Shown here: one piece after another, positions 1 through 55,355 of the stretch
Layout: every line of letters begins with the position of its first letter
How positions within the stretch are numbered: the first letter of the stretch is position 1
NCBI GenBank assembly: GCA_946415265.1
Contig: CAMKRV010000004.1
Span: 1 to 55,355 of the forward strand
DNA length: 55,355 nt
Reading direction: 5' to 3'
From: an uncultured Candidatus Saccharibacteria bacterium
GTDB taxonomy: Bacteria; Patescibacteriota; Saccharimonadia; Saccharimonadales; Saccharimonadaceae
Program-made: the position numbers and the translations under genes
The notes under the pieces: generated by a model
What the model saw: only the letters and a program-made list of their open reading frames with translations
What the model was told of the DNA's origin: nothing
Database searches by the model: none

Positions 1-88
1 GTAGAAGAAATCTATTCTACTACTCATTAAAGATTGTTTTGCTTTGTGGCCCATCTTCTACCTCGCTTATAATTAGCTTTACTAACTC

Positions 89-135
89 CCCCATGTGGTG
101 CCACTATATTAATGGGGATTAACAAAAATGGCACC
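89..135 (-). other. Predicted H-type pseudoknot
   Basis: Two interlocked inverted repeats are visible. GGTGCCA (97-103) pairs with TGGCACC (129-135), while CCCCAT (89-94) pairs with ATGGGG (112-117) lying inside the loop of the first stem. That is the topology of an H-type pseudoknot. It lies downstream of a minus-strand promoter and a long hairpin, so an RNA read leftward would carry it. I do not recognise an RNA family. A short minus-strand reading frame (20-94) starts in the knot but has no ribosome binding site. Confidence 0.5.
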
Positions 136-141
136 GCAAGG

Positions 142-278
142 GTGTCATAAGCTATATTTCGCGTCAGAGTTACCTCTTTGAATCGAAACGGCTTTCTTGC
201 GATGCCATTAATTGATTCAAAATGATAACTTTTGATACGAAAATGTCTGACGCATTTTCTAAATATAACTTATGACAC
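142..278. repeat. Long imperfect palindrome with nested stems
   Basis: The left arm (142-168, beginning GTGTCATAAG) pairs with the right arm (246-278, ending CTTATGACAC), interrupted by a 7-nt bulge. Inside, TTTGAATC (177-184) pairs with GATTCAAA (214-221), and a short GGC/GCC hairpin closes the centre. The minus-strand TATAAT at 283-288 would start transcription close to the first paired base, so this may be the 5' domain of a structured RNA. It could instead be an AT-rich relative of the palindromes found elsewhere in the window. Confidence 0.55.
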
Positions 279-282
279 TTTT

Positions 283-309
283 ATTATACCACACAAAAAA
301 GATTAGCAA
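283..309 (-). promoter_or_regulatory. Minus-strand promoter before structured region
   Basis: TATAAT (283-288, minus) has a weak -35 TTGCTA (304-309) with a short 15-bp spacer. The -35 lies in the terminator hairpin of the HAD gene, so the two signals overlap. Read-out is leftward into the palindrome and pseudoknot. Confidence 0.4.
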
Positions 310-329
310 CTAGGAGATTGCTAATCTTT
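295..329 (-). terminator. Terminator of the HAD-family gene
   Basis: A perfect 12-bp stem (298-309 with 318-329) is followed on the minus strand by a run of T. It lies 17 bp beyond the stop of the minus-strand gene at 346. Confidence 0.85.
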
Positions 330-345
330 AATTGGTGAGAAGAAA

Positions 346-1110
346 TTAGAGTACGCCAAGAATGCCGCGGAGAGCGTAAGCGGTGTCTTCGTGACTACGG
401 ACTGTAATGGTGTCGATACCCATTTGTACTACTGGGTAATCATTGCCGCCAGGTTGAGTCATATCGCCAAAATAGAGAATATCTTTCTTTTCTACGTTTA
501 ATTCTTCTAATAGGTGAGTCATGCCGAAAACTTTATTCATGCCTGGGGTGATGGCATTAATAGAGGTAGTGCCACCGATTTCGTATTCAAATTCTGGGGC
601 GAGCTCGCGGCAACGGGCACAGATGGCTTCGCGTTTTTTACAATCTGGATCCCAAGCGTATTTTTCTTCGGTACCGGCTTTTTGGCCGAGAGCCGAGAAA
701 GTGACTTGAGAAAGGCGGTTTTCAATGATTTCGTCACCAGGCTGGAGCTTGTCTTCCTCCCAGTAGCCGAGCTCGGTAGCGGCAGTTTTGATAGTTTCGG
801 TAATTTTGGTAACTTGTTCCTCTGTAAGTGGATAATTGTATACTTGAATCCAATCGTTTTTGGCGGTGTCGTAACGATAATATTGCGTTCCTTGGGCCAC
901 AAACAAGTGTAGGTGCGATAATTGCTCCGGAGTAGGGTGGGGGAGCCGGTCTACAATTTGAATAAGGAATTGGTCGAATTTCTGGCCCGAAATGGGGCAA
1001 ATTTCGAAATGGTCGAGACAACTAACCAATAAATCGGCGATGTCGTCGGTAATTGGCGTTTTGGCTACGTTTAATGTTTGGTCTATGTCAAATGCAAGTA
1101 CTTTTTTCAT
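346..1110 (-). CDS. HAD-superfamily phosphatase/phosphomannomutase-like protein
   Basis: A 254-residue HAD-fold enzyme. The nucleophile motif DIDQT is at residues 8-12 (DxDxT, with Q where G is usual). The acidic motif IV, GDMTQPGGND, starts near residue 215. The latter, followed by a T-V-x-S-x-E-D-T segment, closely resembles the C-terminus of eukaryote-type phosphomannomutases, which belong to HAD subclass IIB. The enzyme probably acts on a sugar phosphate in the cytoplasm, either as a mutase interconverting mannose 6- and 1-phosphate or as a simple phosphatase; the sequence cannot separate these. It is divergent from tpiA. A minus-strand TACAAT lies about 11 bp before the ATG, implying almost no 5' leader. 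Confidence 0.75.
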   Translation of the reverse strand: MKKVLAFDIDQTLNVAKTPITDDIADLLVSCLDHFEICPISGQKFDQFLIQIVDRLPHPTPEQLSHLHLFVAQGTQYYRYDTAKNDWIQVYNYPLTEEQVTKITETIKTAATELGYWEEDKLQPGDEIIENRLSQVTFSALGQKAGTEEKYAWDPDCKKREAICARCRELAPEFEYEIGGTTSINAITPGMNKVFGMTHLLEELNVEKKDILYFGDMTQPGGNDYPVVQMGIDTITVRSHEDTAYALRGILGVL

Positions 1111-1161
1111 AATACTTTGATTGTATCATATGTGCAATAATATATGTGCTATAATAAGCTT

Positions 1162-1926
1162 ATGAAAACTTATATCGTGGGCAACTGGAAGCTGAATTTC
1201 ACGGTGGGGGAAGCTTCAATTTATCTTCATAAACTTTTAAAGGCGATGCCAAATTACAGAGATATAGATGTAATAGTGGCACCATCTACGATTGCTTTGC
1301 AGCCGCTGTCTTTGCAAGTAGATAGGCATAAGATAAAGTTGGCTGCGCAAAATGGATTTTATCGGGATTACGGGGCTTTTACGGGGGAAACGTCGTTTTC
1401 GCAACTTCGTGGTATTGTGGATTATGCGATTATTGGGCATTCTGAGCGGCGGTATATTTTTAGGGAAGATGATAAGATGGTGATGAGGAAGGTGGCTGCG
1501 GCGGTACGAAATAAAATTACCCCGATATTATGTATAGGCGAGACAGAGAGTGAGCGGACGTTTGGTGAAACAGCGGACGTAATTCGTGATCAGTTAAGCG
1601 GTGGGCTATCAGAGGTGGGGGATGATGATATAGATAAGGTGATCATAGCCTATGAGCCAGTGTGGGCGATTTCGTCTGCAAAATCTGCTAAATTGGCTAC
1701 GCCAGATGAGGTGGCAGATGCGGTGACGCTGATTCGTAAAACTTTGAAAGACTTATATGGTAAAGCGGGGGAGAGCGTGCCGGTGCTGTTTGGTGGAAGC
1801 GTGAACCCTTCTAATGCAGGAGCATATTTAACTGTGCCAGGGGTAAATGGCTTGCTGATGGGTGGGTCTTCCTTGATTCTGAGTGAATTCGTTGATATAA
1901 TTGAGACAGCTAAAAGAGTAAGGTAA
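1162..1926 (+). CDS. tpiA: Triosephosphate isomerase
   Basis: Glycolytic isomerase interconverting dihydroxyacetone phosphate and glyceraldehyde 3-phosphate. Visible family motifs are GNWKLN with the substrate-binding lysine near residue 10, IIGHSERR with the catalytic histidine, the YEPVWAI loop with the catalytic glutamate, and FGGSVN near the C-terminus for phosphate binding. The length (254 residues) is normal. The track starts six codons earlier, but TATAAT at 1150-1155 lies exactly six bases before this ATG, so the mRNA should begin at the start codon; the upstream ATG lies before the -10 box. The stop overlaps the next ATG by one base (TAATG). Confidence 0.97.
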   Translation: MKTYIVGNWKLNFTVGEASIYLHKLLKAMPNYRDIDVIVAPSTIALQPLSLQVDRHKIKLAAQNGFYRDYGAFTGETSFSQLRGIVDYAIIGHSERRYIFREDDKMVMRKVAAAVRNKITPILCIGETESERTFGETADVIRDQLSGGLSEVGDDDIDKVIIAYEPVWAISSAKSAKLATPDEVADAVTLIRKTLKDLYGKAGESVPVLFGGSVNPSNAGAYLTVPGVNGLLMGGSSLILSEFVDIIETAKRVR

Positions 1927-2585
1927 TGAACAAAAAATACATGGATTTTGTCCCGTCTAAGCCGGTAGAAAAATCGGCTGGTAGAGCCGTGTCAAAAAAA
2001 CCTGTAGAAAAAAGGATTACCGCGAAGCCTGCGAAGAATCCTGCAATGAAAAAGAAGCCGGTGCGCGAAGAAGTGGTTTTGCAGGAAGATGTTCTGATGG
2101 CTGGTGCAGAGACTTTTTCGCTAAAAAAAGAGCCGGTTTATGGCATTGTAGAGGATTACCGGCCGAAATTTGTTAAAACAGAGGTAGCGAAGCGGCCTTT
2201 GTCGCGCGGGCATTTTGCAAGCAGTAAGAGCGAATTGGCGGAAGCTAAAGCTGTGAAGGTGGCTGCGAAAAAGATTGAAAAACCAGTTAGGCCTGTGGAA
2301 AAACCTGTGGAAAAGTCTGAAGTTGCAAAGGCAGCAGCAGATAAAACTAAGATGAAAGTGCCGAAATCGCCATTTATTAATCAAGCAAAGGTGGCAAAAA
2401 GGCCGTTATCTAAAAATATTTACGAACGCACAGTGAAACCGACAGAGGAAGTAGCGACTGGTCCGGTGACGATTATTTCTAAGCCAGAGAAAGAAAACAA
2501 AGTTAGCCTAGTGGTGACGATTATAATAACGATTATTCTAGGGGCGGCGGCTGGAACTGTGGCGTTTTTGTTATTGCCAAAATAA
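1926..2585 (+). CDS. Lys/Pro/Val-rich protein with C-terminal membrane anchor
   Basis: I do not recognise a family. The first 190 residues are basic and low in complexity, rich in K, P, V and A, with repeated short phrases such as SKPVEK, KKPVEK and EKPVEK and a duplicated AKRPLS motif. A single hydrophobic segment (about residues 193-216) ends the protein with only one basic residue after it. It therefore looks tail-anchored, with a disordered basic cytoplasmic part that could bind nucleic acid or acidic surfaces (inference). It starts inside the tpiA stop codon, so translation is probably coupled. Confidence 0.6.
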   Translation: MNKKYMDFVPSKPVEKSAGRAVSKKPVEKRITAKPAKNPAMKKKPVREEVVLQEDVLMAGAETFSLKKEPVYGIVEDYRPKFVKTEVAKRPLSRGHFASSKSELAEAKAVKVAAKKIEKPVRPVEKPVEKSEVAKAAADKTKMKVPKSPFINQAKVAKRPLSKNIYERTVKPTEEVATGPVTIISKPEKENKVSLVVTIIITIILGAAAGTVAFLLLPK

Positions 2586-2600
2586 TTTACTAGAGGAGTT

Positions 2601-2966
2601 ATGAATAATCCGTTTATTAAATATGTGATGAAAGAAAAAAAAGAGGATATTTTTCATTCTTCGGCGTATGGTAAAGCGCAAAATGGCGAAGCGATAGGTG
2701 CGGCGTCTGCTGAGGGCTTTAATGAGCGACTGAAGATAGATAGGAATCGGCAAATAGTGAAGGGATATAATGATTCGCGCGTGGTAAACGGAGTATATGC
2801 AAATGGTCCGAAGGCGAAAAAATATGTGCCGCCAGAGAAAAAGGGAAAGGAAGGGATTGGTGGGGCTGCAAAGATGGCAAGTACGAAGTCTGCGCCAAAG
2901 CCCATGACAACCGCGCCGGTCAGGAGGCCGTTTGTGCCACCGATAAAACCGAATTTTGGGAGGTAA
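2601..2966 (+). CDS. Small basic hypothetical protein
   Basis: A 121-residue soluble protein, unrecognised. The N-terminal half has KEKKEDIFHSSAYGKAQ and a segment around NERLKIDRNRQIVKGYNDSR. The C-terminal third is rich in K, P, A and G and looks disordered. A good Shine-Dalgarno (GAGGAG) precedes the ATG. It follows the tail-anchored gene by 15 bp, so the two and tpiA probably form one transcript. Its basic, partly disordered character resembles that of its neighbour. Confidence 0.6.
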   Translation: MNNPFIKYVMKEKKEDIFHSSAYGKAQNGEAIGAASAEGFNERLKIDRNRQIVKGYNDSRVVNGVYANGPKAKKYVPPEKKGKEGIGGAAKMASTKSAPKPMTTAPVRRPFVPPIKPNFGR

Positions 2967-2989
2967 AAAGCCTGAGGGTTTTAATTTTA

Positions 2990-3006
2990 GTGCGGGTAGA
3001 GAGAAT
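2990..3006. repeat. 17-bp duplicate of the tRNA-Gly 3' end
   Basis: GTGCGGGTAGAGAGAAT occurs here and again at 3076-3092, where it forms the 3' acceptor strand and part of the T arm of tRNA-Gly. The rest of a tRNA is absent. Duplicated tRNA 3' ends are typical scars of site-specific integration, but only 70 bp separate the copies, so any element is gone. Confidence 0.6.
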
Positions 3007-3029
3007 GTCTTCACTCGGCCCCACTCCGG

Positions 3030-3059
3030 ATAAAAATAAAATATGAGAGCAAGCTCTCA
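3030..3059 (-). terminator. Possible terminator of the tRNA pair
   Basis: TGAGAGC pairs with GCTCTCA (3044-3059), followed on the minus strand by a T-rich tract. It lies just beyond the encoded CCA of tRNA-Gly. Confidence 0.55.
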
Positions 3060-3073
3060 ATTTCATTTTTCTC

Positions 3074-3148
3074 TGGTGCGGGTAGAGAGAATCGAACTCT
3101 CATCTCAAGTTTGGAAAACTTGCATACTAACCACTGTACTATACCCGC
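3074..3148 (-). tRNA. tRNA-Gly (anticodon TCC)
   Basis: On the minus strand a full cloverleaf is visible. The acceptor GCGGGTA pairs with TACCCGC, the anticodon stem CAAGT/ACTTG closes the loop TTTCCAA giving anticodon TCC, and the T loop carries TTCGATT. Discriminator A and a genome-encoded CCA follow. It reads GGA and probably GGG. It follows tRNA-His by 18 bp and is probably cotranscribed with it. Confidence 0.95.
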
Positions 3149-3166
3149 ATTTTGCGAACATAAACC

Positions 3167-3244
3167 TGGGGTGGGATATCGGGATCGAACCGACGACCTT
3201 CTGGACCACAATCAGACGCTCTAACCATCTGAGCTAATCCCACC
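3167..3244 (-). tRNA. tRNA-His (anticodon GTG)
   Basis: The minus strand gives acceptor GTGGGAT/ATCCCAC, a D stem GCTC/GAGC, loop TTGTGGT with anticodon GTG, and T loop TTCGATC. Discriminator C73 sits opposite an encoded G at -1, the identity pair of bacterial tRNA-His, and CCA is encoded. The innermost anticodon-stem pair (31-39) is A-C instead of A-T, a mild oddity. Confidence 0.95.
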
Positions 3245-3345
3245 AGATAGGCCTATGTTGGGTATATTATAGCGGTTATTTATGAAAAAATCAAGGGAGA
3301 GAACGAGCAAATAATGGATTTTTGGAAGTTTTTATGGTTTTTATA

Positions 3346-3374
3346 TTGACAAAAATGAAAGTGTGTGCTATAAT
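3346..3374 (+). promoter_or_regulatory. Consensus promoter
   Basis: TTGACA (3346-3351), a 17-bp spacer and TATAAT (3369-3374) match the sigma-70 consensus perfectly. It drives the NPNP-repeat gene. Confidence 0.9.
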
Positions 3375-3433
3375 GAGGTTAATTGTTGAAAAACAAGGTC
3401 TTTAAAAATTCTATAATAAAGGAGAGTGTTTCT

Positions 3434-3991
3434 ATGTCTAGAGACAATCGTACCAATGCTAACCCGAATCCCAATCCGAATCCCAATCCCAACCCGAATC
3501 CGAGCAATCCTGCGCCGATTACACTTCCGGAGTTTCTGAAGGATGTCTGGAGACTGCTGAAGCCTTCGTCTCGCAAGAAGAACCCGACCGACGAAGAGGT
3601 CTACGGCGCTATTGAGGCGCTGTTTGAGGACAACAAGAAAGCTGTCGCGGCTGGTAAGGAGCAGTCTCGGCTGCTTAAAGAGGCTGAGGACAAGGCCCGC
3701 GAGAAGCAGCGCGCCGATGACGCTAAGGAGATCGAGAAGCTCAAAGCGGCTCATGCTAGAGAGCTCGAAGGTCTCAAGACTGCTCACGAGAAGGAGCTCG
3801 AGAAGCTCAAGGGCACGCAGTCTGTGTCTGGTATCGGCGAAGCGCCGGATCTCACTATCCTGACCGATGGTGAGCGTGCGACTTATGAGGAGTACATCGC
3901 TAAGGCCGCCGAAGAGCTCGCTGCCGCGCACGAGTTGCATGCGAAGGCAATGAAGAGGAGGACGGCAAGCCGTCTCGTGGGTCTCTTCTAG
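3434..3991 (+). CDS. Coiled-coil protein with N-terminal (NP)n repeat
   Basis: Unrecognised, 185 residues. The start chosen here has AAGGAG nine bases upstream; the track's earlier start lies in the 5' leader. Near the N-terminus an Asn-Pro dipeptide is repeated about seven times, encoded by AAYCCN repeats that could slip in replication. The rest is highly charged and alpha-helical, with a heptad-like region around REKQRADDAKEIEKLK and two near copies of a LKxAHxxELExLK unit, so a coiled coil is likely. There is no signal peptide. Codon use favours GAG, AAG and CTC, unlike neighbouring genes, and with the perfect promoter suggests high expression or foreign origin. Confidence 0.7.
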   Translation: MSRDNRTNANPNPNPNPNPNPNPSNPAPITLPEFLKDVWRLLKPSSRKKNPTDEEVYGAIEALFEDNKKAVAAGKEQSRLLKEAEDKAREKQRADDAKEIEKLKAAHARELEGLKTAHEKELEKLKGTQSVSGIGEAPDLTILTDGERATYEEYIAKAAEELAAAHELHAKAMKRRTASRLVGLF

Positions 3992-4022
3992 AGGCCACTC
4001 TCCTTTCGTACTTTAGAAAAAT

Positions 4023-4047
4023 GCTCGGTCGCAAGACCGGGCTTTTT
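4023..4047 (+). terminator. Terminator after the NP-repeat gene
   Basis: GCTCGGTC/GACCGGGC stem with a GCAA tetraloop followed by TTTTT. Confidence 0.9.
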
Positions 4048-4085
4048 CATATTTTAGACATAAGCGCAAAAAGCTTATATTCCTA

Positions 4086-4114
4086 TTGACAAAAAAGCGA
4101 AAGTGTGATACAAT
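4086..4114 (+). promoter_or_regulatory. Strong promoter with TGTGA spacer end
   Basis: TTGACA (4086-4091), 17-bp spacer ending GTGTGA, and TACAAT (4109-4114). The spacer resembles that of several other promoters in the window. It drives the 606-residue membrane protein gene through a 160-nt leader. Confidence 0.88.
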
Positions 4115-4120
4115 GAAAGT

Positions 4121-4280
4121 AGTCTGAGTTTTGGTGTATGAGTCAAGGCGACGAAGACCATTAACAACCGAATCATCTCAGCTTTCAAAGCTGAGTTATC
4201 CATAGATCCCCATTTTTATACTGGGGGTCGGTCAACCTCCAGAGTTTTATATATTATATTAAAATTTTAGGAGGTAAAGT
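4121..4280 (+). promoter_or_regulatory. Structured 5' leader that can mask the ribosome site
   Basis: Three stems can be drawn. CTCAGCTTT pairs with AAGCTGAG (about 4177-4195), and GATCCCCA (4205-4212) pairs with TGGGGGTC (4222-4229). AACCTCC (4234-4240) is complementary to the ribosome binding site AGGAGGT (4269-4275), with AT-rich self-complementary sequence between. The last pairing would hide the Shine-Dalgarno, as in translational riboswitches or thermosensors. I do not recognise a ligand class. A 17-nt piece of the leader (4165-4181) is exactly complementary to sequence past the end of the gene (6200-6216). Confidence 0.6.
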
Positions 4281-6101
4281 ATGTTAAACAATACATTTGG
4301 GCTGAATTTGTTTTTCAGCATCGTAACGGCTGTCGGCTTGTTCGCATTTATCGCATGGTTTGAACATGCAATGGCGAAAGCTGGCAATGGAGAAAAGTTT
4401 TTCAAAAACAAGCGTGCTTGGATTGGCGCGGCGACTTGCGCTGGGTCTGTAGGCCTGAGCATGATTTTCAGACCGCTTTTGGCGCCCGGATGGCTGGGGG
4501 TATTATTCTCCCTGCTGTTTATAGCGATTGACGTAGCGGTATTTGTGTACCTATGCTATGTCTTCCATCGTTACCACGAAGAAGACGGCGAGTGGAAACA
4601 GATTATTCCGTTGGCTGTCATATTCATAGCGATGAGCTTTGCCACGGCGGCGACCATGGCGACCATGGCGGATGCCATGAATGCCCATAGTTATTTCAGG
4701 ACGCTGTTCGGCCTGATACCTTGGTTATTGTTGGTGGGATCGATTGGTTATGTAGTTATTGATTCCCTGTACGGTAGAGCCGAAGTGGCCGAGGATGCGG
4801 AAGACTATGATAAAGCAGAGACGTGGACGACGCGTGGACGCTGGGGAATTGGAATTGTTAGCTTTATTTTGGCAATGATTCTGATTTTCGGTGCCATTGT
4901 GGGGCCGTGGACTAGCTTGACAGATTTATTTAAATCCAGCAAGAAGCCCACTGATAGCAATCCACAAGCGCAGGCGTCAGCAACAGATACCACCGCAACA
5001 AACGCAGAAAAGTCTTGGTTTACCTATCAGGAAGTAACGCAAAAATATCCGTGGCTGACATGGAACAACTTTGCGTTACAGAGTGATGGCAATTCAGACA
5101 ATAACGCCGATTTCGGCCCGGATCGTCATCACAAAGGTTGGACGGCTACAGACTATCTGCAGGACATGAAGTCGTTTGATGAAAGCGACGTAATGATCCT
5201 AGTAGCCCATGTGGCTGCAGTCGACGCGGCGAGAGATACGCGTATGGTTGGTGACTATTACGATGGAAATGGTCACGACTGGGCGCGAACTATGAACGCG
5301 CTGGTTGTAAAGTGCCTTAATGACAAAGTAGACTTTATGCATTTTTCCGAAGTCTACTTAAACATGCTGCGGAACGAAGTACGCAGTGTGCGCGTTGTCC
5401 ATATGGACGACATCAACGATCAGATGTACATTACTCCGTACACCTATTCGGGTGTGCCGGAGATTGTGGCATCTGAAACGCACCAATCTGGCGACGTTCT
5501 CATTGTCACCTTTAAACGTAAGGGTGGCGAGGAGAACGACGTGTCGGTGGGGTTCCGGATCGACTGCTGCTACCAGCCGGTAGGAGTAATCGATACGATG
5601 AAGCTGCCGAACACGAAGGTGGAGATTCCGCCGGAGCATACGCCCGGTGGTTCTACGCCCACCAATCCTGGCGGAAGTGATCCTACTAAGCCAGCTGGTG
5701 GCAGTGATCCCACTGAACCGCCAAAGCCAACACCGACTGAGCCTGCGAAGTATAACAAAGACAAGACCCAGGGCATAAAAGACCCTGGTAATGTCGAGCA
5801 GGGACTTGACGAAGACACCAATAATGGTGTCGGTGCAACGACGTCAACAAAAGATCGTGACTCTAATTCTAATCACGGGAGTTACAATGAGTACCAGCAG
5901 GCTATTGAACAGAACAAATCGGCAAATACTACGTCGAATTCTGGTTCTGGCGGTACACCGTCATCATCTTCCGCAAAGGTAGACTCCAATGACGATGGAG
6001 GCTATACACCTAAGTCTGATGCAGCTCAGACGGTGGATGGCGGAGCTATCAAAAACAACCCCGACAATCCGGCAGGCGTATATGGGGGCCTTCCGGATTA
6101 A
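4281..6101 (+). CDS. Multi-pass membrane protein with disordered Pro/Gly/Ser/Asn-rich tail
   Basis: Unrecognised, 606 residues. The first 215 residues hold about six hydrophobic segments, starting at FFSIVTAVGLFAFIAWF and ending at IGIVSFILAMILIFGAIVG. A charged domain of about 220 residues follows, with no motif I can name. The last 150 residues are low complexity, first Pro/Thr/Gly (GGSDPTKPAGGSDPTEPPKP) and then Ser/Asn/Gly. There is no C-terminal anchor or sortase motif, so the tail is probably a flexible extension. The start has a perfect AGGAGGT. Codon use is more GC-rich than in neighbouring core genes. It is a single-gene transcript with a strong promoter and regulated leader, so abundance is probably controlled. 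Confidence 0.7.
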   Translation: MLNNTFGLNLFFSIVTAVGLFAFIAWFEHAMAKAGNGEKFFKNKRAWIGAATCAGSVGLSMIFRPLLAPGWLGVLFSLLFIAIDVAVFVYLCYVFHRYHEEDGEWKQIIPLAVIFIAMSFATAATMATMADAMNAHSYFRTLFGLIPWLLLVGSIGYVVIDSLYGRAEVAEDAEDYDKAETWTTRGRWGIGIVSFILAMILIFGAIVGPWTSLTDLFKSSKKPTDSNPQAQASATDTTATNAEKSWFTYQEVTQKYPWLTWNNFALQSDGNSDNNADFGPDRHHKGWTATDYLQDMKSFDESDVMILVAHVAAVDAARDTRMVGDYYDGNGHDWARTMNALVVKCLNDKVDFMHFSEVYLNMLRNEVRSVRVVHMDDINDQMYITPYTYSGVPEIVASETHQSGDVLIVTFKRKGGEENDVSVGFRIDCCYQPVGVIDTMKLPNTKVEIPPEHTPGGSTPTNPGGSDPTKPAGGSDPTEPPKPTPTEPAKYNKDKTQGIKDPGNVEQGLDEDTNNGVGATTSTKDRDSNSNHGSYNEYQQAIEQNKSANTTSNSGSGGTPSSSSAKVDSNDDGGYTPKSDAAQTVDGGAIKNNPDNPAGVYGGLPD

Positions 6102-6151
6102 TATGGATAACACGCCTAGAGAATTGACCACTCTCTGGGCAAAATGCACCT

Positions 6152-6328
6152 TATTGGCCTGGCAGCAATAGCTGCCGGGTCAATACCAAGATTTGAGACT
6201 GAGATGATTCGGTTGCATAGACGAAAATTAACAATTCGGCTAGCAACAGCTTAAACTTTTCTTTGGGAAAAGAAAAGTTTAGCAAAAGAAACCAGTTAGA
6301 TTTTTAAATTGGAAGTGAATTCCAATTT
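6152..6328 (+). repeat. Cluster of three hairpins in a 288-bp gap
   Basis: This gap has no gene. A 15-bp hairpin with an AATA loop (6152-6185, two G-T pairs) follows the membrane-protein stop without a T run. At 6200-6216 lies CTGAGATGATTCGGTTG, the exact reverse complement of 4165-4181. A perfect 13-bp AT-rich hairpin (6252-6281) and an 8-bp hairpin (6306-6328) follow. They may be 3' UTR stability elements or the leader of the next gene. I see no clear -35/-10 for the 6390 gene. Confidence 0.6.
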
Positions 6329-6389
6329 GGAAATTGTTTATATTTTAGAAATTTAATCTTTCATACAACACTATAAAGAAAGGAATAAT

Positions 6390-7646
6390 ATGAATAAGAT
6401 TTATAAAACTATTCTTGGTGTGTCTGCGGCAGCGGTAATGCTGGCAGGTACACTAACTCCTGTGATGGTAAGTGCTTGGGGTGATTCGGCAAATGGCCGT
6501 CCTAGCTATACAATCGCAGAAATCAACGAGGGTAAACTCGGTGATACTATTACGTTTAACTCAATTTCAGACGGTAAAATTGGGGAAGAAAAGAATTTCG
6601 TAGGTGCAAGAGTGGCATCTTCGGACGGGGCTTATAACACTAAGTCTATCAACGTAGAAGACGGGCAAATCTATACGATTCGTCTTTACGTACACAATAA
6701 CAACCCTAAGGGTACAGAAAGAATTGCTGAAAATGTGAAAGCAACTTTTTCTTTGCCTACTACGGTAGCAAAATCTCATACGATTATCGGGTACTTGGAT
6801 TCCTCCAATGCTACACCTACACGGTATTGGGATGAAGTAACGCTTGCCTCCAATGATAATTTCTATCTGGAATACATTGATGGTTCTGCTAAATATACCA
6901 ACGCTAAGCTTGGTACGGTGGCTTTGCCTAATGAGGTAATTACTTCTGGCGCAACACTAGGGTATGATAAGCTAGACGGTAAGATCCCAGGTTGTTACCA
7001 ATATGATGGTAACGTAACTATTCAGGTAAAGGTACATAAATCTGTATCGGCGAAGGTTTCTAAGCAAGTACGGATTAAAGGTACTAAAACTTGGAGTGAA
7101 TCTGTAAACGCTAAGGTGGGTGACGAAGTAGAATACCAGATCGAATACGTAAACTTACTTGCAGATCAAGTAAATGACGTGATGATTCGGGATATGTTGC
7201 CTACTAACGTGGAGTATGTGCAAAATTCCACTTACCTTTACAATACAGCCTATCCAAATGGTGTACAGCTTAAGGATAATACTTTGACAACTACTGGTAT
7301 TAATATCGGTAGCTATACGTCTAAAGGTAATGCTTATGTACGCTTTACTGGTAAAGTAGTAGATAAAACTTTGGCTTGTGGTGACAACCAGCTTATTAAC
7401 TGGGCGGCCTCTACTGTAAACGGTACGGTAACCAAAGATGATGCGTCTGTAATGGTAAAGAAGGATGGCGATGTCTGTAAAGATAAGCCGGTAAATCCTA
7501 CGCCAACTCCAGATAATCCTACCAATACACCTAGTACGATTGTAAGTACTGGTCCAGCTACGATCGTGACGGGTGCGGTGGGTGCTGGTTCGGTAGTGAC
7601 GATGCTTGGTTATTACATTGCTAGCCGTAAAAAGTTAATGAAATAA
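6390..7646 (+). CDS. Surface protein with DUF11-like domain and C-terminal anchor
   Basis: A 418-residue exported protein. Residues 1-29 form a signal peptide (basic start, AAAVMLAGTL core, VSAW cleavage region). Residues about 225-335 resemble a DUF11-type repeat, with VGDEVEYQIEYVN, a DMLPTNVEYV strand and INWAAST near its end; such domains are immunoglobulin-like stalks of cell-wall proteins. A Pro/Thr/Asn linker leads to VSTGP, a hydrophobic segment and the tail ASRKKLMK, the layout of a sortase substrate with a non-canonical motif, or simply a membrane anchor. The SD is AAAGAAAGG. A strong terminator follows. It is probably displayed on the envelope and may contact the host cell (inference). 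Confidence 0.75.
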   Translation: MNKIYKTILGVSAAAVMLAGTLTPVMVSAWGDSANGRPSYTIAEINEGKLGDTITFNSISDGKIGEEKNFVGARVASSDGAYNTKSINVEDGQIYTIRLYVHNNNPKGTERIAENVKATFSLPTTVAKSHTIIGYLDSSNATPTRYWDEVTLASNDNFYLEYIDGSAKYTNAKLGTVALPNEVITSGATLGYDKLDGKIPGCYQYDGNVTIQVKVHKSVSAKVSKQVRIKGTKTWSESVNAKVGDEVEYQIEYVNLLADQVNDVMIRDMLPTNVEYVQNSTYLYNTAYPNGVQLKDNTLTTTGINIGSYTSKGNAYVRFTGKVVDKTLACGDNQLINWAASTVNGTVTKDDASVMVKKDGDVCKDKPVNPTPTPDNPTNTPSTIVSTGPATIVTGAVGAGSVVTMLGYYIASRKKLMK

Positions 7647-7682
7647 GTTGACCGCTTCATAATAGGGCGGGAAATACTTAGA

Positions 7683-7717
7683 AAATCTCCTTAGGTTTAG
7701 GCCTAGGGAGATTTTTG
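7683..7717 (+). terminator. Terminator after DUF11-like surface gene
   Basis: A 13-bp stem AAATCTCC(T/C)TAGG with a short loop (7683-7714), followed by T residues. Confidence 0.92.
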
Positions 7718-7772
7718 TTGGGTGTTTTTTTTAAGTAGAGGCTTAATTGGAAGTTTTACATAAGGAAAGCTC

Positions 7773-7801
7773 TTGCGTTTTGGTGGGTGGTGGGGTAGAA
7801 T
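7773..7801 (+). promoter_or_regulatory. Promoter of the FISUMP gene
   Basis: TTGCGT (7773-7778), a 17-bp GT-rich spacer and TAGAAT (7796-7801). Confidence 0.6.
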
Positions 7802-7850
7802 AGAAATGGAATATTGTTATGTTTAGGTCGTAAAATAAAAAGGAGAAGAA

Positions 7851-9992
7851 GTGAATTTGCAACAACATCTAAGAAGTGAGCGAGCTCTGCGGCTAGCGGG
7901 GTTGGTAGCTTGTGGGGTGTTGCTGTTTTTGGCGGGGCTAATAATGTGTCCGCCGATGCAAGAAAACGAGGCTGATGCAACTACTGGTCAGGCTACTCCG
8001 GCGACTAGTTCAGTGACGTTAAGCATAGCGGATGGTCCTCTTTCTTTTGATCTAAAACCGATTTCGCCAGATGGAACTTTTGCAGAATCTGATGCGATGG
8101 AGATTACGGCATCTACGGATAGCTATAGTGGCTATACGCTAAGCATTGCGGCGCAGAATGGTGATAATGCTACGAAATTAATTAATACGGATACTACAAA
8201 CTGCCCGGTGACGGAGACTAAATGTTTTATTGCGCCACTCGGCAGTATTGTAACGAAGAGTGATTATGCCAGCCCAGCAGATAGCACGGCGGCGGCAGCT
8301 GTAAAAAATACGTGGGGCTTTAGCCCAAGTGAATATTTGGATGGAGGAACCAGTGTGGATAATAGCGCTACGGATGGTACGGAAAAATACTTACCAATAT
8401 CTACTTCGGCAACGAATTTGGCAAAAACAACTGTAGCTAATAGTAGTGACGCTTCAGATACTTACAGGATGAAAATTGGAGCTAGAGTGGGTGGCGATAT
8501 AATGATGGGTACATATGAAAATACTTTTGTGATTGCAGCAGTAGGAAATGGTGCGGCTTATACGATAAACTATGCGGATGGTAGTGGACAGGCTGATCCA
8601 TCTAGTATGCCAGGTACGCAGACGGGTACTTCTTATGAAACAACTATAGCTTTAAGCAATGTTCAGCCGACGAGGGCAGGATATTATTTTGCGGGATGGT
8701 GTAGTATGGAAACTAGTGATACTTCTTGTGGCGGTACTGTGTATCAGCCTGGTGGTAATTTTGGTATAGACCAAACCGCAAATGACAACACTATTAAGCT
8801 TTATGCGATGTGGACGGATTGTCAGGCTGGCACTATTTGCTACAAGGGCAACGGCAATACTGGTGGGTCTATGGGTGTCCAAAATGTAGGCACGTCTGCA
8901 ACTGAAGTTATGTTGTTGGCGTCTAACTTCCAGCGCACAGACTATGGCTTCCTGGGGTGGAGTACAGTAGAAAATCCGGTAATTGGTACGGATACAATAT
9001 ATGGCCCAATGGAGACAGTGAGTGGCCTAGATTTATCTATTTCTGGGATGAAATTGTATGCAGTGTGGAAGGAAGCGTCTACTACTCAGGCATATTTGCA
9101 AGATTGGACTGGGTGTAGTAATTTGATGCAAGTCACGTATAGTAATGGCGTGTTCACAGTGAGTGCAAATAGTTTCATAGCATTGAAAGATAAGCGCGAT
9201 AACCAGACTTATGCCGTGGCGAGATTGGCGGATGGTAACTGTTGGATGATAGAGAACTTGAGACTAGATACTGCAGGTACGGTAGGGAATAATATCAATG
9301 ATTCCAATGTGACTAACCAGAGTTTAGCACAGGGTTATGGCGGAGTGTTCAACGGTTTAGCTGATCCAGAAAATGCAAATTTTTCTGAGAATATAAATGC
9401 TAATAGCTTATATTATAGCGGGACGCAAAGTGGTGGTACGGCTTCTGTAGATATTGGCACTGATAAATATCCTGATTACCGTATGCCAAGATATAGAAAC
9501 GCTAGTACGGCTTCTCCAACTGTTAATCCTACCACGAATAATAATTATATGTATTCCTATGGTAATTATTATACTTGGGCGGCAGCCATAGCTGATACTA
9601 CATATTATGGTTCTACAAATGATCATACCACAGTGGAAACGTCTATTTGTCCGAAGGGATGGCATTTACCATACGGCAATAGTGGTAGCTCTGGCTCAAA
9701 CCTAGGTAACACAAAAGGTGGATATTATTATTTGAATCAACAAATGAGTGAGTATACTAATGGTGATGGTTTAAAGGAGTTCAGAAGCTTCCCGAATAAT
9801 TTCCTATTCTCCGGCGTCGCCTACCTTAGTGATATTAACTATCGCGGCTCGCACGGGTACTACTGGTCCTCTTCCGCGAATAATGCCACCTACGCCTATA
9901 GCCTGTACCTCGACAGTTCGGATCTCTACCCAGGTACGTTTAGCGCTTATAAGTTCTTCGGCTTTCCCGTCCGTTGTGTAGTTGGCTCTTAA
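7851..9992 (+). CDS. Secreted InlB-repeat/FISUMP surface protein
   Basis: 713 residues, GTG start with AAGGAG nine bases upstream. Residues 17-33 are a signal anchor. Residues about 45-230 form an extracellular region of beta type. Two InlB-like B repeats follow (about 235-325 and 330-407), each with a GY/GF-x-GW core and ending in LYAMW or LYAVW. The rest is a FISUMP (Fibrobacter succinogenes major paralogous) domain: QTYAVARLADGNCWMIENLRLD, CPKGWHLPYG, YYWSSS and a terminal GFPVRCVVG, a C-type-lectin-like fold. There is no C-terminal anchor. The last 70 codons switch to C-ending, GC-rich codons, unlike the rest of the gene, pointing to an exchanged or diversified 3' cassette. The role is probably binding to a host or neighbouring cell. 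Confidence 0.85.
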   Translation: MNLQQHLRSERALRLAGLVACGVLLFLAGLIMCPPMQENEADATTGQATPATSSVTLSIADGPLSFDLKPISPDGTFAESDAMEITASTDSYSGYTLSIAAQNGDNATKLINTDTTNCPVTETKCFIAPLGSIVTKSDYASPADSTAAAAVKNTWGFSPSEYLDGGTSVDNSATDGTEKYLPISTSATNLAKTTVANSSDASDTYRMKIGARVGGDIMMGTYENTFVIAAVGNGAAYTINYADGSGQADPSSMPGTQTGTSYETTIALSNVQPTRAGYYFAGWCSMETSDTSCGGTVYQPGGNFGIDQTANDNTIKLYAMWTDCQAGTICYKGNGNTGGSMGVQNVGTSATEVMLLASNFQRTDYGFLGWSTVENPVIGTDTIYGPMETVSGLDLSISGMKLYAVWKEASTTQAYLQDWTGCSNLMQVTYSNGVFTVSANSFIALKDKRDNQTYAVARLADGNCWMIENLRLDTAGTVGNNINDSNVTNQSLAQGYGGVFNGLADPENANFSENINANSLYYSGTQSGGTASVDIGTDKYPDYRMPRYRNASTASPTVNPTTNNNYMYSYGNYYTWAAAIADTTYYGSTNDHTTVETSICPKGWHLPYGNSGSSGSNLGNTKGGYYYLNQQMSEYTNGDGLKEFRSFPNNFLFSGVAYLSDINYRGSHGYYWSSSANNATYAYSLYLDSSDLYPGTFSAYKFFGFPVRCVVGS

Positions 9993-10045
9993 GGTTTGTT
10001 TCCCTCCGAGCCTCGTGAGCCCGCCTTCTCTTGGCGAGACAGTGT
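9790..10045 (+). other. Compositionally distinct 3' cassette of the FISUMP gene
   Basis: From about 9790 the sequence changes from AT-rich codons (GAT, GGT, AAT) to C-ending ones (TTC, GGC, GTC, GCC, TAC, CTC). The change continues past the stop to about 10045, where CGCC-TTCTCTT-GGCG can form a short hairpin. The segment covers the ligand-binding end of the lectin-like fold. The 66-bp convergent gap to folD holds nothing else. Confidence 0.6.
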
Positions 10046-10058
10046 TGTAATTTTGATG

Positions 10059-10841
10059 TTATCGAGCGGCTTGGAGTAGGTGATCAAAAAGACAAGTGAT
10101 AGTGAGGGGACCAACACCGCCCACTACTGGAGTGATGGCGGTGAGATCTTTTCTGGTGTATAGTTCGGGGGCGAAGTCGCCTTTTATTACCCCATCTTCG
10201 CTGGCGGTGCCAGCATCTATAAGAGTGGCGCCAGGGGAGATGAAATCACTAGATATCAACCCCGGTACGCCCGTGGCTGATATGATTATATCAAAACTCT
10301 TAAGGTTTGTCAAGTCATCGCCGCGATGGAAGAGGGAAACATTGTAATTTGAAGTTTGAAAGATGCGGTAGAGTGGGGCGCCGACTAGCTTGCCACGGCC
10401 AACGATGGCGATTTTTTTGCTTTCTAATTTAATATCATAGCCAGCTAGAAGCCAAAGGATGGCGGTGGCGGTGGCGGAATCGTACTTGGCGTGTTGGCCT
10501 AGACCATCGACGTCTTTTGTGGGGGCGATGAGGTTGCAGAGTTCGTCGGTTTTTTCTTTTTCTAAGATGGGGAGCTGGAGGATGATGCCACTGACGGTGG
10601 AGTCTTCATTGGCGGACTGAATTTTGGTGGCGATTTCGACGGTGTCTTTGGCAAGGTAATCTTCTACTTCTACGCCGATATCTTCGCCATATTTGATTTT
10701 AAGATTGACATACTTAGTGATGACGGGATTATTGCTATCACGGATAATGAGGAGCTTGGGCTTACTTTCAAGGCTGGCTACCTGGTGAGCTTGACGCTCC
10801 TTAATAAAACTAGCGAGATCTCTACCGTTTAAAGATTTCAT
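10059..10841 (-). CDS. folD: Methylenetetrahydrofolate dehydrogenase/cyclohydrolase
   Basis: Bifunctional cytoplasmic enzyme that oxidises methylene-THF to methenyl-THF and hydrolyses it to formyl-THF, supplying one-carbon units. The catalytic lysine region reads YVNLKIKYGEDIGV, the GIILQLPIL loop provides the substrate-side glutamine, PTKDVDG is the signature turn, and VGRGKLVGAPL is the NAD(P)-binding loop (GRSxxVG in most members). At 260 residues it is shorter than the usual 280-300, mainly at the N-terminus. Its ATG overlaps the murB stop by one base (TAATG), so translation is coupled. Confidence 0.93.
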   Translation of the reverse strand: MKSLNGRDLASFIKERQAHQVASLESKPKLLIIRDSNNPVITKYVNLKIKYGEDIGVEVEDYLAKDTVEIATKIQSANEDSTVSGIILQLPILEKEKTDELCNLIAPTKDVDGLGQHAKYDSATATAILWLLAGYDIKLESKKIAIVGRGKLVGAPLYRIFQTSNYNVSLFHRGDDLTNLKSFDIIISATGVPGLISSDFISPGATLIDAGTASEDGVIKGDFAPELYTRKDLTAITPVVGGVGPLTITCLFDHLLQAAR

Positions 10842-11881
10842 TAGTTGACTCCTGGGATTTTGATGGGTGGGTTGATGATTTCTACGGGTTCTTGTTCTAG
10901 CCAGTAGCCGTAAGTATCGTAGACTTTGTTCACGATTTCTTCGCGGGCGGCGGCGAGATCTTGGTAAGATTTGGCGGATTCGTTGATGAGAACGAGTGCG
11001 GCTTTGGGGTTGACGCGGAAACCATGGAGAAGTTTATCGGAAAAACCGGCTTTTTCGATAAACCAGCCAGAATTGATTTTGTAGCCGTCTTTGCCGTGGT
11101 AGACTGGATAACCTTTGGCTTCGGCGATTTCGGCTTCTGGTTCTGTGAGATAGATATTTTTAAAGAAGGAGCCGGAGCTGGCTTTCTCTAGTGGATCTGG
11201 GAGTTTATCGGCGCGGATGGCACTGACGATGGCACGAATGCCCTGGGGGCTAAAATCTTTGATATTGTGATCTGAAGCGTATTTTTCGATAGAGCGATAG
11301 AAAGGGGGTTCCATTTGGCCGGAAGTAAGATGTAGGGTGATGGAGATGACAAAGTAGCGATTTTTTTCGGTGGTGTTGAGAATGCTTTTACGGTAAGAAA
11401 AACCGAGATCGTCATGAGAGAGTGTCTTGAAGGTGTGGCTTGCGGTATCGTAGACTTCGATAGATTCTAAAGTATCGGCGATTTCTTGACCGTAAGCACC
11501 GATGTTTTGTACGGGGGCAGCACCGGTGAGACCGGGGATTTTGCTGAGGGCTTCAATACCAGTGAGGCCTTTTTTGCAGGCGTATTCTACGACGTTATCC
11601 CAATATTCGCCGCCCATAATGGTGAGGTTGACGCCATCTGGTGTGGGCGTTTCTGAAATGCCATGCATACGGTTGATGATGATGGCGCCGCTAAAGCCTT
11701 CATCGTGGCCGATGGTGTTGGCGCCGTAGCCGAGTATAAAAGTGGGCATATTATAAGTGGCGGCAAAATCGTAAGCATCAGGGATTTCTTCGGGGCGTTC
11801 AATTTCTAAGACATAGCGAGCTGGGCCGCCCAGGCGCATGGTAGTAAGACTGGAAATTAAGATATTTTCGTTAACGCGCAT
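10841..11881 (-). CDS. murB: UDP-N-acetylenolpyruvoylglucosamine reductase
   Basis: FAD enzyme reducing UDP-GlcNAc-enolpyruvate to UDP-MurNAc with NADPH. The FAD-binding domain starts with NTTxRxGG-like SSLTTMRLGGPARYV and has the GYGANTIG loop and IPGLTGAAPVQNIGAYGQE. YRKSI contains the catalytic arginine, ASSGSFFKN the proton-donating serine, and EPVEI the C-terminal glutamate. The length (346) is like E. coli-type MurB. A minus-strand TATAAT (11891-11896) lies nine bases before the ATG, so the leader is nearly absent. Together with murC elsewhere in the window this shows the cell makes its own peptidoglycan precursor. Confidence 0.95.
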   Translation of the reverse strand: MRVNENILISSLTTMRLGGPARYVLEIERPEEIPDAYDFAATYNMPTFILGYGANTIGHDEGFSGAIIINRMHGISETPTPDGVNLTIMGGEYWDNVVEYACKKGLTGIEALSKIPGLTGAAPVQNIGAYGQEIADTLESIEVYDTASHTFKTLSHDDLGFSYRKSILNTTEKNRYFVISITLHLTSGQMEPPFYRSIEKYASDHNIKDFSPQGIRAIVSAIRADKLPDPLEKASSGSFFKNIYLTEPEAEIAEAKGYPVYHGKDGYKINSGWFIEKAGFSDKLLHGFRVNPKAALVLINESAKSYQDLAAAREEIVNKVYDTYGYWLEQEPVEIINPPIKIPGVN

Positions 11882-12070
11882 AATAATGAAATTATAACAT
11901 ATTTTGGTGTGAAAATTAAGCTTAGGCGGAATAGAGATAGGCAGAAGCGTAATAATTTATGAAGTGTAGTTTTCGCTGGGGGTTGAATTTTGCAATAGGG
12001 TGTGATAAGTAAAGGCCAGGAAATAGGGGTGGCGTATGTTAAAACAATGGTAAGGAGAAAGGAGGGTTTT

Positions 12071-12145
12071 ATGATGTTTGAAGTTGAAGAAATAAAAATC
12101 GCTGTCAAACTCAAAAAGATTCGTCGTAAGAACGGCGAATCATAA
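12071..12145 (+). CDS. 24-codon small ORF upstream of recA
   Basis: The 365-bp gap between murB and recA contains this reading frame (MMFEVEEIKIAVKLKKIRRK and four more residues). It has an unusually strong Shine-Dalgarno, GGAGAAAGGAGG, and upstream TTGAAT-17 bp-TAAGTA whose spacer ends in GTGTGA like other promoters here. The last codons form a hairpin (GATTCG/CGAATC, 12119-12142). The peptide is amphipathic and basic. It could be a leader peptide tied to recA or an independent small protein; nothing in sequence decides. Further on, TATAAT at 12160 and 12218 may start recA transcripts. Confidence 0.45.
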   Translation: MMFEVEEIKIAVKLKKIRRKNGES

Positions 12146-12246
12146 CAAAACCTAACTGATATAATCCTACCATACGAGATCGTGAAAGTCAACTCTATTT
12201 TCTAACCAGATTTATTATATAATATAAAAAGAAAGGTAATACTATT

Positions 12247-13272
12247 ATGGCGAAAAAAGATGCGGTGGCAGAAAATAAAAAAGATAAACAGGAAGACGGC
12301 AAAAACGAAGCGCTGAAATTAGCAATTGCACAGATTACGAAGCAATTTGGCGACGGTTCAATCATGAAGCTGGGGGAAACACCAAAGATGGATGTAGAGC
12401 TTTTACCTTCAGGCTCTCTTTCTTTAGATTTAGCACTTGGTGGAGGCTGGCCAAAAGGGCGGATTATCGAAATCTACGGACCGGAATCTTCTGGTAAAAC
12501 GACTTTGGCGCTTCATGCAATTGCTGAGATGCAAAAACAGGGTGGCCAGGCGGCGTTTATCGATGCGGAGCATGCTTTGGATCCGGCATACGCCAAAAAA
12601 ATCGGGGTAGATACGGCAAATCTATTAATATCACAGCCAGATAACGGTGAGCAGGCGCTAGAGATTTGTGAAACTTTGGTGCGTTCTAATGCAGTAGACC
12701 TTATTGTGGTGGACTCGGTGGCGGCTTTGGTGCCACAGGCTGAGATTGACGGCGATATGGGTGATGCGCAGATGGGGCTTCAGGCGCGACTAATGAGCCA
12801 GGCCATGCGTAAACTCACGGGTATTATTTCTAAATCGCGTGCGACAGTGATATTCATCAACCAGATTCGGATGAAGATTGGTGTGATGTTTGGTAATCCA
12901 GAGACTACTACTGGTGGTAATGCGTTGAAATTTTATGCTTCGGTGCGGGTGGACATTCGGCGAATCGGGCAAATTAAGGATGGTGATAACATTGCTGGTA
13001 ACCGCACTAAAATTAAGGTAGTGAAAAACAAGATTGCGGCGCCATTCCGCACGGCGGAGTTTGACATTATGTATAATGAAGGAATCTCTAAAACTGGGGA
13101 TATTCTGGATCTTGGCGTGCAATATGGCGTACTAGATAAGGCTGGAGCATTTATTAAATATAATGGCGAAACTTTGGGGCAAGGGCGCGAAGCGGTGAAG
13201 AGGTTATTCCGCGAAAAACCAGAGTTGATGGAAGAGATTGAAAAGAAGGTGCGTGAAAAGGCGGTAGAGTAA
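12247..13272 (+). CDS. recA: Recombinase RecA
   Basis: ATP-dependent strand-exchange protein of homologous recombination. Walker [10 protein letters not shown] is near residue 77, Walker [11 protein letters not shown] near 151, the L2 DNA-binding loop follows the [21 protein letters not shown] segment, and the C-terminal domain is short. At 341 residues it is typical. A lysine-rich N-terminal extension of about 20 residues is present. GAAAGG serves as the ribosome site. It leads a recA-NUDIX-recX cluster with overlapping stop and start codons. Confidence 0.99.
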
Positions 13273-13835
13273 TGCATCACGACGAAAAGTGGCAAGAGTT
13301 TCATCAAAATGGTGAGCGAATAATAAACGGGGGACGTTTGCCTGAGAGAGGAAATCCTAAGCGTGACGGGGAAAATGTGTGGGTAGGGACGACTATTTTG
13401 TGGCTGTATCGTAAGTCTAGAAATGGGATTGAGATACTTTTCCAAAAGAGGTCACATTTTGTGGATCATAACCCAGATAAATGGGATGTTTCAGCGGGTG
13501 GGCATATAAATTATCAGGAAGATATTGCTGATGCTGCGGTTCGCGAGGCGAGAGAAGAAATAGGAATAGACATTGAGAAAGAAAAACTGAAATATTCATT
13601 TTCCCTGGCGGGCTCTAGCGGATATAATTTGTTGATATATGGATATTTTTATGATTGGACGGGGAGAGAAGACGATTTTCACTTTGATGACAATGAAGTT
13701 TCGGAAGTGAAGTGGGTATCACTTGAAGATTTTGATGAGTTCGTAAAAGGGGATGACGTGAAGAGGCCACTGAAAGGAGCGTATCATACTTTGGGGTTGA
13801 CGAAATATTGGTTAGAGTATTATGGAAATCTATAA
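13272..13835 (+). CDS. NUDIX hydrolase (IPP-isomerase-like)
   Basis: 187 residues with an intact Nudix box, GHINYQE-x7-REAREEIGI, for metal-dependent cleavage of nucleoside diphosphate-X compounds. The flanking sequence (ILFQKRSHFVDHNPDKWDVSAGGH) resembles the subgroup related to isopentenyl-diphosphate isomerase, but the isomerase cysteine is not evident, so a hydrolase role such as house-cleaning of modified nucleotides is more likely. The start overlaps the recA stop by one base, and the end overlaps the recX frame, so it is part of the recombination operon. Confidence 0.85.
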   Translation: MHHDEKWQEFHQNGERIINGGRLPERGNPKRDGENVWVGTTILWLYRKSRNGIEILFQKRSHFVDHNPDKWDVSAGGHINYQEDIADAAVREAREEIGIDIEKEKLKYSFSLAGSSGYNLLIYGYFYDWTGREDDFHFDDNEVSEVKWVSLEDFDEFVKGDDVKRPLKGAYHTLGLTKYWLEYYGNL

Positions 13836-14664
13836 GCTGGGCGATGAAATTCCGGAGAAGAATTCGGTAAACTTGACAAAAAAGCATAAGCGTGATATAA
13901 TGCAGGTAGAAGTGCTGAGGAGCGCGGGGGTTTCTGGTGACGGGTTAAAAATCACTGATATTAAACAAGCGGTGAGGAATGAAAATCGGGTAAATATTTA
14001 TATAAATGGTAAATATGCCTTCTCGCTGGATGTGGCACAAGTGGTAGATATGGGGGTAAAGATTGGGCGAGCGATTAGCGAAGAGGAATTGGCGGATTAT
14101 AAGAAAGCGAGCGAATTTGGCAAGGCTTACCAGAGGGCTTTGGAATGGGTGCTAATGCGGCCTAGAAGCGTGCGTGAACTAAAGGACTACTTGAAGCGGA
14201 GAGAGATACAGGGCGAGGCAAAAGAAAGAAAAAAAGTTTGGGAAAGAGACCGCGAAATTGCGGATTTGATTGCGAGGGGCGAAGAGGTGGATGCGAAACG
14301 ATTAGAAAAGAGAGCAGAACGAACGAAGAATAGGGTGAAGTATGATTTTAAGGATCTAATTCTAGAAAGATTGGTGGAACGAGGCTATGTGGATGACGCT
14401 AAATTTGCACGGTATTATGTAGAGAATCGATTTGTAAAAAAAGGTGTGTCACGCAAAAGATTGAAGATGGAACTGATGAAAAAGGGGATTTCGCAGGAAA
14501 TTATTGATGAGGTACTGAGCGAGCGAAATGACGAAGAAGAGATTTTGAAAATAATTGCAAAAAAACGGCCAAAATATACGGACGAGAAATTGGTGGCTTA
14601 TCTTTGTCGACAAGGATTTTTGTATGATTTGGCGCGAGATTTAGTAGAAAAAACAGAAGGTTAA
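13822..14664 (+). CDS. recX: RecX-family regulator of RecA
   Basis: RecX proteins bind along the RecA filament and limit its activity. Three-helix RecX repeats are visible around RALEWVLMRPRSVRELKDYLKRR, DLILERLVERGYVDDAKFARYYVENR and RKRLKMELMKKGISQEIIDEVL. Between the first and second lies a charged insert of about 50 residues rich in E, R and K. The family domain begins near LKITDIKQAV (residue 42). A perfect promoter lies inside the first 27 codons (13873-13901), so a shorter protein starting at GTG 13912 may also be made. The long form overlaps the NUDIX gene by 14 bases. The 3' end overlaps the convergent PRC-barrel gene by 4 bases. Confidence 0.85.
   Translation: MEIYKLGDEIPEKNSVNLTKKHKRDIMQVEVLRSAGVSGDGLKITDIKQAVRNENRVNIYINGKYAFSLDVAQVVDMGVKIGRAISEEELADYKKASEFGKAYQRALEWVLMRPRSVRELKDYLKRREIQGEAKERKKVWERDREIADLIARGEEVDAKRLEKRAERTKNRVKYDFKDLILERLVERGYVDDAKFARYYVENRFVKKGVSRKRLKMELMKKGISQEIIDEVLSERNDEEEILKIIAKKRPKYTDEKLVAYLCRQGFLYDLARDLVEKTEG
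13873..13901 (+). promoter_or_regulatory. Consensus promoter inside the recX 5' end
   Basis: TTGACA, a 17-bp spacer containing GCATAAGCGTGA, and TATAAT. It is embedded in coding sequence, so it would transcribe recX independently of recA. The spacer shares AAGCATAAG-GTGAT with the promoter before ruvA. Confidence 0.85.
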
Positions 14665-15260
14665 TCTTTGGATTTTTTGATGTCTGCCGGGGCGAAGCCG
14701 GGCTGTTTCTCACGAAATGGATTGACGAAATTAGGAACGAAATCCTCTGTTTCGGCTTTCTTTTTGATGGTTTTTTCTTCGTCTTTTACGATAACCTTGT
14801 AATCGGTGATTTCGACAATTTCTTTACGATGAATAGTAAGTTCTGGATCAATGAAACTTTTGAGGGCCGGACGATGAACAATGAGCTGCTGGACGACGAA
14901 ATCGTCTGAGGTGACAGTATAATCCATAACTTTGCCAAGCTTACTGCCTTTTTTGCTTTCCACTTTTAGACCTATGAGGCTAAAATTGAGCGCGAGGATT
15001 TTGCTGATTTTGACAACATCCTCGGAATCTATAAATTCGTCGGCACTATCAATTACCATGCCAAAATTAGAGTATTCGCGTATGCTAGAAGTAGCTAGAA
15101 GATTAGCGCCGGTGCGAGGAATAGGGCCGCCTTCGGCACGAAAAGCGATGATTTTGAGGGTATCTGGATCTATAATGCATTCTGATACGCGGCCAATGGC
15201 GCCGCTGGCTTGCATACTAAGAATAGGGGTACCGATTAATTTGCTTGCGGTAACTAACAT
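14661..15260 (-). CDS. PRC-barrel domain protein
   Basis: 199 residues with two PRC-barrel-like units: residues about 1-75 (KLIGTPILSMQASGAIGRVSECIIDPDTLKI style strand pattern) and 90-160 (IGLKVESKKGSKLGKVMDYTV). PRC barrels are small beta folds found in RimM and in photosynthetic reaction-centre H subunits. Stand-alone double-PRC proteins are common but not well understood. The C-terminus is charged. A minus-strand TATAAT lies six bases before the ATG, inside the end of truB, so the gene is leaderless and separately transcribed from truB. Confidence 0.8.
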   Translation of the reverse strand: MLVTASKLIGTPILSMQASGAIGRVSECIIDPDTLKIIAFRAEGGPIPRTGANLLATSSIREYSNFGMVIDSADEFIDSEDVVKISKILALNFSLIGLKVESKKGSKLGKVMDYTVTSDDFVVQQLIVHRPALKSFIDPELTIHRKEIVEITDYKVIVKDEEKTIKKKAETEDFVPNFVNPFREKQPGFAPADIKKSKD

Positions 15261-15267
15261 AGATTAA

Positions 15268-15990
15268 TTATAACACAAGTTTTTCGGCGTCTTTGACATC
15301 GTAATTGCCGATTTTGATACGACGAAGTGCAGTAAGATAGGCGCCGGTTTTTAGAGTTTCACCGACATCTTCGGCGAGAGTGCGGATGTAGGTGCCGCTG
15401 CTACAGTGGACGCGGATGGTGAGCTCCGGATAATTGTATTTTAGGATTTCTATGCTGTAGATTTCGATTTCGCGACTAGGGATTTCGAAGTCTTTGCCTT
15501 CGCGGGCGAGTTTGTAGGCGCGGCGGCCGTTGATCTTGATGGCGGAAAATTTGGGTGGGGTTTGCCGGATTTTACCGATAAACGAGTTTAGCGTAGATAC
15601 GATTATACTCTGGGCGGGTCCTGCCGTCGCAGCTTCCCCCACCGTGCTCGCCTTACGGCTGTGCGCGTCGGGGGTCCCCCCAGCTCCGTCACCCGCCCAT
15701 GTAGAATCATATTCCGTAATTTCGCCTTCTGGGTCGCCGGTGGTAGAGGTGAAGCCGAGCCTCAAAGTAGCTTCGTAGACTTTGTCTAGCTTTAAAAATT
15801 CGTTAGATTTCTTGGTCATTTTGCCAGATAGCAAAATTAAGAGGCCGGTGGCAAATGGGTCCAAAGTGCCGGTGTGGCCAACTTTGATTTTGTGGCCGAA
15901 CTCGGCTTTTAGTTTGCCGCGGATTTTGGCGACTACGCCAAAACTAGAGATACCGGCAGGTTTGTCGATGAGGATAATCTGATCTTCCAT
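15268..15990 (-). CDS. truB: tRNA pseudouridine-55 synthase with in-frame insertion
   Basis: Converts U55 of the tRNA T loop to pseudouridine. Family motifs are DKPAGISSF, GHTGTLDPFATG with catalytic Asp44, KVYEATLRLG and SSGTYIRTLAED. I start at the second ATG: TACAAT (15998-16003, minus) lies seven bases before it, and the first ATG falls in that gap. Residues about 98-126 are an insertion coded by an 89-bp palindromic element (15611-15699). It sits between the strand GEITEYDS and the helix VSTLNSFIG, a surface loop in E. coli TruB, and keeps the frame, so the enzyme is probably active. It is divergent from rpsO with overlapping promoters. Confidence 0.95.
   Translation of the reverse strand: MEDQIILIDKPAGISSFGVVAKIRGKLKAEFGHKIKVGHTGTLDPFATGLLILLSGKMTKKSNEFLKLDKVYEATLRLGFTSTTGDPEGEITEYDSTWAGDGAGGTPDAHSRKASTVGEAATAGPAQSIIVSTLNSFIGKIRQTPPKFSAIKINGRRAYKLAREGKDFEIPSREIEIYSIEILKYNYPELTIRVHCSSGTYIRTLAEDVGETLKTGAYLTALRRIKIGNYDVKDAEKLVL
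15611..15699. repeat. 89-bp palindromic element, copy 1 (in truB)
   Basis: Outer arms TGGGCGGGT and ACCCGCCCA are perfect inverted repeats, with TCCCCC/GGGGT-type complementarity further in. About 84% identical without gaps to the copy in tsaE (24229-24317), same length, same reading frame, giving AGGTPDA-SRKAST-GE in both proteins. GC content is far above the surrounding gene. Confidence 0.9.
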
Positions 15991-16019
15991 TGACATAATT
16001 GTAACAGATGTGATATAAT
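15990..16019 (+). promoter_or_regulatory. rpsO promoter overlapping the truB start
   Basis: TTGACA (15990-15995), 18-bp spacer ending TGTGA, TATAAT (16014-16019). The -35 box contains the truB start codon on the other strand, so the two genes cannot easily fire at once. Confidence 0.9.
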
Positions 16020-16028
16020 TGGTCTACT

Positions 16029-16295
16029 ATGATAACAAAAGAGAATAAAGACAAGGCTATTGCCAAGGTTGCCCGTAATAAGGCGGATGTTGGTTCTCCT
16101 GAAGTTCAAGTTTCTATTCTTACAGAGCGGATCAAAGAAGTGACCGAGCACGTAAAGAATAACAAACATGACTTTATGGCCAAAAGAGGTTTAATTCAGA
16201 TGGTAGGGAAGCGCAAAAAGCTTCTGAAGTACCTAGAGACGACCGATTTTGAGCTTTATAAGAAAACCATCTCGAAACTAGGCCTCAGAAAATAA
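16029..16295 (+). CDS. rpsO: 30S ribosomal protein S15
   Basis: An 88-residue S15, which binds 16S rRNA helices 20-22 early in small-subunit assembly. The family pattern is clear: DVGSPEVQVSILTERI, then LTEHxKxNKHDF-like VTEHVKNNKHDF, GLIQMVGKRKKLLKYL and the C-terminal YKKTISKLGLRK. The ATG is ten bases after TATAAT, so the leader is about two bases and there is no Shine-Dalgarno. In many bacteria rpsO precedes pnp, and here a small gene and terminator separate the same pair. The last codons and stop form one arm of a palindrome. Confidence 0.98.
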   Translation: MITKENKDKAIAKVARNKADVGSPEVQVSILTERIKEVTEHVKNNKHDFMAKRGLIQMVGKRKKLLKYLETTDFELYKKTISKLGLRK

Positions 16296-16408
16296 ATTTC
16301 GGCAAGCTACTTTGTTAGCATTTGCGCTACGCAGGAGACGTACGAAAAGTACGTCTCCTTTGCGTTGCTCGATGCTGTCTCGTATCTTGCTCGAAATTTA
16401 TTTCCTGA
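16285..16408. repeat. 124-bp nested palindrome overlapping rpsO 3' end
   Basis: The left arm begins in the last rpsO codons (TCAGAAAATAAATTTCG, then GCAAG) and pairs with the right arm ending at 16408. Inside, AGCAT pairs with ATGCT, and GGAGACGTAC pairs with GTACGTCTCC around a GAAAA loop. The element adds no coding sequence here but has the same build as the in-gene palindromes. Confidence 0.8.
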
Positions 16409-16426
16409 AAATGTATGGTAATTGAG

Positions 16427-16455
16427 AAAACCCGTCGGCGAACCGGCGGGTTTTT
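16427..16455. terminator. Bidirectional terminator
   Basis: AAAACCCGTCGG-CGAA-CCGGCGGGTTTTT serves rpsO on the plus strand and the convergent small gene on the minus strand. Confidence 0.92.
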
Positions 16456-16456
16456 G

Positions 16457-16828
16457 TCAACTGTGAAGAGACTGAATCTCTTCGATGACTTTTTGCTGGA
16501 ACAAAGAGAGGAGATATACTATCTCGTTATCCGAATGTGCATGTGGTGAAGTATTAGAGAACAATAATTTGATGGATAAGTCGCCGTTTTCGAGCTGTCT
16601 CGGAATATACGAGATGCAAACTTTGGGCGAGTCCAGCCATTCGTCGTAAATGATACCGGCTTTGGCGGATATTTTACGCTTTTTTGCGTGATGCGGATAT
16701 CCGAACAGGAACATATTTTTCCACCTACTGCAGATATCCAAAATCTCCTCTTTTACAACGGTTGATGGATTGCCATCTAAGATGATGGCGTTGTCATTGC
16801 TACTGTTAACGTAGACGCTTTTAATCAT
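16457..16828 (-). CDS. Hypothetical protein, 123 residues
   Basis: Unrecognised soluble protein. The start is chosen at the ATG with GGAGG six bases upstream; the longer track version begins in the -35 box. Visible features are STVVKEEILDICSRWKNMF, a basic HHAKKRKISAKAGIIYDEW segment and a C-terminal helix LLSLFQQKVIEEIQSL. No signal peptide, no membrane segment. A perfect consensus promoter and a leader hairpin (GTTGCC/GGCGAC) suggest strong, possibly regulated expression. It is divergent from pnp with overlapping promoters. Confidence 0.6.
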   Translation of the reverse strand: MIKSVYVNSSNDNAIILDGNPSTVVKEEILDICSRWKNMFLFGYPHHAKKRKISAKAGIIYDEWLDSPKVCISYIPRQLENGDLSIKLLFSNTSPHAHSDNEIVYLLSLFQQKVIEEIQSLHS

Positions 16829-16895
16829 TTTAGCCTCCAAGGTACTTAGATTTTTGTCGCCTAAAAGATGGCAACAGAAAGAACCTATCTTATCT

Positions 16896-16924
16896 ATTAT
16901 ATCACAGATTGTGTTTTTTGTCAA
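16896..16924 (-). promoter_or_regulatory. Consensus promoter of the 123-residue gene
   Basis: On the minus strand TTGACA, a 17-bp spacer ending CTGTGA, and TATAAT. It overlaps the pnp promoter on the other strand. Confidence 0.9.
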
Positions 16925-16937
16925 TGTTTGATATACT
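16909..16937 (+). promoter_or_regulatory. pnp promoter
   Basis: TTGTGT (16909-16914), 17-bp spacer, TATACT (16932-16937), back to back with the divergent promoter. Confidence 0.65.
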
Positions 16938-16956
16938 GGAAGTAGTAAATTAAGAA

Positions 16957-17023
16957 TTGGGAAGACGGCAGATATGGGTGGTGGCCGACCTCAGACCACC
17001 ACTCATACCTGAAGTTTTCCCAA
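16957..17023 (+). promoter_or_regulatory. Long two-part hairpin in the pnp leader
   Basis: TTGGGAAGAC (16957-16966) pairs with GTTTTCCCAA (17014-17023), and within it ATGGGTGGTGG (16974-16984) pairs with CCACCACTCAT (16996-17006). The ribosome site AAGAAAGGG follows directly. E. coli pnp has a leader hairpin that RNase III cuts and PNPase then degrades to repress itself; this one is placed alike. Confidence 0.8.
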
Positions 17024-17039
17024 GAAAGGGTATATTTTT

Positions 17040-19214
17040 ATGGAAATTATAAATCCGAACGGCAAGAAAACGGTGCGGGTTTCTACCGATTGGCTAGGGC
17101 GAGAACTGACTTTAGAAGTGAATAGAGTTGGGTTTAGGACGACTTCGTCGGTACTAGTCACTTATGGCGATACCGTGGTGCTAGGCTCTGTGGTGGTGGG
17201 AACCAAGCCGGTGGTGCAGGATTTCTTTCCGCTGTCTATTAGCTATGAGGAGAAATTCTATGCAGCGGGAAAAATTAGTGGCTCGAAGTTCATAAAGCGT
17301 GAGGGTAAGCCGGCAGATGAGGCAGTGCTTGTGGGGCGGCTGATAGATCGGCCGATTCGTCCGCTGTTCCCGAAGGGGTATCGTCAAGAAGTACAGGTGG
17401 TGTGTACGGTATTGTCAATGGATCCGGCTTTTCGGCCTGACTGTGTGGCGATGATTGCGGCCTCGTCGGCGCTGATGAACGCAGGTGTGCCGTTTGATGG
17501 GCCAATTGCGGGGATTAGAATTGGTAGGATCGGTGGAGAATTTAAGGGGTTCTTAAATAAAGAAGAGCGTGAAGCTTCGCCGCTAGATCTTGTGGTGGCA
17601 TGTAAAGACGGCAAAGTAATGATGGTAGAAGCTGGCGCAAACGAAGTGCCGGAAGATACGATTATCGAGGCGATGCATTGGGCGGTGGATAAGGTACAGC
17701 CGGTGCTAGACTTGCAGCGCGAATTAGCTAAGCAGGTAGATGCTACGCCGCAAGAGTATGAATTGGTATTGCCGGATGAAGCGGTAATGGAAGAAGTGCT
17801 GACCTGGACTAACGGTAAGTTTGGTTCTAAGGTGCGTGGTAATGTGATGGAGCGGGCACAGATTTTGGACGAAATAAAATATGCAATGCACGATGAAATG
17901 GCTTTGAAACACGGTGAGGGTGAGACGGACAACGAAAAGGTGGAGTGGTATGATGAGAATTTGCGTGATGTATATGACCAGGCATTCGAGCTAGCGGTAC
18001 ATAAGGAAGTGCGGCGCGGTATCGTGGAAGAGGGTGTGCGGCCGGATGGACGGAAGTTAGACGAGGTGCGGCCTCTATCTTCGCAAGTAGGAATTCTGCC
18101 AAGAACACACGGATCTTCGTTATTTACTCGTGGTGTAACGCAGGCAATGAATATCGTGACTTTGGCACCACTAAGCTACGCGCAAGAAGTAGACACGATG
18201 GAAGTGACAGATGGTAAGCGTAGATATATGCATCATTATAATGCGCCATCTTATACGGTGGGTGAGCCGGGCCGGATGGGGTCGCCTGGGCGGCGCGAGA
18301 TTGGACATGGATATTTAGCTGAGCGGGCTTTGATTCCGGTGCTTCCTAGTGAAGAAGATTTTCCTTATGCGATTCGTTCAGTAACTGAAATTATGTCGCA
18401 AAATGGATCTACTTCTATGGCTGCAACGTGTTCTTCTTGTATGGCATTGATGGACGCAGGTGTGCCGATTAAACGACCGGTATCGGGTGTAGCAATGGGG
18501 TTAATGGTAGATGTGCCGAAGGGTCAGCCGATTACGACGGATGATATTGATAAGGCTTATGTGTTGACAGATTTGATGGACGCAGAAGATTTTGCTGGTG
18601 ACATGGATTTTAAAGTGACTGGTACGACAGAAGGCGTGACGGCTTTGCAGATGGATATGAAAGTGCATGGGTTGCCAGTAGAAATCTTGGAAAAAGCAAT
18701 CAAACAGAGTCATGCTGGACGGATGTTTATTTTGGATCATATTGTGAGTGTGATTGATAAACCACGGGCGGAGATTAGTAAATATGCGCCGCAAATTGAA
18801 AAATTGATGGTGAAGCCAGATAAGATTGGGGCAATTATTGGCAAGGGTGGTGAAATGATTAATAAGATTACTTCTGAGACTGGTGCCGAGGTGGATATTG
18901 AGGATTCTGGGCTTGTGACTGTATCTGGTAATGATCCAGAAAAAATTAAGAAAGCCATAGATTGGATTCGTGGTTTGGTGGAAGAGCCGGAAGTGGGAAA
19001 GATTTATGATGGAACGGTGGCTTCTATTAAGGATTTTGGGGCTTTCGTGACTATTTTGCCAGGAATTGATGGAATGTTACACATTTCACAAATTAGCGAC
19101 AAGAGATTGAAGAAGGTGGAAGAAGTGTTACACTTAGGCGACAAGGTAAGAGTGCGACTAGTGGCGATAGACGATAAGGGAAGATTATCGCTCACGATGA
19201 AGGGGTTGGACTAA
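17040..19214 (+). CDS. pnp: Polynucleotide phosphorylase
   Basis: Phosphorolytic 3'-5' exoribonuclease of mRNA decay, working as a trimer. Domain order is complete: first RNase PH-like domain (residues about 10-215), helical linker, catalytic second RNase PH domain (about 325-540, with RRxIGHG-like GRREIGHGYLAERAL and SNGSTSMA-like QNGSTSMAATCS), KH domain with IGKGGEMINKI, and S1 domain with DGTVASIKDFGAFV. At 724 residues it is slightly longer than E. coli PNPase. The structured leader suggests autoregulation. A hairpin terminator follows the stop. Confidence 0.98.
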   Translation: MEIINPNGKKTVRVSTDWLGRELTLEVNRVGFRTTSSVLVTYGDTVVLGSVVVGTKPVVQDFFPLSISYEEKFYAAGKISGSKFIKREGKPADEAVLVGRLIDRPIRPLFPKGYRQEVQVVCTVLSMDPAFRPDCVAMIAASSALMNAGVPFDGPIAGIRIGRIGGEFKGFLNKEEREASPLDLVVACKDGKVMMVEAGANEVPEDTIIEAMHWAVDKVQPVLDLQRELAKQVDATPQEYELVLPDEAVMEEVLTWTNGKFGSKVRGNVMERAQILDEIKYAMHDEMALKHGEGETDNEKVEWYDENLRDVYDQAFELAVHKEVRRGIVEEGVRPDGRKLDEVRPLSSQVGILPRTHGSSLFTRGVTQAMNIVTLAPLSYAQEVDTMEVTDGKRRYMHHYNAPSYTVGEPGRMGSPGRREIGHGYLAERALIPVLPSEEDFPYAIRSVTEIMSQNGSTSMAATCSSCMALMDAGVPIKRPVSGVAMGLMVDVPKGQPITTDDIDKAYVLTDLMDAEDFAGDMDFKVTGTTEGVTALQMDMKVHGLPVEILEKAIKQSHAGRMFILDHIVSVIDKPRAEISKYAPQIEKLMVKPDKIGAIIGKGGEMINKITSETGAEVDIEDSGLVTVSGNDPEKIKKAIDWIRGLVEEPEVGKIYDGTVASIKDFGAFVTILPGIDGMLHISQISDKRLKKVEEVLHLGDKVRVRLVAIDDKGRLSLTMKGLD

Positions 19215-19235
19215 AGATTTGGCCGTTTTGAAGGG

Positions 19236-19266
19236 ATAACTCGGGTCTGAATCCCGAGTTATTTTA
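19236..19266 (+). terminator. pnp terminator
   Basis: ATAACTCGGG/CCCGAGTTAT stem with a 7-nt loop followed by TTTT. Confidence 0.92.
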
Positions 19267-19315
19267 TATGATTCATGGAGGATGAAACAGGGGAAATATG
19301 TTATAATATGTAAAT

Positions 19316-21178
19316 ATGGATAAGATACGGAATTTTTGCATAATTGCGCATATTGATCATGGAAAAAGTACGATTGCGGACCGGATGATGGAATTGACCG
19401 GCACGGTAGAGAAACGAGAGATGAAATCGCAGCTTTTGGACTCGATGGAGCTGGAGCGTGAGAAGGGTATCACAATTAAGCTGGCGCCGGTGACGATGCA
19501 TTGGAAGGGATATACTTTGAACTTGATTGATACGCCAGGGCATGTGGATTTTTCGTATGAAGTGAGCCGGAGCTTACAAGCGGTGGAAACGGCGGTGCTG
19601 GTGGTGGACGCAACGCAGGGAATACAAGCACAGACTTTGGCAAACGTGTACCTAGCTATTGAGCAAGATCTTAAGATAATTCCGGTGATAAATAAGGTTG
19701 ATTTGCCGGCGGCGGATGTAGAGAAAACTGCGGCGGAGATAATAAATCTACTGGGATGTTCTAGGGATGAAATTATCGAAGCGAGTGGTAAGACTGGGTA
19801 TGGGGTGGATAAAATACTGGATGCAGTAATTGGAAGAGGTCCAGCACCGTCTTTTCTTGGGCTGCGTTCTCGACCCCTGTCGCCACAGGGGTCGAGCCGC
19901 TCATCCTCGGCTTGCCAGCCTCCGGAGGCCCTACGAAAAGAGGTGCTTGGACCTCAGCTTACTCGTGCTCTAATTTTTGATTCCTACTTTGACGACTATC
20001 GCGGCGTAGTTCTCTACGTCCGGATTTTTGAGGGGGAGATTAAGAAGAACGCGGAGATTTTGATGATGGCGGCGGAGACGAAGGGGTTAGCGTTGGAAGT
20101 GGGGGTGCTGACACCAAAAATGACTCCACGAGAAAGCTTGAAAGCGGGCGAGATTGGCTATATTGTGACAAATCTAAAAACTACGCGCGAAGCAAAAGTA
20201 GGTGACACGGTGACGCTTGCGAAAAGTCCGGCTACGGAGGCTTTGCCAGGGTATAAAAATGTGTTGCCTTTTGTCTACGCAGGGTTTTTCCCGGTATCCA
20301 ATGATCAATATAAGGATTTGCGTGAAGCGATAGAAAAATTAAGTCTTTCTGATTCGGCTCTCCGGTTTGAGCCAGAAAATTCACCAGTGTTAGGATTTGG
20401 ACTGAGGATTGGGTTTTTAGGGTTGCTCCATATGGATATTATTAAGGAGAGGTTGGAGCGAGAATCTAAATTGGATTTAATCGTGACTAACCCTTCTACG
20501 AACTATGAAGTAGTGATGAATAATGGCGAGATTATAGAAATAAAATCGGCGGCGGATTTGCCGGATGTAAGCGAGATTTTGGAAATTCGTGAGCCGTGGG
20601 TGAAGGGTGAGATTATTTTGCCAAAAAACATGATTGGTAATGTACTGAACTTGATTAATGAAAAGCGCGGGCATCAGACAAATCTTTCGTACATTGAAGA
20701 CCGTGCGGTAATAGATTTTGAAGCGCCGATGGCAAATCTGCTGACGGATTTTTATGATCAGCTAAAATCAGTGACTTCGGGGTATGCTTCATTTAATTAT
20801 GAACTAAATGGATATAAGGCGGAAGATTTGGTGCGAGTAGATTTTTTGGTGGCTGGAAATAAAATGGATGCACTATCAGTAATGTGTCATAGGAGCGAAG
20901 CAGATGCGATTGGTAGGGAGGTAACGAAAAAGCTAAAAGAAGTAATACCTCGGCAGAACTATGAGGTAGCACTGCAAGCGGCGATTGGGACAAGAATTAT
21001 TGCGCGAGAAACGATTGGGGCGTATAGAAAAGATGTGACGGTGAAAATTCATACTGGCGATAGGGATAGAAAAGCGAAGCTTTTGGAGAAGCAAAAGCGT
21101 GGTAAAGCGCGGATGAAGAGATTTGGTAAAGTGGATATACCAAGTGAAGCATTTACAGTAATGCTAAGGCGCGATTAA
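19316..21178 (+). CDS. lepA: Elongation factor 4 with in-frame insertion
   Basis: Translational GTPase LepA (EF4), which acts on the ribosome during elongation or assembly. The G domain has AHIDHGKST, DTPGHVDF and NKVD; domain II, the EF-G-like domains and the LepA-specific C-terminus ending KRFGKVDIPSEAF are all present. Codons 174-213 correspond to a 120-bp palindrome (19836-19955), replacing a short linker between the G domain (GRGPAP) and domain II (ALIFDSYFD) with a Ser/Pro/Arg-rich stretch. TATAAT (19302-19307) lies eight bases before the ATG, so the mRNA is effectively leaderless. Confidence 0.97.
   Translation: MDKIRNFCIIAHIDHGKSTIADRMMELTGTVEKREMKSQLLDSMELEREKGITIKLAPVTMHWKGYTLNLIDTPGHVDFSYEVSRSLQAVETAVLVVDATQGIQAQTLANVYLAIEQDLKIIPVINKVDLPAADVEKTAAEIINLLGCSRDEIIEASGKTGYGVDKILDAVIGRGPAPSFLGLRSRPLSPQGSSRSSSACQPPEALRKEVLGPQLTRALIFDSYFDDYRGVVLYVRIFEGEIKKNAEILMMAAETKGLALEVGVLTPKMTPRESLKAGEIGYIVTNLKTTREAKVGDTVTLAKSPATEALPGYKNVLPFVYAGFFPVSNDQYKDLREAIEKLSLSDSALRFEPENSPVLGFGLRIGFLGLLHMDIIKERLERESKLDLIVTNPSTNYEVVMNNGEIIEIKSAADLPDVSEILEIREPWVKGEIILPKNMIGNVLNLINEKRGHQTNLSYIEDRAVIDFEAPMANLLTDFYDQLKSVTSGYASFNYELNGYKAEDLVRVDFLVAGNKMDALSVMCHRSEADAIGREVTKKLKEVIPRQNYEVALQAAIGTRIIARETIGAYRKDVTVKIHTGDRDRKAKLLEKQKRGKARMKRFGKVDIPSEAFTVMLRRD
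19836..19955. repeat. 120-bp palindromic insertion in lepA
   Basis: The outer arms GAGGTCCAGCACC and GGTGCTTGGACCTC pair with one extra base. Next in, CTTTTC pairs with GAAAAG. At the centre CTCGACCCCTGT pairs perfectly with ACAGGGGTCGAG around CGCC, and GCCTCCGGAGGC is self-complementary. The element is a multiple of three and has no stop in the lepA frame. It is not the same sequence family as the truB/tsaE element. Confidence 0.88.
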
Positions 21179-21196
21179 CTGTGCTATAATAAGAAT

Positions 21197-21784
21197 ATGA
21201 GGAAAAAAGGTTTAGCCTTCTGTTGTATCATACTTCTTACGTTTTGTCAAGATTTGCTGCGGAAATCTCGCCTGCTTGGCGTTGGTTTAAAAGTGCAAAT
21301 TGCTTTTTTTGCTTTGCTTGCTTCTTTGGGTGGTCGGTTTTGCGTTGTGCAAGCTATTAGTCCTAATCAGAGTGCGGCGATAGTAGAGCATTGCGACACG
21401 ATAAAAGACGAATTAAAAAAAGTGCAGAAAGAAGATGCTAGGGTGCGGGTATATCTTGGTGGATATTATGAAACAATTTTGACGAAGTTTATTACTCCGT
21501 TAAATGTGCGTTTGGTGGAAAATAATTTATCTAGCGCGGGATTGGTTGAAAATCAGAATAATTTTGCTGGAACTAAAACATTGTTCGCAAATGACTTTAT
21601 TGCGTATCAGCAAGGTTTAGAGGAATTGGTAGGATTGGACTGCAGGCAGGAGCCGGAAAAATTCTATGATAAATTAACAACGGTGAGACAAAAACGCAAA
21701 ATAATGGTGCAGGATGTGCTGAAAATGCGGAATTTGATTTCTGAACATGTGAGACTAGTGGAAGGTTTGAGGGGTAAGGTGTAA
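21197..21784 (+). CDS. Exported hypothetical protein with interrupted signal peptide
   Basis: Unrecognised, 195 residues. The N-terminus holds two hydrophobic runs, LAFCCIILLTF and IAFFALLASLGG, separated by a basic stretch. Joining LAFCCIILLTF directly to CVVQAISPN would make a normal signal peptide, so residues about 17-45 may be an insertion; the DNA there has small hairpins (AGATTT/AAATCT, CGCC/GGCG). The mature part is alpha-helical with HCDTIKDELKKVQKEDARVRVYLGGYYE and a C-terminal helix VQDVLKMRNLISEHVRLVEGL. TATAAT lies six bases before the ATG (leaderless). It overlaps the next gene by one base. Confidence 0.6.
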   Translation: MRKKGLAFCCIILLTFCQDLLRKSRLLGVGLKVQIAFFALLASLGGRFCVVQAISPNQSAAIVEHCDTIKDELKKVQKEDARVRVYLGGYYETILTKFITPLNVRLVENNLSSAGLVENQNNFAGTKTLFANDFIAYQQGLEELVGLDCRQEPEKFYDKLTTVRQKRKIMVQDVLKMRNLISEHVRLVEGLRGKV

Positions 21785-22164
21785 TGGAAACAAAGAAAAA
21801 TGAAAAGAAAAAAATGACGCACGGTGGGCGAAATTTGGTGATACTAGGGATAGCTTCTACATTAATTGCTTTAATAACGACTGGTGTGTCACTAGTGGTA
21901 TATCACAATTCGGGCGACATTTATTTGGATAGATCTCGGCCGGGATATTTGCCCGATGAAGAAGAGATAGAAGAGGAAGGTGAGAAAGAAGAGGAATATA
22001 TATTTGAAAAAACTGGCAAGTTGACCGCTGCTATTATTGAAGAATATTTAGAGAAAATGCAGGTAGAGGTGCGGGCGATCGATGCGTATGAAAAACCTTT
22101 TGATGAGAATGTGCTATCGGACGATAGATTAGGAATACCAAATGTAGAAAATGGGCAACCTTGA
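21784..22164 (+). CDS. Single-pass membrane protein with acidic extracytoplasmic part
   Basis: Unrecognised, 126 residues. A lysine-rich N-terminus (METKKNEKKK) is followed by a membrane segment (about 18-41, NLVILGIASTLIALITTGVSLVVY) and an acidic run of Glu (DEEEIEEEGEKEEEY). The positive-inside rule puts the acidic tail outside. Its ATG overlaps the stop of the preceding exported protein, so the pair is probably one operon and may act together at the envelope. Confidence 0.65.
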   Translation: METKKNEKKKMTHGGRNLVILGIASTLIALITTGVSLVVYHNSGDIYLDRSRPGYLPDEEEIEEEGEKEEEYIFEKTGKLTAAIIEEYLEKMQVEVRAIDAYEKPFDENVLSDDRLGIPNVENGQP

Positions 22165-22189
22165 TATTTTAATAAAAAAGGCTTATACT
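22161..22189 (+). promoter_or_regulatory. Promoter of the fibro-slime gene
   Basis: TTGATA (22161-22166), 17-bp spacer, TATACT (22184-22189), ten bases before the ATG. The -35 overlaps the stop codon region of the upstream gene. Confidence 0.7.
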
Positions 22190-22199
22190 TAGGGCAAGA

Positions 22200-23327
22200 A
22201 TGAAACAACAGAAGAAAAATAAGTCGCTGATATTTGGGGGGATTGCTTTGGTGGCTCTGGTGTTGGGCGTGGGTGTTGCGATATTTGGCTTATCTAATAC
22301 GGTGGGAGAAATTACTGAAAAGGCTATTTCTAAAACTCCTGAAGCTATCTTGGCTAGTGTGGGAGTGGACGAAGAAGAACCGGTGTCAGTGCCGGTTCTT
22401 TATTATGATCAGAGGGCAGACGACTGCGTAAATTTATATGATAGGAATTTGAAGAATGAATTGGAGCGAAGGCAGTTCGAGTGGAGCAGATGTAGATATT
22501 ATAATAAAGAGATAGAACAGGGTTTGGCGGAGTTTGAACTTGGTGAAGGATATTTGCCAGTGGCTACCGGTGCCGGGAAATTGACGGCGAATAGGGGTGT
22601 AGATTTTACGAGATGGTTTAGTGTCGTGGACGGAAAAAGTGCCAGTTATGATGGTGTGCTGAAAATGCAATATGTGAAAAATGGGGCAGAATTTATATTT
22701 GAAGCACCAGATTTTTATCCATTGGATGAGGTGAGGTTTAGTGTTGGAGATATGGGAAATGAGGATGGGCATAACCATTTATTCACGATGAATTTTGCAG
22801 TGCCGTTTACGGTGCTTTTGAGCGGAATGGAGAGTTTTGAAGTTAATGCCGATGACGATACTTTTGTGTATGTAGGAGATAAATTGGTGTTAGACATGGG
22901 TGGCGTACACGATGCAGTTGTGGGAAAGTTTGCGATACGTGAAAATGGAGAAATATATGCTGGCGTGGGCGATCAGGAATTGGCTTATTCTGGTGTGAGT
23001 TTAAATAAAAGCGACGGATCTATCGTTCGTATTTACCATGCGGATAGGGATTCTGCAGATTCTACATTTAATGTGAAATTTAGCGGAATGAATTTAAGCG
23101 TAACGGATGCTAAGCTTGCGAATGGTGGTGAAGATGGTGTGCAGGTTGCATATGACCCGAGTGATCCGACTTATGTGGCGCCACTGGGTGAGAGTTCGGT
23201 GTTCCGGCCAGATTCTACAAAAGGCTTGATAGTGATGGCGACGATTGAGGGGGTGATGATAGTAGCAGCATCGGTGCTGGTAGTGTCGGTGGCGCGGTTT
23301 ATGGTGAAACAAAAAGCCGAAAAATAA
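22200..23327 (+). CDS. Fibro-slime domain membrane protein
   Basis: 375 residues with a membrane segment near each end (about 10-33 and 343-366). The outer domain matches the fibro-slime pattern (TIGR02148, first seen in Fibrobacter and Dictyostelium-like proteins): FEVNADDDTFVYVGDKLVLDMGGVHDAV corresponds to the GDDDxWVFIDGxLVxDLGGVH core, and IVRIYHADRDSADSTFNVKF to the YAERH-containing strand. The fold is PA14-like and may bind sugar. It is probably displayed between two anchors on the cell surface. The leader is only about three bases. Confidence 0.78.
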   Translation: MKQQKKNKSLIFGGIALVALVLGVGVAIFGLSNTVGEITEKAISKTPEAILASVGVDEEEPVSVPVLYYDQRADDCVNLYDRNLKNELERRQFEWSRCRYYNKEIEQGLAEFELGEGYLPVATGAGKLTANRGVDFTRWFSVVDGKSASYDGVLKMQYVKNGAEFIFEAPDFYPLDEVRFSVGDMGNEDGHNHLFTMNFAVPFTVLLSGMESFEVNADDDTFVYVGDKLVLDMGGVHDAVVGKFAIRENGEIYAGVGDQELAYSGVSLNKSDGSIVRIYHADRDSADSTFNVKFSGMNLSVTDAKLANGGEDGVQVAYDPSDPTYVAPLGESSVFRPDSTKGLIVMATIEGVMIVAASVLVVSVARFMVKQKAEK

Positions 23328-23342
23328 TAGTTGTTTTATGCC

Positions 23343-23359
23343 ATCATATTATATGATGT
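23343..23359. terminator. Weak convergent hairpin
   Basis: CATCATATTATATGATG is a near-perfect palindrome in the 39-bp gap between convergent genes. T runs are lacking, so its function as a terminator is uncertain. Confidence 0.4.
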
Positions 23360-23366
23360 CGTAGGC

Positions 23367-24380
23367 TTATTTGCGTGGTTTAGAAATGTTGGCGGGGCGG
23401 CCGTAATCTGGCAAGATGAGTTGGTGTTTTTTGCCGTGATGGTCATAGAGGGGGATGTTTAGCTCTAAAGCTAAGGTATTAACTATCGTGGCGCCAATGC
23501 GGAGACCGGTAAAAGAGCCAGGGCCAGACATGAAAGTAATTTCGGAAATATCTTGAAAGGTTTGATCGTTTTCTTGTAATTTGTCGTGGATGAACCTGAG
23601 TAATTTTTCGGCGAGATCGTTAGCGAAAGTGTAGCGATATTCTTGCTCGTTCAATTTGAGGATGGTTTCGGGGGCAGAAGTATCCAGATACATAGATAAC
23701 CAAATAACGCCTTTCTCGACTCGCTCGCTTCGGCCCGTCTGTGTTTCACGAGACGGAACTGCCTTGTTCGGAAAATCAAGTTTACTTGATTTTCTCTCAC
23801 TTCGTTGTTCCGTCGTTACGGGCGAAGCTTCGCTCATTCTACTCCTCGTTAGTCGCGTACGGTCTCGAAAGGTGTTATTTTGGTTATCTTTGACCTTTAT
23901 CTCACGAGAACCGTTATTAAGTTTGTTGATAAAAAGTTTAATATGGTTTTTAGGAAGTATATTTCTGACGGTGTCTGACCACTCAATGATAATTATATTT
24001 TTAGGATTTGTGAGATTTTCTTGCAAATCTTCTAACATGATGCCTGGGTCTGGGAGACGGTAAAAATCATAATGGATGAGACGGCCGCCATTTTTAAGAG
24101 CGTAGGATTTGGAGATGGTAAAACTGGGGCTGGTGATAGGTTCTTTGATATCGAGACCTTTGGCGAGGCCACGAGTAAAAGTGGTTTTGCCAGCGCCGAC
24201 ATCACCGATAAGTTCGATAACGATTGGCTCGACGGGTCCTGATCTCGCAGTTTCCCCCATTGTGCTCGCCTTACGGCTGCGCGCGTCGGGGGTTCCCCCA
24301 GCTCGGCCACCCGTCGACGCCATATAGTCGACGAAGCCTTTGCCAAACTCTAGCATTTCTTGTTCAGAATTAATAATCAT
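23367..24380 (-). CDS. tsaE-tsaB: TsaE-TsaB fusion protein carrying two palindromic insertions
   Basis: One polypeptide joins two partners of the tRNA t6A37 system. Residues about 1-150 are TsaE, the ATPase, with Walker A GDVGAGKTTFTRGL and SPSFTI. Residues about 230-337 are a short TsaB, the scaffold for TsaD, with YLDTSAPET and GPGSFTGLRIG; it ends about 110 residues in, roughly half normal length. I start at the ATG facing murC; the longer track start would overlap murC. Two insertions are in frame: the 89-bp element at residues about 22-50, just before the TsaE beta strand IVIELIGD, and a 175-bp palindrome forming the linker. TsaD is not in this window. Leaderless, sharing an 18-bp divergent gap with murC. 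Confidence 0.88.
   Translation of the reverse strand: MIINSEQEMLEFGKGFVDYMASTGGRAGGTPDARSRKASTMGETARSGPVEPIVIELIGDVGAGKTTFTRGLAKGLDIKEPITSPSFTISKSYALKNGGRLIHYDFYRLPDPGIMLEDLQENLTNPKNIIIIEWSDTVRNILPKNHIKLFINKLNNGSREIKVKDNQNNTFRDRTRLTRSRMSEASPVTTEQRSERKSSKLDFPNKAVPSRETQTGRSERVEKGVIWLSMYLDTSAPETILKLNEQEYRYTFANDLAEKLLRFIHDKLQENDQTFQDISEITFMSGPGSFTGLRIGATIVNTLALELNIPLYDHHGKKHQLILPDYGRPANISKPRK
23704..23878. repeat. 175-bp nested palindrome forming the TsaE-TsaB linker
   Basis: Four nested stems are visible: ATAACGCCTTTC/GAAAGGTGTTAT (outer), GCTTCGGCCCGT/ACGGGCGAAGC, ACGGAAC/GTTCCGT, and GAAAATCAAG/CTTGATTTTC around TTTA at the centre. Read in the gene's frame it gives a Ser/Arg/Thr/Glu-rich, probably unstructured linker without stops. 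Confidence 0.85.
24229..24317. repeat. 89-bp palindromic element, copy 2 (in tsaE)
   Basis: Arms TCGACGGGT and ACCCGTCGA pair perfectly. The inner sequence is about 84% identical to the truB copy, but the outermost arm bases differ in a paired way (GG/CC there, CGA/TCG here), so pairing is kept while sequence is not. Same orientation and reading frame relative to its host gene. Confidence 0.9.
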
Positions 24381-24398
24381 TGTATAATATATTATATC

Positions 24399-25619
24399 AT
24401 GAATATTTATATATCTGGTATATCTGGAACGGGGATGGGGCCGTTGGCGTTGATGGCAAAGCAAGCTGGTTTTACGGTGTGGGGGTCCGATCTTGCGAAG
24501 GGGGCGATTTATGATGAATTAATTAATGCCGGAATTGAGGTATATATTGGTGAGCAAGATGGTGAGTTTTTGCGAGAGAAACTGGAAGATGTGGTGGATT
24601 GGTTTGTATATACTTCGGCTTTGCCGGAGAATCATCCTGAATTAACCCTGGCGCGAGAAGCGGGAATAAGATGTACTAAACGCGATGATTTTACGGCGTT
24701 TTTGGTAAATAAATTGGGGTTAAAAATGGTCGCAGTGGCCGGAACGCATGGCAAGACCACCACTACGGCGATGATTATATGGGTAGCGTTGAAATTGAAC
24801 TTACCGGTAGCTTATATCGTGGGGACGACTTTAGGTTTTGCGATATCTGGGGCGTATAAGCCTGGTGATAAATATTTTGTATATGAAGCGGATGAGTATG
24901 ATCGGAATTTTTTGAAGTATCATCCATGGCTAGCGGTAATTCCGGCAGTTAGCTATGATCATCCGGATATTTATCCCACTAGAGAAGATTATGAAGCGGC
25001 ATTCTTGCAATTTAAAATGCAGAGCGAGAAAGTGGTAGAAAAAAGTAGTTTTGATGAAAATGAGTTTAAATTGGCGGGTGAAGTGCGCAGAAAAGATGCG
25101 GCGCTAGCGGCAGAAGCAATTCTGGCGATGGAACCAAAAACTAGGCGCGAGGACATTGTGGAGATTTTGAGTGAGTTTCCTGGGGTGGGACGGAGATTCG
25201 AAAAAATTAGCGACGGGGTATATACGGATTATGCACATCATCCAGAGGAAATTGTTGCGACGATGGGGATCGTGAAGGACGAAAAGCGACTTCACGACAA
25301 AAAGGGTATTGTGGTGGTATATCAGCCACATCAGAACACTAGACAGCATGAAGTACGAGATGAATACATGAAGGCTTTTCTCGGTGCGGATAAGATTTAT
25401 TGGTTGCCGACATATTTGACACGAGAGAATCCGGATTTGGTAGTGCTTTCACCAGAAGAATTAATTAGTGGATTAGTGAACAAAAACGTGGCGGAAGCGG
25501 CAGAGCTTGGTGATGAATTGACAGAAAAGTTGCGAGAATATGTAGCTGATGGCTATTTGGTGATTTTGATGACGGCTGGCCCAGCGGATGGGTGGCTACG
25601 CGAAAAGTTTGGCAAGTAA
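24399..25619 (+). CDS. murC: UDP-N-acetylmuramate-L-alanine ligase
   Basis: Adds L-Ala to UDP-MurNAc. The Rossmann N-domain begins IYISGISGTGMGPLA, corresponding to the GIGGxGMSxxA of MurC/Mpl. The ATP loop is AGTHGKTTTTAM, the central domain has EADEYDRNFLKYHPWLAVIPAVSYDHPD, and the C-domain has GVGRRFE, YTDYAHHPEEI and YQPHQNTR. At 406 residues it is shorter than E. coli MurC (about 490) and resembles Mpl in places, so murein-tripeptide ligase is an alternative. TATAAT (24383-24388) is ten bases before the ATG. The track's longer start would overlap tsaE. Confidence 0.88.
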   Translation: MNIYISGISGTGMGPLALMAKQAGFTVWGSDLAKGAIYDELINAGIEVYIGEQDGEFLREKLEDVVDWFVYTSALPENHPELTLAREAGIRCTKRDDFTAFLVNKLGLKMVAVAGTHGKTTTTAMIIWVALKLNLPVAYIVGTTLGFAISGAYKPGDKYFVYEADEYDRNFLKYHPWLAVIPAVSYDHPDIYPTREDYEAAFLQFKMQSEKVVEKSSFDENEFKLAGEVRRKDAALAAEAILAMEPKTRREDIVEILSEFPGVGRRFEKISDGVYTDYAHHPEEIVATMGIVKDEKRLHDKKGIVVVYQPHQNTRQHEVRDEYMKAFLGADKIYWLPTYLTRENPDLVVLSPEELISGLVNKNVAEAAELGDELTEKLREYVADGYLVILMTAGPADGWLREKFGK

Positions 25620-25692
25620 GCTCGATTATTGTGGAATGATTTTTGGTTAAAAAGTTTGGATTTTTTTGATGCTTATGGTAAGATGGTAGTAT

Positions 25693-26280
25693 ATGAAAGA
25701 GGGTAAGGCGAGTGAAGCGAAATCTGGGAATAAGGGTTTGGTGATTTTGTTGTGTGTGCTTGCGGTGGTGATTGTGGGATTGGGGGTAGGAATTAGTGTG
25801 ATAATGGGCGCGCAAAGAAATATCAAGAGCGATGAAGACTCTGAACGTATTAATAAATTGATTGATACTGAAGAAGCTATGTCTGGGTGGGATGGAGAAG
25901 TTTCGGATTCCACTAAAGCAATGATTCTGACGGATAACATAAGGGATAAGTTGCAGAACAACGTGGATTATGATGTGTCTGATGCAATTGCAGAATATGA
26001 TGAAGTTTATCGTGGCAGTGATGGTGATCTAAAGGTTTATGTTGCGATTGAGTATGCTAATTATTTATATACTATTTCGCAAGATGTTGAGGCTTCCGTG
26101 AAAATTTTAGAAGACGTAGATGATTTGACAAATAATGATTTTTTACGGTATGAATATCTGTCTGCTCTGTATTATATATATCAGCAGGCTGGTGATGTCG
26201 AAAAATCTGATTATTATAAGGGGATGATTTTGGAGAAGTATCCTCCGGATGAAGAGATTGTCATGAAAGGAGCTCAGTAG
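25693..26280 (+). CDS. Membrane-anchored helical (TPR-like) protein
   Basis: Unrecognised, 195 residues. A basic N-terminus and membrane segment (about 16-39, VILLCVLAVVIVGLGVGISVIM) are followed by an extracytoplasmic helical region. VYVAIEYANYLYTISQDVEASVKILEDVDDL and YLSALYYIYQQAGDVEKSDYYKGMIL look like tetratricopeptide hairpins. TAAGAT lies eight bases before the ATG. It is followed after four bases by the 998-residue secreted protein, so it may help export or assemble it (inference). Confidence 0.6.
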   Translation: MKEGKASEAKSGNKGLVILLCVLAVVIVGLGVGISVIMGAQRNIKSDEDSERINKLIDTEEAMSGWDGEVSDSTKAMILTDNIRDKLQNNVDYDVSDAIAEYDEVYRGSDGDLKVYVAIEYANYLYTISQDVEASVKILEDVDDLTNNDFLRYEYLSALYYIYQQAGDVEKSDYYKGMILEKYPPDEEIVMKGAQ

Positions 26281-26284
26281 GGCA

Positions 26285-29281
26285 ATGAAAATAGTGATTA
26301 AGACTAGAATTATATGTCTTGTGGGGTTATGTTTGTTGTTTGTTGAGGTTTTTGGTATAAATAATGCATCGGCGTGGGTTGGTACTGGGAGTGGTGGCAG
26401 CAGTTCGTCGTCGGGATCTGGCTATTCGGCCTCGACTTGTAATGATAATAACTTATGGATGTATGCAGTGGATTGTGCTGGCGTTTCCTGGGCTTATTAC
26501 AAAGCATCGAGTGAAACTAATCAAAACACGGTATTTCCTGCACTGCAGTCTGAGCCTACCAATATAGAAAACGCTACAATACCTGCAGAATGTTCTAAAA
26601 ATGGCGGTGGGTTTTGGCATTTCGGTATTAATAGTTTTGGCGTCAAGGTGTCTGGTAGTACGCTATATACGGACGGTTACTATGGACATTGGTCAACAAT
26701 GAATGCTGGTCATTATACAGCTACGTGGGCACCATATAAGACTGCGAATTTGTCTGGGAAAACTAAGCAAAGTTTTGGTGTATATGCGTTAGATCATTAC
26801 GGAACGACCAGTGAAGTTCTGGTAGCTTATAGGCAAGCTGTTGGTAAGAACGTGTCGTCTATTGATAGTAACGTTTGGGGTTTTTGTTGGAACCCTGGCA
26901 TGGCTGGTTCAACTTTTGTTGGGGACTCGGCAGTCGCTGAAGTTCCAGAGAACTATACGGGAAAGCCTTGGGTAGAAATTCCGGAGGATAAGAAGACATA
27001 CACTAATTGGCAAAGTGAAAGTAAACTTGATACGCCTACCTATGTAGTAAATAATTGCGACCCAGAAAAAGGCTGTTGGGTTTCTTTTCGGCATTATCTT
27101 AAGAGGATTTCTGGGTCTGGTTCTACGAAATTTTTCATTAAGAGAGAACTTGGTGATAATGTAGGGTTGACTATTCATAAGTTCACTGCTACTAATAGTG
27201 GGGAAAATGTCGCGGCTAATCCGGTAAAGATGTATCCTGGTCAAAAACTATGTGAAACACTTAGTTTCTATGCGAAAAGTGATTCTGACTCGAATGTTGT
27301 TGGCTATGCGGCTCAAACGAGGATTTGTGCGGCGGCGGTGGCTACAAAGGGATCGGATATTAGTGTTCAAATAAGGGATGAAAATAGTGGTGAGAAATAT
27401 CATGACTCAGATTGGTCGAAAGGCCTCACGGAAGTATACGCTAAGCCTGGCGATAATGTTGAACTTAAGGGTAAATATTCCCCGTATTATCAATCTATGT
27501 ATAACACTGAAATAAGTGGATCATTTAAAGTGAATGGGTTCGCCGATAAGAATAAGAGTATAGGGTCAGCGTTTGATGCGAAAATAGATCCGAATTGGAA
27601 AAATGCCTTTTCTATAAAAGTGGGGGGACAGTGCGGCGATGCTATTAACGGCGATATTGGGAGTAATAATGAATATCCTGGCGAACGCTCTTATCGAGTG
27701 CAGAGTAGCGATGTGGGTGAAAGTAATATTAAGAATGGCAACGCTATGACTAACTGTAGTAATAATGTGAAAAATACGCCAAATTCAGTGGGCTTAACAT
27801 ATAGTGATAAAAATGGTTTTGATGTAAACGCGGATATTAGCTCCAAGCTTAGTAATGATGTAGAAATAAAAGTTCCATATAATTTTCAGAATTCTACAGA
27901 TATTGAGTTGAGCGAAAAAACGATATATGCAGGAGAGAGTACGACGGTTAGTTATGATGTGATTGTTGGAACAAGAGATAATAGTCTGACTAATGGGAAT
28001 TATGCTACTCCGGTGCCGAATGCTAGTTGGGGATTAGAGATGAAGATTGGAAATGGAGATTGGCTACCGGCGCCAGATAGTAGTGGCAATGGTAATCTAA
28101 ATAGCCCAACTGAGAACGGAGGGATTGGCTATTCGCCTGATGGAAATAGAGAACAAAAAGGCAGAAATGTGTCTATACCTGTACCCGACGTGCCAGCGGG
28201 TACGGAAGTGTGCTTCCGTTCGTGGGTGTCTCCGAGTCTTAGCGGTGCTAATGAAAATTTGAGTGAAAGTGGGTTTGACAAGAAGCCGGCATGGGATGAG
28301 GATTGTACAAAGATAGCCAAGAGACCGAGTTTTCAAGTGTGGGGTGGAGGAATATACTCGGCTGGTAATTTAAACCTGGAAAAGACTTTGGCGAATAAAA
28401 TTACCCTGGGTGGTTATGCTGACGGTATATATGTATTTGGTTCGTGGGCGGAATTGAGCTTGGTAGCAGAAGGAGAAGTAAGAGGGCTTGCTAGTGGTGC
28501 CGGGCTTGGATATGGAACGACTACCGATGCTGGGAACGCTTTTCAGCAGAAAGAGATAGAAACCTTGGGTGGTAGAAATAGTAGCGACTATTGTCTTATG
28601 AGTACGCTAAGCATTGCGAATAGTAATTGCAATAGTGCTGGTGTTGGAAATCTTGGTAGAAGTAGCGGAAGAAGTGGTGATAAGTCTAGCTTAATATCCG
28701 ATTTTGTCCAAGAGGGTGATCAATTCAATATTGAAGGAGAATTTTCTTTGTCCGGTGTGGACGATAATCGTAAGACCGATAAGGGAGTATATTATTATGA
28801 TGGCAAAAATAAAAAGTTATCGATATCTGAATCTGCTATAGGGGCTGGTGCTACAAAAGTAGTAAGGACTAATAACGATATTGCCATTCTTGGGAATATC
28901 GTTTACCAAAATGATAACTATTCGAATCTAGAAAGTATTCCTAAAATTATTATCTATGCTAAGAATATAAATATTTCTTGTAGTGTGACGCGGATAGACG
29001 CTGTACTTATTGCGGATGAAAAAATTAATACTTGTAGCGATAATATTACAGATAACTCATCATTGCGGTCTATTCCACTAATGATAAGAGGCTCAGTGAT
29101 TTCTGATGCATTAACGCTTGGGCGGACCTATGGTGCAGCTACTGGGAAGAACTCCGTGATGCCAGCAGAAATAATAAACTATGATACGTCGTTGTATTTA
29201 TGGGCAAATAATCAATCTAGCGCTACGACTTCTGGTAAGTTAACCGAAACATACATCAACGAGTTGGCGCCAAGATATTAA
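26285..29281 (+). CDS. Large secreted surface protein, 998 residues
   Basis: Not assigned to a family. A signal peptide (about 1-31, ICLVGLCLLFVEVFGINNASAW) is followed by a Gly/Ser run. The body is rich in Asn, Ser, Gly and Asp, beta-type, with scattered cysteines that could form disulfides. There may be a beta-sandwich around IELSEKTIYAGESTTVSYDVIVG. From about residue 690 the sequence VWGGGIYSAGNLNLE, IAILGNIVYQN and DAVLIADEKINTCS has the feel of a beta-helix or adhesin head. There is no C-terminal anchor. It is the second longest transcript unit here and is probably a major surface or released protein. Confidence 0.6.
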   Translation: MKIVIKTRIICLVGLCLLFVEVFGINNASAWVGTGSGGSSSSSGSGYSASTCNDNNLWMYAVDCAGVSWAYYKASSETNQNTVFPALQSEPTNIENATIPAECSKNGGGFWHFGINSFGVKVSGSTLYTDGYYGHWSTMNAGHYTATWAPYKTANLSGKTKQSFGVYALDHYGTTSEVLVAYRQAVGKNVSSIDSNVWGFCWNPGMAGSTFVGDSAVAEVPENYTGKPWVEIPEDKKTYTNWQSESKLDTPTYVVNNCDPEKGCWVSFRHYLKRISGSGSTKFFIKRELGDNVGLTIHKFTATNSGENVAANPVKMYPGQKLCETLSFYAKSDSDSNVVGYAAQTRICAAAVATKGSDISVQIRDENSGEKYHDSDWSKGLTEVYAKPGDNVELKGKYSPYYQSMYNTEISGSFKVNGFADKNKSIGSAFDAKIDPNWKNAFSIKVGGQCGDAINGDIGSNNEYPGERSYRVQSSDVGESNIKNGNAMTNCSNNVKNTPNSVGLTYSDKNGFDVNADISSKLSNDVEIKVPYNFQNSTDIELSEKTIYAGESTTVSYDVIVGTRDNSLTNGNYATPVPNASWGLEMKIGNGDWLPAPDSSGNGNLNSPTENGGIGYSPDGNREQKGRNVSIPVPDVPAGTEVCFRSWVSPSLSGANENLSESGFDKKPAWDEDCTKIAKRPSFQVWGGGIYSAGNLNLEKTLANKITLGGYADGIYVFGSWAELSLVAEGEVRGLASGAGLGYGTTTDAGNAFQQKEIETLGGRNSSDYCLMSTLSIANSNCNSAGVGNLGRSSGRSGDKSSLISDFVQEGDQFNIEGEFSLSGVDDNRKTDKGVYYYDGKNKKLSISESAIGAGATKVVRTNNDIAILGNIVYQNDNYSNLESIPKIIIYAKNINISCSVTRIDAVLIADEKINTCSDNITDNSSLRSIPLMIRGSVISDALTLGRTYGAATGKNSVMPAEIINYDTSLYLWANNQSSATTSGKLTETYINELAPRY

Positions 29282-29305
29282 AGTGTAGCATGCTATAATG
29301 AATCT

Positions 29306-30655
29306 ATGAAGAATAGAAGTTTGTTTGTGTGCCAACAATGTGGTGTAAGTTATGCGAAGTGGGTGGGGCAGTGTACAAATTGTGGGAATTGGAATTCGTT
29401 GGTGGAGCAAACTACAGAAGTGGAATTTGGCAAAAAATCTACTATTGAAAAAGGTAGAGCGTCTGGTAAGAAACTTGAATTTGTGAAATTGAATACTGTA
29501 GTGCCATCTGACGCAAAAGCACGACTACTGACTGAATTCAATGATTTAAACACAGTGTTAGGCGGTGGAATATTGATGGGTTCGGTGTCGTTGCTCGCGG
29601 GGCAGCCTGGGATTGGCAAGTCCACGATTTTGATGCAAATATGTGCGGAAGTGGCAAAAAAGCACAATGTACTATATATATCGGGTGAGGAAAGTGCTGG
29701 ACAGGTAAAATTAAGAGCAGAGAGGTTGGGTGCAAAATCTGACAAATTAAACTTTGCCGCGTCTACTTCTGGCAATGATATCGCTAAAACTATAGAAACT
29801 GGTGAATTTGATTTGGTAATAGTGGATTCTATTCAAACGCTTGCGATGGATGAGATATCTAGTGCGCCGGGGACAGTGAGCCAGGTAACTAATTGTGGAA
29901 ATTTGATAATTCGGGCGGCAAAAGCGACCGATACGGCGGTCATAATAGTAGGCCATGTAACAAAAGAAGGTACCTTGGCTGGGCCAAAAGTATTAGAGCA
30001 TTTGGTGGATGTGGTGTTGAATTTTGAGGGTGATAGATATGGTGGATTTAAAACGGTGCGAGCGGTAAAAAATCGTTTCGGCTCTACTAATGAGGTAGCG
30101 ATTTTTGAGATGAGTCAGGATGGGCTAAAAGAAGTACAAAATCCATCGGCGGCACTTTTAGCGGAACGGACAAATACGGATGGTTCGGTAATACTCGCTA
30201 CAATGGAGGGTAACCGACCAATACTGGTGGAAATTCAGGCGCTAGCGACAAATTCTAATTACGGCTATCCAAAACGCACGGCTAGTGGCTTTGATATAAA
30301 TCGGCTGAATTTGCTAATTGCAGTACTTGAGCGGCGAACAAAATTAAAGTTGAGTGATAAAGATATATTCATCAATGTAGTGGGTGGGATGAAGCTAAAC
30401 GATTCGGCGGCAGATCTCGCAGTATGCATGGCGATAGCGTCGGCGGTTGCAGGAAGAAAACTTGGCGAAGAATATGTGGTATTTGGTGAAGTGGGGCTAG
30501 GCGGTGAGATACGGTCGGCATTTCGGGCGGACCAAAGAATTACAGAGGCGAAGAAACTGGGTTTTAAACATGCCATAGCACCGCGGACGATAAAAAATCC
30601 TTTCGTAATTCCGGCGAAAGATTTACGTGAAACTTTGATAAGGTATGTGAAATGA
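29306..30655 (+). CDS. radA: DNA repair protein RadA/Sms
   Basis: RecA-like ATPase/helicase promoting branch migration in recombination and natural transformation. The zinc finger is CQQCGVSYAKWVGQCTNC (residues 8-25), Walker A GQPGIGKST near 95, the RadA signature KNRFGST near 255, and the C-terminal Lon-protease-like domain covers about 290-449. Length (449) is normal. TATAAT at 29294-29299 is six bases before the ATG (leaderless). It overlaps ruvC by four bases (ATGA), giving a repair operon. Confidence 0.97.
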   Translation: MKNRSLFVCQQCGVSYAKWVGQCTNCGNWNSLVEQTTEVEFGKKSTIEKGRASGKKLEFVKLNTVVPSDAKARLLTEFNDLNTVLGGGILMGSVSLLAGQPGIGKSTILMQICAEVAKKHNVLYISGEESAGQVKLRAERLGAKSDKLNFAASTSGNDIAKTIETGEFDLVIVDSIQTLAMDEISSAPGTVSQVTNCGNLIIRAAKATDTAVIIVGHVTKEGTLAGPKVLEHLVDVVLNFEGDRYGGFKTVRAVKNRFGSTNEVAIFEMSQDGLKEVQNPSAALLAERTNTDGSVILATMEGNRPILVEIQALATNSNYGYPKRTASGFDINRLNLLIAVLERRTKLKLSDKDIFINVVGGMKLNDSAADLAVCMAIASAVAGRKLGEEYVVFGEVGLGGEIRSAFRADQRITEAKKLGFKHAIAPRTIKNPFVIPAKDLRETLIRYVK

Positions 30656-31206
30656 GGATTTTGGGGATTGATCCGGGGCTTGGTAGGTGTGGATTTGGTT
30701 TGATCGAAACGTCTGCCGGAGTAAATGCGCGAGCATTGGATTTTGGCGTGATAACTACTACGGTAGATGCGCCGTTGCCACAGCGACTGAAAGAACTGTA
30801 CGATTCTTTAGTGGAAGTTTTTGATGAAACGAAGCCGGAAATTGTGGCAGTAGAAAAATTATTCTTTTCAAAAAATATTACCACAGGGATTGCAGTGGCA
30901 GAAGCGCGTGGTATAGTCCTGCTTGTGGCGGAGCAAAGGGGACTAACGGTATATGATTATTCTCCGAACGAAATAAAGAAAAGTTTGACGGGCTATGGTT
31001 CGGCGGATAAGTCGCAGATGGAGGAAATGGTACGTATGCACTTGGGGCTAGAAAAGAAACCAAAGCCAGATGATGCGGCGGACGCTTTGGCGGCAGCGAT
31101 AACTTGCGGATTTTTGTATCGGCAGGGGCCGGATAATAAATATAAGTTTTCTAATACACGTGGAGCTCGTAGCGTGAAGGGTGTAAAACTTGACAAACAA
31201 GCATAA
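30652..31206 (+). CDS. ruvC: Holliday junction resolvase RuvC
   Basis: Endonuclease cutting Holliday junctions symmetrically. The catalytic acids are visible: Asp7 in GIDPG, Glu in AVEKLFF near 66, and the Asp pair in DDAADALAAA near 140. Length (184) is slightly above normal because of a C-terminal tail. Its last codons, encoding LDKQA, contain the TTGACA of a promoter reading into ruvA. It follows radA with a four-base overlap. Confidence 0.97.
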   Translation: MRILGIDPGLGRCGFGLIETSAGVNARALDFGVITTTVDAPLPQRLKELYDSLVEVFDETKPEIVAVEKLFFSKNITTGIAVAEARGIVLLVAEQRGLTVYDYSPNEIKKSLTGYGSADKSQMEEMVRMHLGLEKKPKPDDAADALAAAITCGFLYRQGPDNKYKFSNTRGARSVKGVKLDKQA

Positions 31207-31218
31207 GTGTGATAGAAT
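31190..31218 (+). promoter_or_regulatory. Promoter at the ruvC end, before ruvA
   Basis: TTGACA (31190-31195), 17-bp spacer with AAGCATAAGTGTGA, TAGAAT (31213-31218). The spacer nearly repeats that of the recX promoter. A second TATAAT (31258-31263) lies six bases before the ruvA ATG. Confidence 0.75.
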
Positions 31219-31269
31219 TGAGGTAACTGATTGATTTTGAGTGCTTCTTAAATATGCTATAATCAGGAT

Positions 31270-31845
31270 ATGATAGCACACCTAAGAGGCAAAATTGAGG
31301 AAAAATTTGGTAATTTTTTGACCATTGATGTAAATGGTGTAGGATATGAAATAGCTGTGCCGACGCCAGATTTTGAGGCGGTAAATTTAGGCGAAGAGAA
31401 AAAATTTTATACTTATCATGCGGTACGAGAAAATGCGGAAGATTTATATGGATTTTCTAGCTTGGCAGCAAAAAAAATTTTTGAATTGCTAATATCTGTG
31501 CAGGGGATTGGGCCCAAGGCAGCGATAGCAATATTGTCGTTAGCGGAGGCGGAAGAAGTGCGAAATGCAATTGCTAATGCCGATACGGCATTTATCTCTA
31601 AAGCTTCTGGTGTGGGGAAAAAGAGTGCGGAGCGAGTGATAGTGGATTTAAGGGATAAAGTAGGAATACCGAGTCATTATGGAGCGACGGAAACAAAATT
31701 TACTACAGCACAACCGGTAAATGATGAAGCGTTAGATGCGTTGATTGCGCTTGGTTTCCCATTGAAAGAAGCTACAGCAGCACTGGAAAAGGTAGATCCG
31801 GGCCTTTCTGTGGAAGAAAGAGTACGTCTGGCGCTTAAAGGCTAG
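31270..31845 (+). CDS. ruvA: Holliday junction helicase subunit RuvA
   Basis: Binds the four-way junction and loads RuvB. The N-terminal OB fold (MIAHLRGKIEEKFGNFLTIDVNGVGYEI) with DLYGFSSL, tandem helix-hairpin-helix motifs (VQGIGPKAAIAIL and ASGVGKKSAERVI) and the C-terminal RuvB-contact domain (ALDALIALGFPLKEA) are all present in 191 residues. A TATAAT six bases before ATG gives a leaderless start, plus the longer transcript from inside ruvC. RuvB is not in this window. Confidence 0.97.
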   Translation: MIAHLRGKIEEKFGNFLTIDVNGVGYEIAVPTPDFEAVNLGEEKKFYTYHAVRENAEDLYGFSSLAAKKIFELLISVQGIGPKAAIAILSLAEAEEVRNAIANADTAFISKASGVGKKSAERVIVDLRDKVGIPSHYGATETKFTTAQPVNDEALDALIALGFPLKEATAALEKVDPGLSVEERVRLALKG

Positions 31846-31863
31846 AATATACAGCGAAAACCC

Positions 31864-31892
31864 TTGAAAAAATAAAACAAGTATGGTAAAAT
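31864..31892 (+). promoter_or_regulatory. rplS promoter
   Basis: TTGAAA, 17-bp spacer, TAAAAT; leader of about 26 bases. Confidence 0.7.
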
Positions 31893-31924
31893 AATAGGTA
31901 ATTGTCTAATATAAAAGGTAAAAT

Positions 31925-32407
31925 ATGAGTTTTTCTATTCTAAAGCAAATTGGTGACGCGCAAAAGAAGAAAGCGGTGGTAGACGTCCGGTCTGGTGATA
32001 CCGTAAAAGTGACCCAAAAAATTAAAGAAGGTAGCAAATTTCGTTTGCAGACTTTTGAAGGCGTAGTGATTCGTGTGGATCGCAAAGAGTCTCACACTGC
32101 ACGGATTGTAGTACGTAAGGTTACATCTGGTGTGGGTGTGGAGAAGTCTTATCTTATTCACTCACCACTAGTAGAAAAGATTGAGATTACAAAGCGTGCA
32201 AAAGTGCGTCGTAATAATCTTTCTTATCTACGTGATCGTTCTGGTAAATCTGCTCGGCTTAAGGGTAAGGATTTTGACCGTGTGGCAGTAAATGATACTA
32301 CGGTTGAAGAGCCAGAAGTTGAAGTAGTGGAGAATCCAGAAGAAGCTGTAGAAGCTTCTGCGGAAGCTACCGAAACTGAGAAGACAGAAGAAAAAACTGA
32401 AGCCTAA
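31925..32407 (+). CDS. rplS: 50S ribosomal protein L19 with acidic tail
   Basis: L19 sits at the 30S-50S interface. Family sequence runs to about residue 112: SGDTVKVTQKIKEG, LQTFEGVVIRV, FTVRKV-like IVVRKVTSGVGVEKSY, HSPLVEKIEI and RAKVRRNNLSYLRDRSGKSARL. A further 45 residues are almost all Glu, Val, Ala and Thr, which ordinary L19 lacks. It has a short leader with AAAGGT as ribosome site. It is followed by the RNase HII fusion six bases later. Confidence 0.96.
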   Translation: MSFSILKQIGDAQKKKAVVDVRSGDTVKVTQKIKEGSKFRLQTFEGVVIRVDRKESHTARIVVRKVTSGVGVEKSYLIHSPLVEKIEITKRAKVRRNNLSYLRDRSGKSARLKGKDFDRVAVNDTTVEEPEVEVVENPEEAVEASAEATETEKTEEKTEA

Positions 32408-32412
32408 TTTAG

Positions 32413-33366
32413 ATGGCAATTCTCGGAATAGACGAAGTTGGACGCGGCCCCCTAGCGGGGCCGCTTGTTGTGGGTGCGGTGATTTTGCCGGAAGAGGAAA
32501 GGGAGTGGCATAAGGAACTAAAAGATTCCAAAAAGTTATCTGCAAAGAAGCGAGAAAAATTAAGCGACGTGATTATGGCGGAAGCGGCAGTGGGGCTAGG
32601 CTGGGTAACTAATACAGAGCTGGATGAGGTAGGGATTTCTGAGGCTTTGAAGCTTGCGACACGACGAGCCGTGAAAGCGGTACAGAAGTTCCATGCGCCG
32701 TTTTCTCAGATAGTAATTGATGGAAAAGTGAACTTTTTGAAAGGTACGCCGCTTGAAGGATATGTTTCAGTGATGATAAAAGCGGATGATTTGATACGAG
32801 AAGTAAGTGCGGCATCGATCGTGGCAAAGGTGGCGAGGGACAAATATATGATGAAATTGGCGGAAAAATATCCAGAATATGGATTTGAAAAACATATGGG
32901 TTACGGTACGGCATTTCATCGGAAAGCAATTGAAAGGTTGGGCGTGTGTCCGGAACATAGATTGAGCTTTGAACCGTGTAAGAGTTTGGTGGGGTTTATG
33001 CGGGATGAAATTCCTAAGAAGAATACGTCCAAGATTGGGGAGCGTGGAGAAGAAGCAGTTCGTAAACATCTGGCGCAACAAGGGCATGAGATTATCGCTC
33101 GGAATCACAAGACGTATTTTTACGAAATAGATATTGTGTCTATATGTGAAAATAAAATTTACTTTACAGAGGTGAAATATCGCAAGAATGCGGATTTTGG
33201 CGGTGGACTAATGGCTATAAATACTAAAAAACAAAAACAAATGCACTATGCGGCGGAGTCTTTTTTGAAGATGAAACCGGAATTTAAAAATCTGGATCCG
33301 ATCTTGGCGGTGGCGGATGTGGCGGGGGAAGATTTTGCGGTGAAAGATTGGTTTGTTTTGGTTTAA
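32413..33366 (+). CDS. rnhB-yraN: RNase HII-YraN fusion protein
   Basis: Residues 1-200 are RNase HII, which removes RNA from RNA-DNA hybrids and single ribonucleotides: GIDEVGRGPLAGPLVVGAV holds the D-E catalytic pair, then ELKDSKKLSAKKR, VIDGKVNF and SIVAKVARDKYM with the later Asp. Residues about 210-317 match the YraN/UPF0102 family, a predicted Holliday-resolvase-like nuclease: GERGEEAVRKHLAQQGHEIIARN, then EIDIVS and FTEVKYR, the E-D-ExK pattern. The two genes are often neighbours; here they are one frame. It lies six bases after rplS and has no clear Shine-Dalgarno. Confidence 0.93.
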   Translation: MAILGIDEVGRGPLAGPLVVGAVILPEEEREWHKELKDSKKLSAKKREKLSDVIMAEAAVGLGWVTNTELDEVGISEALKLATRRAVKAVQKFHAPFSQIVIDGKVNFLKGTPLEGYVSVMIKADDLIREVSAASIVAKVARDKYMMKLAEKYPEYGFEKHMGYGTAFHRKAIERLGVCPEHRLSFEPCKSLVGFMRDEIPKKNTSKIGERGEEAVRKHLAQQGHEIIARNHKTYFYEIDIVSICENKIYFTEVKYRKNADFGGGLMAINTKKQKQMHYAAESFLKMKPEFKNLDPILAVADVAGEDFAVKDWFVLV

Positions 33367-33400
33367 GGTTATTTTTAGTTTTTTAATATATAATGGTGAT

Positions 33401-34675
33401 ATGGAAGAGAAAAATAATTTACTGAAAAATCAAGAAAATAAAAAGGTAAATGGGGTTGCGCTAAAACCTGAGACAGAGAAGAAGTCAAATGCTGGGATGT
33501 TTGCTGGGGTGAGCTTAGCATTGATAGTATTAGTGGTGGTGGTTTCTGTGGTGGTGACAATGGGAATGCAACAAAATAATAGTAATGATAAAAGCGGTAC
33601 TGGGAACTATTCTATTATTAATGAGAATACTAACCTTACAAGTGGTAGCGTAACCACTACAGTTGGCGGGAAGTCTGTTACTTATAAGGGTGCATATGTG
33701 GTGGATGGTGTGGAGGCAACTATTTCATCGGGTACTTATGAATCGACGACGGATGACGAGGTGGTGTTTTTAGTGATAAATGGAGGAAGTTTGAGAATTG
33801 ATGGTGAGGTAACAATGAATAAGAGTGGCTCGGCCGATTTCGCCGGGCGAGGCGATAATTACAGTTTTTATGGGATAAATTCGGCGATTACGGTAGTGGG
33901 GGAAGGCTCCTCGGTAGAGATAAATGGTGCGAAAATCAATACAACAGTGTCTGGGGCAAATGCGGTAGTGGCGACAAATGGTGCAACGGCGGTGGTATCG
34001 GGCGCAGAAATATCTACCACGAAAGATAATTCCCGCGGACTGCATGCGACTTATGGTGGCACAATAAATGCGGATAATACAAAGATCACTACGCAAGGTG
34101 GATCCTGTGCAGCGCTAGCTACTGATAGAGGTACTGGCACGGTGGTGGCGGATAATATGACACTTTCTACTGCCGGGGCGGGATCTCCGTTGATTTATTC
34201 TACTGGTAATATTTCGGTGACGAATTCTACCGGTGTAGCTACTGGTGCGCAAATTGCGGTGGTGGAAGGCAAAAATTCAATTAGTTTGCAGGGATGTGAA
34301 TTTTCGGCAAATGGCAACGGAAATAGAAATGGGGTAGATAACGCGGGTATAATGATTTATCAAAGTATGAGTGGCGATGCGTCGGTGGGGACTGGGTCGT
34401 TTACCGCGACGGATTGTATTTTGACAGTGCTAGCTTCTTCCAGCGTATATAATGTTACGCCGTTTTTCTTTATCACTAATACGGATGCGACGATTGATTT
34501 AACTAGTACGAGTGTATCGTTTAGCGCTGCAGAGAAGTTCATTTCGGCGTTGGGTACAAGTGAGTGGGGTAGAAGTGGCAACAATGGTGGCAAGGTAACA
34601 GTAACTTTATCTGATGTGAACACGACAAATACGGAAGTTGAGACGGATTCAATTTCGAGCGTGAGTGGGATTTAG
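33401..34675 (+). CDS. Membrane-anchored beta-helix-like surface protein
   Basis: 425 residues from the ATG that follows TATAAT (33389-33394) by six bases; the track start lies upstream of that box. An N-terminal membrane anchor (about 31-54, MFAGVSLALIVLVVVVSVVVTMGM) follows a basic cytoplasmic tail. Residues 85-400 are short repeating strands rich in Gly, Ser, Thr, Asn and Val (SLRIDGEVTMNKSG, SVEINGAKINTTVSGANAVV, GTINADNTKITTQGG), typical of a parallel beta-helix as in pectate lyases and adhesins. No catalytic site is evident. The probable role is adhesion or glycan binding at the surface. Confidence 0.7.
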   Translation: MEEKNNLLKNQENKKVNGVALKPETEKKSNAGMFAGVSLALIVLVVVVSVVVTMGMQQNNSNDKSGTGNYSIINENTNLTSGSVTTTVGGKSVTYKGAYVVDGVEATISSGTYESTTDDEVVFLVINGGSLRIDGEVTMNKSGSADFAGRGDNYSFYGINSAITVVGEGSSVEINGAKINTTVSGANAVVATNGATAVVSGAEISTTKDNSRGLHATYGGTINADNTKITTQGGSCAALATDRGTGTVVADNMTLSTAGAGSPLIYSTGNISVTNSTGVATGAQIAVVEGKNSISLQGCEFSANGNGNRNGVDNAGIMIYQSMSGDASVGTGSFTATDCILTVLASSSVYNVTPFFFITNTDATIDLTSTSVSFSAAEKFISALGTSEWGRSGNNGGKVTVTLSDVNTTNTEVETDSISSVSGI

Positions 34676-34689
34676 GCTTGATACCATGA

Positions 34690-34716
34690 AAAAGGCCGCG
34701 GGTGAGTGCGGCCTTA
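34690..34716. terminator. Hairpin between convergent genes
   Basis: AAGGCCGC/GCGGCCTT stem (34692-34715) with an 8-nt loop. A-rich sequence to its left could act as the T run for the minus-strand gene. Confidence 0.8.
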
Positions 34717-34726
34717 AGATAGGGGG

Positions 34727-35332
34727 TTACTTGATTTTGACCCAGATGAAGTCGGGTACTGTGGCCCACCAGAGTTTATGTTTGCCATCTATGTAAGATG
34801 AAACACAGACTCTTGAAGATGCCTTTTCGGCGCCGGCCTCGTACCATGCTACAATGCCCCACTCGCCTTCGTCGGGATTAATTCCGACGTAGAAATGGTT
34901 GGGTTTGAGCTCTGTTGCGACGTCGGTATAACCGGCTTCAGCGAGAAACTGTTGCCAACGTTTGGCATCGAGACGCTCGGATGAAGTTTTTTGTGGCCAA
35001 GTGCCTGTGGCTTCAAAGATTTTCCAGGCGCAGTAGCTGGTAGGATAGCGAATCACGCAGCCACTTTGGTCGGAAATTAATGAATAGCCAAATCGACTGG
35101 CGTCTTCTTTCCAGTTGGCAAAGTCTGGTTCTCTGTAAGGCCAGGGATAGGTATTGATGTAATGAGCGCCTTCTTGGTATCTGGCAATTAATGCACGGTG
35201 CTCAGATGATTCCCAAGATTTTTGCGCTGCTTTGCGGTATTTTTTGCGGTAGAATCTGCGGCTGAGTCGGTTTTTATTCCATCTAGTGCAGGACTTTTTC
35301 GCCCAACTGTTAACTTTTTCTAAAGTGATCAT
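34727..35332 (-). CDS. Hypothetical protein, possibly a degenerate CHAP-like domain
   Basis: 201 residues, no signal peptide. The N-terminal 45 residues are very basic (KNRLSRRFYRKKYRKAAQK). The middle, IRYPTSYCAWKIFEATGTWP, with DAKRWQQFLAEAGY and EWGIVAWYEAGAEKAS, follows the order of a CHAP amidase (CxxYxAWR, N-x-W, GHVAYVE). The catalytic Cys and His positions appear to hold Pro and Ile, so an active peptidase is unlikely. It may be a cell-wall or protein-binding relic (inference). It has a perfect SD (AAGGAGGTGA) and a perfect promoter, so expression is strong. Confidence 0.5.
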   Translation of the reverse strand: MITLEKVNSWAKKSCTRWNKNRLSRRFYRKKYRKAAQKSWESSEHRALIARYQEGAHYINTYPWPYREPDFANWKEDASRFGYSLISDQSGCVIRYPTSYCAWKIFEATGTWPQKTSSERLDAKRWQQFLAEAGYTDVATELKPNHFYVGINPDEGEWGIVAWYEAGAEKASSRVCVSSYIDGKHKLWWATVPDFIWVKIK

Positions 35333-35371
35333 AAATAGTCACCTCCTTAGTAAGGTACAACCCCTATTTTA

Positions 35372-35400
35372 ATTATAGCATATAGTTTTATATTTGTCAA
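35372..35400 (-). promoter_or_regulatory. Consensus promoter
   Basis: On the minus strand TTGACA, 17-bp spacer, TATAAT; about 30-nt leader with a perfect Shine-Dalgarno for the 201-residue gene. Confidence 0.9.
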
Positions 35401-35451
35401 TTTTTACGTCTTTATCATTGTTTGCTATGTTTGCAGTTTTGAGGTGGAGTT

Positions 35452-36441
35452 TTAGACGTTGAATTTGAATTCTACGACGTCGCCGTCTTGCATGATGTAG
35501 GTCTTGCCCTCGGTGCGAAGTTTGCCGGCGGCTTTGACGGCCTGTTCAGAGCCAAGTTGTTGTAAATCGTTAAAGTTGCAGATGTTGGCAGCGATGAAGC
35601 CACGCTCAAAGTCGGTATGGATGGTGCCGGCGGCTTGTGGGGCGGTGGCACCTTTTTTGATAGTCCAGGCGCGACACTCTTTTTTGCCAGCAGTGAGGAA
35701 TGATTGTAGACCGAGGGTATCATAGGCTGCTCTGATGAGTTCGCCAAGGGCATCATCTTTAACGCCATAACTTTCTAGAAATTCTTTTCTTTCGTTTCTG
35801 TCCATGCCGGACATTTCTTCTTCTAGTTTGGCGTTAACAAAAATAGCAGCTGCTGGCTTGACGAGATCTTTTAGTTTGGTTTGAAGGTCTACGTCTGTAA
35901 GACCAGACTCATCTACGTTGAACATATAAATGACGGGTTTGTTGGTGAGGAAGGGGATATTCTCGTCGGCAGGGTCTTTTTTGCGTTTGGCGGCAATTTT
36001 GGCTTTGGTTTCTTCGTCAGCGAGCTGGAGCTCTAGATTGATGATATCTATATCATCTTTAGCCTGTTTTATAATGTCTTCTTCGATTTTATTGTCGGCG
36101 CGGACTATATCATCATTTTTGAAGGCACGTACTACGTGGCAAATGGCTTGGCACTCGCGGATGTGGGCGAGAAATTTATTACCGAGGCCTTCACCTTTAC
36201 TTGCGCCCGCAACGAGCCCGGCGATATCGACAAATTCTACGGTGGCCGGGACAACTTTGTCGGTCTCGTACATTTTGGCTAATACGTCTAAACGTTCATC
36301 GGGAACTGGGACGATGCCAACATTTGGTTCGATGGTAGCAAAAGGATAGTTGGCGGCAAGTGCGCCAGCGTTTGTGAGTGCGTTAAATAAAGTAGATTTA
36401 CCAACATTTGGTAAACCGACAATACCGATCTTTAAATTCAT
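35452..36441 (-). CDS. ychF: Obg-like ATPase YchF
   Basis: Ribosome-associated P-loop NTPase that prefers ATP. Walker A GLPNVGKST starts near residue 7, switch region TIEPNVG, DIAGLVAGASKGEGLGNKFL, a coiled-coil arm (about 125-175), NVDES replacing the NKxD guanine motif as in OLA1, and a C-terminal TGS domain ending YIMQDGDVVEFKFNV. At 329 residues it is about 35 shorter than E. coli YchF. Start is set at the second ATG of the track, followed directly by LKIGIVG. A TATAAT-type box and short leader lie upstream. Copies of its first bases recur at 37867. Confidence 0.95.
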   Translation of the reverse strand: MNLKIGIVGLPNVGKSTLFNALTNAGALAANYPFATIEPNVGIVPVPDERLDVLAKMYETDKVVPATVEFVDIAGLVAGASKGEGLGNKFLAHIRECQAICHVVRAFKNDDIVRADNKIEEDIIKQAKDDIDIINLELQLADEETKAKIAAKRKKDPADENIPFLTNKPVIYMFNVDESGLTDVDLQTKLKDLVKPAAAIFVNAKLEEEMSGMDRNERKEFLESYGVKDDALGELIRAAYDTLGLQSFLTAGKKECRAWTIKKGATAPQAAGTIHTDFERGFIAANICNFNDLQQLGSEQAVKAAGKLRTEGKTYIMQDGDVVEFKFNV

Positions 36442-36505
36442 AACCAACCTGTGATATCTGTTATTATAGATACAATTATAACATATTTTGATATATAATA
36501 TAGGT

Positions 36506-36871
36506 ATGAGAATTTATATAGCACACTCAAATAGCATTGATTATAAAAATGAGATATATAAGCCATTACGAGATGATGGCTTCTTCTTAGAGCACGAATT
36601 GATATTGCCACACGAAAATGGTGATAGTATTGGTAATTCAAGAGACGATTATAAAAACTATGATATTGTGATTGCTGAATGTAGTGAGCCGTCTATTGGT
36701 GTAGGGATAGAGCTCGGGTGGCTTTATGATGACAAAAAACCGATATATTGTTTTGTAAAATCTGGATTGCATCCAAGTAGTGCAGTTGTCTCAATTGTTG
36801 AAAAAGTGATTGAGTATAATGATGAGGAAGATTTTGTAGACAAAATTAAAGCTATTATTGAAAAGTATTAA
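36506..36871 (+). CDS. Nucleoside 2-deoxyribosyltransferase-like protein
   Basis: 121 residues. MRIYIAHSNS resembles the first strand and glycine/serine loop of the family, and IVIAECSEPSIGVGIELGWLYDDKKPIYCFV matches the conserved D/E-x-S-x-P-S-x-G-x-G-x-E-L-G motif with its catalytic glutamate. Members move deoxyribose between bases or hydrolyse nucleotides such as 5-hydroxymethyl-dCMP; the fold is also close to TIR-like nucleotide hydrolases. TATAAT lies six bases before this ATG (the track starts six codons earlier, upstream of the box). It stands in a small accessory island beside ychF. Confidence 0.8.
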   Translation: MRIYIAHSNSIDYKNEIYKPLRDDGFFLEHELILPHENGDSIGNSRDDYKNYDIVIAECSEPSIGVGIELGWLYDDKKPIYCFVKSGLHPSSAVVSIVEKVIEYNDEEDFVDKIKAIIEKY

Positions 36872-36931
36872 TCGTTTTTTATTTTGGTTTTGATAAGCGG
36901 ATTTTGGTAGTAAACGGGATAAAAGAAATAG

Positions 36932-36953
36932 GTTGGTTTAGAAATTCAAGATT
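36932..36953. repeat. 22-bp direct repeat, left copy
   Basis: GTTGGTTTAGAAATTCAAGA plus TT occurs here and at 37845-37866, on either side of the SDR gene. The sequence that follows this copy also resembles the ychF upstream region (ACCAACCTGT, ATCTGTTATTAT). Confidence 0.85.
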
Positions 36954-36980
36954 TCTACTCCCAGTTCAAAACCAACCTGT

Positions 36981-37808
36981 CTATCTGTTATTATGGGTAT
37001 AATTATATCGTATTTTGGTGATTTTATTCTCTAACAATATCCGCCGTATATTAATAATCTCCCCATTTATATAACTAGCGGCATCACTTGCTAGAAAGGA
37101 AATTGTTTTTGCTATTTCGCTTGGCTTTGCAAACCTTCCGACGTATATTCTCTCTATCTCTTCTTCTATATAATCTTTTGGGAGATCCTTATTCATGTCC
37201 GTATCGGCCCACCCAATTGCGATAGCATTAACTCTAATGTTTGGCTTGAATTGCAGTGCTAGGTCTCTAGTTAAACTTTGCAGGCCAATTTTCGAAATAT
37301 TATAATCTATGCTTTCGGGAGCTATTGTTTTTGTACCATTGGTCGAAGATATATTGATAATCGAACCTCCTTCTGGCATATATTTTACGGCTTCTCTCGC
37401 CATCAAGAATGCACCCATCACATTAACTTTAAGGGTGTTTTCAAACTCTGGCACCGTAACTTTGTTTATCTCTCTATCAAATACTATGCCTGCACAGTTT
37501 ACAAGAACATCTATTTTGCCATATTTTTCGATAGATTTCGCAATGAGGTCTTTTACTTCTAGTTCGTTTGATATGTCTGCTTCGATTACAAGGGCTTGTA
37601 CGCTGTATTCTTTTTCTACAAATTGTTTTATTTCTTCAGCATCCTTTTTATTATCAAACTCAAACTCGCCGTCTATGAATTTAAGATTGGCTTCTTTGCT
37701 ACTATCAATGTAATTAATAACTACATTGTAACCCTGCTTTGCAAATTCAATAATTGTAGCTTTACCTATACCGCGGGAACCCCCAGTTACTAAGACGACT
37801 TTTTGCAT
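36981..37808 (-). CDS. SDR-family oxidoreductase with frameshifted C-terminus
   Basis: A classical short-chain dehydrogenase: cofactor loop TGGSRGIG (residues 8-15), NCAG near 108, catalytic Ser in NISSTNG, YNISK (Tyr and Lys) near 170, and NAIAIGWADTDM. The usual end is NGxxINxDGG. Here INGEIINI is followed by RRILLEN and a basic tail, while the adjacent frame reads YGGYC and a stop. This points to a small indel near codon 250 that added about 20 residues of non-homologous tail. The substrate cannot be told. The gene is bounded by 22-bp direct repeats and looks acquired. Confidence 0.85.
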   Translation of the reverse strand: MQKVVLVTGGSRGIGKATIIEFAKQGYNVVINYIDSSKEANLKFIDGEFEFDNKKDAEEIKQFVEKEYSVQALVIEADISNELEVKDLIAKSIEKYGKIDVLVNCAGIVFDREINKVTVPEFENTLKVNVMGAFLMAREAVKYMPEGGSIINISSTNGTKTIAPESIDYNISKIGLQSLTRDLALQFKPNIRVNAIAIGWADTDMNKDLPKDYIEEEIERIYVGRFAKPSEIAKTISFLASDAASYINGEIINIRRILLENKITKIRYNYTHNNR

Positions 37809-37844
37809 GTTATAATCTCCCGATTTACTTATATTTTTAATGCG

Positions 37845-37885
37845 TTGGTTTAGAAATTCAAGATTCCGATCTTTAAATTCATAAT
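37845..37885. repeat. Right 22-bp repeat fused to a copy of the ychF start
   Basis: The 22-bp repeat (37845-37866) is followed at once by CCGATCTTTAAATTCATAA (37867-37885), identical to 36425-36443, the first codons and start of ychF on the minus strand. The downstream bases also resemble the ychF promoter. This is a scar of recombination that duplicated the ychF 5' end. Confidence 0.85.
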
Positions 37886-37904
37886 CAACATATGTATTTG
37901 TTAT

Positions 37905-38507
37905 TTAGGCGATTTTCTTTTGCCAGGATTTTTTATGACATTTGGGGCAAGCCATATAGCGAGTGCGACCAAGATGCATGGCAAAATAGACGCTAGAGTA
38001 TTTCGGAATATAACGATGACCGCAATATTTACATTCATACTTCCCGGCCTCAGTTTCGATTTTAAGGCAAAAGCTAACGCCTACAATAATCAGAACAAAC
38101 CCAAGCACAATCAAAACAATTCGCGTCCAGGTAGGCATTTCAACATAACTGGCGATAAAACATAATATCAAAAATGGAATTGTTGACATATATCCAATAA
38201 CATTTTCGTAGAGGAAGAATTTTTTATTTGTCAACGTTTCAATTTTGGAAAACTCTTCAAGGAGTTTTTCGGAATGTTTTTTATAGTCCTGTTGATTAAT
38301 CTCTTCGCCAGAAAGTAATTCGTTGTAAGAAATGTCGAATAACTTGCATAGTTTTGCCATATTATTTGCATCGGGTAGGCAAATTCCTCGTTCCCATTTT
38401 GAAATAGAGCGGTTGGAAATGTCCAATTTCTCCGCTAAGCTTTCTTGCGTAAAATTATTTTCCTGACGTTTCTTCGTAATAAACTTGCCAATCTTTTCTA
38501 AATCCAT
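37905..38507 (-). CDS. XRE-type HTH membrane protein with zinc ribbon
   Basis: 200 residues. An XRE helix-turn-helix (residues 8-62, FTQESLAEKLDISNRSISKWERG), a linker, two membrane segments (about 106-124 and 129-148), then a CKYCGH...CPKCHKK zinc ribbon. This HTH-membrane-zinc-ribbon layout is common in Firmicutes, which supports transfer. It may be a membrane-tethered transcription factor for the neighbouring SDR or itself; no operator could be placed. It is read on the minus strand, like the SDR gene. Confidence 0.85.
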   Translation of the reverse strand: MDLEKIGKFITKKRQENNFTQESLAEKLDISNRSISKWERGICLPDANNMAKLCKLFDISYNELLSGEEINQQDYKKHSEKLLEEFSKIETLTNKKFFLYENVIGYMSTIPFLILCFIASYVEMPTWTRIVLIVLGFVLIIVGVSFCLKIETEAGKYECKYCGHRYIPKYSSVYFAMHLGRTRYMACPKCHKKSWQKKIA

Positions 38508-38667
38508 AGCAACCTTTCGTTAATTATATCTTCATTTTAGAAAAAGTTGAACCAAAACACCACAAACCTAAGGTAGAATCAAAAAAAGAAAGTTCCTACA
38601 CGAGCATATCTATCACTGTCTGGCTATTATCACTAAATATTCTGATTTTGATATATAATATAATACG

Positions 38668-39819
38668 ATGACAGTGAAGAAAAAACAGAATCGGAAAAGT
38701 TTTAAAGATATTATAAAGTATAATTTTGATAATCTTTTGATGCGGGGAGCGGGGGCACAGATTCTGCTTTTGATTGCAGTGACGGGAATTATGGCGATTG
38801 TTTTTGGGCTGATATTGTTTATCACTACGTCGGAGGGTGGACCGGCGGGGTCGTCGATTTGGACGGTACTGGTGCATAGCTTAGATCCTGGGGTATTGTC
38901 TAATTCTAATGGTTCGCCATGGTTTTTGTTTATTTTGCTGGTGGTAACGCTTTTGGGACTTTTTTCGGTAGGGACATTAATTAGTATCATTACTGCAAGT
39001 ATGTCTAAAGCGCTGGATCAACTTTCGCACGGTAAAAGCAAAATTGTAGAGCCAAAAAAGCACATTTTGTTTCTTGGGTATAACGAGATTAGTTTTGAAG
39101 TTTTAAGAAATATTTTTGAGCGTAATGAAAAAGATAAGAGTTTTCGGTTTGGTAAGCAACCGGTAGTGATTTTGGAGCAATATAAAGATATTGTAGATAT
39201 AAAAGAAGAAATCGAGTTTAAATTTCGTGAATATCGAAAGACTAAGGTGATATGTCGACAGGGCTGCATTTTTGACGTAAATAATTACGATATGTGTTCG
39301 ATTGAAAAAGCAAAACAAATTATCATTACGGCGGCTAGTGACGAAGAAGCGGCGGAGACGGTTTTGGCATGCAGAAAAGCGTTGGAATATTTGGGAATAA
39401 ATAAAACTCCAATTACGGTAGTACTGGATAAGAATAGCAGTGTGGAACAAATGAAAATAGTGGGAGGTGATGAAGTTAAGATTGTAGTAAAGGAAGAGGT
39501 GGCAGAAAAAGTGTTGGAAAAAGAGAGCGGGAGTAATAAACCGAGTTTTGTTTTGAATACGAAACTGGCTGGGTTTATGCCAAAGGAAAATGTAATAATT
39601 TTGGCGGACGATGCGTTGGGGTCTGAAGAGTCTGATCGTAAGACGATATTGGGGATAGTAGCAATGAAGGAAAACATTGAGAAAACGAAATCCACAGGTA
39701 ATCACATTCGAGTTTCTTGTGAAATTCGATTGAAGAAAAATGCAATACTGGCAAAAGCCGCTGGGGCGGATGAAGTAGTGGTAACCAATGTAGAAGTTGG
39801 TAAGCTTGTGTTTAAATAA
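38668..39819 (+). CDS. CASTOR/POLLUX-like ion channel protein (short)
   Basis: 383 residues. Two membrane segments (about 30-53 and 92-116) flank a pore-like loop (SSIWTVLVHSLDPG). LSHGKSKIVEPKKHILFLGYNEISFEVLRNI is close to the junction of CASTOR/POLLUX/DMI1 channels, where an RCK (TrkA-N-like) Rossmann domain begins. The one RCK region includes IITAASDEEAAETVLACRKAL. Family members usually have a second RCK-type part, so this one is short. It probably gates K+ or another cation in the membrane. It is leaderless, with overlapping TATAAT boxes 3 and 8 bases upstream. Confidence 0.72.
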   Translation: MTVKKKQNRKSFKDIIKYNFDNLLMRGAGAQILLLIAVTGIMAIVFGLILFITTSEGGPAGSSIWTVLVHSLDPGVLSNSNGSPWFLFILLVVTLLGLFSVGTLISIITASMSKALDQLSHGKSKIVEPKKHILFLGYNEISFEVLRNIFERNEKDKSFRFGKQPVVILEQYKDIVDIKEEIEFKFREYRKTKVICRQGCIFDVNNYDMCSIEKAKQIIITAASDEEAAETVLACRKALEYLGINKTPITVVLDKNSSVEQMKIVGGDEVKIVVKEEVAEKVLEKESGSNKPSFVLNTKLAGFMPKENVIILADDALGSEESDRKTILGIVAMKENIEKTKSTGNHIRVSCEIRLKKNAILAKAAGADEVVVTNVEVGKLVFK

Positions 39820-39980
39820 GTTTTGATCATATAAATAGTTGTAGCATATCAAATTTCTGGGCGAGTTTGTTTTGCTGTATTTTTTTGTGGTGTTTTAGGT
39901 AGATTATTTTGCGGATGGGTAATTTACGAAATATAAACCATCGGGATTTTTTCTAAATTTGAACTATTGGTATGCTTTTT

Positions 39981-40203
39981 CTACTTTCGACAGTCGAGCC
40001 AATAGACTTTTTGTATAACGGGTGTTAAAACTGAAATAAAGTCAGGTTCATCTAAGTATTTAAGCTGTGTTGTCCAAAGTTTAGCTTCGGCTTCTTTGAG
40101 CTTTATGAGTAATTTTGCTGGATTAGAGGCTCTGTCTTCTGTAGCTTTTTGCCGGAGCTTGTAGAATTTATGAGAAGGATACGAAAAAAGTGAAATTAGT
40201 TTT
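39981..40203 (-). pseudogene. Gene remnant in a 434-bp gap
   Basis: The gap 39820-40253 has no complete gene. On the minus strand an open frame of about 70 codons ends at 39981 (KLLIKLKEAEAKLWTTQLKY, ending VYWLDCRK). It has a natural amino-acid make-up but no start codon; an in-frame stop lies just upstream near 40204. It looks like the 3' end of a lost gene. I do not recognise the family. The rest of the gap is AT-rich with no clear signal apart from an AAGGAG for the next gene. Confidence 0.4.
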
Positions 40204-40253
40204 TAATAAATATTTTCTATGGTATGATAAAAATGTAAACATAAGGAGAACGA

Positions 40254-40841
40254 GTGATGGCGAATTCTCGCAAAACTCAAACAAAAACTAAAAAGACCGC
40301 TACGAAAAAGAAAACTACGAACATAAAAGTAGCTGTAAAAGGTAAGCCAGAAAAGAAAACGTTTAAGCATTTTTTGATAGCTACTGGCATAATTTTGTTG
40401 CCGTTAGTGGTGGGGCTGGTAGCTTCGGCATTAACTGGCAATACGATGATGGAGTTTGGTAGATTGAATCAACCGCCTTTGGCACCGCCAGCATGGCTAT
40501 TTCCAGTAGCTTGGACTATATTGTATATATTGATGGGTGTGGCTTGCTATTTGATTTATCGGTTGGAGCCAAAAACTAAAGATGAACAGAAATTGCAAAA
40601 AGCAGAATTAATTATATATTTTGTGCAGCTATTCTTTAACTTTATGTGGACTTTGATATTCTTTGCGCTAGGGGCGAGATGGTTTGCGCTAGGATGGCTA
40701 ATTGCAATGTGGCTGATGATATTCGCATTAATATGCATGTGTGGGAAGAACTGTAAAGCGGCAGCGTGGTGTTTGGTGCCATATATATTATGGTGCACAT
40801 TTGCGACATATTTAAATGTAATGATCGCGATATTAAACTAA
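40254..40841 (+). CDS. tspO: TspO/MBR-family membrane protein
   Basis: 195 residues with a lysine/threonine-rich extension of about 40 residues before the family domain. Five membrane segments follow. The signature PPLAPPAWLFPVAWTILYILMG matches the TspO motif around the second helix, and FFNFMWTLIFFALGARWFALGW the third and fourth. TspO proteins bind porphyrins and related molecules; their physiological role varies. The start is the double ATG behind AAGGAG. The basic N-terminal tail is unusual for the family. Confidence 0.88.
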   Translation: MMANSRKTQTKTKKTATKKKTTNIKVAVKGKPEKKTFKHFLIATGIILLPLVVGLVASALTGNTMMEFGRLNQPPLAPPAWLFPVAWTILYILMGVACYLIYRLEPKTKDEQKLQKAELIIYFVQLFFNFMWTLIFFALGARWFALGWLIAMWLMIFALICMCGKNCKAAAWCLVPYILWCTFATYLNVMIAILN

Positions 40842-40846
40842 AAAAT

Positions 40847-40871
40847 AAACCCCGGCGCGGAACCGGGGTTT
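40847..40871. terminator. Bidirectional terminator
   Basis: AAACCCCGG/CCGGGGTTT stem with a CGCGGAA loop between the convergent tspO and hppA genes. Confidence 0.9.
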
Positions 40872-40875
40872 AAAA

Positions 40876-42972
40876 TTAAAATAGATGGAATGAGGCGAAC
40901 AGTGGCGCTAAGGTGTTGGCGACGGTAGACATGGTTTTGATGAAAATGTCTAGCGCTACGCCCACAACATCTTTGCGGGTATCGCCGACAGTATCGCCGA
41001 CAACGGAGGCTTTGTGGGGCTTGGAGCCTTTACCGTAGCCCTCTAGCCCGCCAGACTCAATGTGCTTTTTGGCATTGTCGAAAGCGCCACCGGAATTACC
41101 CATAAAGATAGCGCGAGGAATAGCCACAATGGTGGCGCCAATAAGTAAGCCTCCGACAAACTCTACGCCAAAGAAGAGACCGCCAACGACCGGAATAAGC
41201 AGAGCCAAAAGTGATGGGATGAGCATCTTTTTTAATGCTTGCTTAGTAGCCATGTGGATGCATTTTTGGTAATCTGGTTTGACGGTGCCGTCTAAAACGC
41301 CAGGGATAGACAATTGACGATCTCCTTCGTCTGCCATGAGATGGGCGGATTCGACAGTATTGTCGGTAAGTAGGGCGGAAAAATATTCGATTAGCGCGCC
41401 ACCTACAACACCGCCAGCAATAACTACGAAGTTGGCGATGTTGAGTATTGGTTCGACGGTTTGTGAATAGCTGCCTACGTATGCAAAAATAAGCGATACT
41501 GTAGCAAAAGCTGCGGAGCCAATGGCGAAACCTTTGCCGATGGCGGCAGTGGTATTACCGACAGCATCGAGCTGATCGGTAATTTCGCGTACTTCGGAAT
41601 CCAAGTGGCAAGATTCGGCGATGCCGCCGGCATTGTCTGCAATGGGGCCAAAAGCATCAATGGATACGGTGGTGGCCACAAAAGACAGCATGCCGAGAGC
41701 GGAAATGGCTATGCCGTAAACTCCGCAAAGTATACCGGAACCAAGTAATGATAAACCAATAACCAATATAGGCAATAAGCAAGATCTGGAACCTATAGCA
41801 TCGCCCTTGGTGATAACGAAGGCGGAGCCTTCTTTAGCGATTTCGGCTAATTGCTTGACCGATTTGAACTTGGTGCCAGTGTAATATTCGGTGATTTTGC
41901 CGATTGCTACACCGCTGGCGATTCCAAGTATGGATGCTACCCATGGTGAAGCCCAACCCAGAATAAAATTATCGTATAGCGCCGTTTGTCCGAAGACAAG
42001 ATATGATGCTATGCCGCCAATGATAACTACGGCGATTGCCGAGATGTAGGTGGCGATGTTTAGTTCGTGGCTGGGGTCTTTGCCGTTTTCGTGCATTAAG
42101 ACGAAAAACAAACCGATAACACAACCAAGTAGACCGCCGCCAGCCAAGATTAACGGGTAGGCGATGGTGGCTTGGAATGTTGCGGTATTGCCTTGCGCAA
42201 TAGATGCGGCAATTAGGAGACTGGCTACTATGGTGGCAACAAAGCTTTCTAGTAGGTCTGAGCAGTTGCCGGCAATGTCGTTAACATTGTCGCCAATAAA
42301 ATCGGCAATAGTGTTAGGCATGCGTGAGTCATCTTCTGGCATGTCGTGACGTACTTTGGCTACGATATCGGCAGAGATGTCGGCGGCCTTGGTGTAGTTG
42401 CCCCCAGCGACACGATTAAACATCGCAACAAGTGAGCATCCTAACGAATAAGTGGTGAGCCACATAATGGTAGGATTACATTTGAGTACTGCGATGAATC
42501 CGGAGCTAGTACTGTCTAGATTGATTCCACCGGTTACCATTATGATAAGCAGAAGACCGAGTAAGCCAAAGGCTTGTACGGACAAGCCGCTAACACTGCC
42601 GCCCATGAGGGCGACTTTGACGGTTTCACCGATTGAGCGAGTTACGCGCGCGGTGTTGGCCGTACGAACGTTGGCATAAGTTGCGCTTCGCATACCAATA
42701 ATGCAGGTTGCGCTACTCATGCATGAGCCAAGGACAAAGGTGAGACCGGCAGTTTTCTCAATGAATAAAGAAAACAGTGCGGCTACGATTATCACAACGA
42801 CGACAATGGTTTTGTATTCGGCGACCATAAAAGTTTTGGCGCCGTCGCGGATGATTTTGGCGATGTCTGCCATTTCAGCAGAGCCTTCTTTGTAGGTTTT
42901 CAGTTCAATATAATTGAAAACCATTAATATTAAGGCGCAAAGGATGGCGCCTAATACTAAAATTTGTACCAC
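40876..42972 (-). CDS. hppA: Membrane-bound ion-pumping pyrophosphatase
   Basis: Couples PPi hydrolysis to H+ or Na+ export across the membrane; about 16 transmembrane helices in 698 residues. The substrate site reads NYTKAADISADIVAKV and RMPNTIADFIGDNVNDIAG, and FGPIADNAGGIAE is conserved. GNTTAAIGKG carries Ala where K+-independent enzymes have Lys, so it is probably K+-dependent. GTG at 42972 is chosen because AAGGAG lies ten bases before it; the track's earlier start is not supported. In a fermenter with few pumps it would help maintain the ion gradient. Confidence 0.95.
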   Translation of the reverse strand: MVQILVLGAILCALILMVFNYIELKTYKEGSAEMADIAKIIRDGAKTFMVAEYKTIVVVVIIVAALFSLFIEKTAGLTFVLGSCMSSATCIIGMRSATYANVRTANTARVTRSIGETVKVALMGGSVSGLSVQAFGLLGLLLIIMVTGGINLDSTSSGFIAVLKCNPTIMWLTTYSLGCSLVAMFNRVAGGNYTKAADISADIVAKVRHDMPEDDSRMPNTIADFIGDNVNDIAGNCSDLLESFVATIVASLLIAASIAQGNTATFQATIAYPLILAGGGLLGCVIGLFFVLMHENGKDPSHELNIATYISAIAVVIIGGIASYLVFGQTALYDNFILGWASPWVASILGIASGVAIGKITEYYTGTKFKSVKQLAEIAKEGSAFVITKGDAIGSRSCLLPILVIGLSLLGSGILCGVYGIAISALGMLSFVATTVSIDAFGPIADNAGGIAESCHLDSEVREITDQLDAVGNTTAAIGKGFAIGSAAFATVSLIFAYVGSYSQTVEPILNIANFVVIAGGVVGGALIEYFSALLTDNTVESAHLMADEGDRQLSIPGVLDGTVKPDYQKCIHMATKQALKKMLIPSLLALLIPVVGGLFFGVEFVGGLLIGATIVAIPRAIFMGNSGGAFDNAKKHIESGGLEGYGKGSKPHKASVVGDTVGDTRKDVVGVALDIFIKTMSTVANTLAPLFASFHLF

Positions 42973-43140
42973 TAATATCACACTCCTTCTATTTTTAAGG
43001 TACAATTTTGTCGAGCATTTGAGCATAAAAATATGCACCAATAATGCATGGAGTAATTATAGTATATTTAAAGTATTTTTCAAGGGGTGAAAAGGTGATG
43101 AAATTGTGATTTTGAGTAGTGATAAGGTATAATGGGTGTA

Positions 43141-44130
43141 ATGAATGTGACTATGCAACGGAAAACAAAAAGAAAGTATTGGAAGTGGGCGGTGTTATTG
43201 GTGTTGGCAATAATTGCTGCGATTATCGTGTTAAACCGCGCGTGGATTTATGATTGGTTTAGAAGTGTGACATATCGGCCAACGGCGGAGATGGTAAGTA
43301 TACGCGATAAGTTGAATTTGACTGGGCGAGGAGATTTTCTGTTTAATGCAACGCAGCCGGAGTTAAACGGGGCAGATGATTTTAATGCTAACTGCAGGCA
43401 GGATGAGGGCGAGGTGGCGGTACTAGGATGCTACACAGCGGGAAATATTTATGTATATAATATTGCGGATACAAAATTAGACGGAATTAGGGAACTGACT
43501 GCGGCACATGAACTATTGCATGCGGTATGGGCGCGGATGAGTAATGCGGAAAAAGAAGATTTAAAACCAATATTACAACAAGTTTATCAGAATAATTTAT
43601 CTGTACTAAAAGACGACATTGAAACGTACGCGGATGACGAACGGGTAGAAGAAATATTTGTGCGAGCTGGTACAGAAATTAAGAAATTGCCAGATGTATT
43701 AGAAAAAAATTATGCAGAGATTTTTAATAATCAAGATGCGGTGGTGGATTTTTATGAAAGTTATATTGCGGTGTTTCGGGAAATTAAAATGAAGATGGAG
43801 GGGCTAGCTAGTGAAATTGAAGTTTTGCGCGATAGTATTAATGTGAAAATGGCGGAATATGAAAATAAGGTGAGCCAATTAGAAGCAGACATCGCTAGGT
43901 TTAATAGTTGTGCGGAGACTGCAGGATGTTTTGCAACAGAAGTGGAGTTTTATGCGCAGAGGAATGCTTTGGTGGCAAGAGAGAATGAACTGAATTTATT
44001 AAATGATGAAATTAATAATATGATAGATGATTATAATTTGAAGGTAGATGAATATAATGCAGATGCGCTGGAAAGTCGTAAATTGCAGAATATGATTAAT
44101 TCAAAAGCGGATATTAAAGAAATAAAATAA
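43141..44130 (+). CDS. Membrane-anchored zinc-protease-like protein
   Basis: 329 residues. An N-terminal membrane segment (about 14-33) precedes an outer domain with AAHELLHAVWAR, an HExxH zinc-binding motif (HELLH) near residue 120. Two cysteine pairs (NCRQDEGEVAVLGCYT; SCAETAGC) may form disulfides. Residues 210-320 are coiled coil (EIEVLRDSINVKMAEYENKVSQLEADI). The track start at 43132 lies inside the -10 box TATAAT (43128-43133), so the true start is the ATG seven bases later. It probably cleaves extracytoplasmic proteins or wall peptides. Confidence 0.75.
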   Translation: MNVTMQRKTKRKYWKWAVLLVLAIIAAIIVLNRAWIYDWFRSVTYRPTAEMVSIRDKLNLTGRGDFLFNATQPELNGADDFNANCRQDEGEVAVLGCYTAGNIYVYNIADTKLDGIRELTAAHELLHAVWARMSNAEKEDLKPILQQVYQNNLSVLKDDIETYADDERVEEIFVRAGTEIKKLPDVLEKNYAEIFNNQDAVVDFYESYIAVFREIKMKMEGLASEIEVLRDSINVKMAEYENKVSQLEADIARFNSCAETAGCFATEVEFYAQRNALVARENELNLLNDEINNMIDDYNLKVDEYNADALESRKLQNMINSKADIKEIK

Positions 44131-44139
44131 AGGAGAAAG

Positions 44140-44961
44140 ATGGACGAGGATAATTTTGAGAAATTTCCTGGAGAAGGCAAGATTGAGAGGGCGGTGCCAG
44201 GAGAGCAAGATTTTAGTGCGGCGATGAATGGTGCAGGGGCGGTGGTGCCGGAGTTTGCTGGTGAACAATTTGGAACGGCGAATGCGGGAAATGAATATTA
44301 TGGTGAAGGTGGGGATAATATGGAAGAGCAAAACGAAGAGCGTAATGCGGGTATTGCGGATGCGGCGGCTTTAATTAATTATGGATTAAATGCGGCGGCG
44401 CGCAGTATGGGGGTAGAATTATTGGTGCAAAAAATTAAAAGTTTTGATGCGAGTGGAATGGATGATCCAATAAGGGGGTTTTATGAATATTTGGGCATTA
44501 ATAATTCGGAAGAACGAAAAGATTTGCGTGAAGAGAATATGGCAGCTAAGCCTAGCGAGACGGAATTTAGGGAAGGAGTCAATGCGCCTTCGCACGAGAA
44601 ATCCGTAGAAGGGGCTTTTGCGGCGATTGATGATATGAAAGAATTAATAGCGGAAGTGGAAGGTGCGGATCCGCGTTATGAAGCATTAAGAGAAGGCGCA
44701 AGGAGTGCGGGCAAGGGGTATTTCGAATTTGCGGTGAGTGAATATGGAGTAAGGGGGCTTACGGAGCTTTTTGCGGTGTTAGGACGGCAGAGGGAGAAAG
44801 ATGAAGAGGTGGAAGGTAACGTGGCGGAAGATGATGCGAATAGCAATGATGATAATGTTGTGAAAAATGTGAATATTAAGGATGCTGAGAACGGTGGTGT
44901 TGAAAGTGATATAGAAGAGCGTAAGGCTGCAATACTTAATCCTGAGATTTTGGGCAAATAG
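44140..44961 (+). CDS. Acidic hypothetical protein
   Basis: 273 residues, soluble, unrecognised, strongly acidic (many Glu and Asp, tail with runs such as DDANSNDDN). The N-terminal 70 residues and C-terminal 60 look disordered. The middle has helices around AALINYGLNAAARSMGVELL and GYFEFAVSEYGVRGLTELFAVL. AAAGGAG lies seven bases before the ATG and only nine bases separate it from the protease-like gene, so they are cotranscribed. Confidence 0.65.
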   Translation: MDEDNFEKFPGEGKIERAVPGEQDFSAAMNGAGAVVPEFAGEQFGTANAGNEYYGEGGDNMEEQNEERNAGIADAAALINYGLNAAARSMGVELLVQKIKSFDASGMDDPIRGFYEYLGINNSEERKDLREENMAAKPSETEFREGVNAPSHEKSVEGAFAAIDDMKELIAEVEGADPRYEALREGARSAGKGYFEFAVSEYGVRGLTELFAVLGRQREKDEEVEGNVAEDDANSNDDNVVKNVNIKDAENGGVESDIEERKAAILNPEILGK

Positions 44962-45025
44962 TTATGTGCTGCTGAAATATTTTGGAGTAATAATTTTTTG
45001 ATGTGAATTGACTAAAATTGGGGGG

Positions 45026-45053
45026 TTGACTTTTTGTGGGGAGGGGGTATACT
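45026..45053 (+). promoter_or_regulatory. Promoter with G-rich spacer
   Basis: TTGACT (45026-45031), 16-bp spacer with GGGG and GGGGG runs, TATACT (45048-45053). It drives the small ORF and the LRR protein. Confidence 0.7.
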
Positions 45054-45095
45054 TAGAAGCATAAAGGTTATACAAAAATAAAAAAGGAAATAAAA

Positions 45096-45173
45096 ATGAA
45101 AATTTACATTTGTGGTCAAGACAGATTCGATAAGGTGGTTTTGTCTTACAACAAAGCCAACAAGGAGAGATAA
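45096..45173 (+). CDS. 25-codon small ORF upstream of the LRR surface gene
   Basis: Begins MKIYICGQDRFDKVV and ends KANKER, behind AAAAAGG. Its last codons contain the AAGGAG of the next gene, which starts four bases after this stop. The 3' part can fold (GGTTTTGT/ACAAAGCC) just ahead of that ribosome site, so translation of this ORF could open the hairpin and couple to the LRR gene. It looks like a leader peptide; independent function is possible. Confidence 0.55.
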   Translation: MKIYICGQDRFDKVVLSYNKANKER

Positions 45174-45176
45174 AAA

Positions 45177-46625
45177 ATGTTAAGTTTAAATAAAAAGAAA
45201 AAAGTGGCGTTTTCGGCATTGGCGGTTACGGCTTTGGCCCTGCCGGTGTCGGTATTAGCTGTAAATAAGATTAGTTCATTTGAGAATACCTATGCGGCAA
45301 CTATGCCAGCTAGTTTTAAAGACCAAAATTTTTACGATTGTGTGTTGGCGGAATTTCAGAGCGAGTTTCCGAACGAAACGGTAGCTAGTACTGGGCTGAC
45401 TGATGCGCAGTTGGCAAAGATTAAGACGGTTTGGTGTCCCGGAAATGATAATAGTAAAATTTCTGATGCTACCGGTATAGAAAAAATGACTGCGGTAACG
45501 GGTATTACGCTTAATAAAAATAGCTTGAAGACAATAGATGTTTCAAAAAATGTTAATTTGATTGTCTTGGCTTTGACCGAGAACCAACTAACTTCCCTGG
45601 ATGTGTCGAAAAATCCAGAATTAATGAATCTTAGAGTATATGGTAATTCGTTGACTTCCTTGGATGTGTCACATAATCCTAAACTTGAAGTTCTTTTGGC
45701 ACACAGTAATTCGTTAACTTCTATGGATATTTCGAGTAATTCTGATTTGACTGACCAATTTACCGTTGACGATATTTTGGTGAAGGCTAACATCTCGCCG
45801 ATAATCACTACCGTGTCGCCAAGCTATGACCTGTCTGAGTTGAATATAATCAATTCCACTCAGACTATTAGCAACACAAGTAATTACACGTTTAATAGCA
45901 ATAAGAATACTATTATAGTAAATAATTACAGTAGTGCCGGTGGGGTCATACAAGTCTCTTCGTCGGCTCAAGGCAGGACGTATAAATTACAATTACCAAA
46001 GTTTGTGAAGTTTGATACTAATGGTGGGAGTAATTCTCCATCGGCTGTGAGTTGTTATTCTACTGCGGCGACGGGATCTTGTTCTGTAACTGTTCCATCT
46101 GCGATGCCAACTAGATCAGGATATGATTTTAAAGGTTATGCAGATTCGGCTGATGCTGAAAATGTAATTTATAATGTGGGAGGATCTATAAGTTTGACTG
46201 AGCCAAAAACCGTCTATGCTGTTTGGAATAAGAAAAGTACAAATATAGACGATAATGGTGGCAACAGTGGTGATAGTAATAATGATAACGGTGGGGATGG
46301 AACAGGTGATGTAGATGGTGGGGATACGAATGGTAATGATAATAACAATACCAGTGATGACACGAATGGTGGGGATACAGACGATAGGGATAGCGATACG
46401 AGTGGGACGAGTACGGCCAGCGATGGCAATAGCGGGGAAGAGGATGATACGCCAGTGCCGAGCACTTCGAAGAAAGGTATTACTCCAGACACTGGGGCGA
46501 ATACGAAGACAGAGGAGAACGGCAACCTAGTGGTAACTTATGCTTTACCGATGGTAGTGATAGTGTTAGCTGGAATATTATTCAAGAGAAACAGAAGTAA
46601 GAAATATATAAAGTTTGAACGGTAG
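45177..46625 (+). CDS. Internalin-like LRR surface protein with sortase-type tail
   Basis: 482 residues. A signal peptide (1-38) is followed by a short leucine-rich repeat region (about 100-190; repeats of the type LTSLDVSKNPELMNLRVYGN), a linker domain and one InlB B-repeat (about 278-350, FDTNGGSNSPSAVSCYS to TVYAVWNKK). A long Asp/Gly/Asn-rich stretch follows, then TPDTGA, a hydrophobic segment (VVTYALPMVVIVLAGILF) and a basic tail, the order of an LPxTG-type sortase substrate with a variant motif. It is probably wall-linked and binds a partner surface, as internalins do. Regulated through an upstream small ORF. Confidence 0.85.
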   Translation: MLSLNKKKKVAFSALAVTALALPVSVLAVNKISSFENTYAATMPASFKDQNFYDCVLAEFQSEFPNETVASTGLTDAQLAKIKTVWCPGNDNSKISDATGIEKMTAVTGITLNKNSLKTIDVSKNVNLIVLALTENQLTSLDVSKNPELMNLRVYGNSLTSLDVSHNPKLEVLLAHSNSLTSMDISSNSDLTDQFTVDDILVKANISPIITTVSPSYDLSELNIINSTQTISNTSNYTFNSNKNTIIVNNYSSAGGVIQVSSSAQGRTYKLQLPKFVKFDTNGGSNSPSAVSCYSTAATGSCSVTVPSAMPTRSGYDFKGYADSADAENVIYNVGGSISLTEPKTVYAVWNKKSTNIDDNGGNSGDSNNDNGGDGTGDVDGGDTNGNDNNNTSDDTNGGDTDDRDSDTSGTSTASDGNSGEEDDTPVPSTSKKGITPDTGANTKTEENGNLVVTYALPMVVIVLAGILFKRNRSKKYIKFER

Positions 46626-46639
46626 AGTTTATAAGAATA

Positions 46640-46667
46640 AATCAGCCTTGTGAGGGGGCTGATTTTT
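46640..46667 (+). terminator. Terminator after LRR gene
   Basis: AATCAGCC/GGCTGATT stem followed by TTTTTG. Confidence 0.92.
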
Positions 46668-46704
46668 GTAGTGGGGATAAAGGCAGGTTTGGTATAATGA
46701 GAGT

Positions 46705-47448
46705 ATGAAGCTGAAGACTCGGAGGATAGTAGCAGTAATAGCTGTGCTGGTGGGGGTAGGCGTGTGGCTAGCGGTGAATCCGGCGAGCTATGAGACTATT
46801 CTGACGCAAGCGGGTGGCGGTGAAAATGAGAATGAAAATGCCGAAGCGGATTATGCAGCGGAAGCGGTAACTGAAGCAAACGAAAACGCACCGCTAGCGA
46901 CAGAAATTTTAGAAAAATTAGAGGTGAAGGGGCGAGCGCCGAAAACTGGGTATTCGCGGGAAGAATTTTATAAAAATTGGCCGACGGTGGATGGATGCAA
47001 TTTGCGACAGAAAATTATAAAGAGAGAGTTTGGCGATACGGCGGTGCTGGATGGGTGTACGGTGGTGGCCGGGGAATTTGACGAGCCATATACTGGTGAG
47101 CATCGAATATTTACAGAAAAATCGCAGATTTCTAAAATACAGATAGACCATGTAGTGGCATTAAGTGATGCGTGGCAAAAGGGGGCGCAGTATATGGAAA
47201 AAGAGGTGAGATATAAGATAGCGACGGATCCATTGAATTTGCTGGCGGTGGATGGGCCAGCAAACGAGCAGAAATCTGATGGCGATGCAGCGACTTGGCT
47301 GCCGAGCAATAAAAAATTCCGGTGCCAATATGTGGCCAGGCAAGTATCGGTAAAGTATAAATACGGATTATGGGTGACGGAGGCAGAAAAAACTGCCATT
47401 TCTAATGTGTTAACGAATTGTCCCAAAGAGCCAGCGATTGGTGTATAA
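46705..47448 (+). CDS. Membrane-anchored HNH (DUF1524-type) nuclease
   Basis: 247 residues. An N-terminal membrane anchor or signal (8-26) and a Glu/Asn/Ala-rich linker precede the nuclease domain. IDHVVALSDAWQKGA carries the DH of the HNH motif, and DPLNLLAVDGPANEQKSDGDAATWLPSN the N and H-like metal ligands, matching secreted GmrSD-C/DUF1524 nucleases. Two cysteine pairs may form disulfides outside. Outside the cell it could degrade DNA for nucleotide uptake or act on incoming DNA. TATAAT (46693-46698) lies six bases before the ATG (leaderless). Confidence 0.85.
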   Translation: MKLKTRRIVAVIAVLVGVGVWLAVNPASYETILTQAGGGENENENAEADYAAEAVTEANENAPLATEILEKLEVKGRAPKTGYSREEFYKNWPTVDGCNLRQKIIKREFGDTAVLDGCTVVAGEFDEPYTGEHRIFTEKSQISKIQIDHVVALSDAWQKGAQYMEKEVRYKIATDPLNLLAVDGPANEQKSDGDAATWLPSNKKFRCQYVARQVSVKYKYGLWVTEAEKTAISNVLTNCPKEPAIGV

Positions 47449-47473
47449 TAAACATAAGTAAAGTGGAGATGCT

Positions 47474-48157
47474 ATGAAAAAATATATTTGGAGTGGAATT
47501 ATTGGTGCGGTGATTTTGATAATCGGCGCGTTTTTATTGGGGAAGTTCGTGTTTCCTAGTTATAAAATAGCGAGTTTGCCGGCGCCAGAGCTAGCGGAGG
47601 GGCAGAGAGGGGAATTGGGGATCGATAAAAATGTAAATGAAAGTACGATAGATGATTATTTGGGGCGAGGTGATGCAGTGTATCGGGATCTTAGAATGTT
47701 GAAAGATCCCGGAAATTACGAAGCGATTGGTGGGGATGCGTATCTTTCTGGATTTGTGGATGGGTTTGAGGTGGTGTCGTATCCGTATATTGTAAATGTA
47801 GAGGGCCTGCCGGAAGCAGTGGGCGATACGTATACGGGCGAGACTTTATTTACTTTTGATGGCACTAATTATAAGGCGAATTATAAAGAATCTATGCAAA
47901 TATTAGAGGATTTGTTCCCGAAAGACAAGATTATTTTCTTGATGTGTGGTGGCGGCGGATATAGTGGGATGATGAAAAATATGTTGGTGGCGCTAGGTTG
48001 GGACGCGAATAAAATATATGATGTGGGCGGATATTGGTTTTACGAAGGTAAAAACAATGTAAAGGTAAAGCGTGTGTTAGATGATGGTTCGGCGGTGTAT
48101 GATTTTTATAAGGTGCCATATCATACAATAGATTTTGATGTTTTGACGGAGAGATAG
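47474..48157 (+). CDS. Membrane-anchored rhodanese-like protein
   Basis: 227 residues: membrane anchor (about 7-26), linker, then a rhodanese fold. KIIFLMCGGGGYSGMMKNMLVALGWDANKIYDVGGYWFYEG matches the rhodanese active-site loop (C-x-G-G-x-x-S-x-x-x-A/L) with the catalytic Cys, and the final strand and W. Rhodaneses carry sulfur on this Cys. It lies outside the membrane, upstream of a thioredoxin-like protein with no gap, so the two may work together in redox or sulfur chemistry. Confidence 0.75.
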   Translation: MKKYIWSGIIGAVILIIGAFLLGKFVFPSYKIASLPAPELAEGQRGELGIDKNVNESTIDDYLGRGDAVYRDLRMLKDPGNYEAIGGDAYLSGFVDGFEVVSYPYIVNVEGLPEAVGDTYTGETLFTFDGTNYKANYKESMQILEDLFPKDKIIFLMCGGGGYSGMMKNMLVALGWDANKIYDVGGYWFYEGKNNVKVKRVLDDGSAVYDFYKVPYHTIDFDVLTER

Positions 48158-48646
48158 ATGGCAAAAAAGAAAAATCGTAAAATTTTACCACTGGTGATGG
48201 CGCTGATTGTAGTGGTGCTAGGTAGTATATTGTTTGTGGGGGCGGCGAGTGGTTGGTTTGATAATCATAAAGTAAAACTAGACGCAGAATATTATGCAGA
48301 TGGAGCGGAGTTTATGGAACTAACAGCTGGTGAATATGAAGGATTGATAGAAGCGAAAAAATCTTTTGTAGTGATGGTGGATCAAAGTGGGTGCACTACG
48401 GCGGATAGATTACGCGAATATGTAACGCGATACATGACGGAGACGGGAATTTTGGTATATAGAATGATGTTTGCGGAGGTGAAGGAATCGTCTTTACATG
48501 AAAAGGTAAAATACTATCCATCTGTGGCAGTGGTGTCTAAGGGTAGGGTGGTGGCGTATTTAAGGGCCGATGAGGATGCAGATGCGGATAAATACAATGA
48601 TTATGATGCTTTTAAGAAATGGATGGATGGGATTTTGCAAAAATAA
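48158..48646 (+). CDS. Membrane-anchored thioredoxin-like protein
   Basis: 162 residues: basic N-terminus, membrane segment (about 10-31), then a thioredoxin-fold pattern, KKSFVVMVDQSGCTTADRLREYV, YYPSVAVVSKGRVVAYLRAD and a last helix. The active site has one cysteine (SGCTTA) rather than CxxC, so it cannot cycle like a normal thioredoxin and may form mixed disulfides. It starts directly after the rhodanese stop. Confidence 0.65.
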   Translation: MAKKKNRKILPLVMALIVVVLGSILFVGAASGWFDNHKVKLDAEYYADGAEFMELTAGEYEGLIEAKKSFVVMVDQSGCTTADRLREYVTRYMTETGILVYRMMFAEVKESSLHEKVKYYPSVAVVSKGRVVAYLRADEDADADKYNDYDAFKKWMDGILQK

Positions 48647-48663
48647 TAGTATGGTAAGATATG

Positions 48664-48689
48664 ATAACTCCCAGAAGGGAGTTATTTTT
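48664..48689 (+). terminator. Terminator immediately before the recombinase start
   Basis: ATAACTCCC-AGAA-GGGAGTTAT followed by TTTT, ending right at the recombinase ATG. It ends the upstream operon; it could also act as an attenuator for the recombinase. Confidence 0.88.
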
Positions 48690-49523
48690 ATGAAAAAGAT
48701 AAAAGAACAGGTGGGTAATTATTTAAATTATTGTGAAAAGGTGAGAGGGATGTCGCCGGCTACGATGTGGGCGAAGCGAAATATTTTAAAGAGATTTATA
48801 GAAGTGACGAAAATAAGAAATCTGGAAGAATTAGATAACAGCGTTTTTAATGAGTGGGTAGAAAATGAGAAAAGACGAGGTGTAAGTGCTAGATCTATTA
48901 ATACTTACAATGCGACAATCTGTGCGATGGTGCAATATTATGTTGGCTTAGGTGTGGGTGTGCCGCTAAAAATACCGTTGGTGCAAAAGTTGAAAGAAGG
49001 AGAAACGCGAAGAAGATTTTATACGGCCGCAGAAATAGAGAAAGTATTAGAATATACAGATATAGAAACGGGGCTAATGATAAAAATCATGTTTGAAACT
49101 GGGATGCGAATAGCGGAGCTGACTAGGATGAGGGTGGACGATATAGATGGGCGGAGAATTAAATTTATAGGAAAAGGAAATAAGCCGCGGGAGGTGTATA
49201 TGCGGGAGGATACGCGACGGGAATTGTTTAAATATCTAATGAAGCAGGGTAGGGTTGGTTGTGTTTGGGGAGATGGGGTAAATGGTGATCCGCCAACGGT
49301 AGAAACGGTGCGGAAAAGATTGCGTAGGCCGTTTTATGCGGCGGGGTTTGATGATTTTTATCCGCATGCGCTGAGACATTCTTTCGCGACAGATTTGCAG
49401 ATGAGGGGTGCTAGCGTAGCGGAGATAAAAGAGATGATAGGGCATGAAAATATCGCTACGACCGAGCGATATCTTCATGGGTTTGAGGGGAGGCTAAAGG
49501 AACTGTTTGATAAATATAGATAA
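48690..49523 (+). CDS. Tyrosine recombinase (XerC/D-like)
   Basis: 277 residues. The N-terminal SAM-like core-binding domain covers about 1-95 (YLNYCEKVRGMSPATMWAKRNILKRF). The catalytic domain has the Arg of TGMRIAELTRM, a Lys in IKFIGKGNKPREVYM, HALRHSFATDLQMRG with His and second Arg, and GHENIATTERYLH with His and the nucleophile Tyr. Length fits chromosome-dimer resolvases, but the context, next to a duplicated surface module, also fits an element integrase. I start at the MKKIKEQ ATG; the track's earlier start overlaps the preceding gene. A terminator hairpin abuts the start. Confidence 0.92.
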   Translation: MKKIKEQVGNYLNYCEKVRGMSPATMWAKRNILKRFIEVTKIRNLEELDNSVFNEWVENEKRRGVSARSINTYNATICAMVQYYVGLGVGVPLKIPLVQKLKEGETRRRFYTAAEIEKVLEYTDIETGLMIKIMFETGMRIAELTRMRVDDIDGRRIKFIGKGNKPREVYMREDTRRELFKYLMKQGRVGCVWGDGVNGDPPTVETVRKRLRRPFYAAGFDDFYPHALRHSFATDLQMRGASVAEIKEMIGHENIATTERYLHGFEGRLKELFDKYR

Positions 49524-50462
49524 TTAGCTTCTGCTAGCTTTTTGGTTAGCCTTTTTGCGGGCTTTTGCTTTGGCTACGAAGTAGAAAATGAGCGCAAAGA
49601 TAGCGAAGATGATGATGAAGAGGAGCCAGATGGGGCAGACGATAACTAGCTTGGAGACTTGAGTAGTGACGCCTTCGAATTCTACGGTGTAGATGACGTT
49701 GAAAATGCCGACTGCTGGTGTATCTTCCCAAGCTAGTTCATTATAAAGTGTTCTGTCTGGTAAAATGGTCTTCTCGATAGGGACTTCTTCGTTGGTATAA
49801 ACTTCTTCGCCGGAAAACAGTGGAAATATTTGCATGGTGTACTTTGCGGTGCCATGTACGTTACCAGTATTTTTTATAGTAGATGAGCCGGTAATATTGC
49901 CAGATAGAAGGAACGAAGGAACATCTGCGCTGGTGATTTCGCCATGGCGCTCGGTGGTGCCGGCGATTTCGGCACAAATTATGTGTGCTATACTGTATTT
50001 AGCTTGTATATTAATGGATTCTTCGCCAGAATCGTAGTTGTTATTCGAAGTAACTTTAATAGCGGCATACTGCCCACCTGCTGGGGCATTTTCCGGTACG
50101 TCTATGGAAAAGTATAATTCTTCGGTATTGTTTGGCGCGATGGTGCCACTGGTCTTATCTAATTTAATCCAATCTACTATCTGATTATAGTCGTTGTTAT
50201 TCTCATATATTGAATTGTGGTTCTCGTCGACATAATAAGGTGAAACGCTTACGGTATATGCAAAGTTGCCAATATTTGATGCTGGGTTGGTAACTTTAAA
50301 TGAACTACGGTATGTCTCGCCCGCCGATAAGACTATCTTCTGGTTCATTGGCGATATTGAAAACAGTCCATCGGCATGTATGGTTGACGAATTACTAAAG
50401 CTAAGTACTGCCGTCATAAGTCCTGTAAGTATGATCTTGAATAATGTTTTTCTATATTTCAT
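49524..50462 (-). CDS. DUF916-like (WxL-interacting type) membrane protein, module copy A
   Basis: 312 residues: signal peptide (1-31), then a beta-sandwich domain with ISPMNQKIVLSAGETYRSSFKVTNP, DWIKLDKTSGTIAPNNTEELYFSIDVPENAPAGGQYAAIKV, a second domain, a membrane segment (about 275-299) and a basic tail KAKARKKANQK. This order matches DUF916/DUF3324 proteins of Gram-positive WxL clusters, which bind surface subunits and peptidoglycan. It is the third gene of copy A and a paralogue of the protein at 53340 (same PAGGQYA, VCPIWL and KAKARKK segments). SD AAAGGAG. Confidence 0.8.
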   Translation of the reverse strand: MKYRKTLFKIILTGLMTAVLSFSNSSTIHADGLFSISPMNQKIVLSAGETYRSSFKVTNPASNIGNFAYTVSVSPYYVDENHNSIYENNNDYNQIVDWIKLDKTSGTIAPNNTEELYFSIDVPENAPAGGQYAAIKVTSNNNYDSGEESINIQAKYSIAHIICAEIAGTTERHGEITSADVPSFLLSGNITGSSTIKNTGNVHGTAKYTMQIFPLFSGEEVYTNEEVPIEKTILPDRTLYNELAWEDTPAVGIFNVIYTVEFEGVTTQVSKLVIVCPIWLLFIIIFAIFALIFYFVAKAKARKKANQKASRS

Positions 50463-50483
50463 AAAACTCCTTTAGATAATTCA

Positions 50484-51029
50484 CTATTTTATTTTACAGG
50501 TGAAGTTTTGATTTTTATAATTTCTATGATATTCAGATAATGTTTTGGGCAGAGTAATTTCATCGTATAGTTCAATCATGAAATACTTTGCGGCTATCGG
50601 GGTCAAATCTTTAAAAGTTATATATAGTTCCATGCGTATAGAATCGTTTAATTTTGTGAAATGTACGTTAAATGGATCTGCTCCGAGATTATTCTTTCCG
50701 AAACTGATGCCCATATCGGCGTGATTGTGCGCTTCGCTTGCTTCGATTTGTCCTGGGGTGTCGTAGTATAAGGTGTAGGTTAAGGCTATCGTGTCAAGTT
50801 CGTCTTTGTAAAAATTTGCAGAGATGCGAAGATTCCGTGCTCTGGCATTGTCGTATCCGAAAAATGGATAGATAGTACTTTGATTTTCGCATATTAATGA
50901 CTCACCGATGACGTTTTCGGGATTTTGACCGCTTGTTTTTGTTTCCCCTCGCATTAATATTGTCATTATGATTGCGGCAATTATTATTGCTATTATAATA
51001 ACCGGGGCTAATATTTTCTTGGATTTCAT
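50484..51029 (-). CDS. Membrane-anchored module protein, copy A
   Basis: 181 residues from the ATG behind AGGAG (the track start is 11 codons earlier). An N-terminal membrane segment (about 5-26, ILAPVIIIAIIIAAIIMTIL) is followed by an outer beta-type domain ending NYKNQNFTCKIK. Two cysteines (near SLICENQ and at the end) may pair. The same layout and ending (YRNKSFQCELNN) are seen in the copy B protein at 52745. No known family. Confidence 0.65.
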   Translation of the reverse strand: MKSKKILAPVIIIAIIIAAIIMTILMRGETKTSGQNPENVIGESLICENQSTIYPFFGYDNARARNLRISANFYKDELDTIALTYTLYYDTPGQIEASEAHNHADMGISFGKNNLGADPFNVHFTKLNDSIRMELYITFKDLTPIAAKYFMIELYDEITLPKTLSEYHRNYKNQNFTCKIK

Positions 51030-51047
51030 CAATTCTCCTAAATCATA

Positions 51048-51083
51048 AAAATTGCCGCCCACATAAAGTTGAACGGCAATTTT
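51048..51083 (-). terminator. Intercistronic hairpin of module A
   Basis: AAAATTGCCG/CGGCAATTTT stem followed by T residues on the minus strand, between the subunit gene and the membrane-protein gene. The same position in module B also has a hairpin (52692-52724). Partial termination would give much more subunit than the downstream proteins. Confidence 0.8.
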
Positions 51084-51102
51084 AAATTGCTCTACTCTTA
51101 GA

Positions 51103-51804
51103 TTAGCTATCTAGCTGATCAAGGGTATAGGTGACATGGCCAGTGTAAACACCTGCGGCTTGAGTGTTGTCGATACCTACGCCATAGGTAACTGTATAGT
51201 AATCCCCGGCATTAGTGGTAGTCTTTGGAGCGGTTGTTGCGCTACCGGCAATGATTCCGTTAGCATTTGCGGAAGTGGCCCATGATCCATGACTGTTTTT
51301 TACTTCGCCACGATTACCGCTAGCAGCTTCTACCATGTAGGACCAACCAGAGGTTGTACTGCTAATAGTGCCTGCGATATCAATTGTATCCGTTGTCGTG
51401 GTAGAAGTTAGATTCGCTGCGCCGCTTGTGGTGATCGTGTAGCCTTTTTCATTGTTGCAGAACACCCCTAGAGTTGTAGTGCCAAGGTTTGTCGTGCTGG
51501 TGCCGTTAGACATAGTCTTGCTTAAGGTGTCAGAGGCAGCAGCCGTGCCGGTGACGGTAGCTTCGTATGAAGTTTCTCCTGAAGGCATACCTTCCCAAGA
51601 GCCATCGCCATTAGCGCGAACTACACCGGCAACATCAATTGCTGGACTAGGGGTTGCATCTTCGTGGCCAAGTGAGCAGACCTTTTCGATTGTAATCTCT
51701 AAATTGTCGGTCGTCGAGGTTACATCTGTCGCGAATGCGCCGACTACTGGCATGGCTGCTAAAGCTACTGCGGAAGCGCTAGCTGCAATTAATGATTTTT
51801 TCAT
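51103..51804 (-). CDS. Secreted surface subunit, module copy A
   Basis: 233 residues. Signal peptide (1-25, SAVALAAMPVVGAFAT) then a Thr/Ser/Gly/Ala-rich beta domain. The end, YTVTYGVGIDNTQAAGVYTGHVTYTL, resembles the last strands of WxL or spore-coat-U/fimbrial-type subunits, where a closing xYxGxVTYTL strand is typical. Two cysteines (VCSLGH, VFCNN) probably form a disulfide. It is the first gene of copy A, with AAAGGAG and a leader shared with copy B. It is probably an abundant surface or fibre subunit (inference). Confidence 0.75.
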   Translation of the reverse strand: MKKSLIAASASAVALAAMPVVGAFATDVTSTTDNLEITIEKVCSLGHEDATPSPAIDVAGVVRANGDGSWEGMPSGETSYEATVTGTAAASDTLSKTMSNGTSTTNLGTTTLGVFCNNEKGYTITTSGAANLTSTTTTDTIDIAGTISSTTSGWSYMVEAASGNRGEVKNSHGSWATSANANGIIAGSATTAPKTTTNAGDYYTVTYGVGIDNTQAAGVYTGHVTYTLDQLDS

Positions 51805-51820
51805 GTTTTCTCCTTTTTGG

Positions 51821-51846
51821 ATTAATTATATTTGTGTCAATATATG
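51821..51846 (-). repeat. Shared leader element, copy A
   Basis: Read on the minus strand this begins CATATATTGACACAAATATA and lies just before the ribosome site of the copy A subunit. The plus-strand element at 52017-52043 is the same but for one extra base. The 266-bp divergent gap between the two modules thus has inverted copies at both ends. Confidence 0.88.
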
Positions 51847-51971
51847 CTTGTCTAAATCGTGATTTTGTATTGCTTGAAACGATTACATTTTTTGTTGAGA
51901 AAATTAAAACAACAGGGATAATCTTGTGGAAAAGTCAATATGGCTAAGCTTAAAAAATATTTAAAATTTTC

Positions 51972-52000
51972 TTGACAACATAATCACGCTTATGTAAAAT
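51972..52000 (+). promoter_or_regulatory. Promoter of module B with palindromic spacer
   Basis: TTGACA, 17-bp spacer ACATAATCACGCTTATG, TAAAAT. ACATAA and TTATGT form an inverted repeat spanning the spacer, a possible operator. Confidence 0.75.
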
Positions 52001-52016
52001 AAGAAGTGTTAAAGGT

Positions 52017-52043
52017 CATATATTGACACAAATATAAATTAAT
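52017..52043 (+). repeat. Shared leader element, copy B
   Basis: Inverted counterpart of 51821-51846, inside the 5' leader about ten bases after the predicted start of transcription. It may bind a regulator or form part of a conserved mRNA leader. Confidence 0.88.
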
Positions 52044-52070
52044 TCTGCTTAGCAGAAGGAGAAAAATAAT

Positions 52071-52673
52071 ATGAAAAAATTAGCAATCGCAGGTGCTTCA
52101 CTCGCTCTCGCAGCTATGCCAGTAGTGGGCGTATTCGCAGCTGATGGTAACACTACGACGACTGATACTGTTCAGGTCACGATTGATACAGCTTGCTCTT
52201 TGACAGCGACTGGTGCTGGGACTTATAGCACTACTTTGACTAACGGTACTGCTAGCAGTGATCTTGGTTCTACTTCTATCAATATCAAGTGTAATGATGC
52301 TGGTGGTTGGATGGTAAATGCTATTGGCGCGAACACATCTACAACCGCAGGTGCTGGCGCTACCGACATGGCTCCAGATGCGGCTGGCAAGACCCCGATT
52401 GCTACTGGTACAAGTCTTGATGGCTCCGTATCTAACTGGGCGATGAAGCTTACCGCTAGCGAAGGTGCTTATGCGCCAACCATCGTAACTGGCTATGATC
52501 AGTATCATGCTGTTCCTGGCGCAGCTGATACTAAGGTAGTCTCTGGCGTCACTACTGACCAAACAACTGGTTCTACCTTTACCACCAATTACAAGGTAGC
52601 TGTAAGTCCTACTCAGCAACAAGGTACTTACACTGGTAAGGTAACCTACACGCTTGTTCACCCAAATGCTTAA
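52071..52673 (+). CDS. Secreted surface subunit, module copy B
   Basis: 200 residues. Signal peptide (1-23, ASLALAAMPVVGVFAAD, close to copy A) and a Thr/Gly/Ala-rich beta domain with two cysteines (ACSLT, IKCND) and the ending FTTNYKVAVSPTQQQGTYTGKVTYTLVHP. Codon use is more even and C/T-ending, as for a highly expressed gene. The SD AGAAGGAG is strong. It opens copy B and is followed by a strong hairpin. The role is probably the main subunit of a surface layer or fibre. Confidence 0.75.
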   Translation: MKKLAIAGASLALAAMPVVGVFAADGNTTTTDTVQVTIDTACSLTATGAGTYSTTLTNGTASSDLGSTSINIKCNDAGGWMVNAIGANTSTTAGAGATDMAPDAAGKTPIATGTSLDGSVSNWAMKLTASEGAYAPTIVTGYDQYHAVPGAADTKVVSGVTTDQTTGSTFTTNYKVAVSPTQQQGTYTGKVTYTLVHPNA

Positions 52674-52691
52674 TTTGAGTTAAAGCGTTTT

Positions 52692-52724
52692 ACAAGATGC
52701 AGCTCTCGGTGGGCTGCATCTTGT
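52692..52724 (+). terminator. Intercistronic hairpin of module B
   Basis: Perfect 12-bp stem ACAAGATGCAGC/GCTGCATCTTGT with a 9-nt loop, 18 bases after the subunit stop. Few T residues follow, so it may stabilise the subunit mRNA as well as cause partial termination. Confidence 0.82.
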
Positions 52725-52744
52725 GTATATAAAATTAAGGAGTT

Positions 52745-53353
52745 ATGATGGCTGAAGATAATAAACCGAAAAAACGTAAAAAAATCTTGATTGGAATTAC
52801 GATAGTTGCAGCAGTTGTAGCTATCATATCTGTCATCGCTTATTTCTTAACCAATAAACAAGAAACCTATATTTCTACAAATAGCGATAAGGTCAGGATG
52901 GAGACAGTTTATTGTGTAACTAGTAATTCGAAGGATGCTTTCTTTGCTCCTACTGCCTCATTAAGTGATACGCATACAATAAAAATGGTTTTTAGGGATG
53001 GGTCTTTTTATAGAGCATCGTATTCTTATGAAGGGAGTTTTCAGAATAATCAATCCGCAGTGAATGCTAATGATACTATGCATGCAGATTATAACAAGTA
53101 TATGGCAAGTTATGGCATAAATGCCGAGAAATTATACCCCACCTTTGTAGTGAGGGATACAAAAGAAAGTATTAACTTATACGTAGAGTATCAAGATTTT
53201 TCTGCTGCAATAGCTAAGATTTTCTTTATCGGTGCGGATGAATATTCGAATTTCCATGATATAAACCCAGAAAAAGTTGAACAAATATACAGGAATAAAA
53301 GTTTTCAATGTGAGCTAAATAATGAAGGAGAAAAAGAAAATGAAAAGGAATAA
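52745..53353 (+). CDS. Membrane-anchored module protein, copy B
   Basis: 202 residues: lysine-rich start (KPKKRKK), membrane segment (about 13-34, ILIGITIVAAVVAIISVIAYFL), then an outer domain with one cysteine near VYCVTSN and one at the end (FQCELNN). Size, topology and terminal segment match the copy A protein, although overall identity is low. SD AAGGAG. It overlaps the next gene by 14 bases. Confidence 0.68.
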   Translation: MMAEDNKPKKRKKILIGITIVAAVVAIISVIAYFLTNKQETYISTNSDKVRMETVYCVTSNSKDAFFAPTASLSDTHTIKMVFRDGSFYRASYSYEGSFQNNQSAVNANDTMHADYNKYMASYGINAEKLYPTFVVRDTKESINLYVEYQDFSAAIAKIFFIGADEYSNFHDINPEKVEQIYRNKSFQCELNNEGEKENEKE

Positions 53354-54311
53354 ACGCAAATCGATTTTAATTGCTTTGATAGCGTTATTTGTATGTGGTT
53401 TGAATGTATTAAATGTTTTTGCGGATGGTAAGAATGGAGAAAGTACCATGACTATTTCGCCCATGACACAAAAAATAATTTTGATGCCTGGAGAGACTAA
53501 GGAGGTAGTAATAAAAGTTTCTAACCCTTATCTAGCAAAACAAAATTTGGAATACTCGGTAAGTGTGGGCTCATTTAGTCAGTCGGCTGGAGAAGATAGT
53601 AGAGATGATTATGATTCTGTGGATACCGGAACAAAGACTGAGTATAACCAAATTATGGATTGGATTACTTTAGGAAAAGATTCTGGCACTGTTGCTCCCA
53701 ATGAGGTAGATTTAATTTCTTTCACCATAAATGTACCGAATGATGCGCCTGCGGGTGGTCAGTATGCGACAATTTTAGTAACCGATGAAACGGATTATAT
53801 GGGCGATAGCGATGGAGATGTTTCTATTGAGAGCAAGATGCAAATAGGCTCAATTATTTATGCGGAAGTAACTGGAGCGACACGCGAAGAGGGGAAAATT
53901 CTTGAAAATAATATCCCTTCGTTTTTATTAAATAACCAATTAGAAGCAACTTCTATGGTTCGAAATGATGGCAATGTACACACCGATGCATCATATATAT
54001 TGCAAGTATGGCCAATGATCGGAGATGAGGAAATTTGTACAAACGAGGAAGAGCCAGATTTAAGTTTGATTTTGCCAGAAACTGAGCGTTTTCATGCACA
54101 AACCTGTAATCTTCCTATTGCCGGTATATTTCGCGTCAAGCAAACTGTGAAAATTTTCGGCGAGGAATCTGTTGTGGAAAAAATGGTGATTGTGTGTCCG
54201 ATCTGGTTGATATTTATAATATTGTTTATAATATTTGCCTTGATATTCTACTTTGTAGCAAAAGCGAAAGCTAGAAAAAAGGTGGCGAAAAAGGCTGAAA
54301 AGACCGTTTAA
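53340..54311 (+). CDS. DUF916-like membrane protein, module copy B
   Basis: 323 residues from the ATG that has AAGGAG nine bases upstream; the track start six codons earlier overlaps that site. Signal peptide (to about residue 29, NVFADG), TISPMTQKIILMPGETKEVVIKVSNP, DWITLGKDSGTVAPNEVDLISFTINVPNDAPAGGQYATILV, second beta domain, membrane segment and tail KAKARKKVAKKAEK. It parallels copy A segment by segment. Proteins of this type in WxL clusters are thought to hold surface subunits to the wall. Confidence 0.8.
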   Translation: MKRNKRKSILIALIALFVCGLNVLNVFADGKNGESTMTISPMTQKIILMPGETKEVVIKVSNPYLAKQNLEYSVSVGSFSQSAGEDSRDDYDSVDTGTKTEYNQIMDWITLGKDSGTVAPNEVDLISFTINVPNDAPAGGQYATILVTDETDYMGDSDGDVSIESKMQIGSIIYAEVTGATREEGKILENNIPSFLLNNQLEATSMVRNDGNVHTDASYILQVWPMIGDEEICTNEEEPDLSLILPETERFHAQTCNLPIAGIFRVKQTVKIFGEESVVEKMVIVCPIWLIFIILFIIFALIFYFVAKAKARKKVAKKAEKTV

Positions 54312-54337
54312 GGTAGCAACGTATAATAAATATATAT

Positions 54338-54366
54338 AAATATCGCCCTCTATCAGGGCGATATTT
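54338..54366. terminator. Bidirectional terminator
   Basis: AAATATCGCCCT/AGGGCGATATTT stem between module B and the convergent DUF3761-like gene. Confidence 0.9.
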
Positions 54367-54376
54367 GATGAGCTAT

Positions 54377-54952
54377 TTATTTGGCTAGAACTCTCTCGGT
54401 GTAGGCTTCTTTGGCGGGAGTTACTACTATAGTTTCTGCCCAAGCTTCTTTAGCAGGTACATCTACTACTGTTTCATCCCAAGCTGCAGAGATAAGGTAG
54501 GTTTCGGGGATATATTCATACCATGGGCCGCCACTGTACCATACGCCACCGTGATAGCTACAAGTGCCACGCCCGGCGGAGCCAGAGTATTCGCCATCAC
54601 GGCAACGTGAAAGAGCACAGGTACCACTTTTGTAGCTAATAGTGGTTTTAACACAAACTGCTACTTGGCGGGTGTCGTATTGTGCTGGATGGTGTACAAT
54701 ATGTGTTTTGGCTGGCTCTGCAGGATGATTAACCGTTTTAGTGACTTCTGGCTCAGCTTCGTGAAAAATATAAGTAGAATATCTGTTCCCGTCTTCATCT
54801 TGGCAGGTGTCGGTAATAGTGACGCCATCGCAAGTCCTTTGCCATTTGGCGTCTTCTATACCTTTACTAATATTGGTAGATATTATCCCTATAGTACAAA
54901 ATGAGCCGAGGATAGATAGTGTAATTAGTATTTTCTTAAAAAATTTCCCCAT
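54377..54952 (-). CDS. Exported DUF3761-like protein with repeat tail
   Basis: 191 residues from the ATG beginning MGKFFKKIL, which fits a signal-anchor (8-27); the longer track start lies upstream. CRDGEYSGSAGRGTCSYHGGVWYSG matches the DUF3761 pattern (CxDGxxS...GxCSxHGGV), a small extracellular cysteine-rich domain of unknown role. On both sides are repeated V-x-x-P-A-x-x-A segments (TKTVNHPAEPAKTHIVHHPAQ and VVDVPAKEAWAETIVVTPAKEAYTE), which suggest an extended stalk. A TACAAT about 24 bases upstream and AAAGG give a normal leader. Confidence 0.75.
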   Translation of the reverse strand: MGKFFKKILITLSILGSFCTIGIISTNISKGIEDAKWQRTCDGVTITDTCQDEDGNRYSTYIFHEAEPEVTKTVNHPAEPAKTHIVHHPAQYDTRQVAVCVKTTISYKSGTCALSRCRDGEYSGSAGRGTCSYHGGVWYSGGPWYEYIPETYLISAAWDETVVDVPAKEAWAETIVVTPAKEAYTERVLAK

Positions 54953-55083
54953 ATAATAAAACCTTTGTATTTCTATTGTATCATATTTTGCTAAAAAAGT
55001 CAATATTAACAGGGGTGAAATGAGTTAATGATTGTGAGATAGAAAGAAATGTGGGAAAATGTAAAAATTGTGCGAAAAAAGTG

Positions 55084-55112
55084 TTGACATAGGGCAAATA
55101 GTGCGATATAAT
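55084..55112 (+). promoter_or_regulatory. Promoter of the 23S rRNA gene
   Basis: TTGACA (55084-55089), 17-bp spacer ending GTGCGA, TATAAT (55107-55112). The stretch 54953-55318 holds no gene. After the promoter come about 200 bases of leader with stems such as GTCG/CGAC near 55130 and GAGGTCG near 55181, presumably for processing. No 16S 3' end (CCTCCTTT) or tRNA is present. Confidence 0.85.
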
Positions 55113-55318
55113 GGGGAAAGTTAAGCAAGTCGTTATTTACGACCTCTACAAAAAGGAAAAGGAAAGCGAGGAAATCTTTTGAGGTCGCTTGTACGGCTTC
55201 AGAATATATCTTTAAGACTCTCCGGTTTTAACAATTAGATAATTAACGATGAAAAGATTTTAAAGACGGAACGAGTAATTGAATCAAACTTCGATTGCTA
55301 GTTAAGTCAATGCATAAA

Positions 55319-55355
55319 AAGGTAATTAAGGGCACTGATAGTGGATGCCTTGACA
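55319..55355 (+). rRNA. rrl: 23S rRNA, 5' end (partial)
   Basis: GGTAATTAAGGGCACTGATA and the following GTGGATGCCTTGACA match the conserved 5' end of bacterial 23S rRNA (GGTTAAG...GGTGGATGCCTTGGCA). The gene runs off the right edge. The exact first base is uncertain by a few positions. Confidence 0.9.

Follow-up and report, generated by a model that had tools for sequence, protein, structure and literature searches.

A putative promoter-inversion switch between two predicted pilus-like operons in gut Saccharibacteria

In gut Saccharibacteria, tiny bacteria thought to live on other bacteria, a short DNA segment carrying a single promoter appears to be flipped by a neighbouring recombinase, so that the cell makes one or the other of two pilus-like surface systems. 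We reached this view, which we hold with good though not complete confidence, from a stretch of 55,355 nucleotides (hereafter the window; NCBI assembly GCA_946415265.1, CAMKRV010000004.1), contig 4 of a 773-kb genome assembled from metagenomic data whose relatives are named Candidatus Saccharibacteria, many of them from ruminant guts. An initial annotation, made from the sequence alone, had described two divergent copies of a three-gene surface module at 51804-49524 (-) and 52071-54311 (+), each comprising a secreted subunit, a single-pass membrane protein and a DUF916-like membrane protein, with a hairpin after each subunit gene and a shared leader element near each subunit start. This observation was correct in every feature that we examined, including the order and strands of the open reading frames. 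It did not, however, mention the tyrosine recombinase gene that abuts the left set, or the promoter that lies between the two copies of the leader element.

Table 1. Positions of the features of the proposed switch within the window.
Position	Strand	Feature	Remarks
48690..49523	+	Tyrosine recombinase (277 aa), proposed invertase of the switch	Alternative upstream start at 48570
49524..50462	-	Left set, gene 3: DUF916/WxLIP-like membrane protein	Homologues aligned
50484..51029	-	Left set, gene 2: single-pass membrane protein	Two conserved Cys
51048..51083	-	Intercistronic hairpin after left subunit	Terminator or attenuator-like
51103..51804	-	Left set, gene 1: secreted pilin-like subunit (233 aa)	Predicted silent in this orientation; no promoter upstream of its core
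51826..51846	-	Left arm of perfect 21-bp inverted repeat, proposed recombination site	TATATT-GACACA-AATATA
51854-51825	-	Promoter-like TAGACA-18-TATAAT	Overlaps the left arm
51847..52016	.	Proposed invertible segment	170 bp
51925..51933	-	Conserved box TTTTCCACA (TGTGGAAAA on +)	About 47 bp upstream of the -35 hexamer
51972..52000	+	Single strong promoter TTGACA-N17-TAAAAT	Faces the right set
52017..52037	+	Right arm of the inverted repeat	5' leader of the right set
52071..52673	+	Right set, gene 1: secreted pilin-like subunit (200 aa)	Predicted ON in this assembly
52691..52725	+	Intercistronic hairpin after right subunit	-25 kcal/mol, z -5.3
52745..53353	+	Right set, gene 2: single-pass membrane protein	
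53322..54311	+	Right set, gene 3: DUF916/WxLIP-like membrane protein	Predicted two Ig-like domains plus C-terminal TM helix

The two halves are homologous but old. The DUF916-like proteins are 46% identical and share the segments PAGGQYA and FYFVAKAKARKK, the subunits are 36% identical, and the middle proteins only 19%. Both subunit genes are followed by a stable RNA hairpin before the middle gene, that on the left having a folding energy of -19.8 kcal/mol (z -3.6). The shared leader element, by contrast, is exact: its two copies match at 21 of 21 positions in inverted orientation, whereas the signal-peptide coding regions outside it are only 75% alike. The element occurs only as this pair in the window, where 0.02 occurrences would be expected by chance even when allowing 3 mismatches, and only as this pair in the whole genome. 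The near-consensus promoter between the arms faces right. Promoters here were judged by consensus, and the promoter-like sequence overlapping the left arm could give the 'off' set some expression, although such matches are no more frequent here than in shuffled sequence.

The recombinase matches the Pfam Phage_integrase family (E 2.9e-28), together with an N-terminal SAM-like domain, and its catalytic residues R140, K162, H226, R229, H252 and Y261 are invariant in 17 relatives. It is not a housekeeping XerC or XerD, scoring 124.5 and 103 bits against equivalog cut-offs of 335 and 330 respectively, and the genome has separate Xer-like genes, from which this subfamily is distinct at about 30% identity. 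The subfamily occurs in 38 of 174 genomes of the genus, and a sparse sample of the order found it in only 3 genera of the same family.

We used comparative anatomy to investigate the locus, retrieving the surroundings of the recombinase in about 40 relatives and locating the three genes by blastp (G and L numbers below denote genomes and loci of these relatives). The module recurs across related Saccharibacteria, as the initial annotation had made a condition of its reading, and the family of the middle protein occurs in 151 of the 174 genus genomes. In the closer subfamily, the recombinase lies beside or between divergent sets, or at a contig end, and the divergent subunit genes carry exact inverted repeats of 19-133 bp around a common core. 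Some of the segments between the arms are small (163-500 bp), while in G007, G137, G072 and G092 the recombinase itself lies inside the segment. More distant recombinases (below about 50% identity; L089, L093-L104 and others) mostly have no long arms or modules beside them, so that only the closer subfamily is tied to this switch. A strict core pattern was found in 24 of the 174 genomes, with a zero count for the reversed control, and was present in 20 of 38 recombinase-positive but only 4 of 136 recombinase-negative genomes (Fisher p 2.6e-12).

In all 14 loci of the same genus with two or three core sites (the window, L035, L036, L040, L075, L076/L185, L081, L082, L083, L084, L085, L087, L088 and L091), exactly one core has the promoter TTGACA-N17-TA(A/T)AAT 24-26 bp upstream, and the other or others have none. 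Three genomes without the recombinase (G079, G128 and G174) have a single core with a fixed promoter. The ON promoters also share an upstream TGTGGAAAA box, mostly 43-48 bp before the -35 hexamer. Aligning silent against ON cores showed that similarity stops about 6-8 bp inside the core on the silent side. The common part, (inner half ATATTT-like)-AACACA-(AA(A)TATAAATTAAT), looks like two half-sites around a 6-bp spacer, as in dif-type sites. Variants of the core (three or four A, or GACACA) agree within each of the 14 loci but differ between loci, which suits continuing exchange between the arms.

Another way to view the repeat is as nothing more than a shared 5' regulatory element, an operator or RNA leader, of two co-expressed or separately regulated operons from an old duplication, with the recombinase a coincidental neighbour. 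Consistent with this, the element sits in the 5' untranslated region just upstream of the ribosome-binding site in both sets, the sets are homologous, and a core also occurs in three genomes without this recombinase. However, the second copy lacks the promoter in all 14 loci, identity is exact within a locus while cores differ between loci, the recombinase and core are strongly linked, and promoter orientation differs between species (see below). We consider this explanation unlikely, and rejected a plain operator because of the pattern of one promoter per locus.

Next, we asked whether the segment occurs in both orientations relative to its flanks, and found that between species it does. G018 and G077 have the recombinase on the same side and orthologous distal sets (73% amino acid identity for the subunit, 63% for the middle protein and 73% for the DUF916-like protein), yet their promoter segments align in opposite orientation (76.6% over 94 bp). 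Likewise, the window and its relative G175 share the recombinase and left flank (81% nucleotide identity over 1.67 kb) but have opposite segments (77.8% over 90 bp), such that the right set is predicted ON in the window and the left one in G175. The G175 recombinase has in-frame stops, so not every locus need be active. Among all the loci retrieved, a search for a strain-level inversion pair found only one near-identical pair (G083:C11 and G092, 99.8% over 4.8 kb), and this is in the same orientation; inversion within one strain was not observed. Nine core sites lie within 150 bp of a contig end, where 0.76 would be expected, and the G110 contig stops 8 bp inside the core, at the point where two orientations would diverge, as mixed orientations would cause. 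This is suggestive only, because repeats alone or strain diversity can also break assemblies.

Inversion could in principle proceed by homologous recombination between long identical 5' regions, as is reported for the sap genes of Campylobacter fetus, with the tyrosine recombinase being irrelevant. Several loci do have identical arms of 58-133 bp reaching into the signal-peptide codons, and G017 has a 58-bp arm pair but no recombinase of this subfamily. The arms of the window and G166, however, are only 21 and 19 bp, with spacers of 170 and 184 bp, which is very short for homologous recombination, and the linkage of a dedicated recombinase and the dif-like core with its 6-bp spacer also count against this explanation, which we regard as improbable.

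A further possibility is that the recombinase mainly inserts or excises cassettes at the AACACA site, in the manner of integrons or dif modules, building up alternative sets, with inversion a by-product or rare. G174 and G079, which are syntenic with the window on both sides (88-95% nucleotide identity), have one set with a fixed promoter and no recombinase at the same chromosomal place. Some loci have three cores, some in direct orientation (G080, G086 and G118), so more than two alternatives may be available there, and contig ends cluster around the module. In two-core loci, however, the sites are always inverted, which gives inversion and not excision, and one promoter per locus, on either side in different species, is the signature of inversion. 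We therefore consider this reading, too, to be unlikely as the main activity. The two-set switch is plausibly derived by gain of a recombinase plus an inverted second set, with loss as the alternative.

To investigate what the two operons might make, we examined predicted structures. The model of the right subunit (AF2, pLDDT 83.8) is all-beta, with two invariant cysteines and a loose N-terminal strand that is unstructured in the monomer. Its best solved folds are TLP-1b, FimA-type and Csu pilins and TasA, that is, donor-strand fibres, although these Foldseek matches are weak (E 4.5e-4 to 0.06, TM about 0.4), and a sequence search of solved structures found no relative. The DUF916-like model (pLDDT 84.4) has as its top PDB fold hit WxLIP of Enterococcus faecium (9i1y, E 2.6e-12), followed by fimbrial chaperones. 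By Pfam profile the two window proteins score 16.5 and 18.4 bits against a cut-off of 27.3, whereas a paralogue in the genome reaches 30.1 bits. The WxL domain itself (PF13731) has no match in the genome at E 0.1, whereas a control, Lactococcus lactis, gave a match; WxL membership of the subunit is therefore rejected. No S-layer family matched, and on fold grounds an S-layer is less likely than a donor-strand pilus or fibre. We infer a fibre made from the subunit, with the DUF916-like protein as a membrane-bound chaperone or anchor, and the hairpins would favour production of the subunit over the other two proteins.

The interpretation offered in the initial annotation is thus partly supported. 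It proposed a surface-layer or fibre system used for host attachment, resembling Gram-positive WxL clusters but with different subunits, and suggested alternating or paired expression. The surface module, the WxLIP-like predicted fold of the DUF916-like protein and the non-WxL subunits are supported, and the hint of alternation fits our evidence, whereas a role in host attachment remains conjecture. What it lacked was the cause, since the shared leader is, in our view, a recombination arm and not merely a leader, with only one half having a promoter at a time.

We conclude that the best explanation is a site-specific DNA-inversion (phase-variation) switch. In this view, the tyrosine recombinase recombines the two 21-bp sites, probably within the 6-bp GACACA/AACACA spacer between half-sites, and inverts the segment holding the only strong promoter, so that each orientation transcribes one of two divergent operons, each encoding a secreted pilin-like subunit at high level, a single-pass membrane protein and a membrane-anchored WxLIP/fimbrial-chaperone-like protein. 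Because the operons are diverged, a clonal population would contain cells with either of two antigenically and functionally different fibres. The anatomy, the exact arms, the single promoter per locus, the linkage of the recombinase and the opposite orientations between species are established by our analysis, but that this recombinase acts on this site, that flipping goes on within a strain, that the product is a donor-strand pilus, and that it serves host-cell recognition or evasion of phage or immunity are all inferences. It is possible, though we put it forward only tentatively, that a lineage of episymbiotic Patescibacteria uses its own recombinase and dif-like site to shuffle two or three complete pilus operons under one promoter, giving each population pre-made variants of the structure that touches the bacterial host, and hence a genetically encoded host-range or immune/phage-evasion switch.

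How ultrasmall episymbionts recognise hosts and cope with host change is an open question, and we found no report of programmed inversion in Saccharibacteria, Patescibacteria or CPR in the literature searched, which lacked many subscription papers. The combination of a recombinase, a defined site and a single promoter makes the proposal directly testable, and supplies a recombinase/site pair (AACACA core) that can be searched for across the phylum.

Among known systems, the NCBIfam 'Pam pilus system pilin subunit' of CPR bacteria (NF058581), on which no paper was found in the literature searched, matches the left subunit weakly (E 0.041, 14 bits) as well as 11 further places in this genome, all below the 55-bit cut-off and at 27.5 bits at best. 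Gram-positive WxL/WxLIP clusters share the predicted fold of the DUF916-like protein, and the paralogue mentioned above passes the Pfam WxLIP_PGBD cut-off, but the window DUF916-like proteins score below it, the genome has no WxL domain and the subunit model resembles donor-strand pilins. The nearest mechanistic precedent is the vpma locus of Mycoplasma agalactiae (PMC2268961), where the tyrosine recombinase Xer1 is encoded next to a family of surface-protein genes in a small-genome, host-dependent bacterium, with a unique promoter in the locus, recombination sites in the 5' untranslated regions of the genes (-1 to -72) and only one gene expressed at a time. There, however, single lipoprotein genes are switched and the role of Xer1 was proven by knockout, whereas here whole three-gene operons of an unrelated fold would be switched, the recombinase and site are a different subfamily, and the mechanism is inferred from sequence alone. 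Invertible promoters of the tyrosine-recombinase type also control surface structures through a short promoter-bearing segment between inverted repeats, flipped by a nearby recombinase, as in the fim switch of E. coli, and in the UpaE switch (PMC6083910) and the CwpV switch of Clostridioides difficile (PMC2784873). Those switches are ON/OFF for one gene or operon, whereas here either orientation would drive one of two divergent operons.

In most genomes carrying this locus, the contig was found to end within about 2.5-7 kb of the core, often just beyond the DUF916 gene, as if the whole site were highly variable between strains. In the window we also identified a secreted or anchored HNH-type nuclease-like protein (GmrSD_C, E 6.7e-18), which may possibly serve in DNA scavenging, and a leucine-rich-repeat protein with a Listeria-Bacteroides repeat and a C-terminal membrane anchor.

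Coordinates of additional features in the window and in relatives (locus, with its genome in brackets)
Sequence	Position	Feature
Window	45177-46625	Leucine-rich-repeat protein
Window	46705-47448	HNH-type nuclease-like protein
Window	51925-51933	Conserved box upstream of the promoter
Window	54312-55355	Contig-end region
L041 (G017)	6236-6809	Divergent sets with a different core
L042 (G025)	2662-9863	Tandem subunit arrays
L075 (G175)	8274-8888	Interrupted recombinase gene
L105 (G024)	7110-8391	Distant recombinase between inverted repeats
L109 (G193)	7209-8432	Distant recombinase between inverted repeats

Nearly all ON promoters of this family have, conserved upstream of them, the sequence TTTTCCACA, which fits a DnaA-box consensus. 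In G175 the recombinase gene is interrupted by in-frame stops and the distal set is also broken, giving a possible naturally locked switch, while G025 carries tandem arrays of three subunit genes ahead of each mid/DUF916 pair, without divergent arrangement. G017 has divergent sets with a 58-bp exact inverted repeat and one promoter, but with a different core (GGACACACAAAATTTATG) and no recombinase of this subfamily in the genome. Additionally, the more distant recombinases of L105 and L109 (about 35% identity) lie between inverted repeats of 149 bp and 66 bp, respectively, that reach into a secreted-protein start, suggesting a second, diverged version of the switch with another core.
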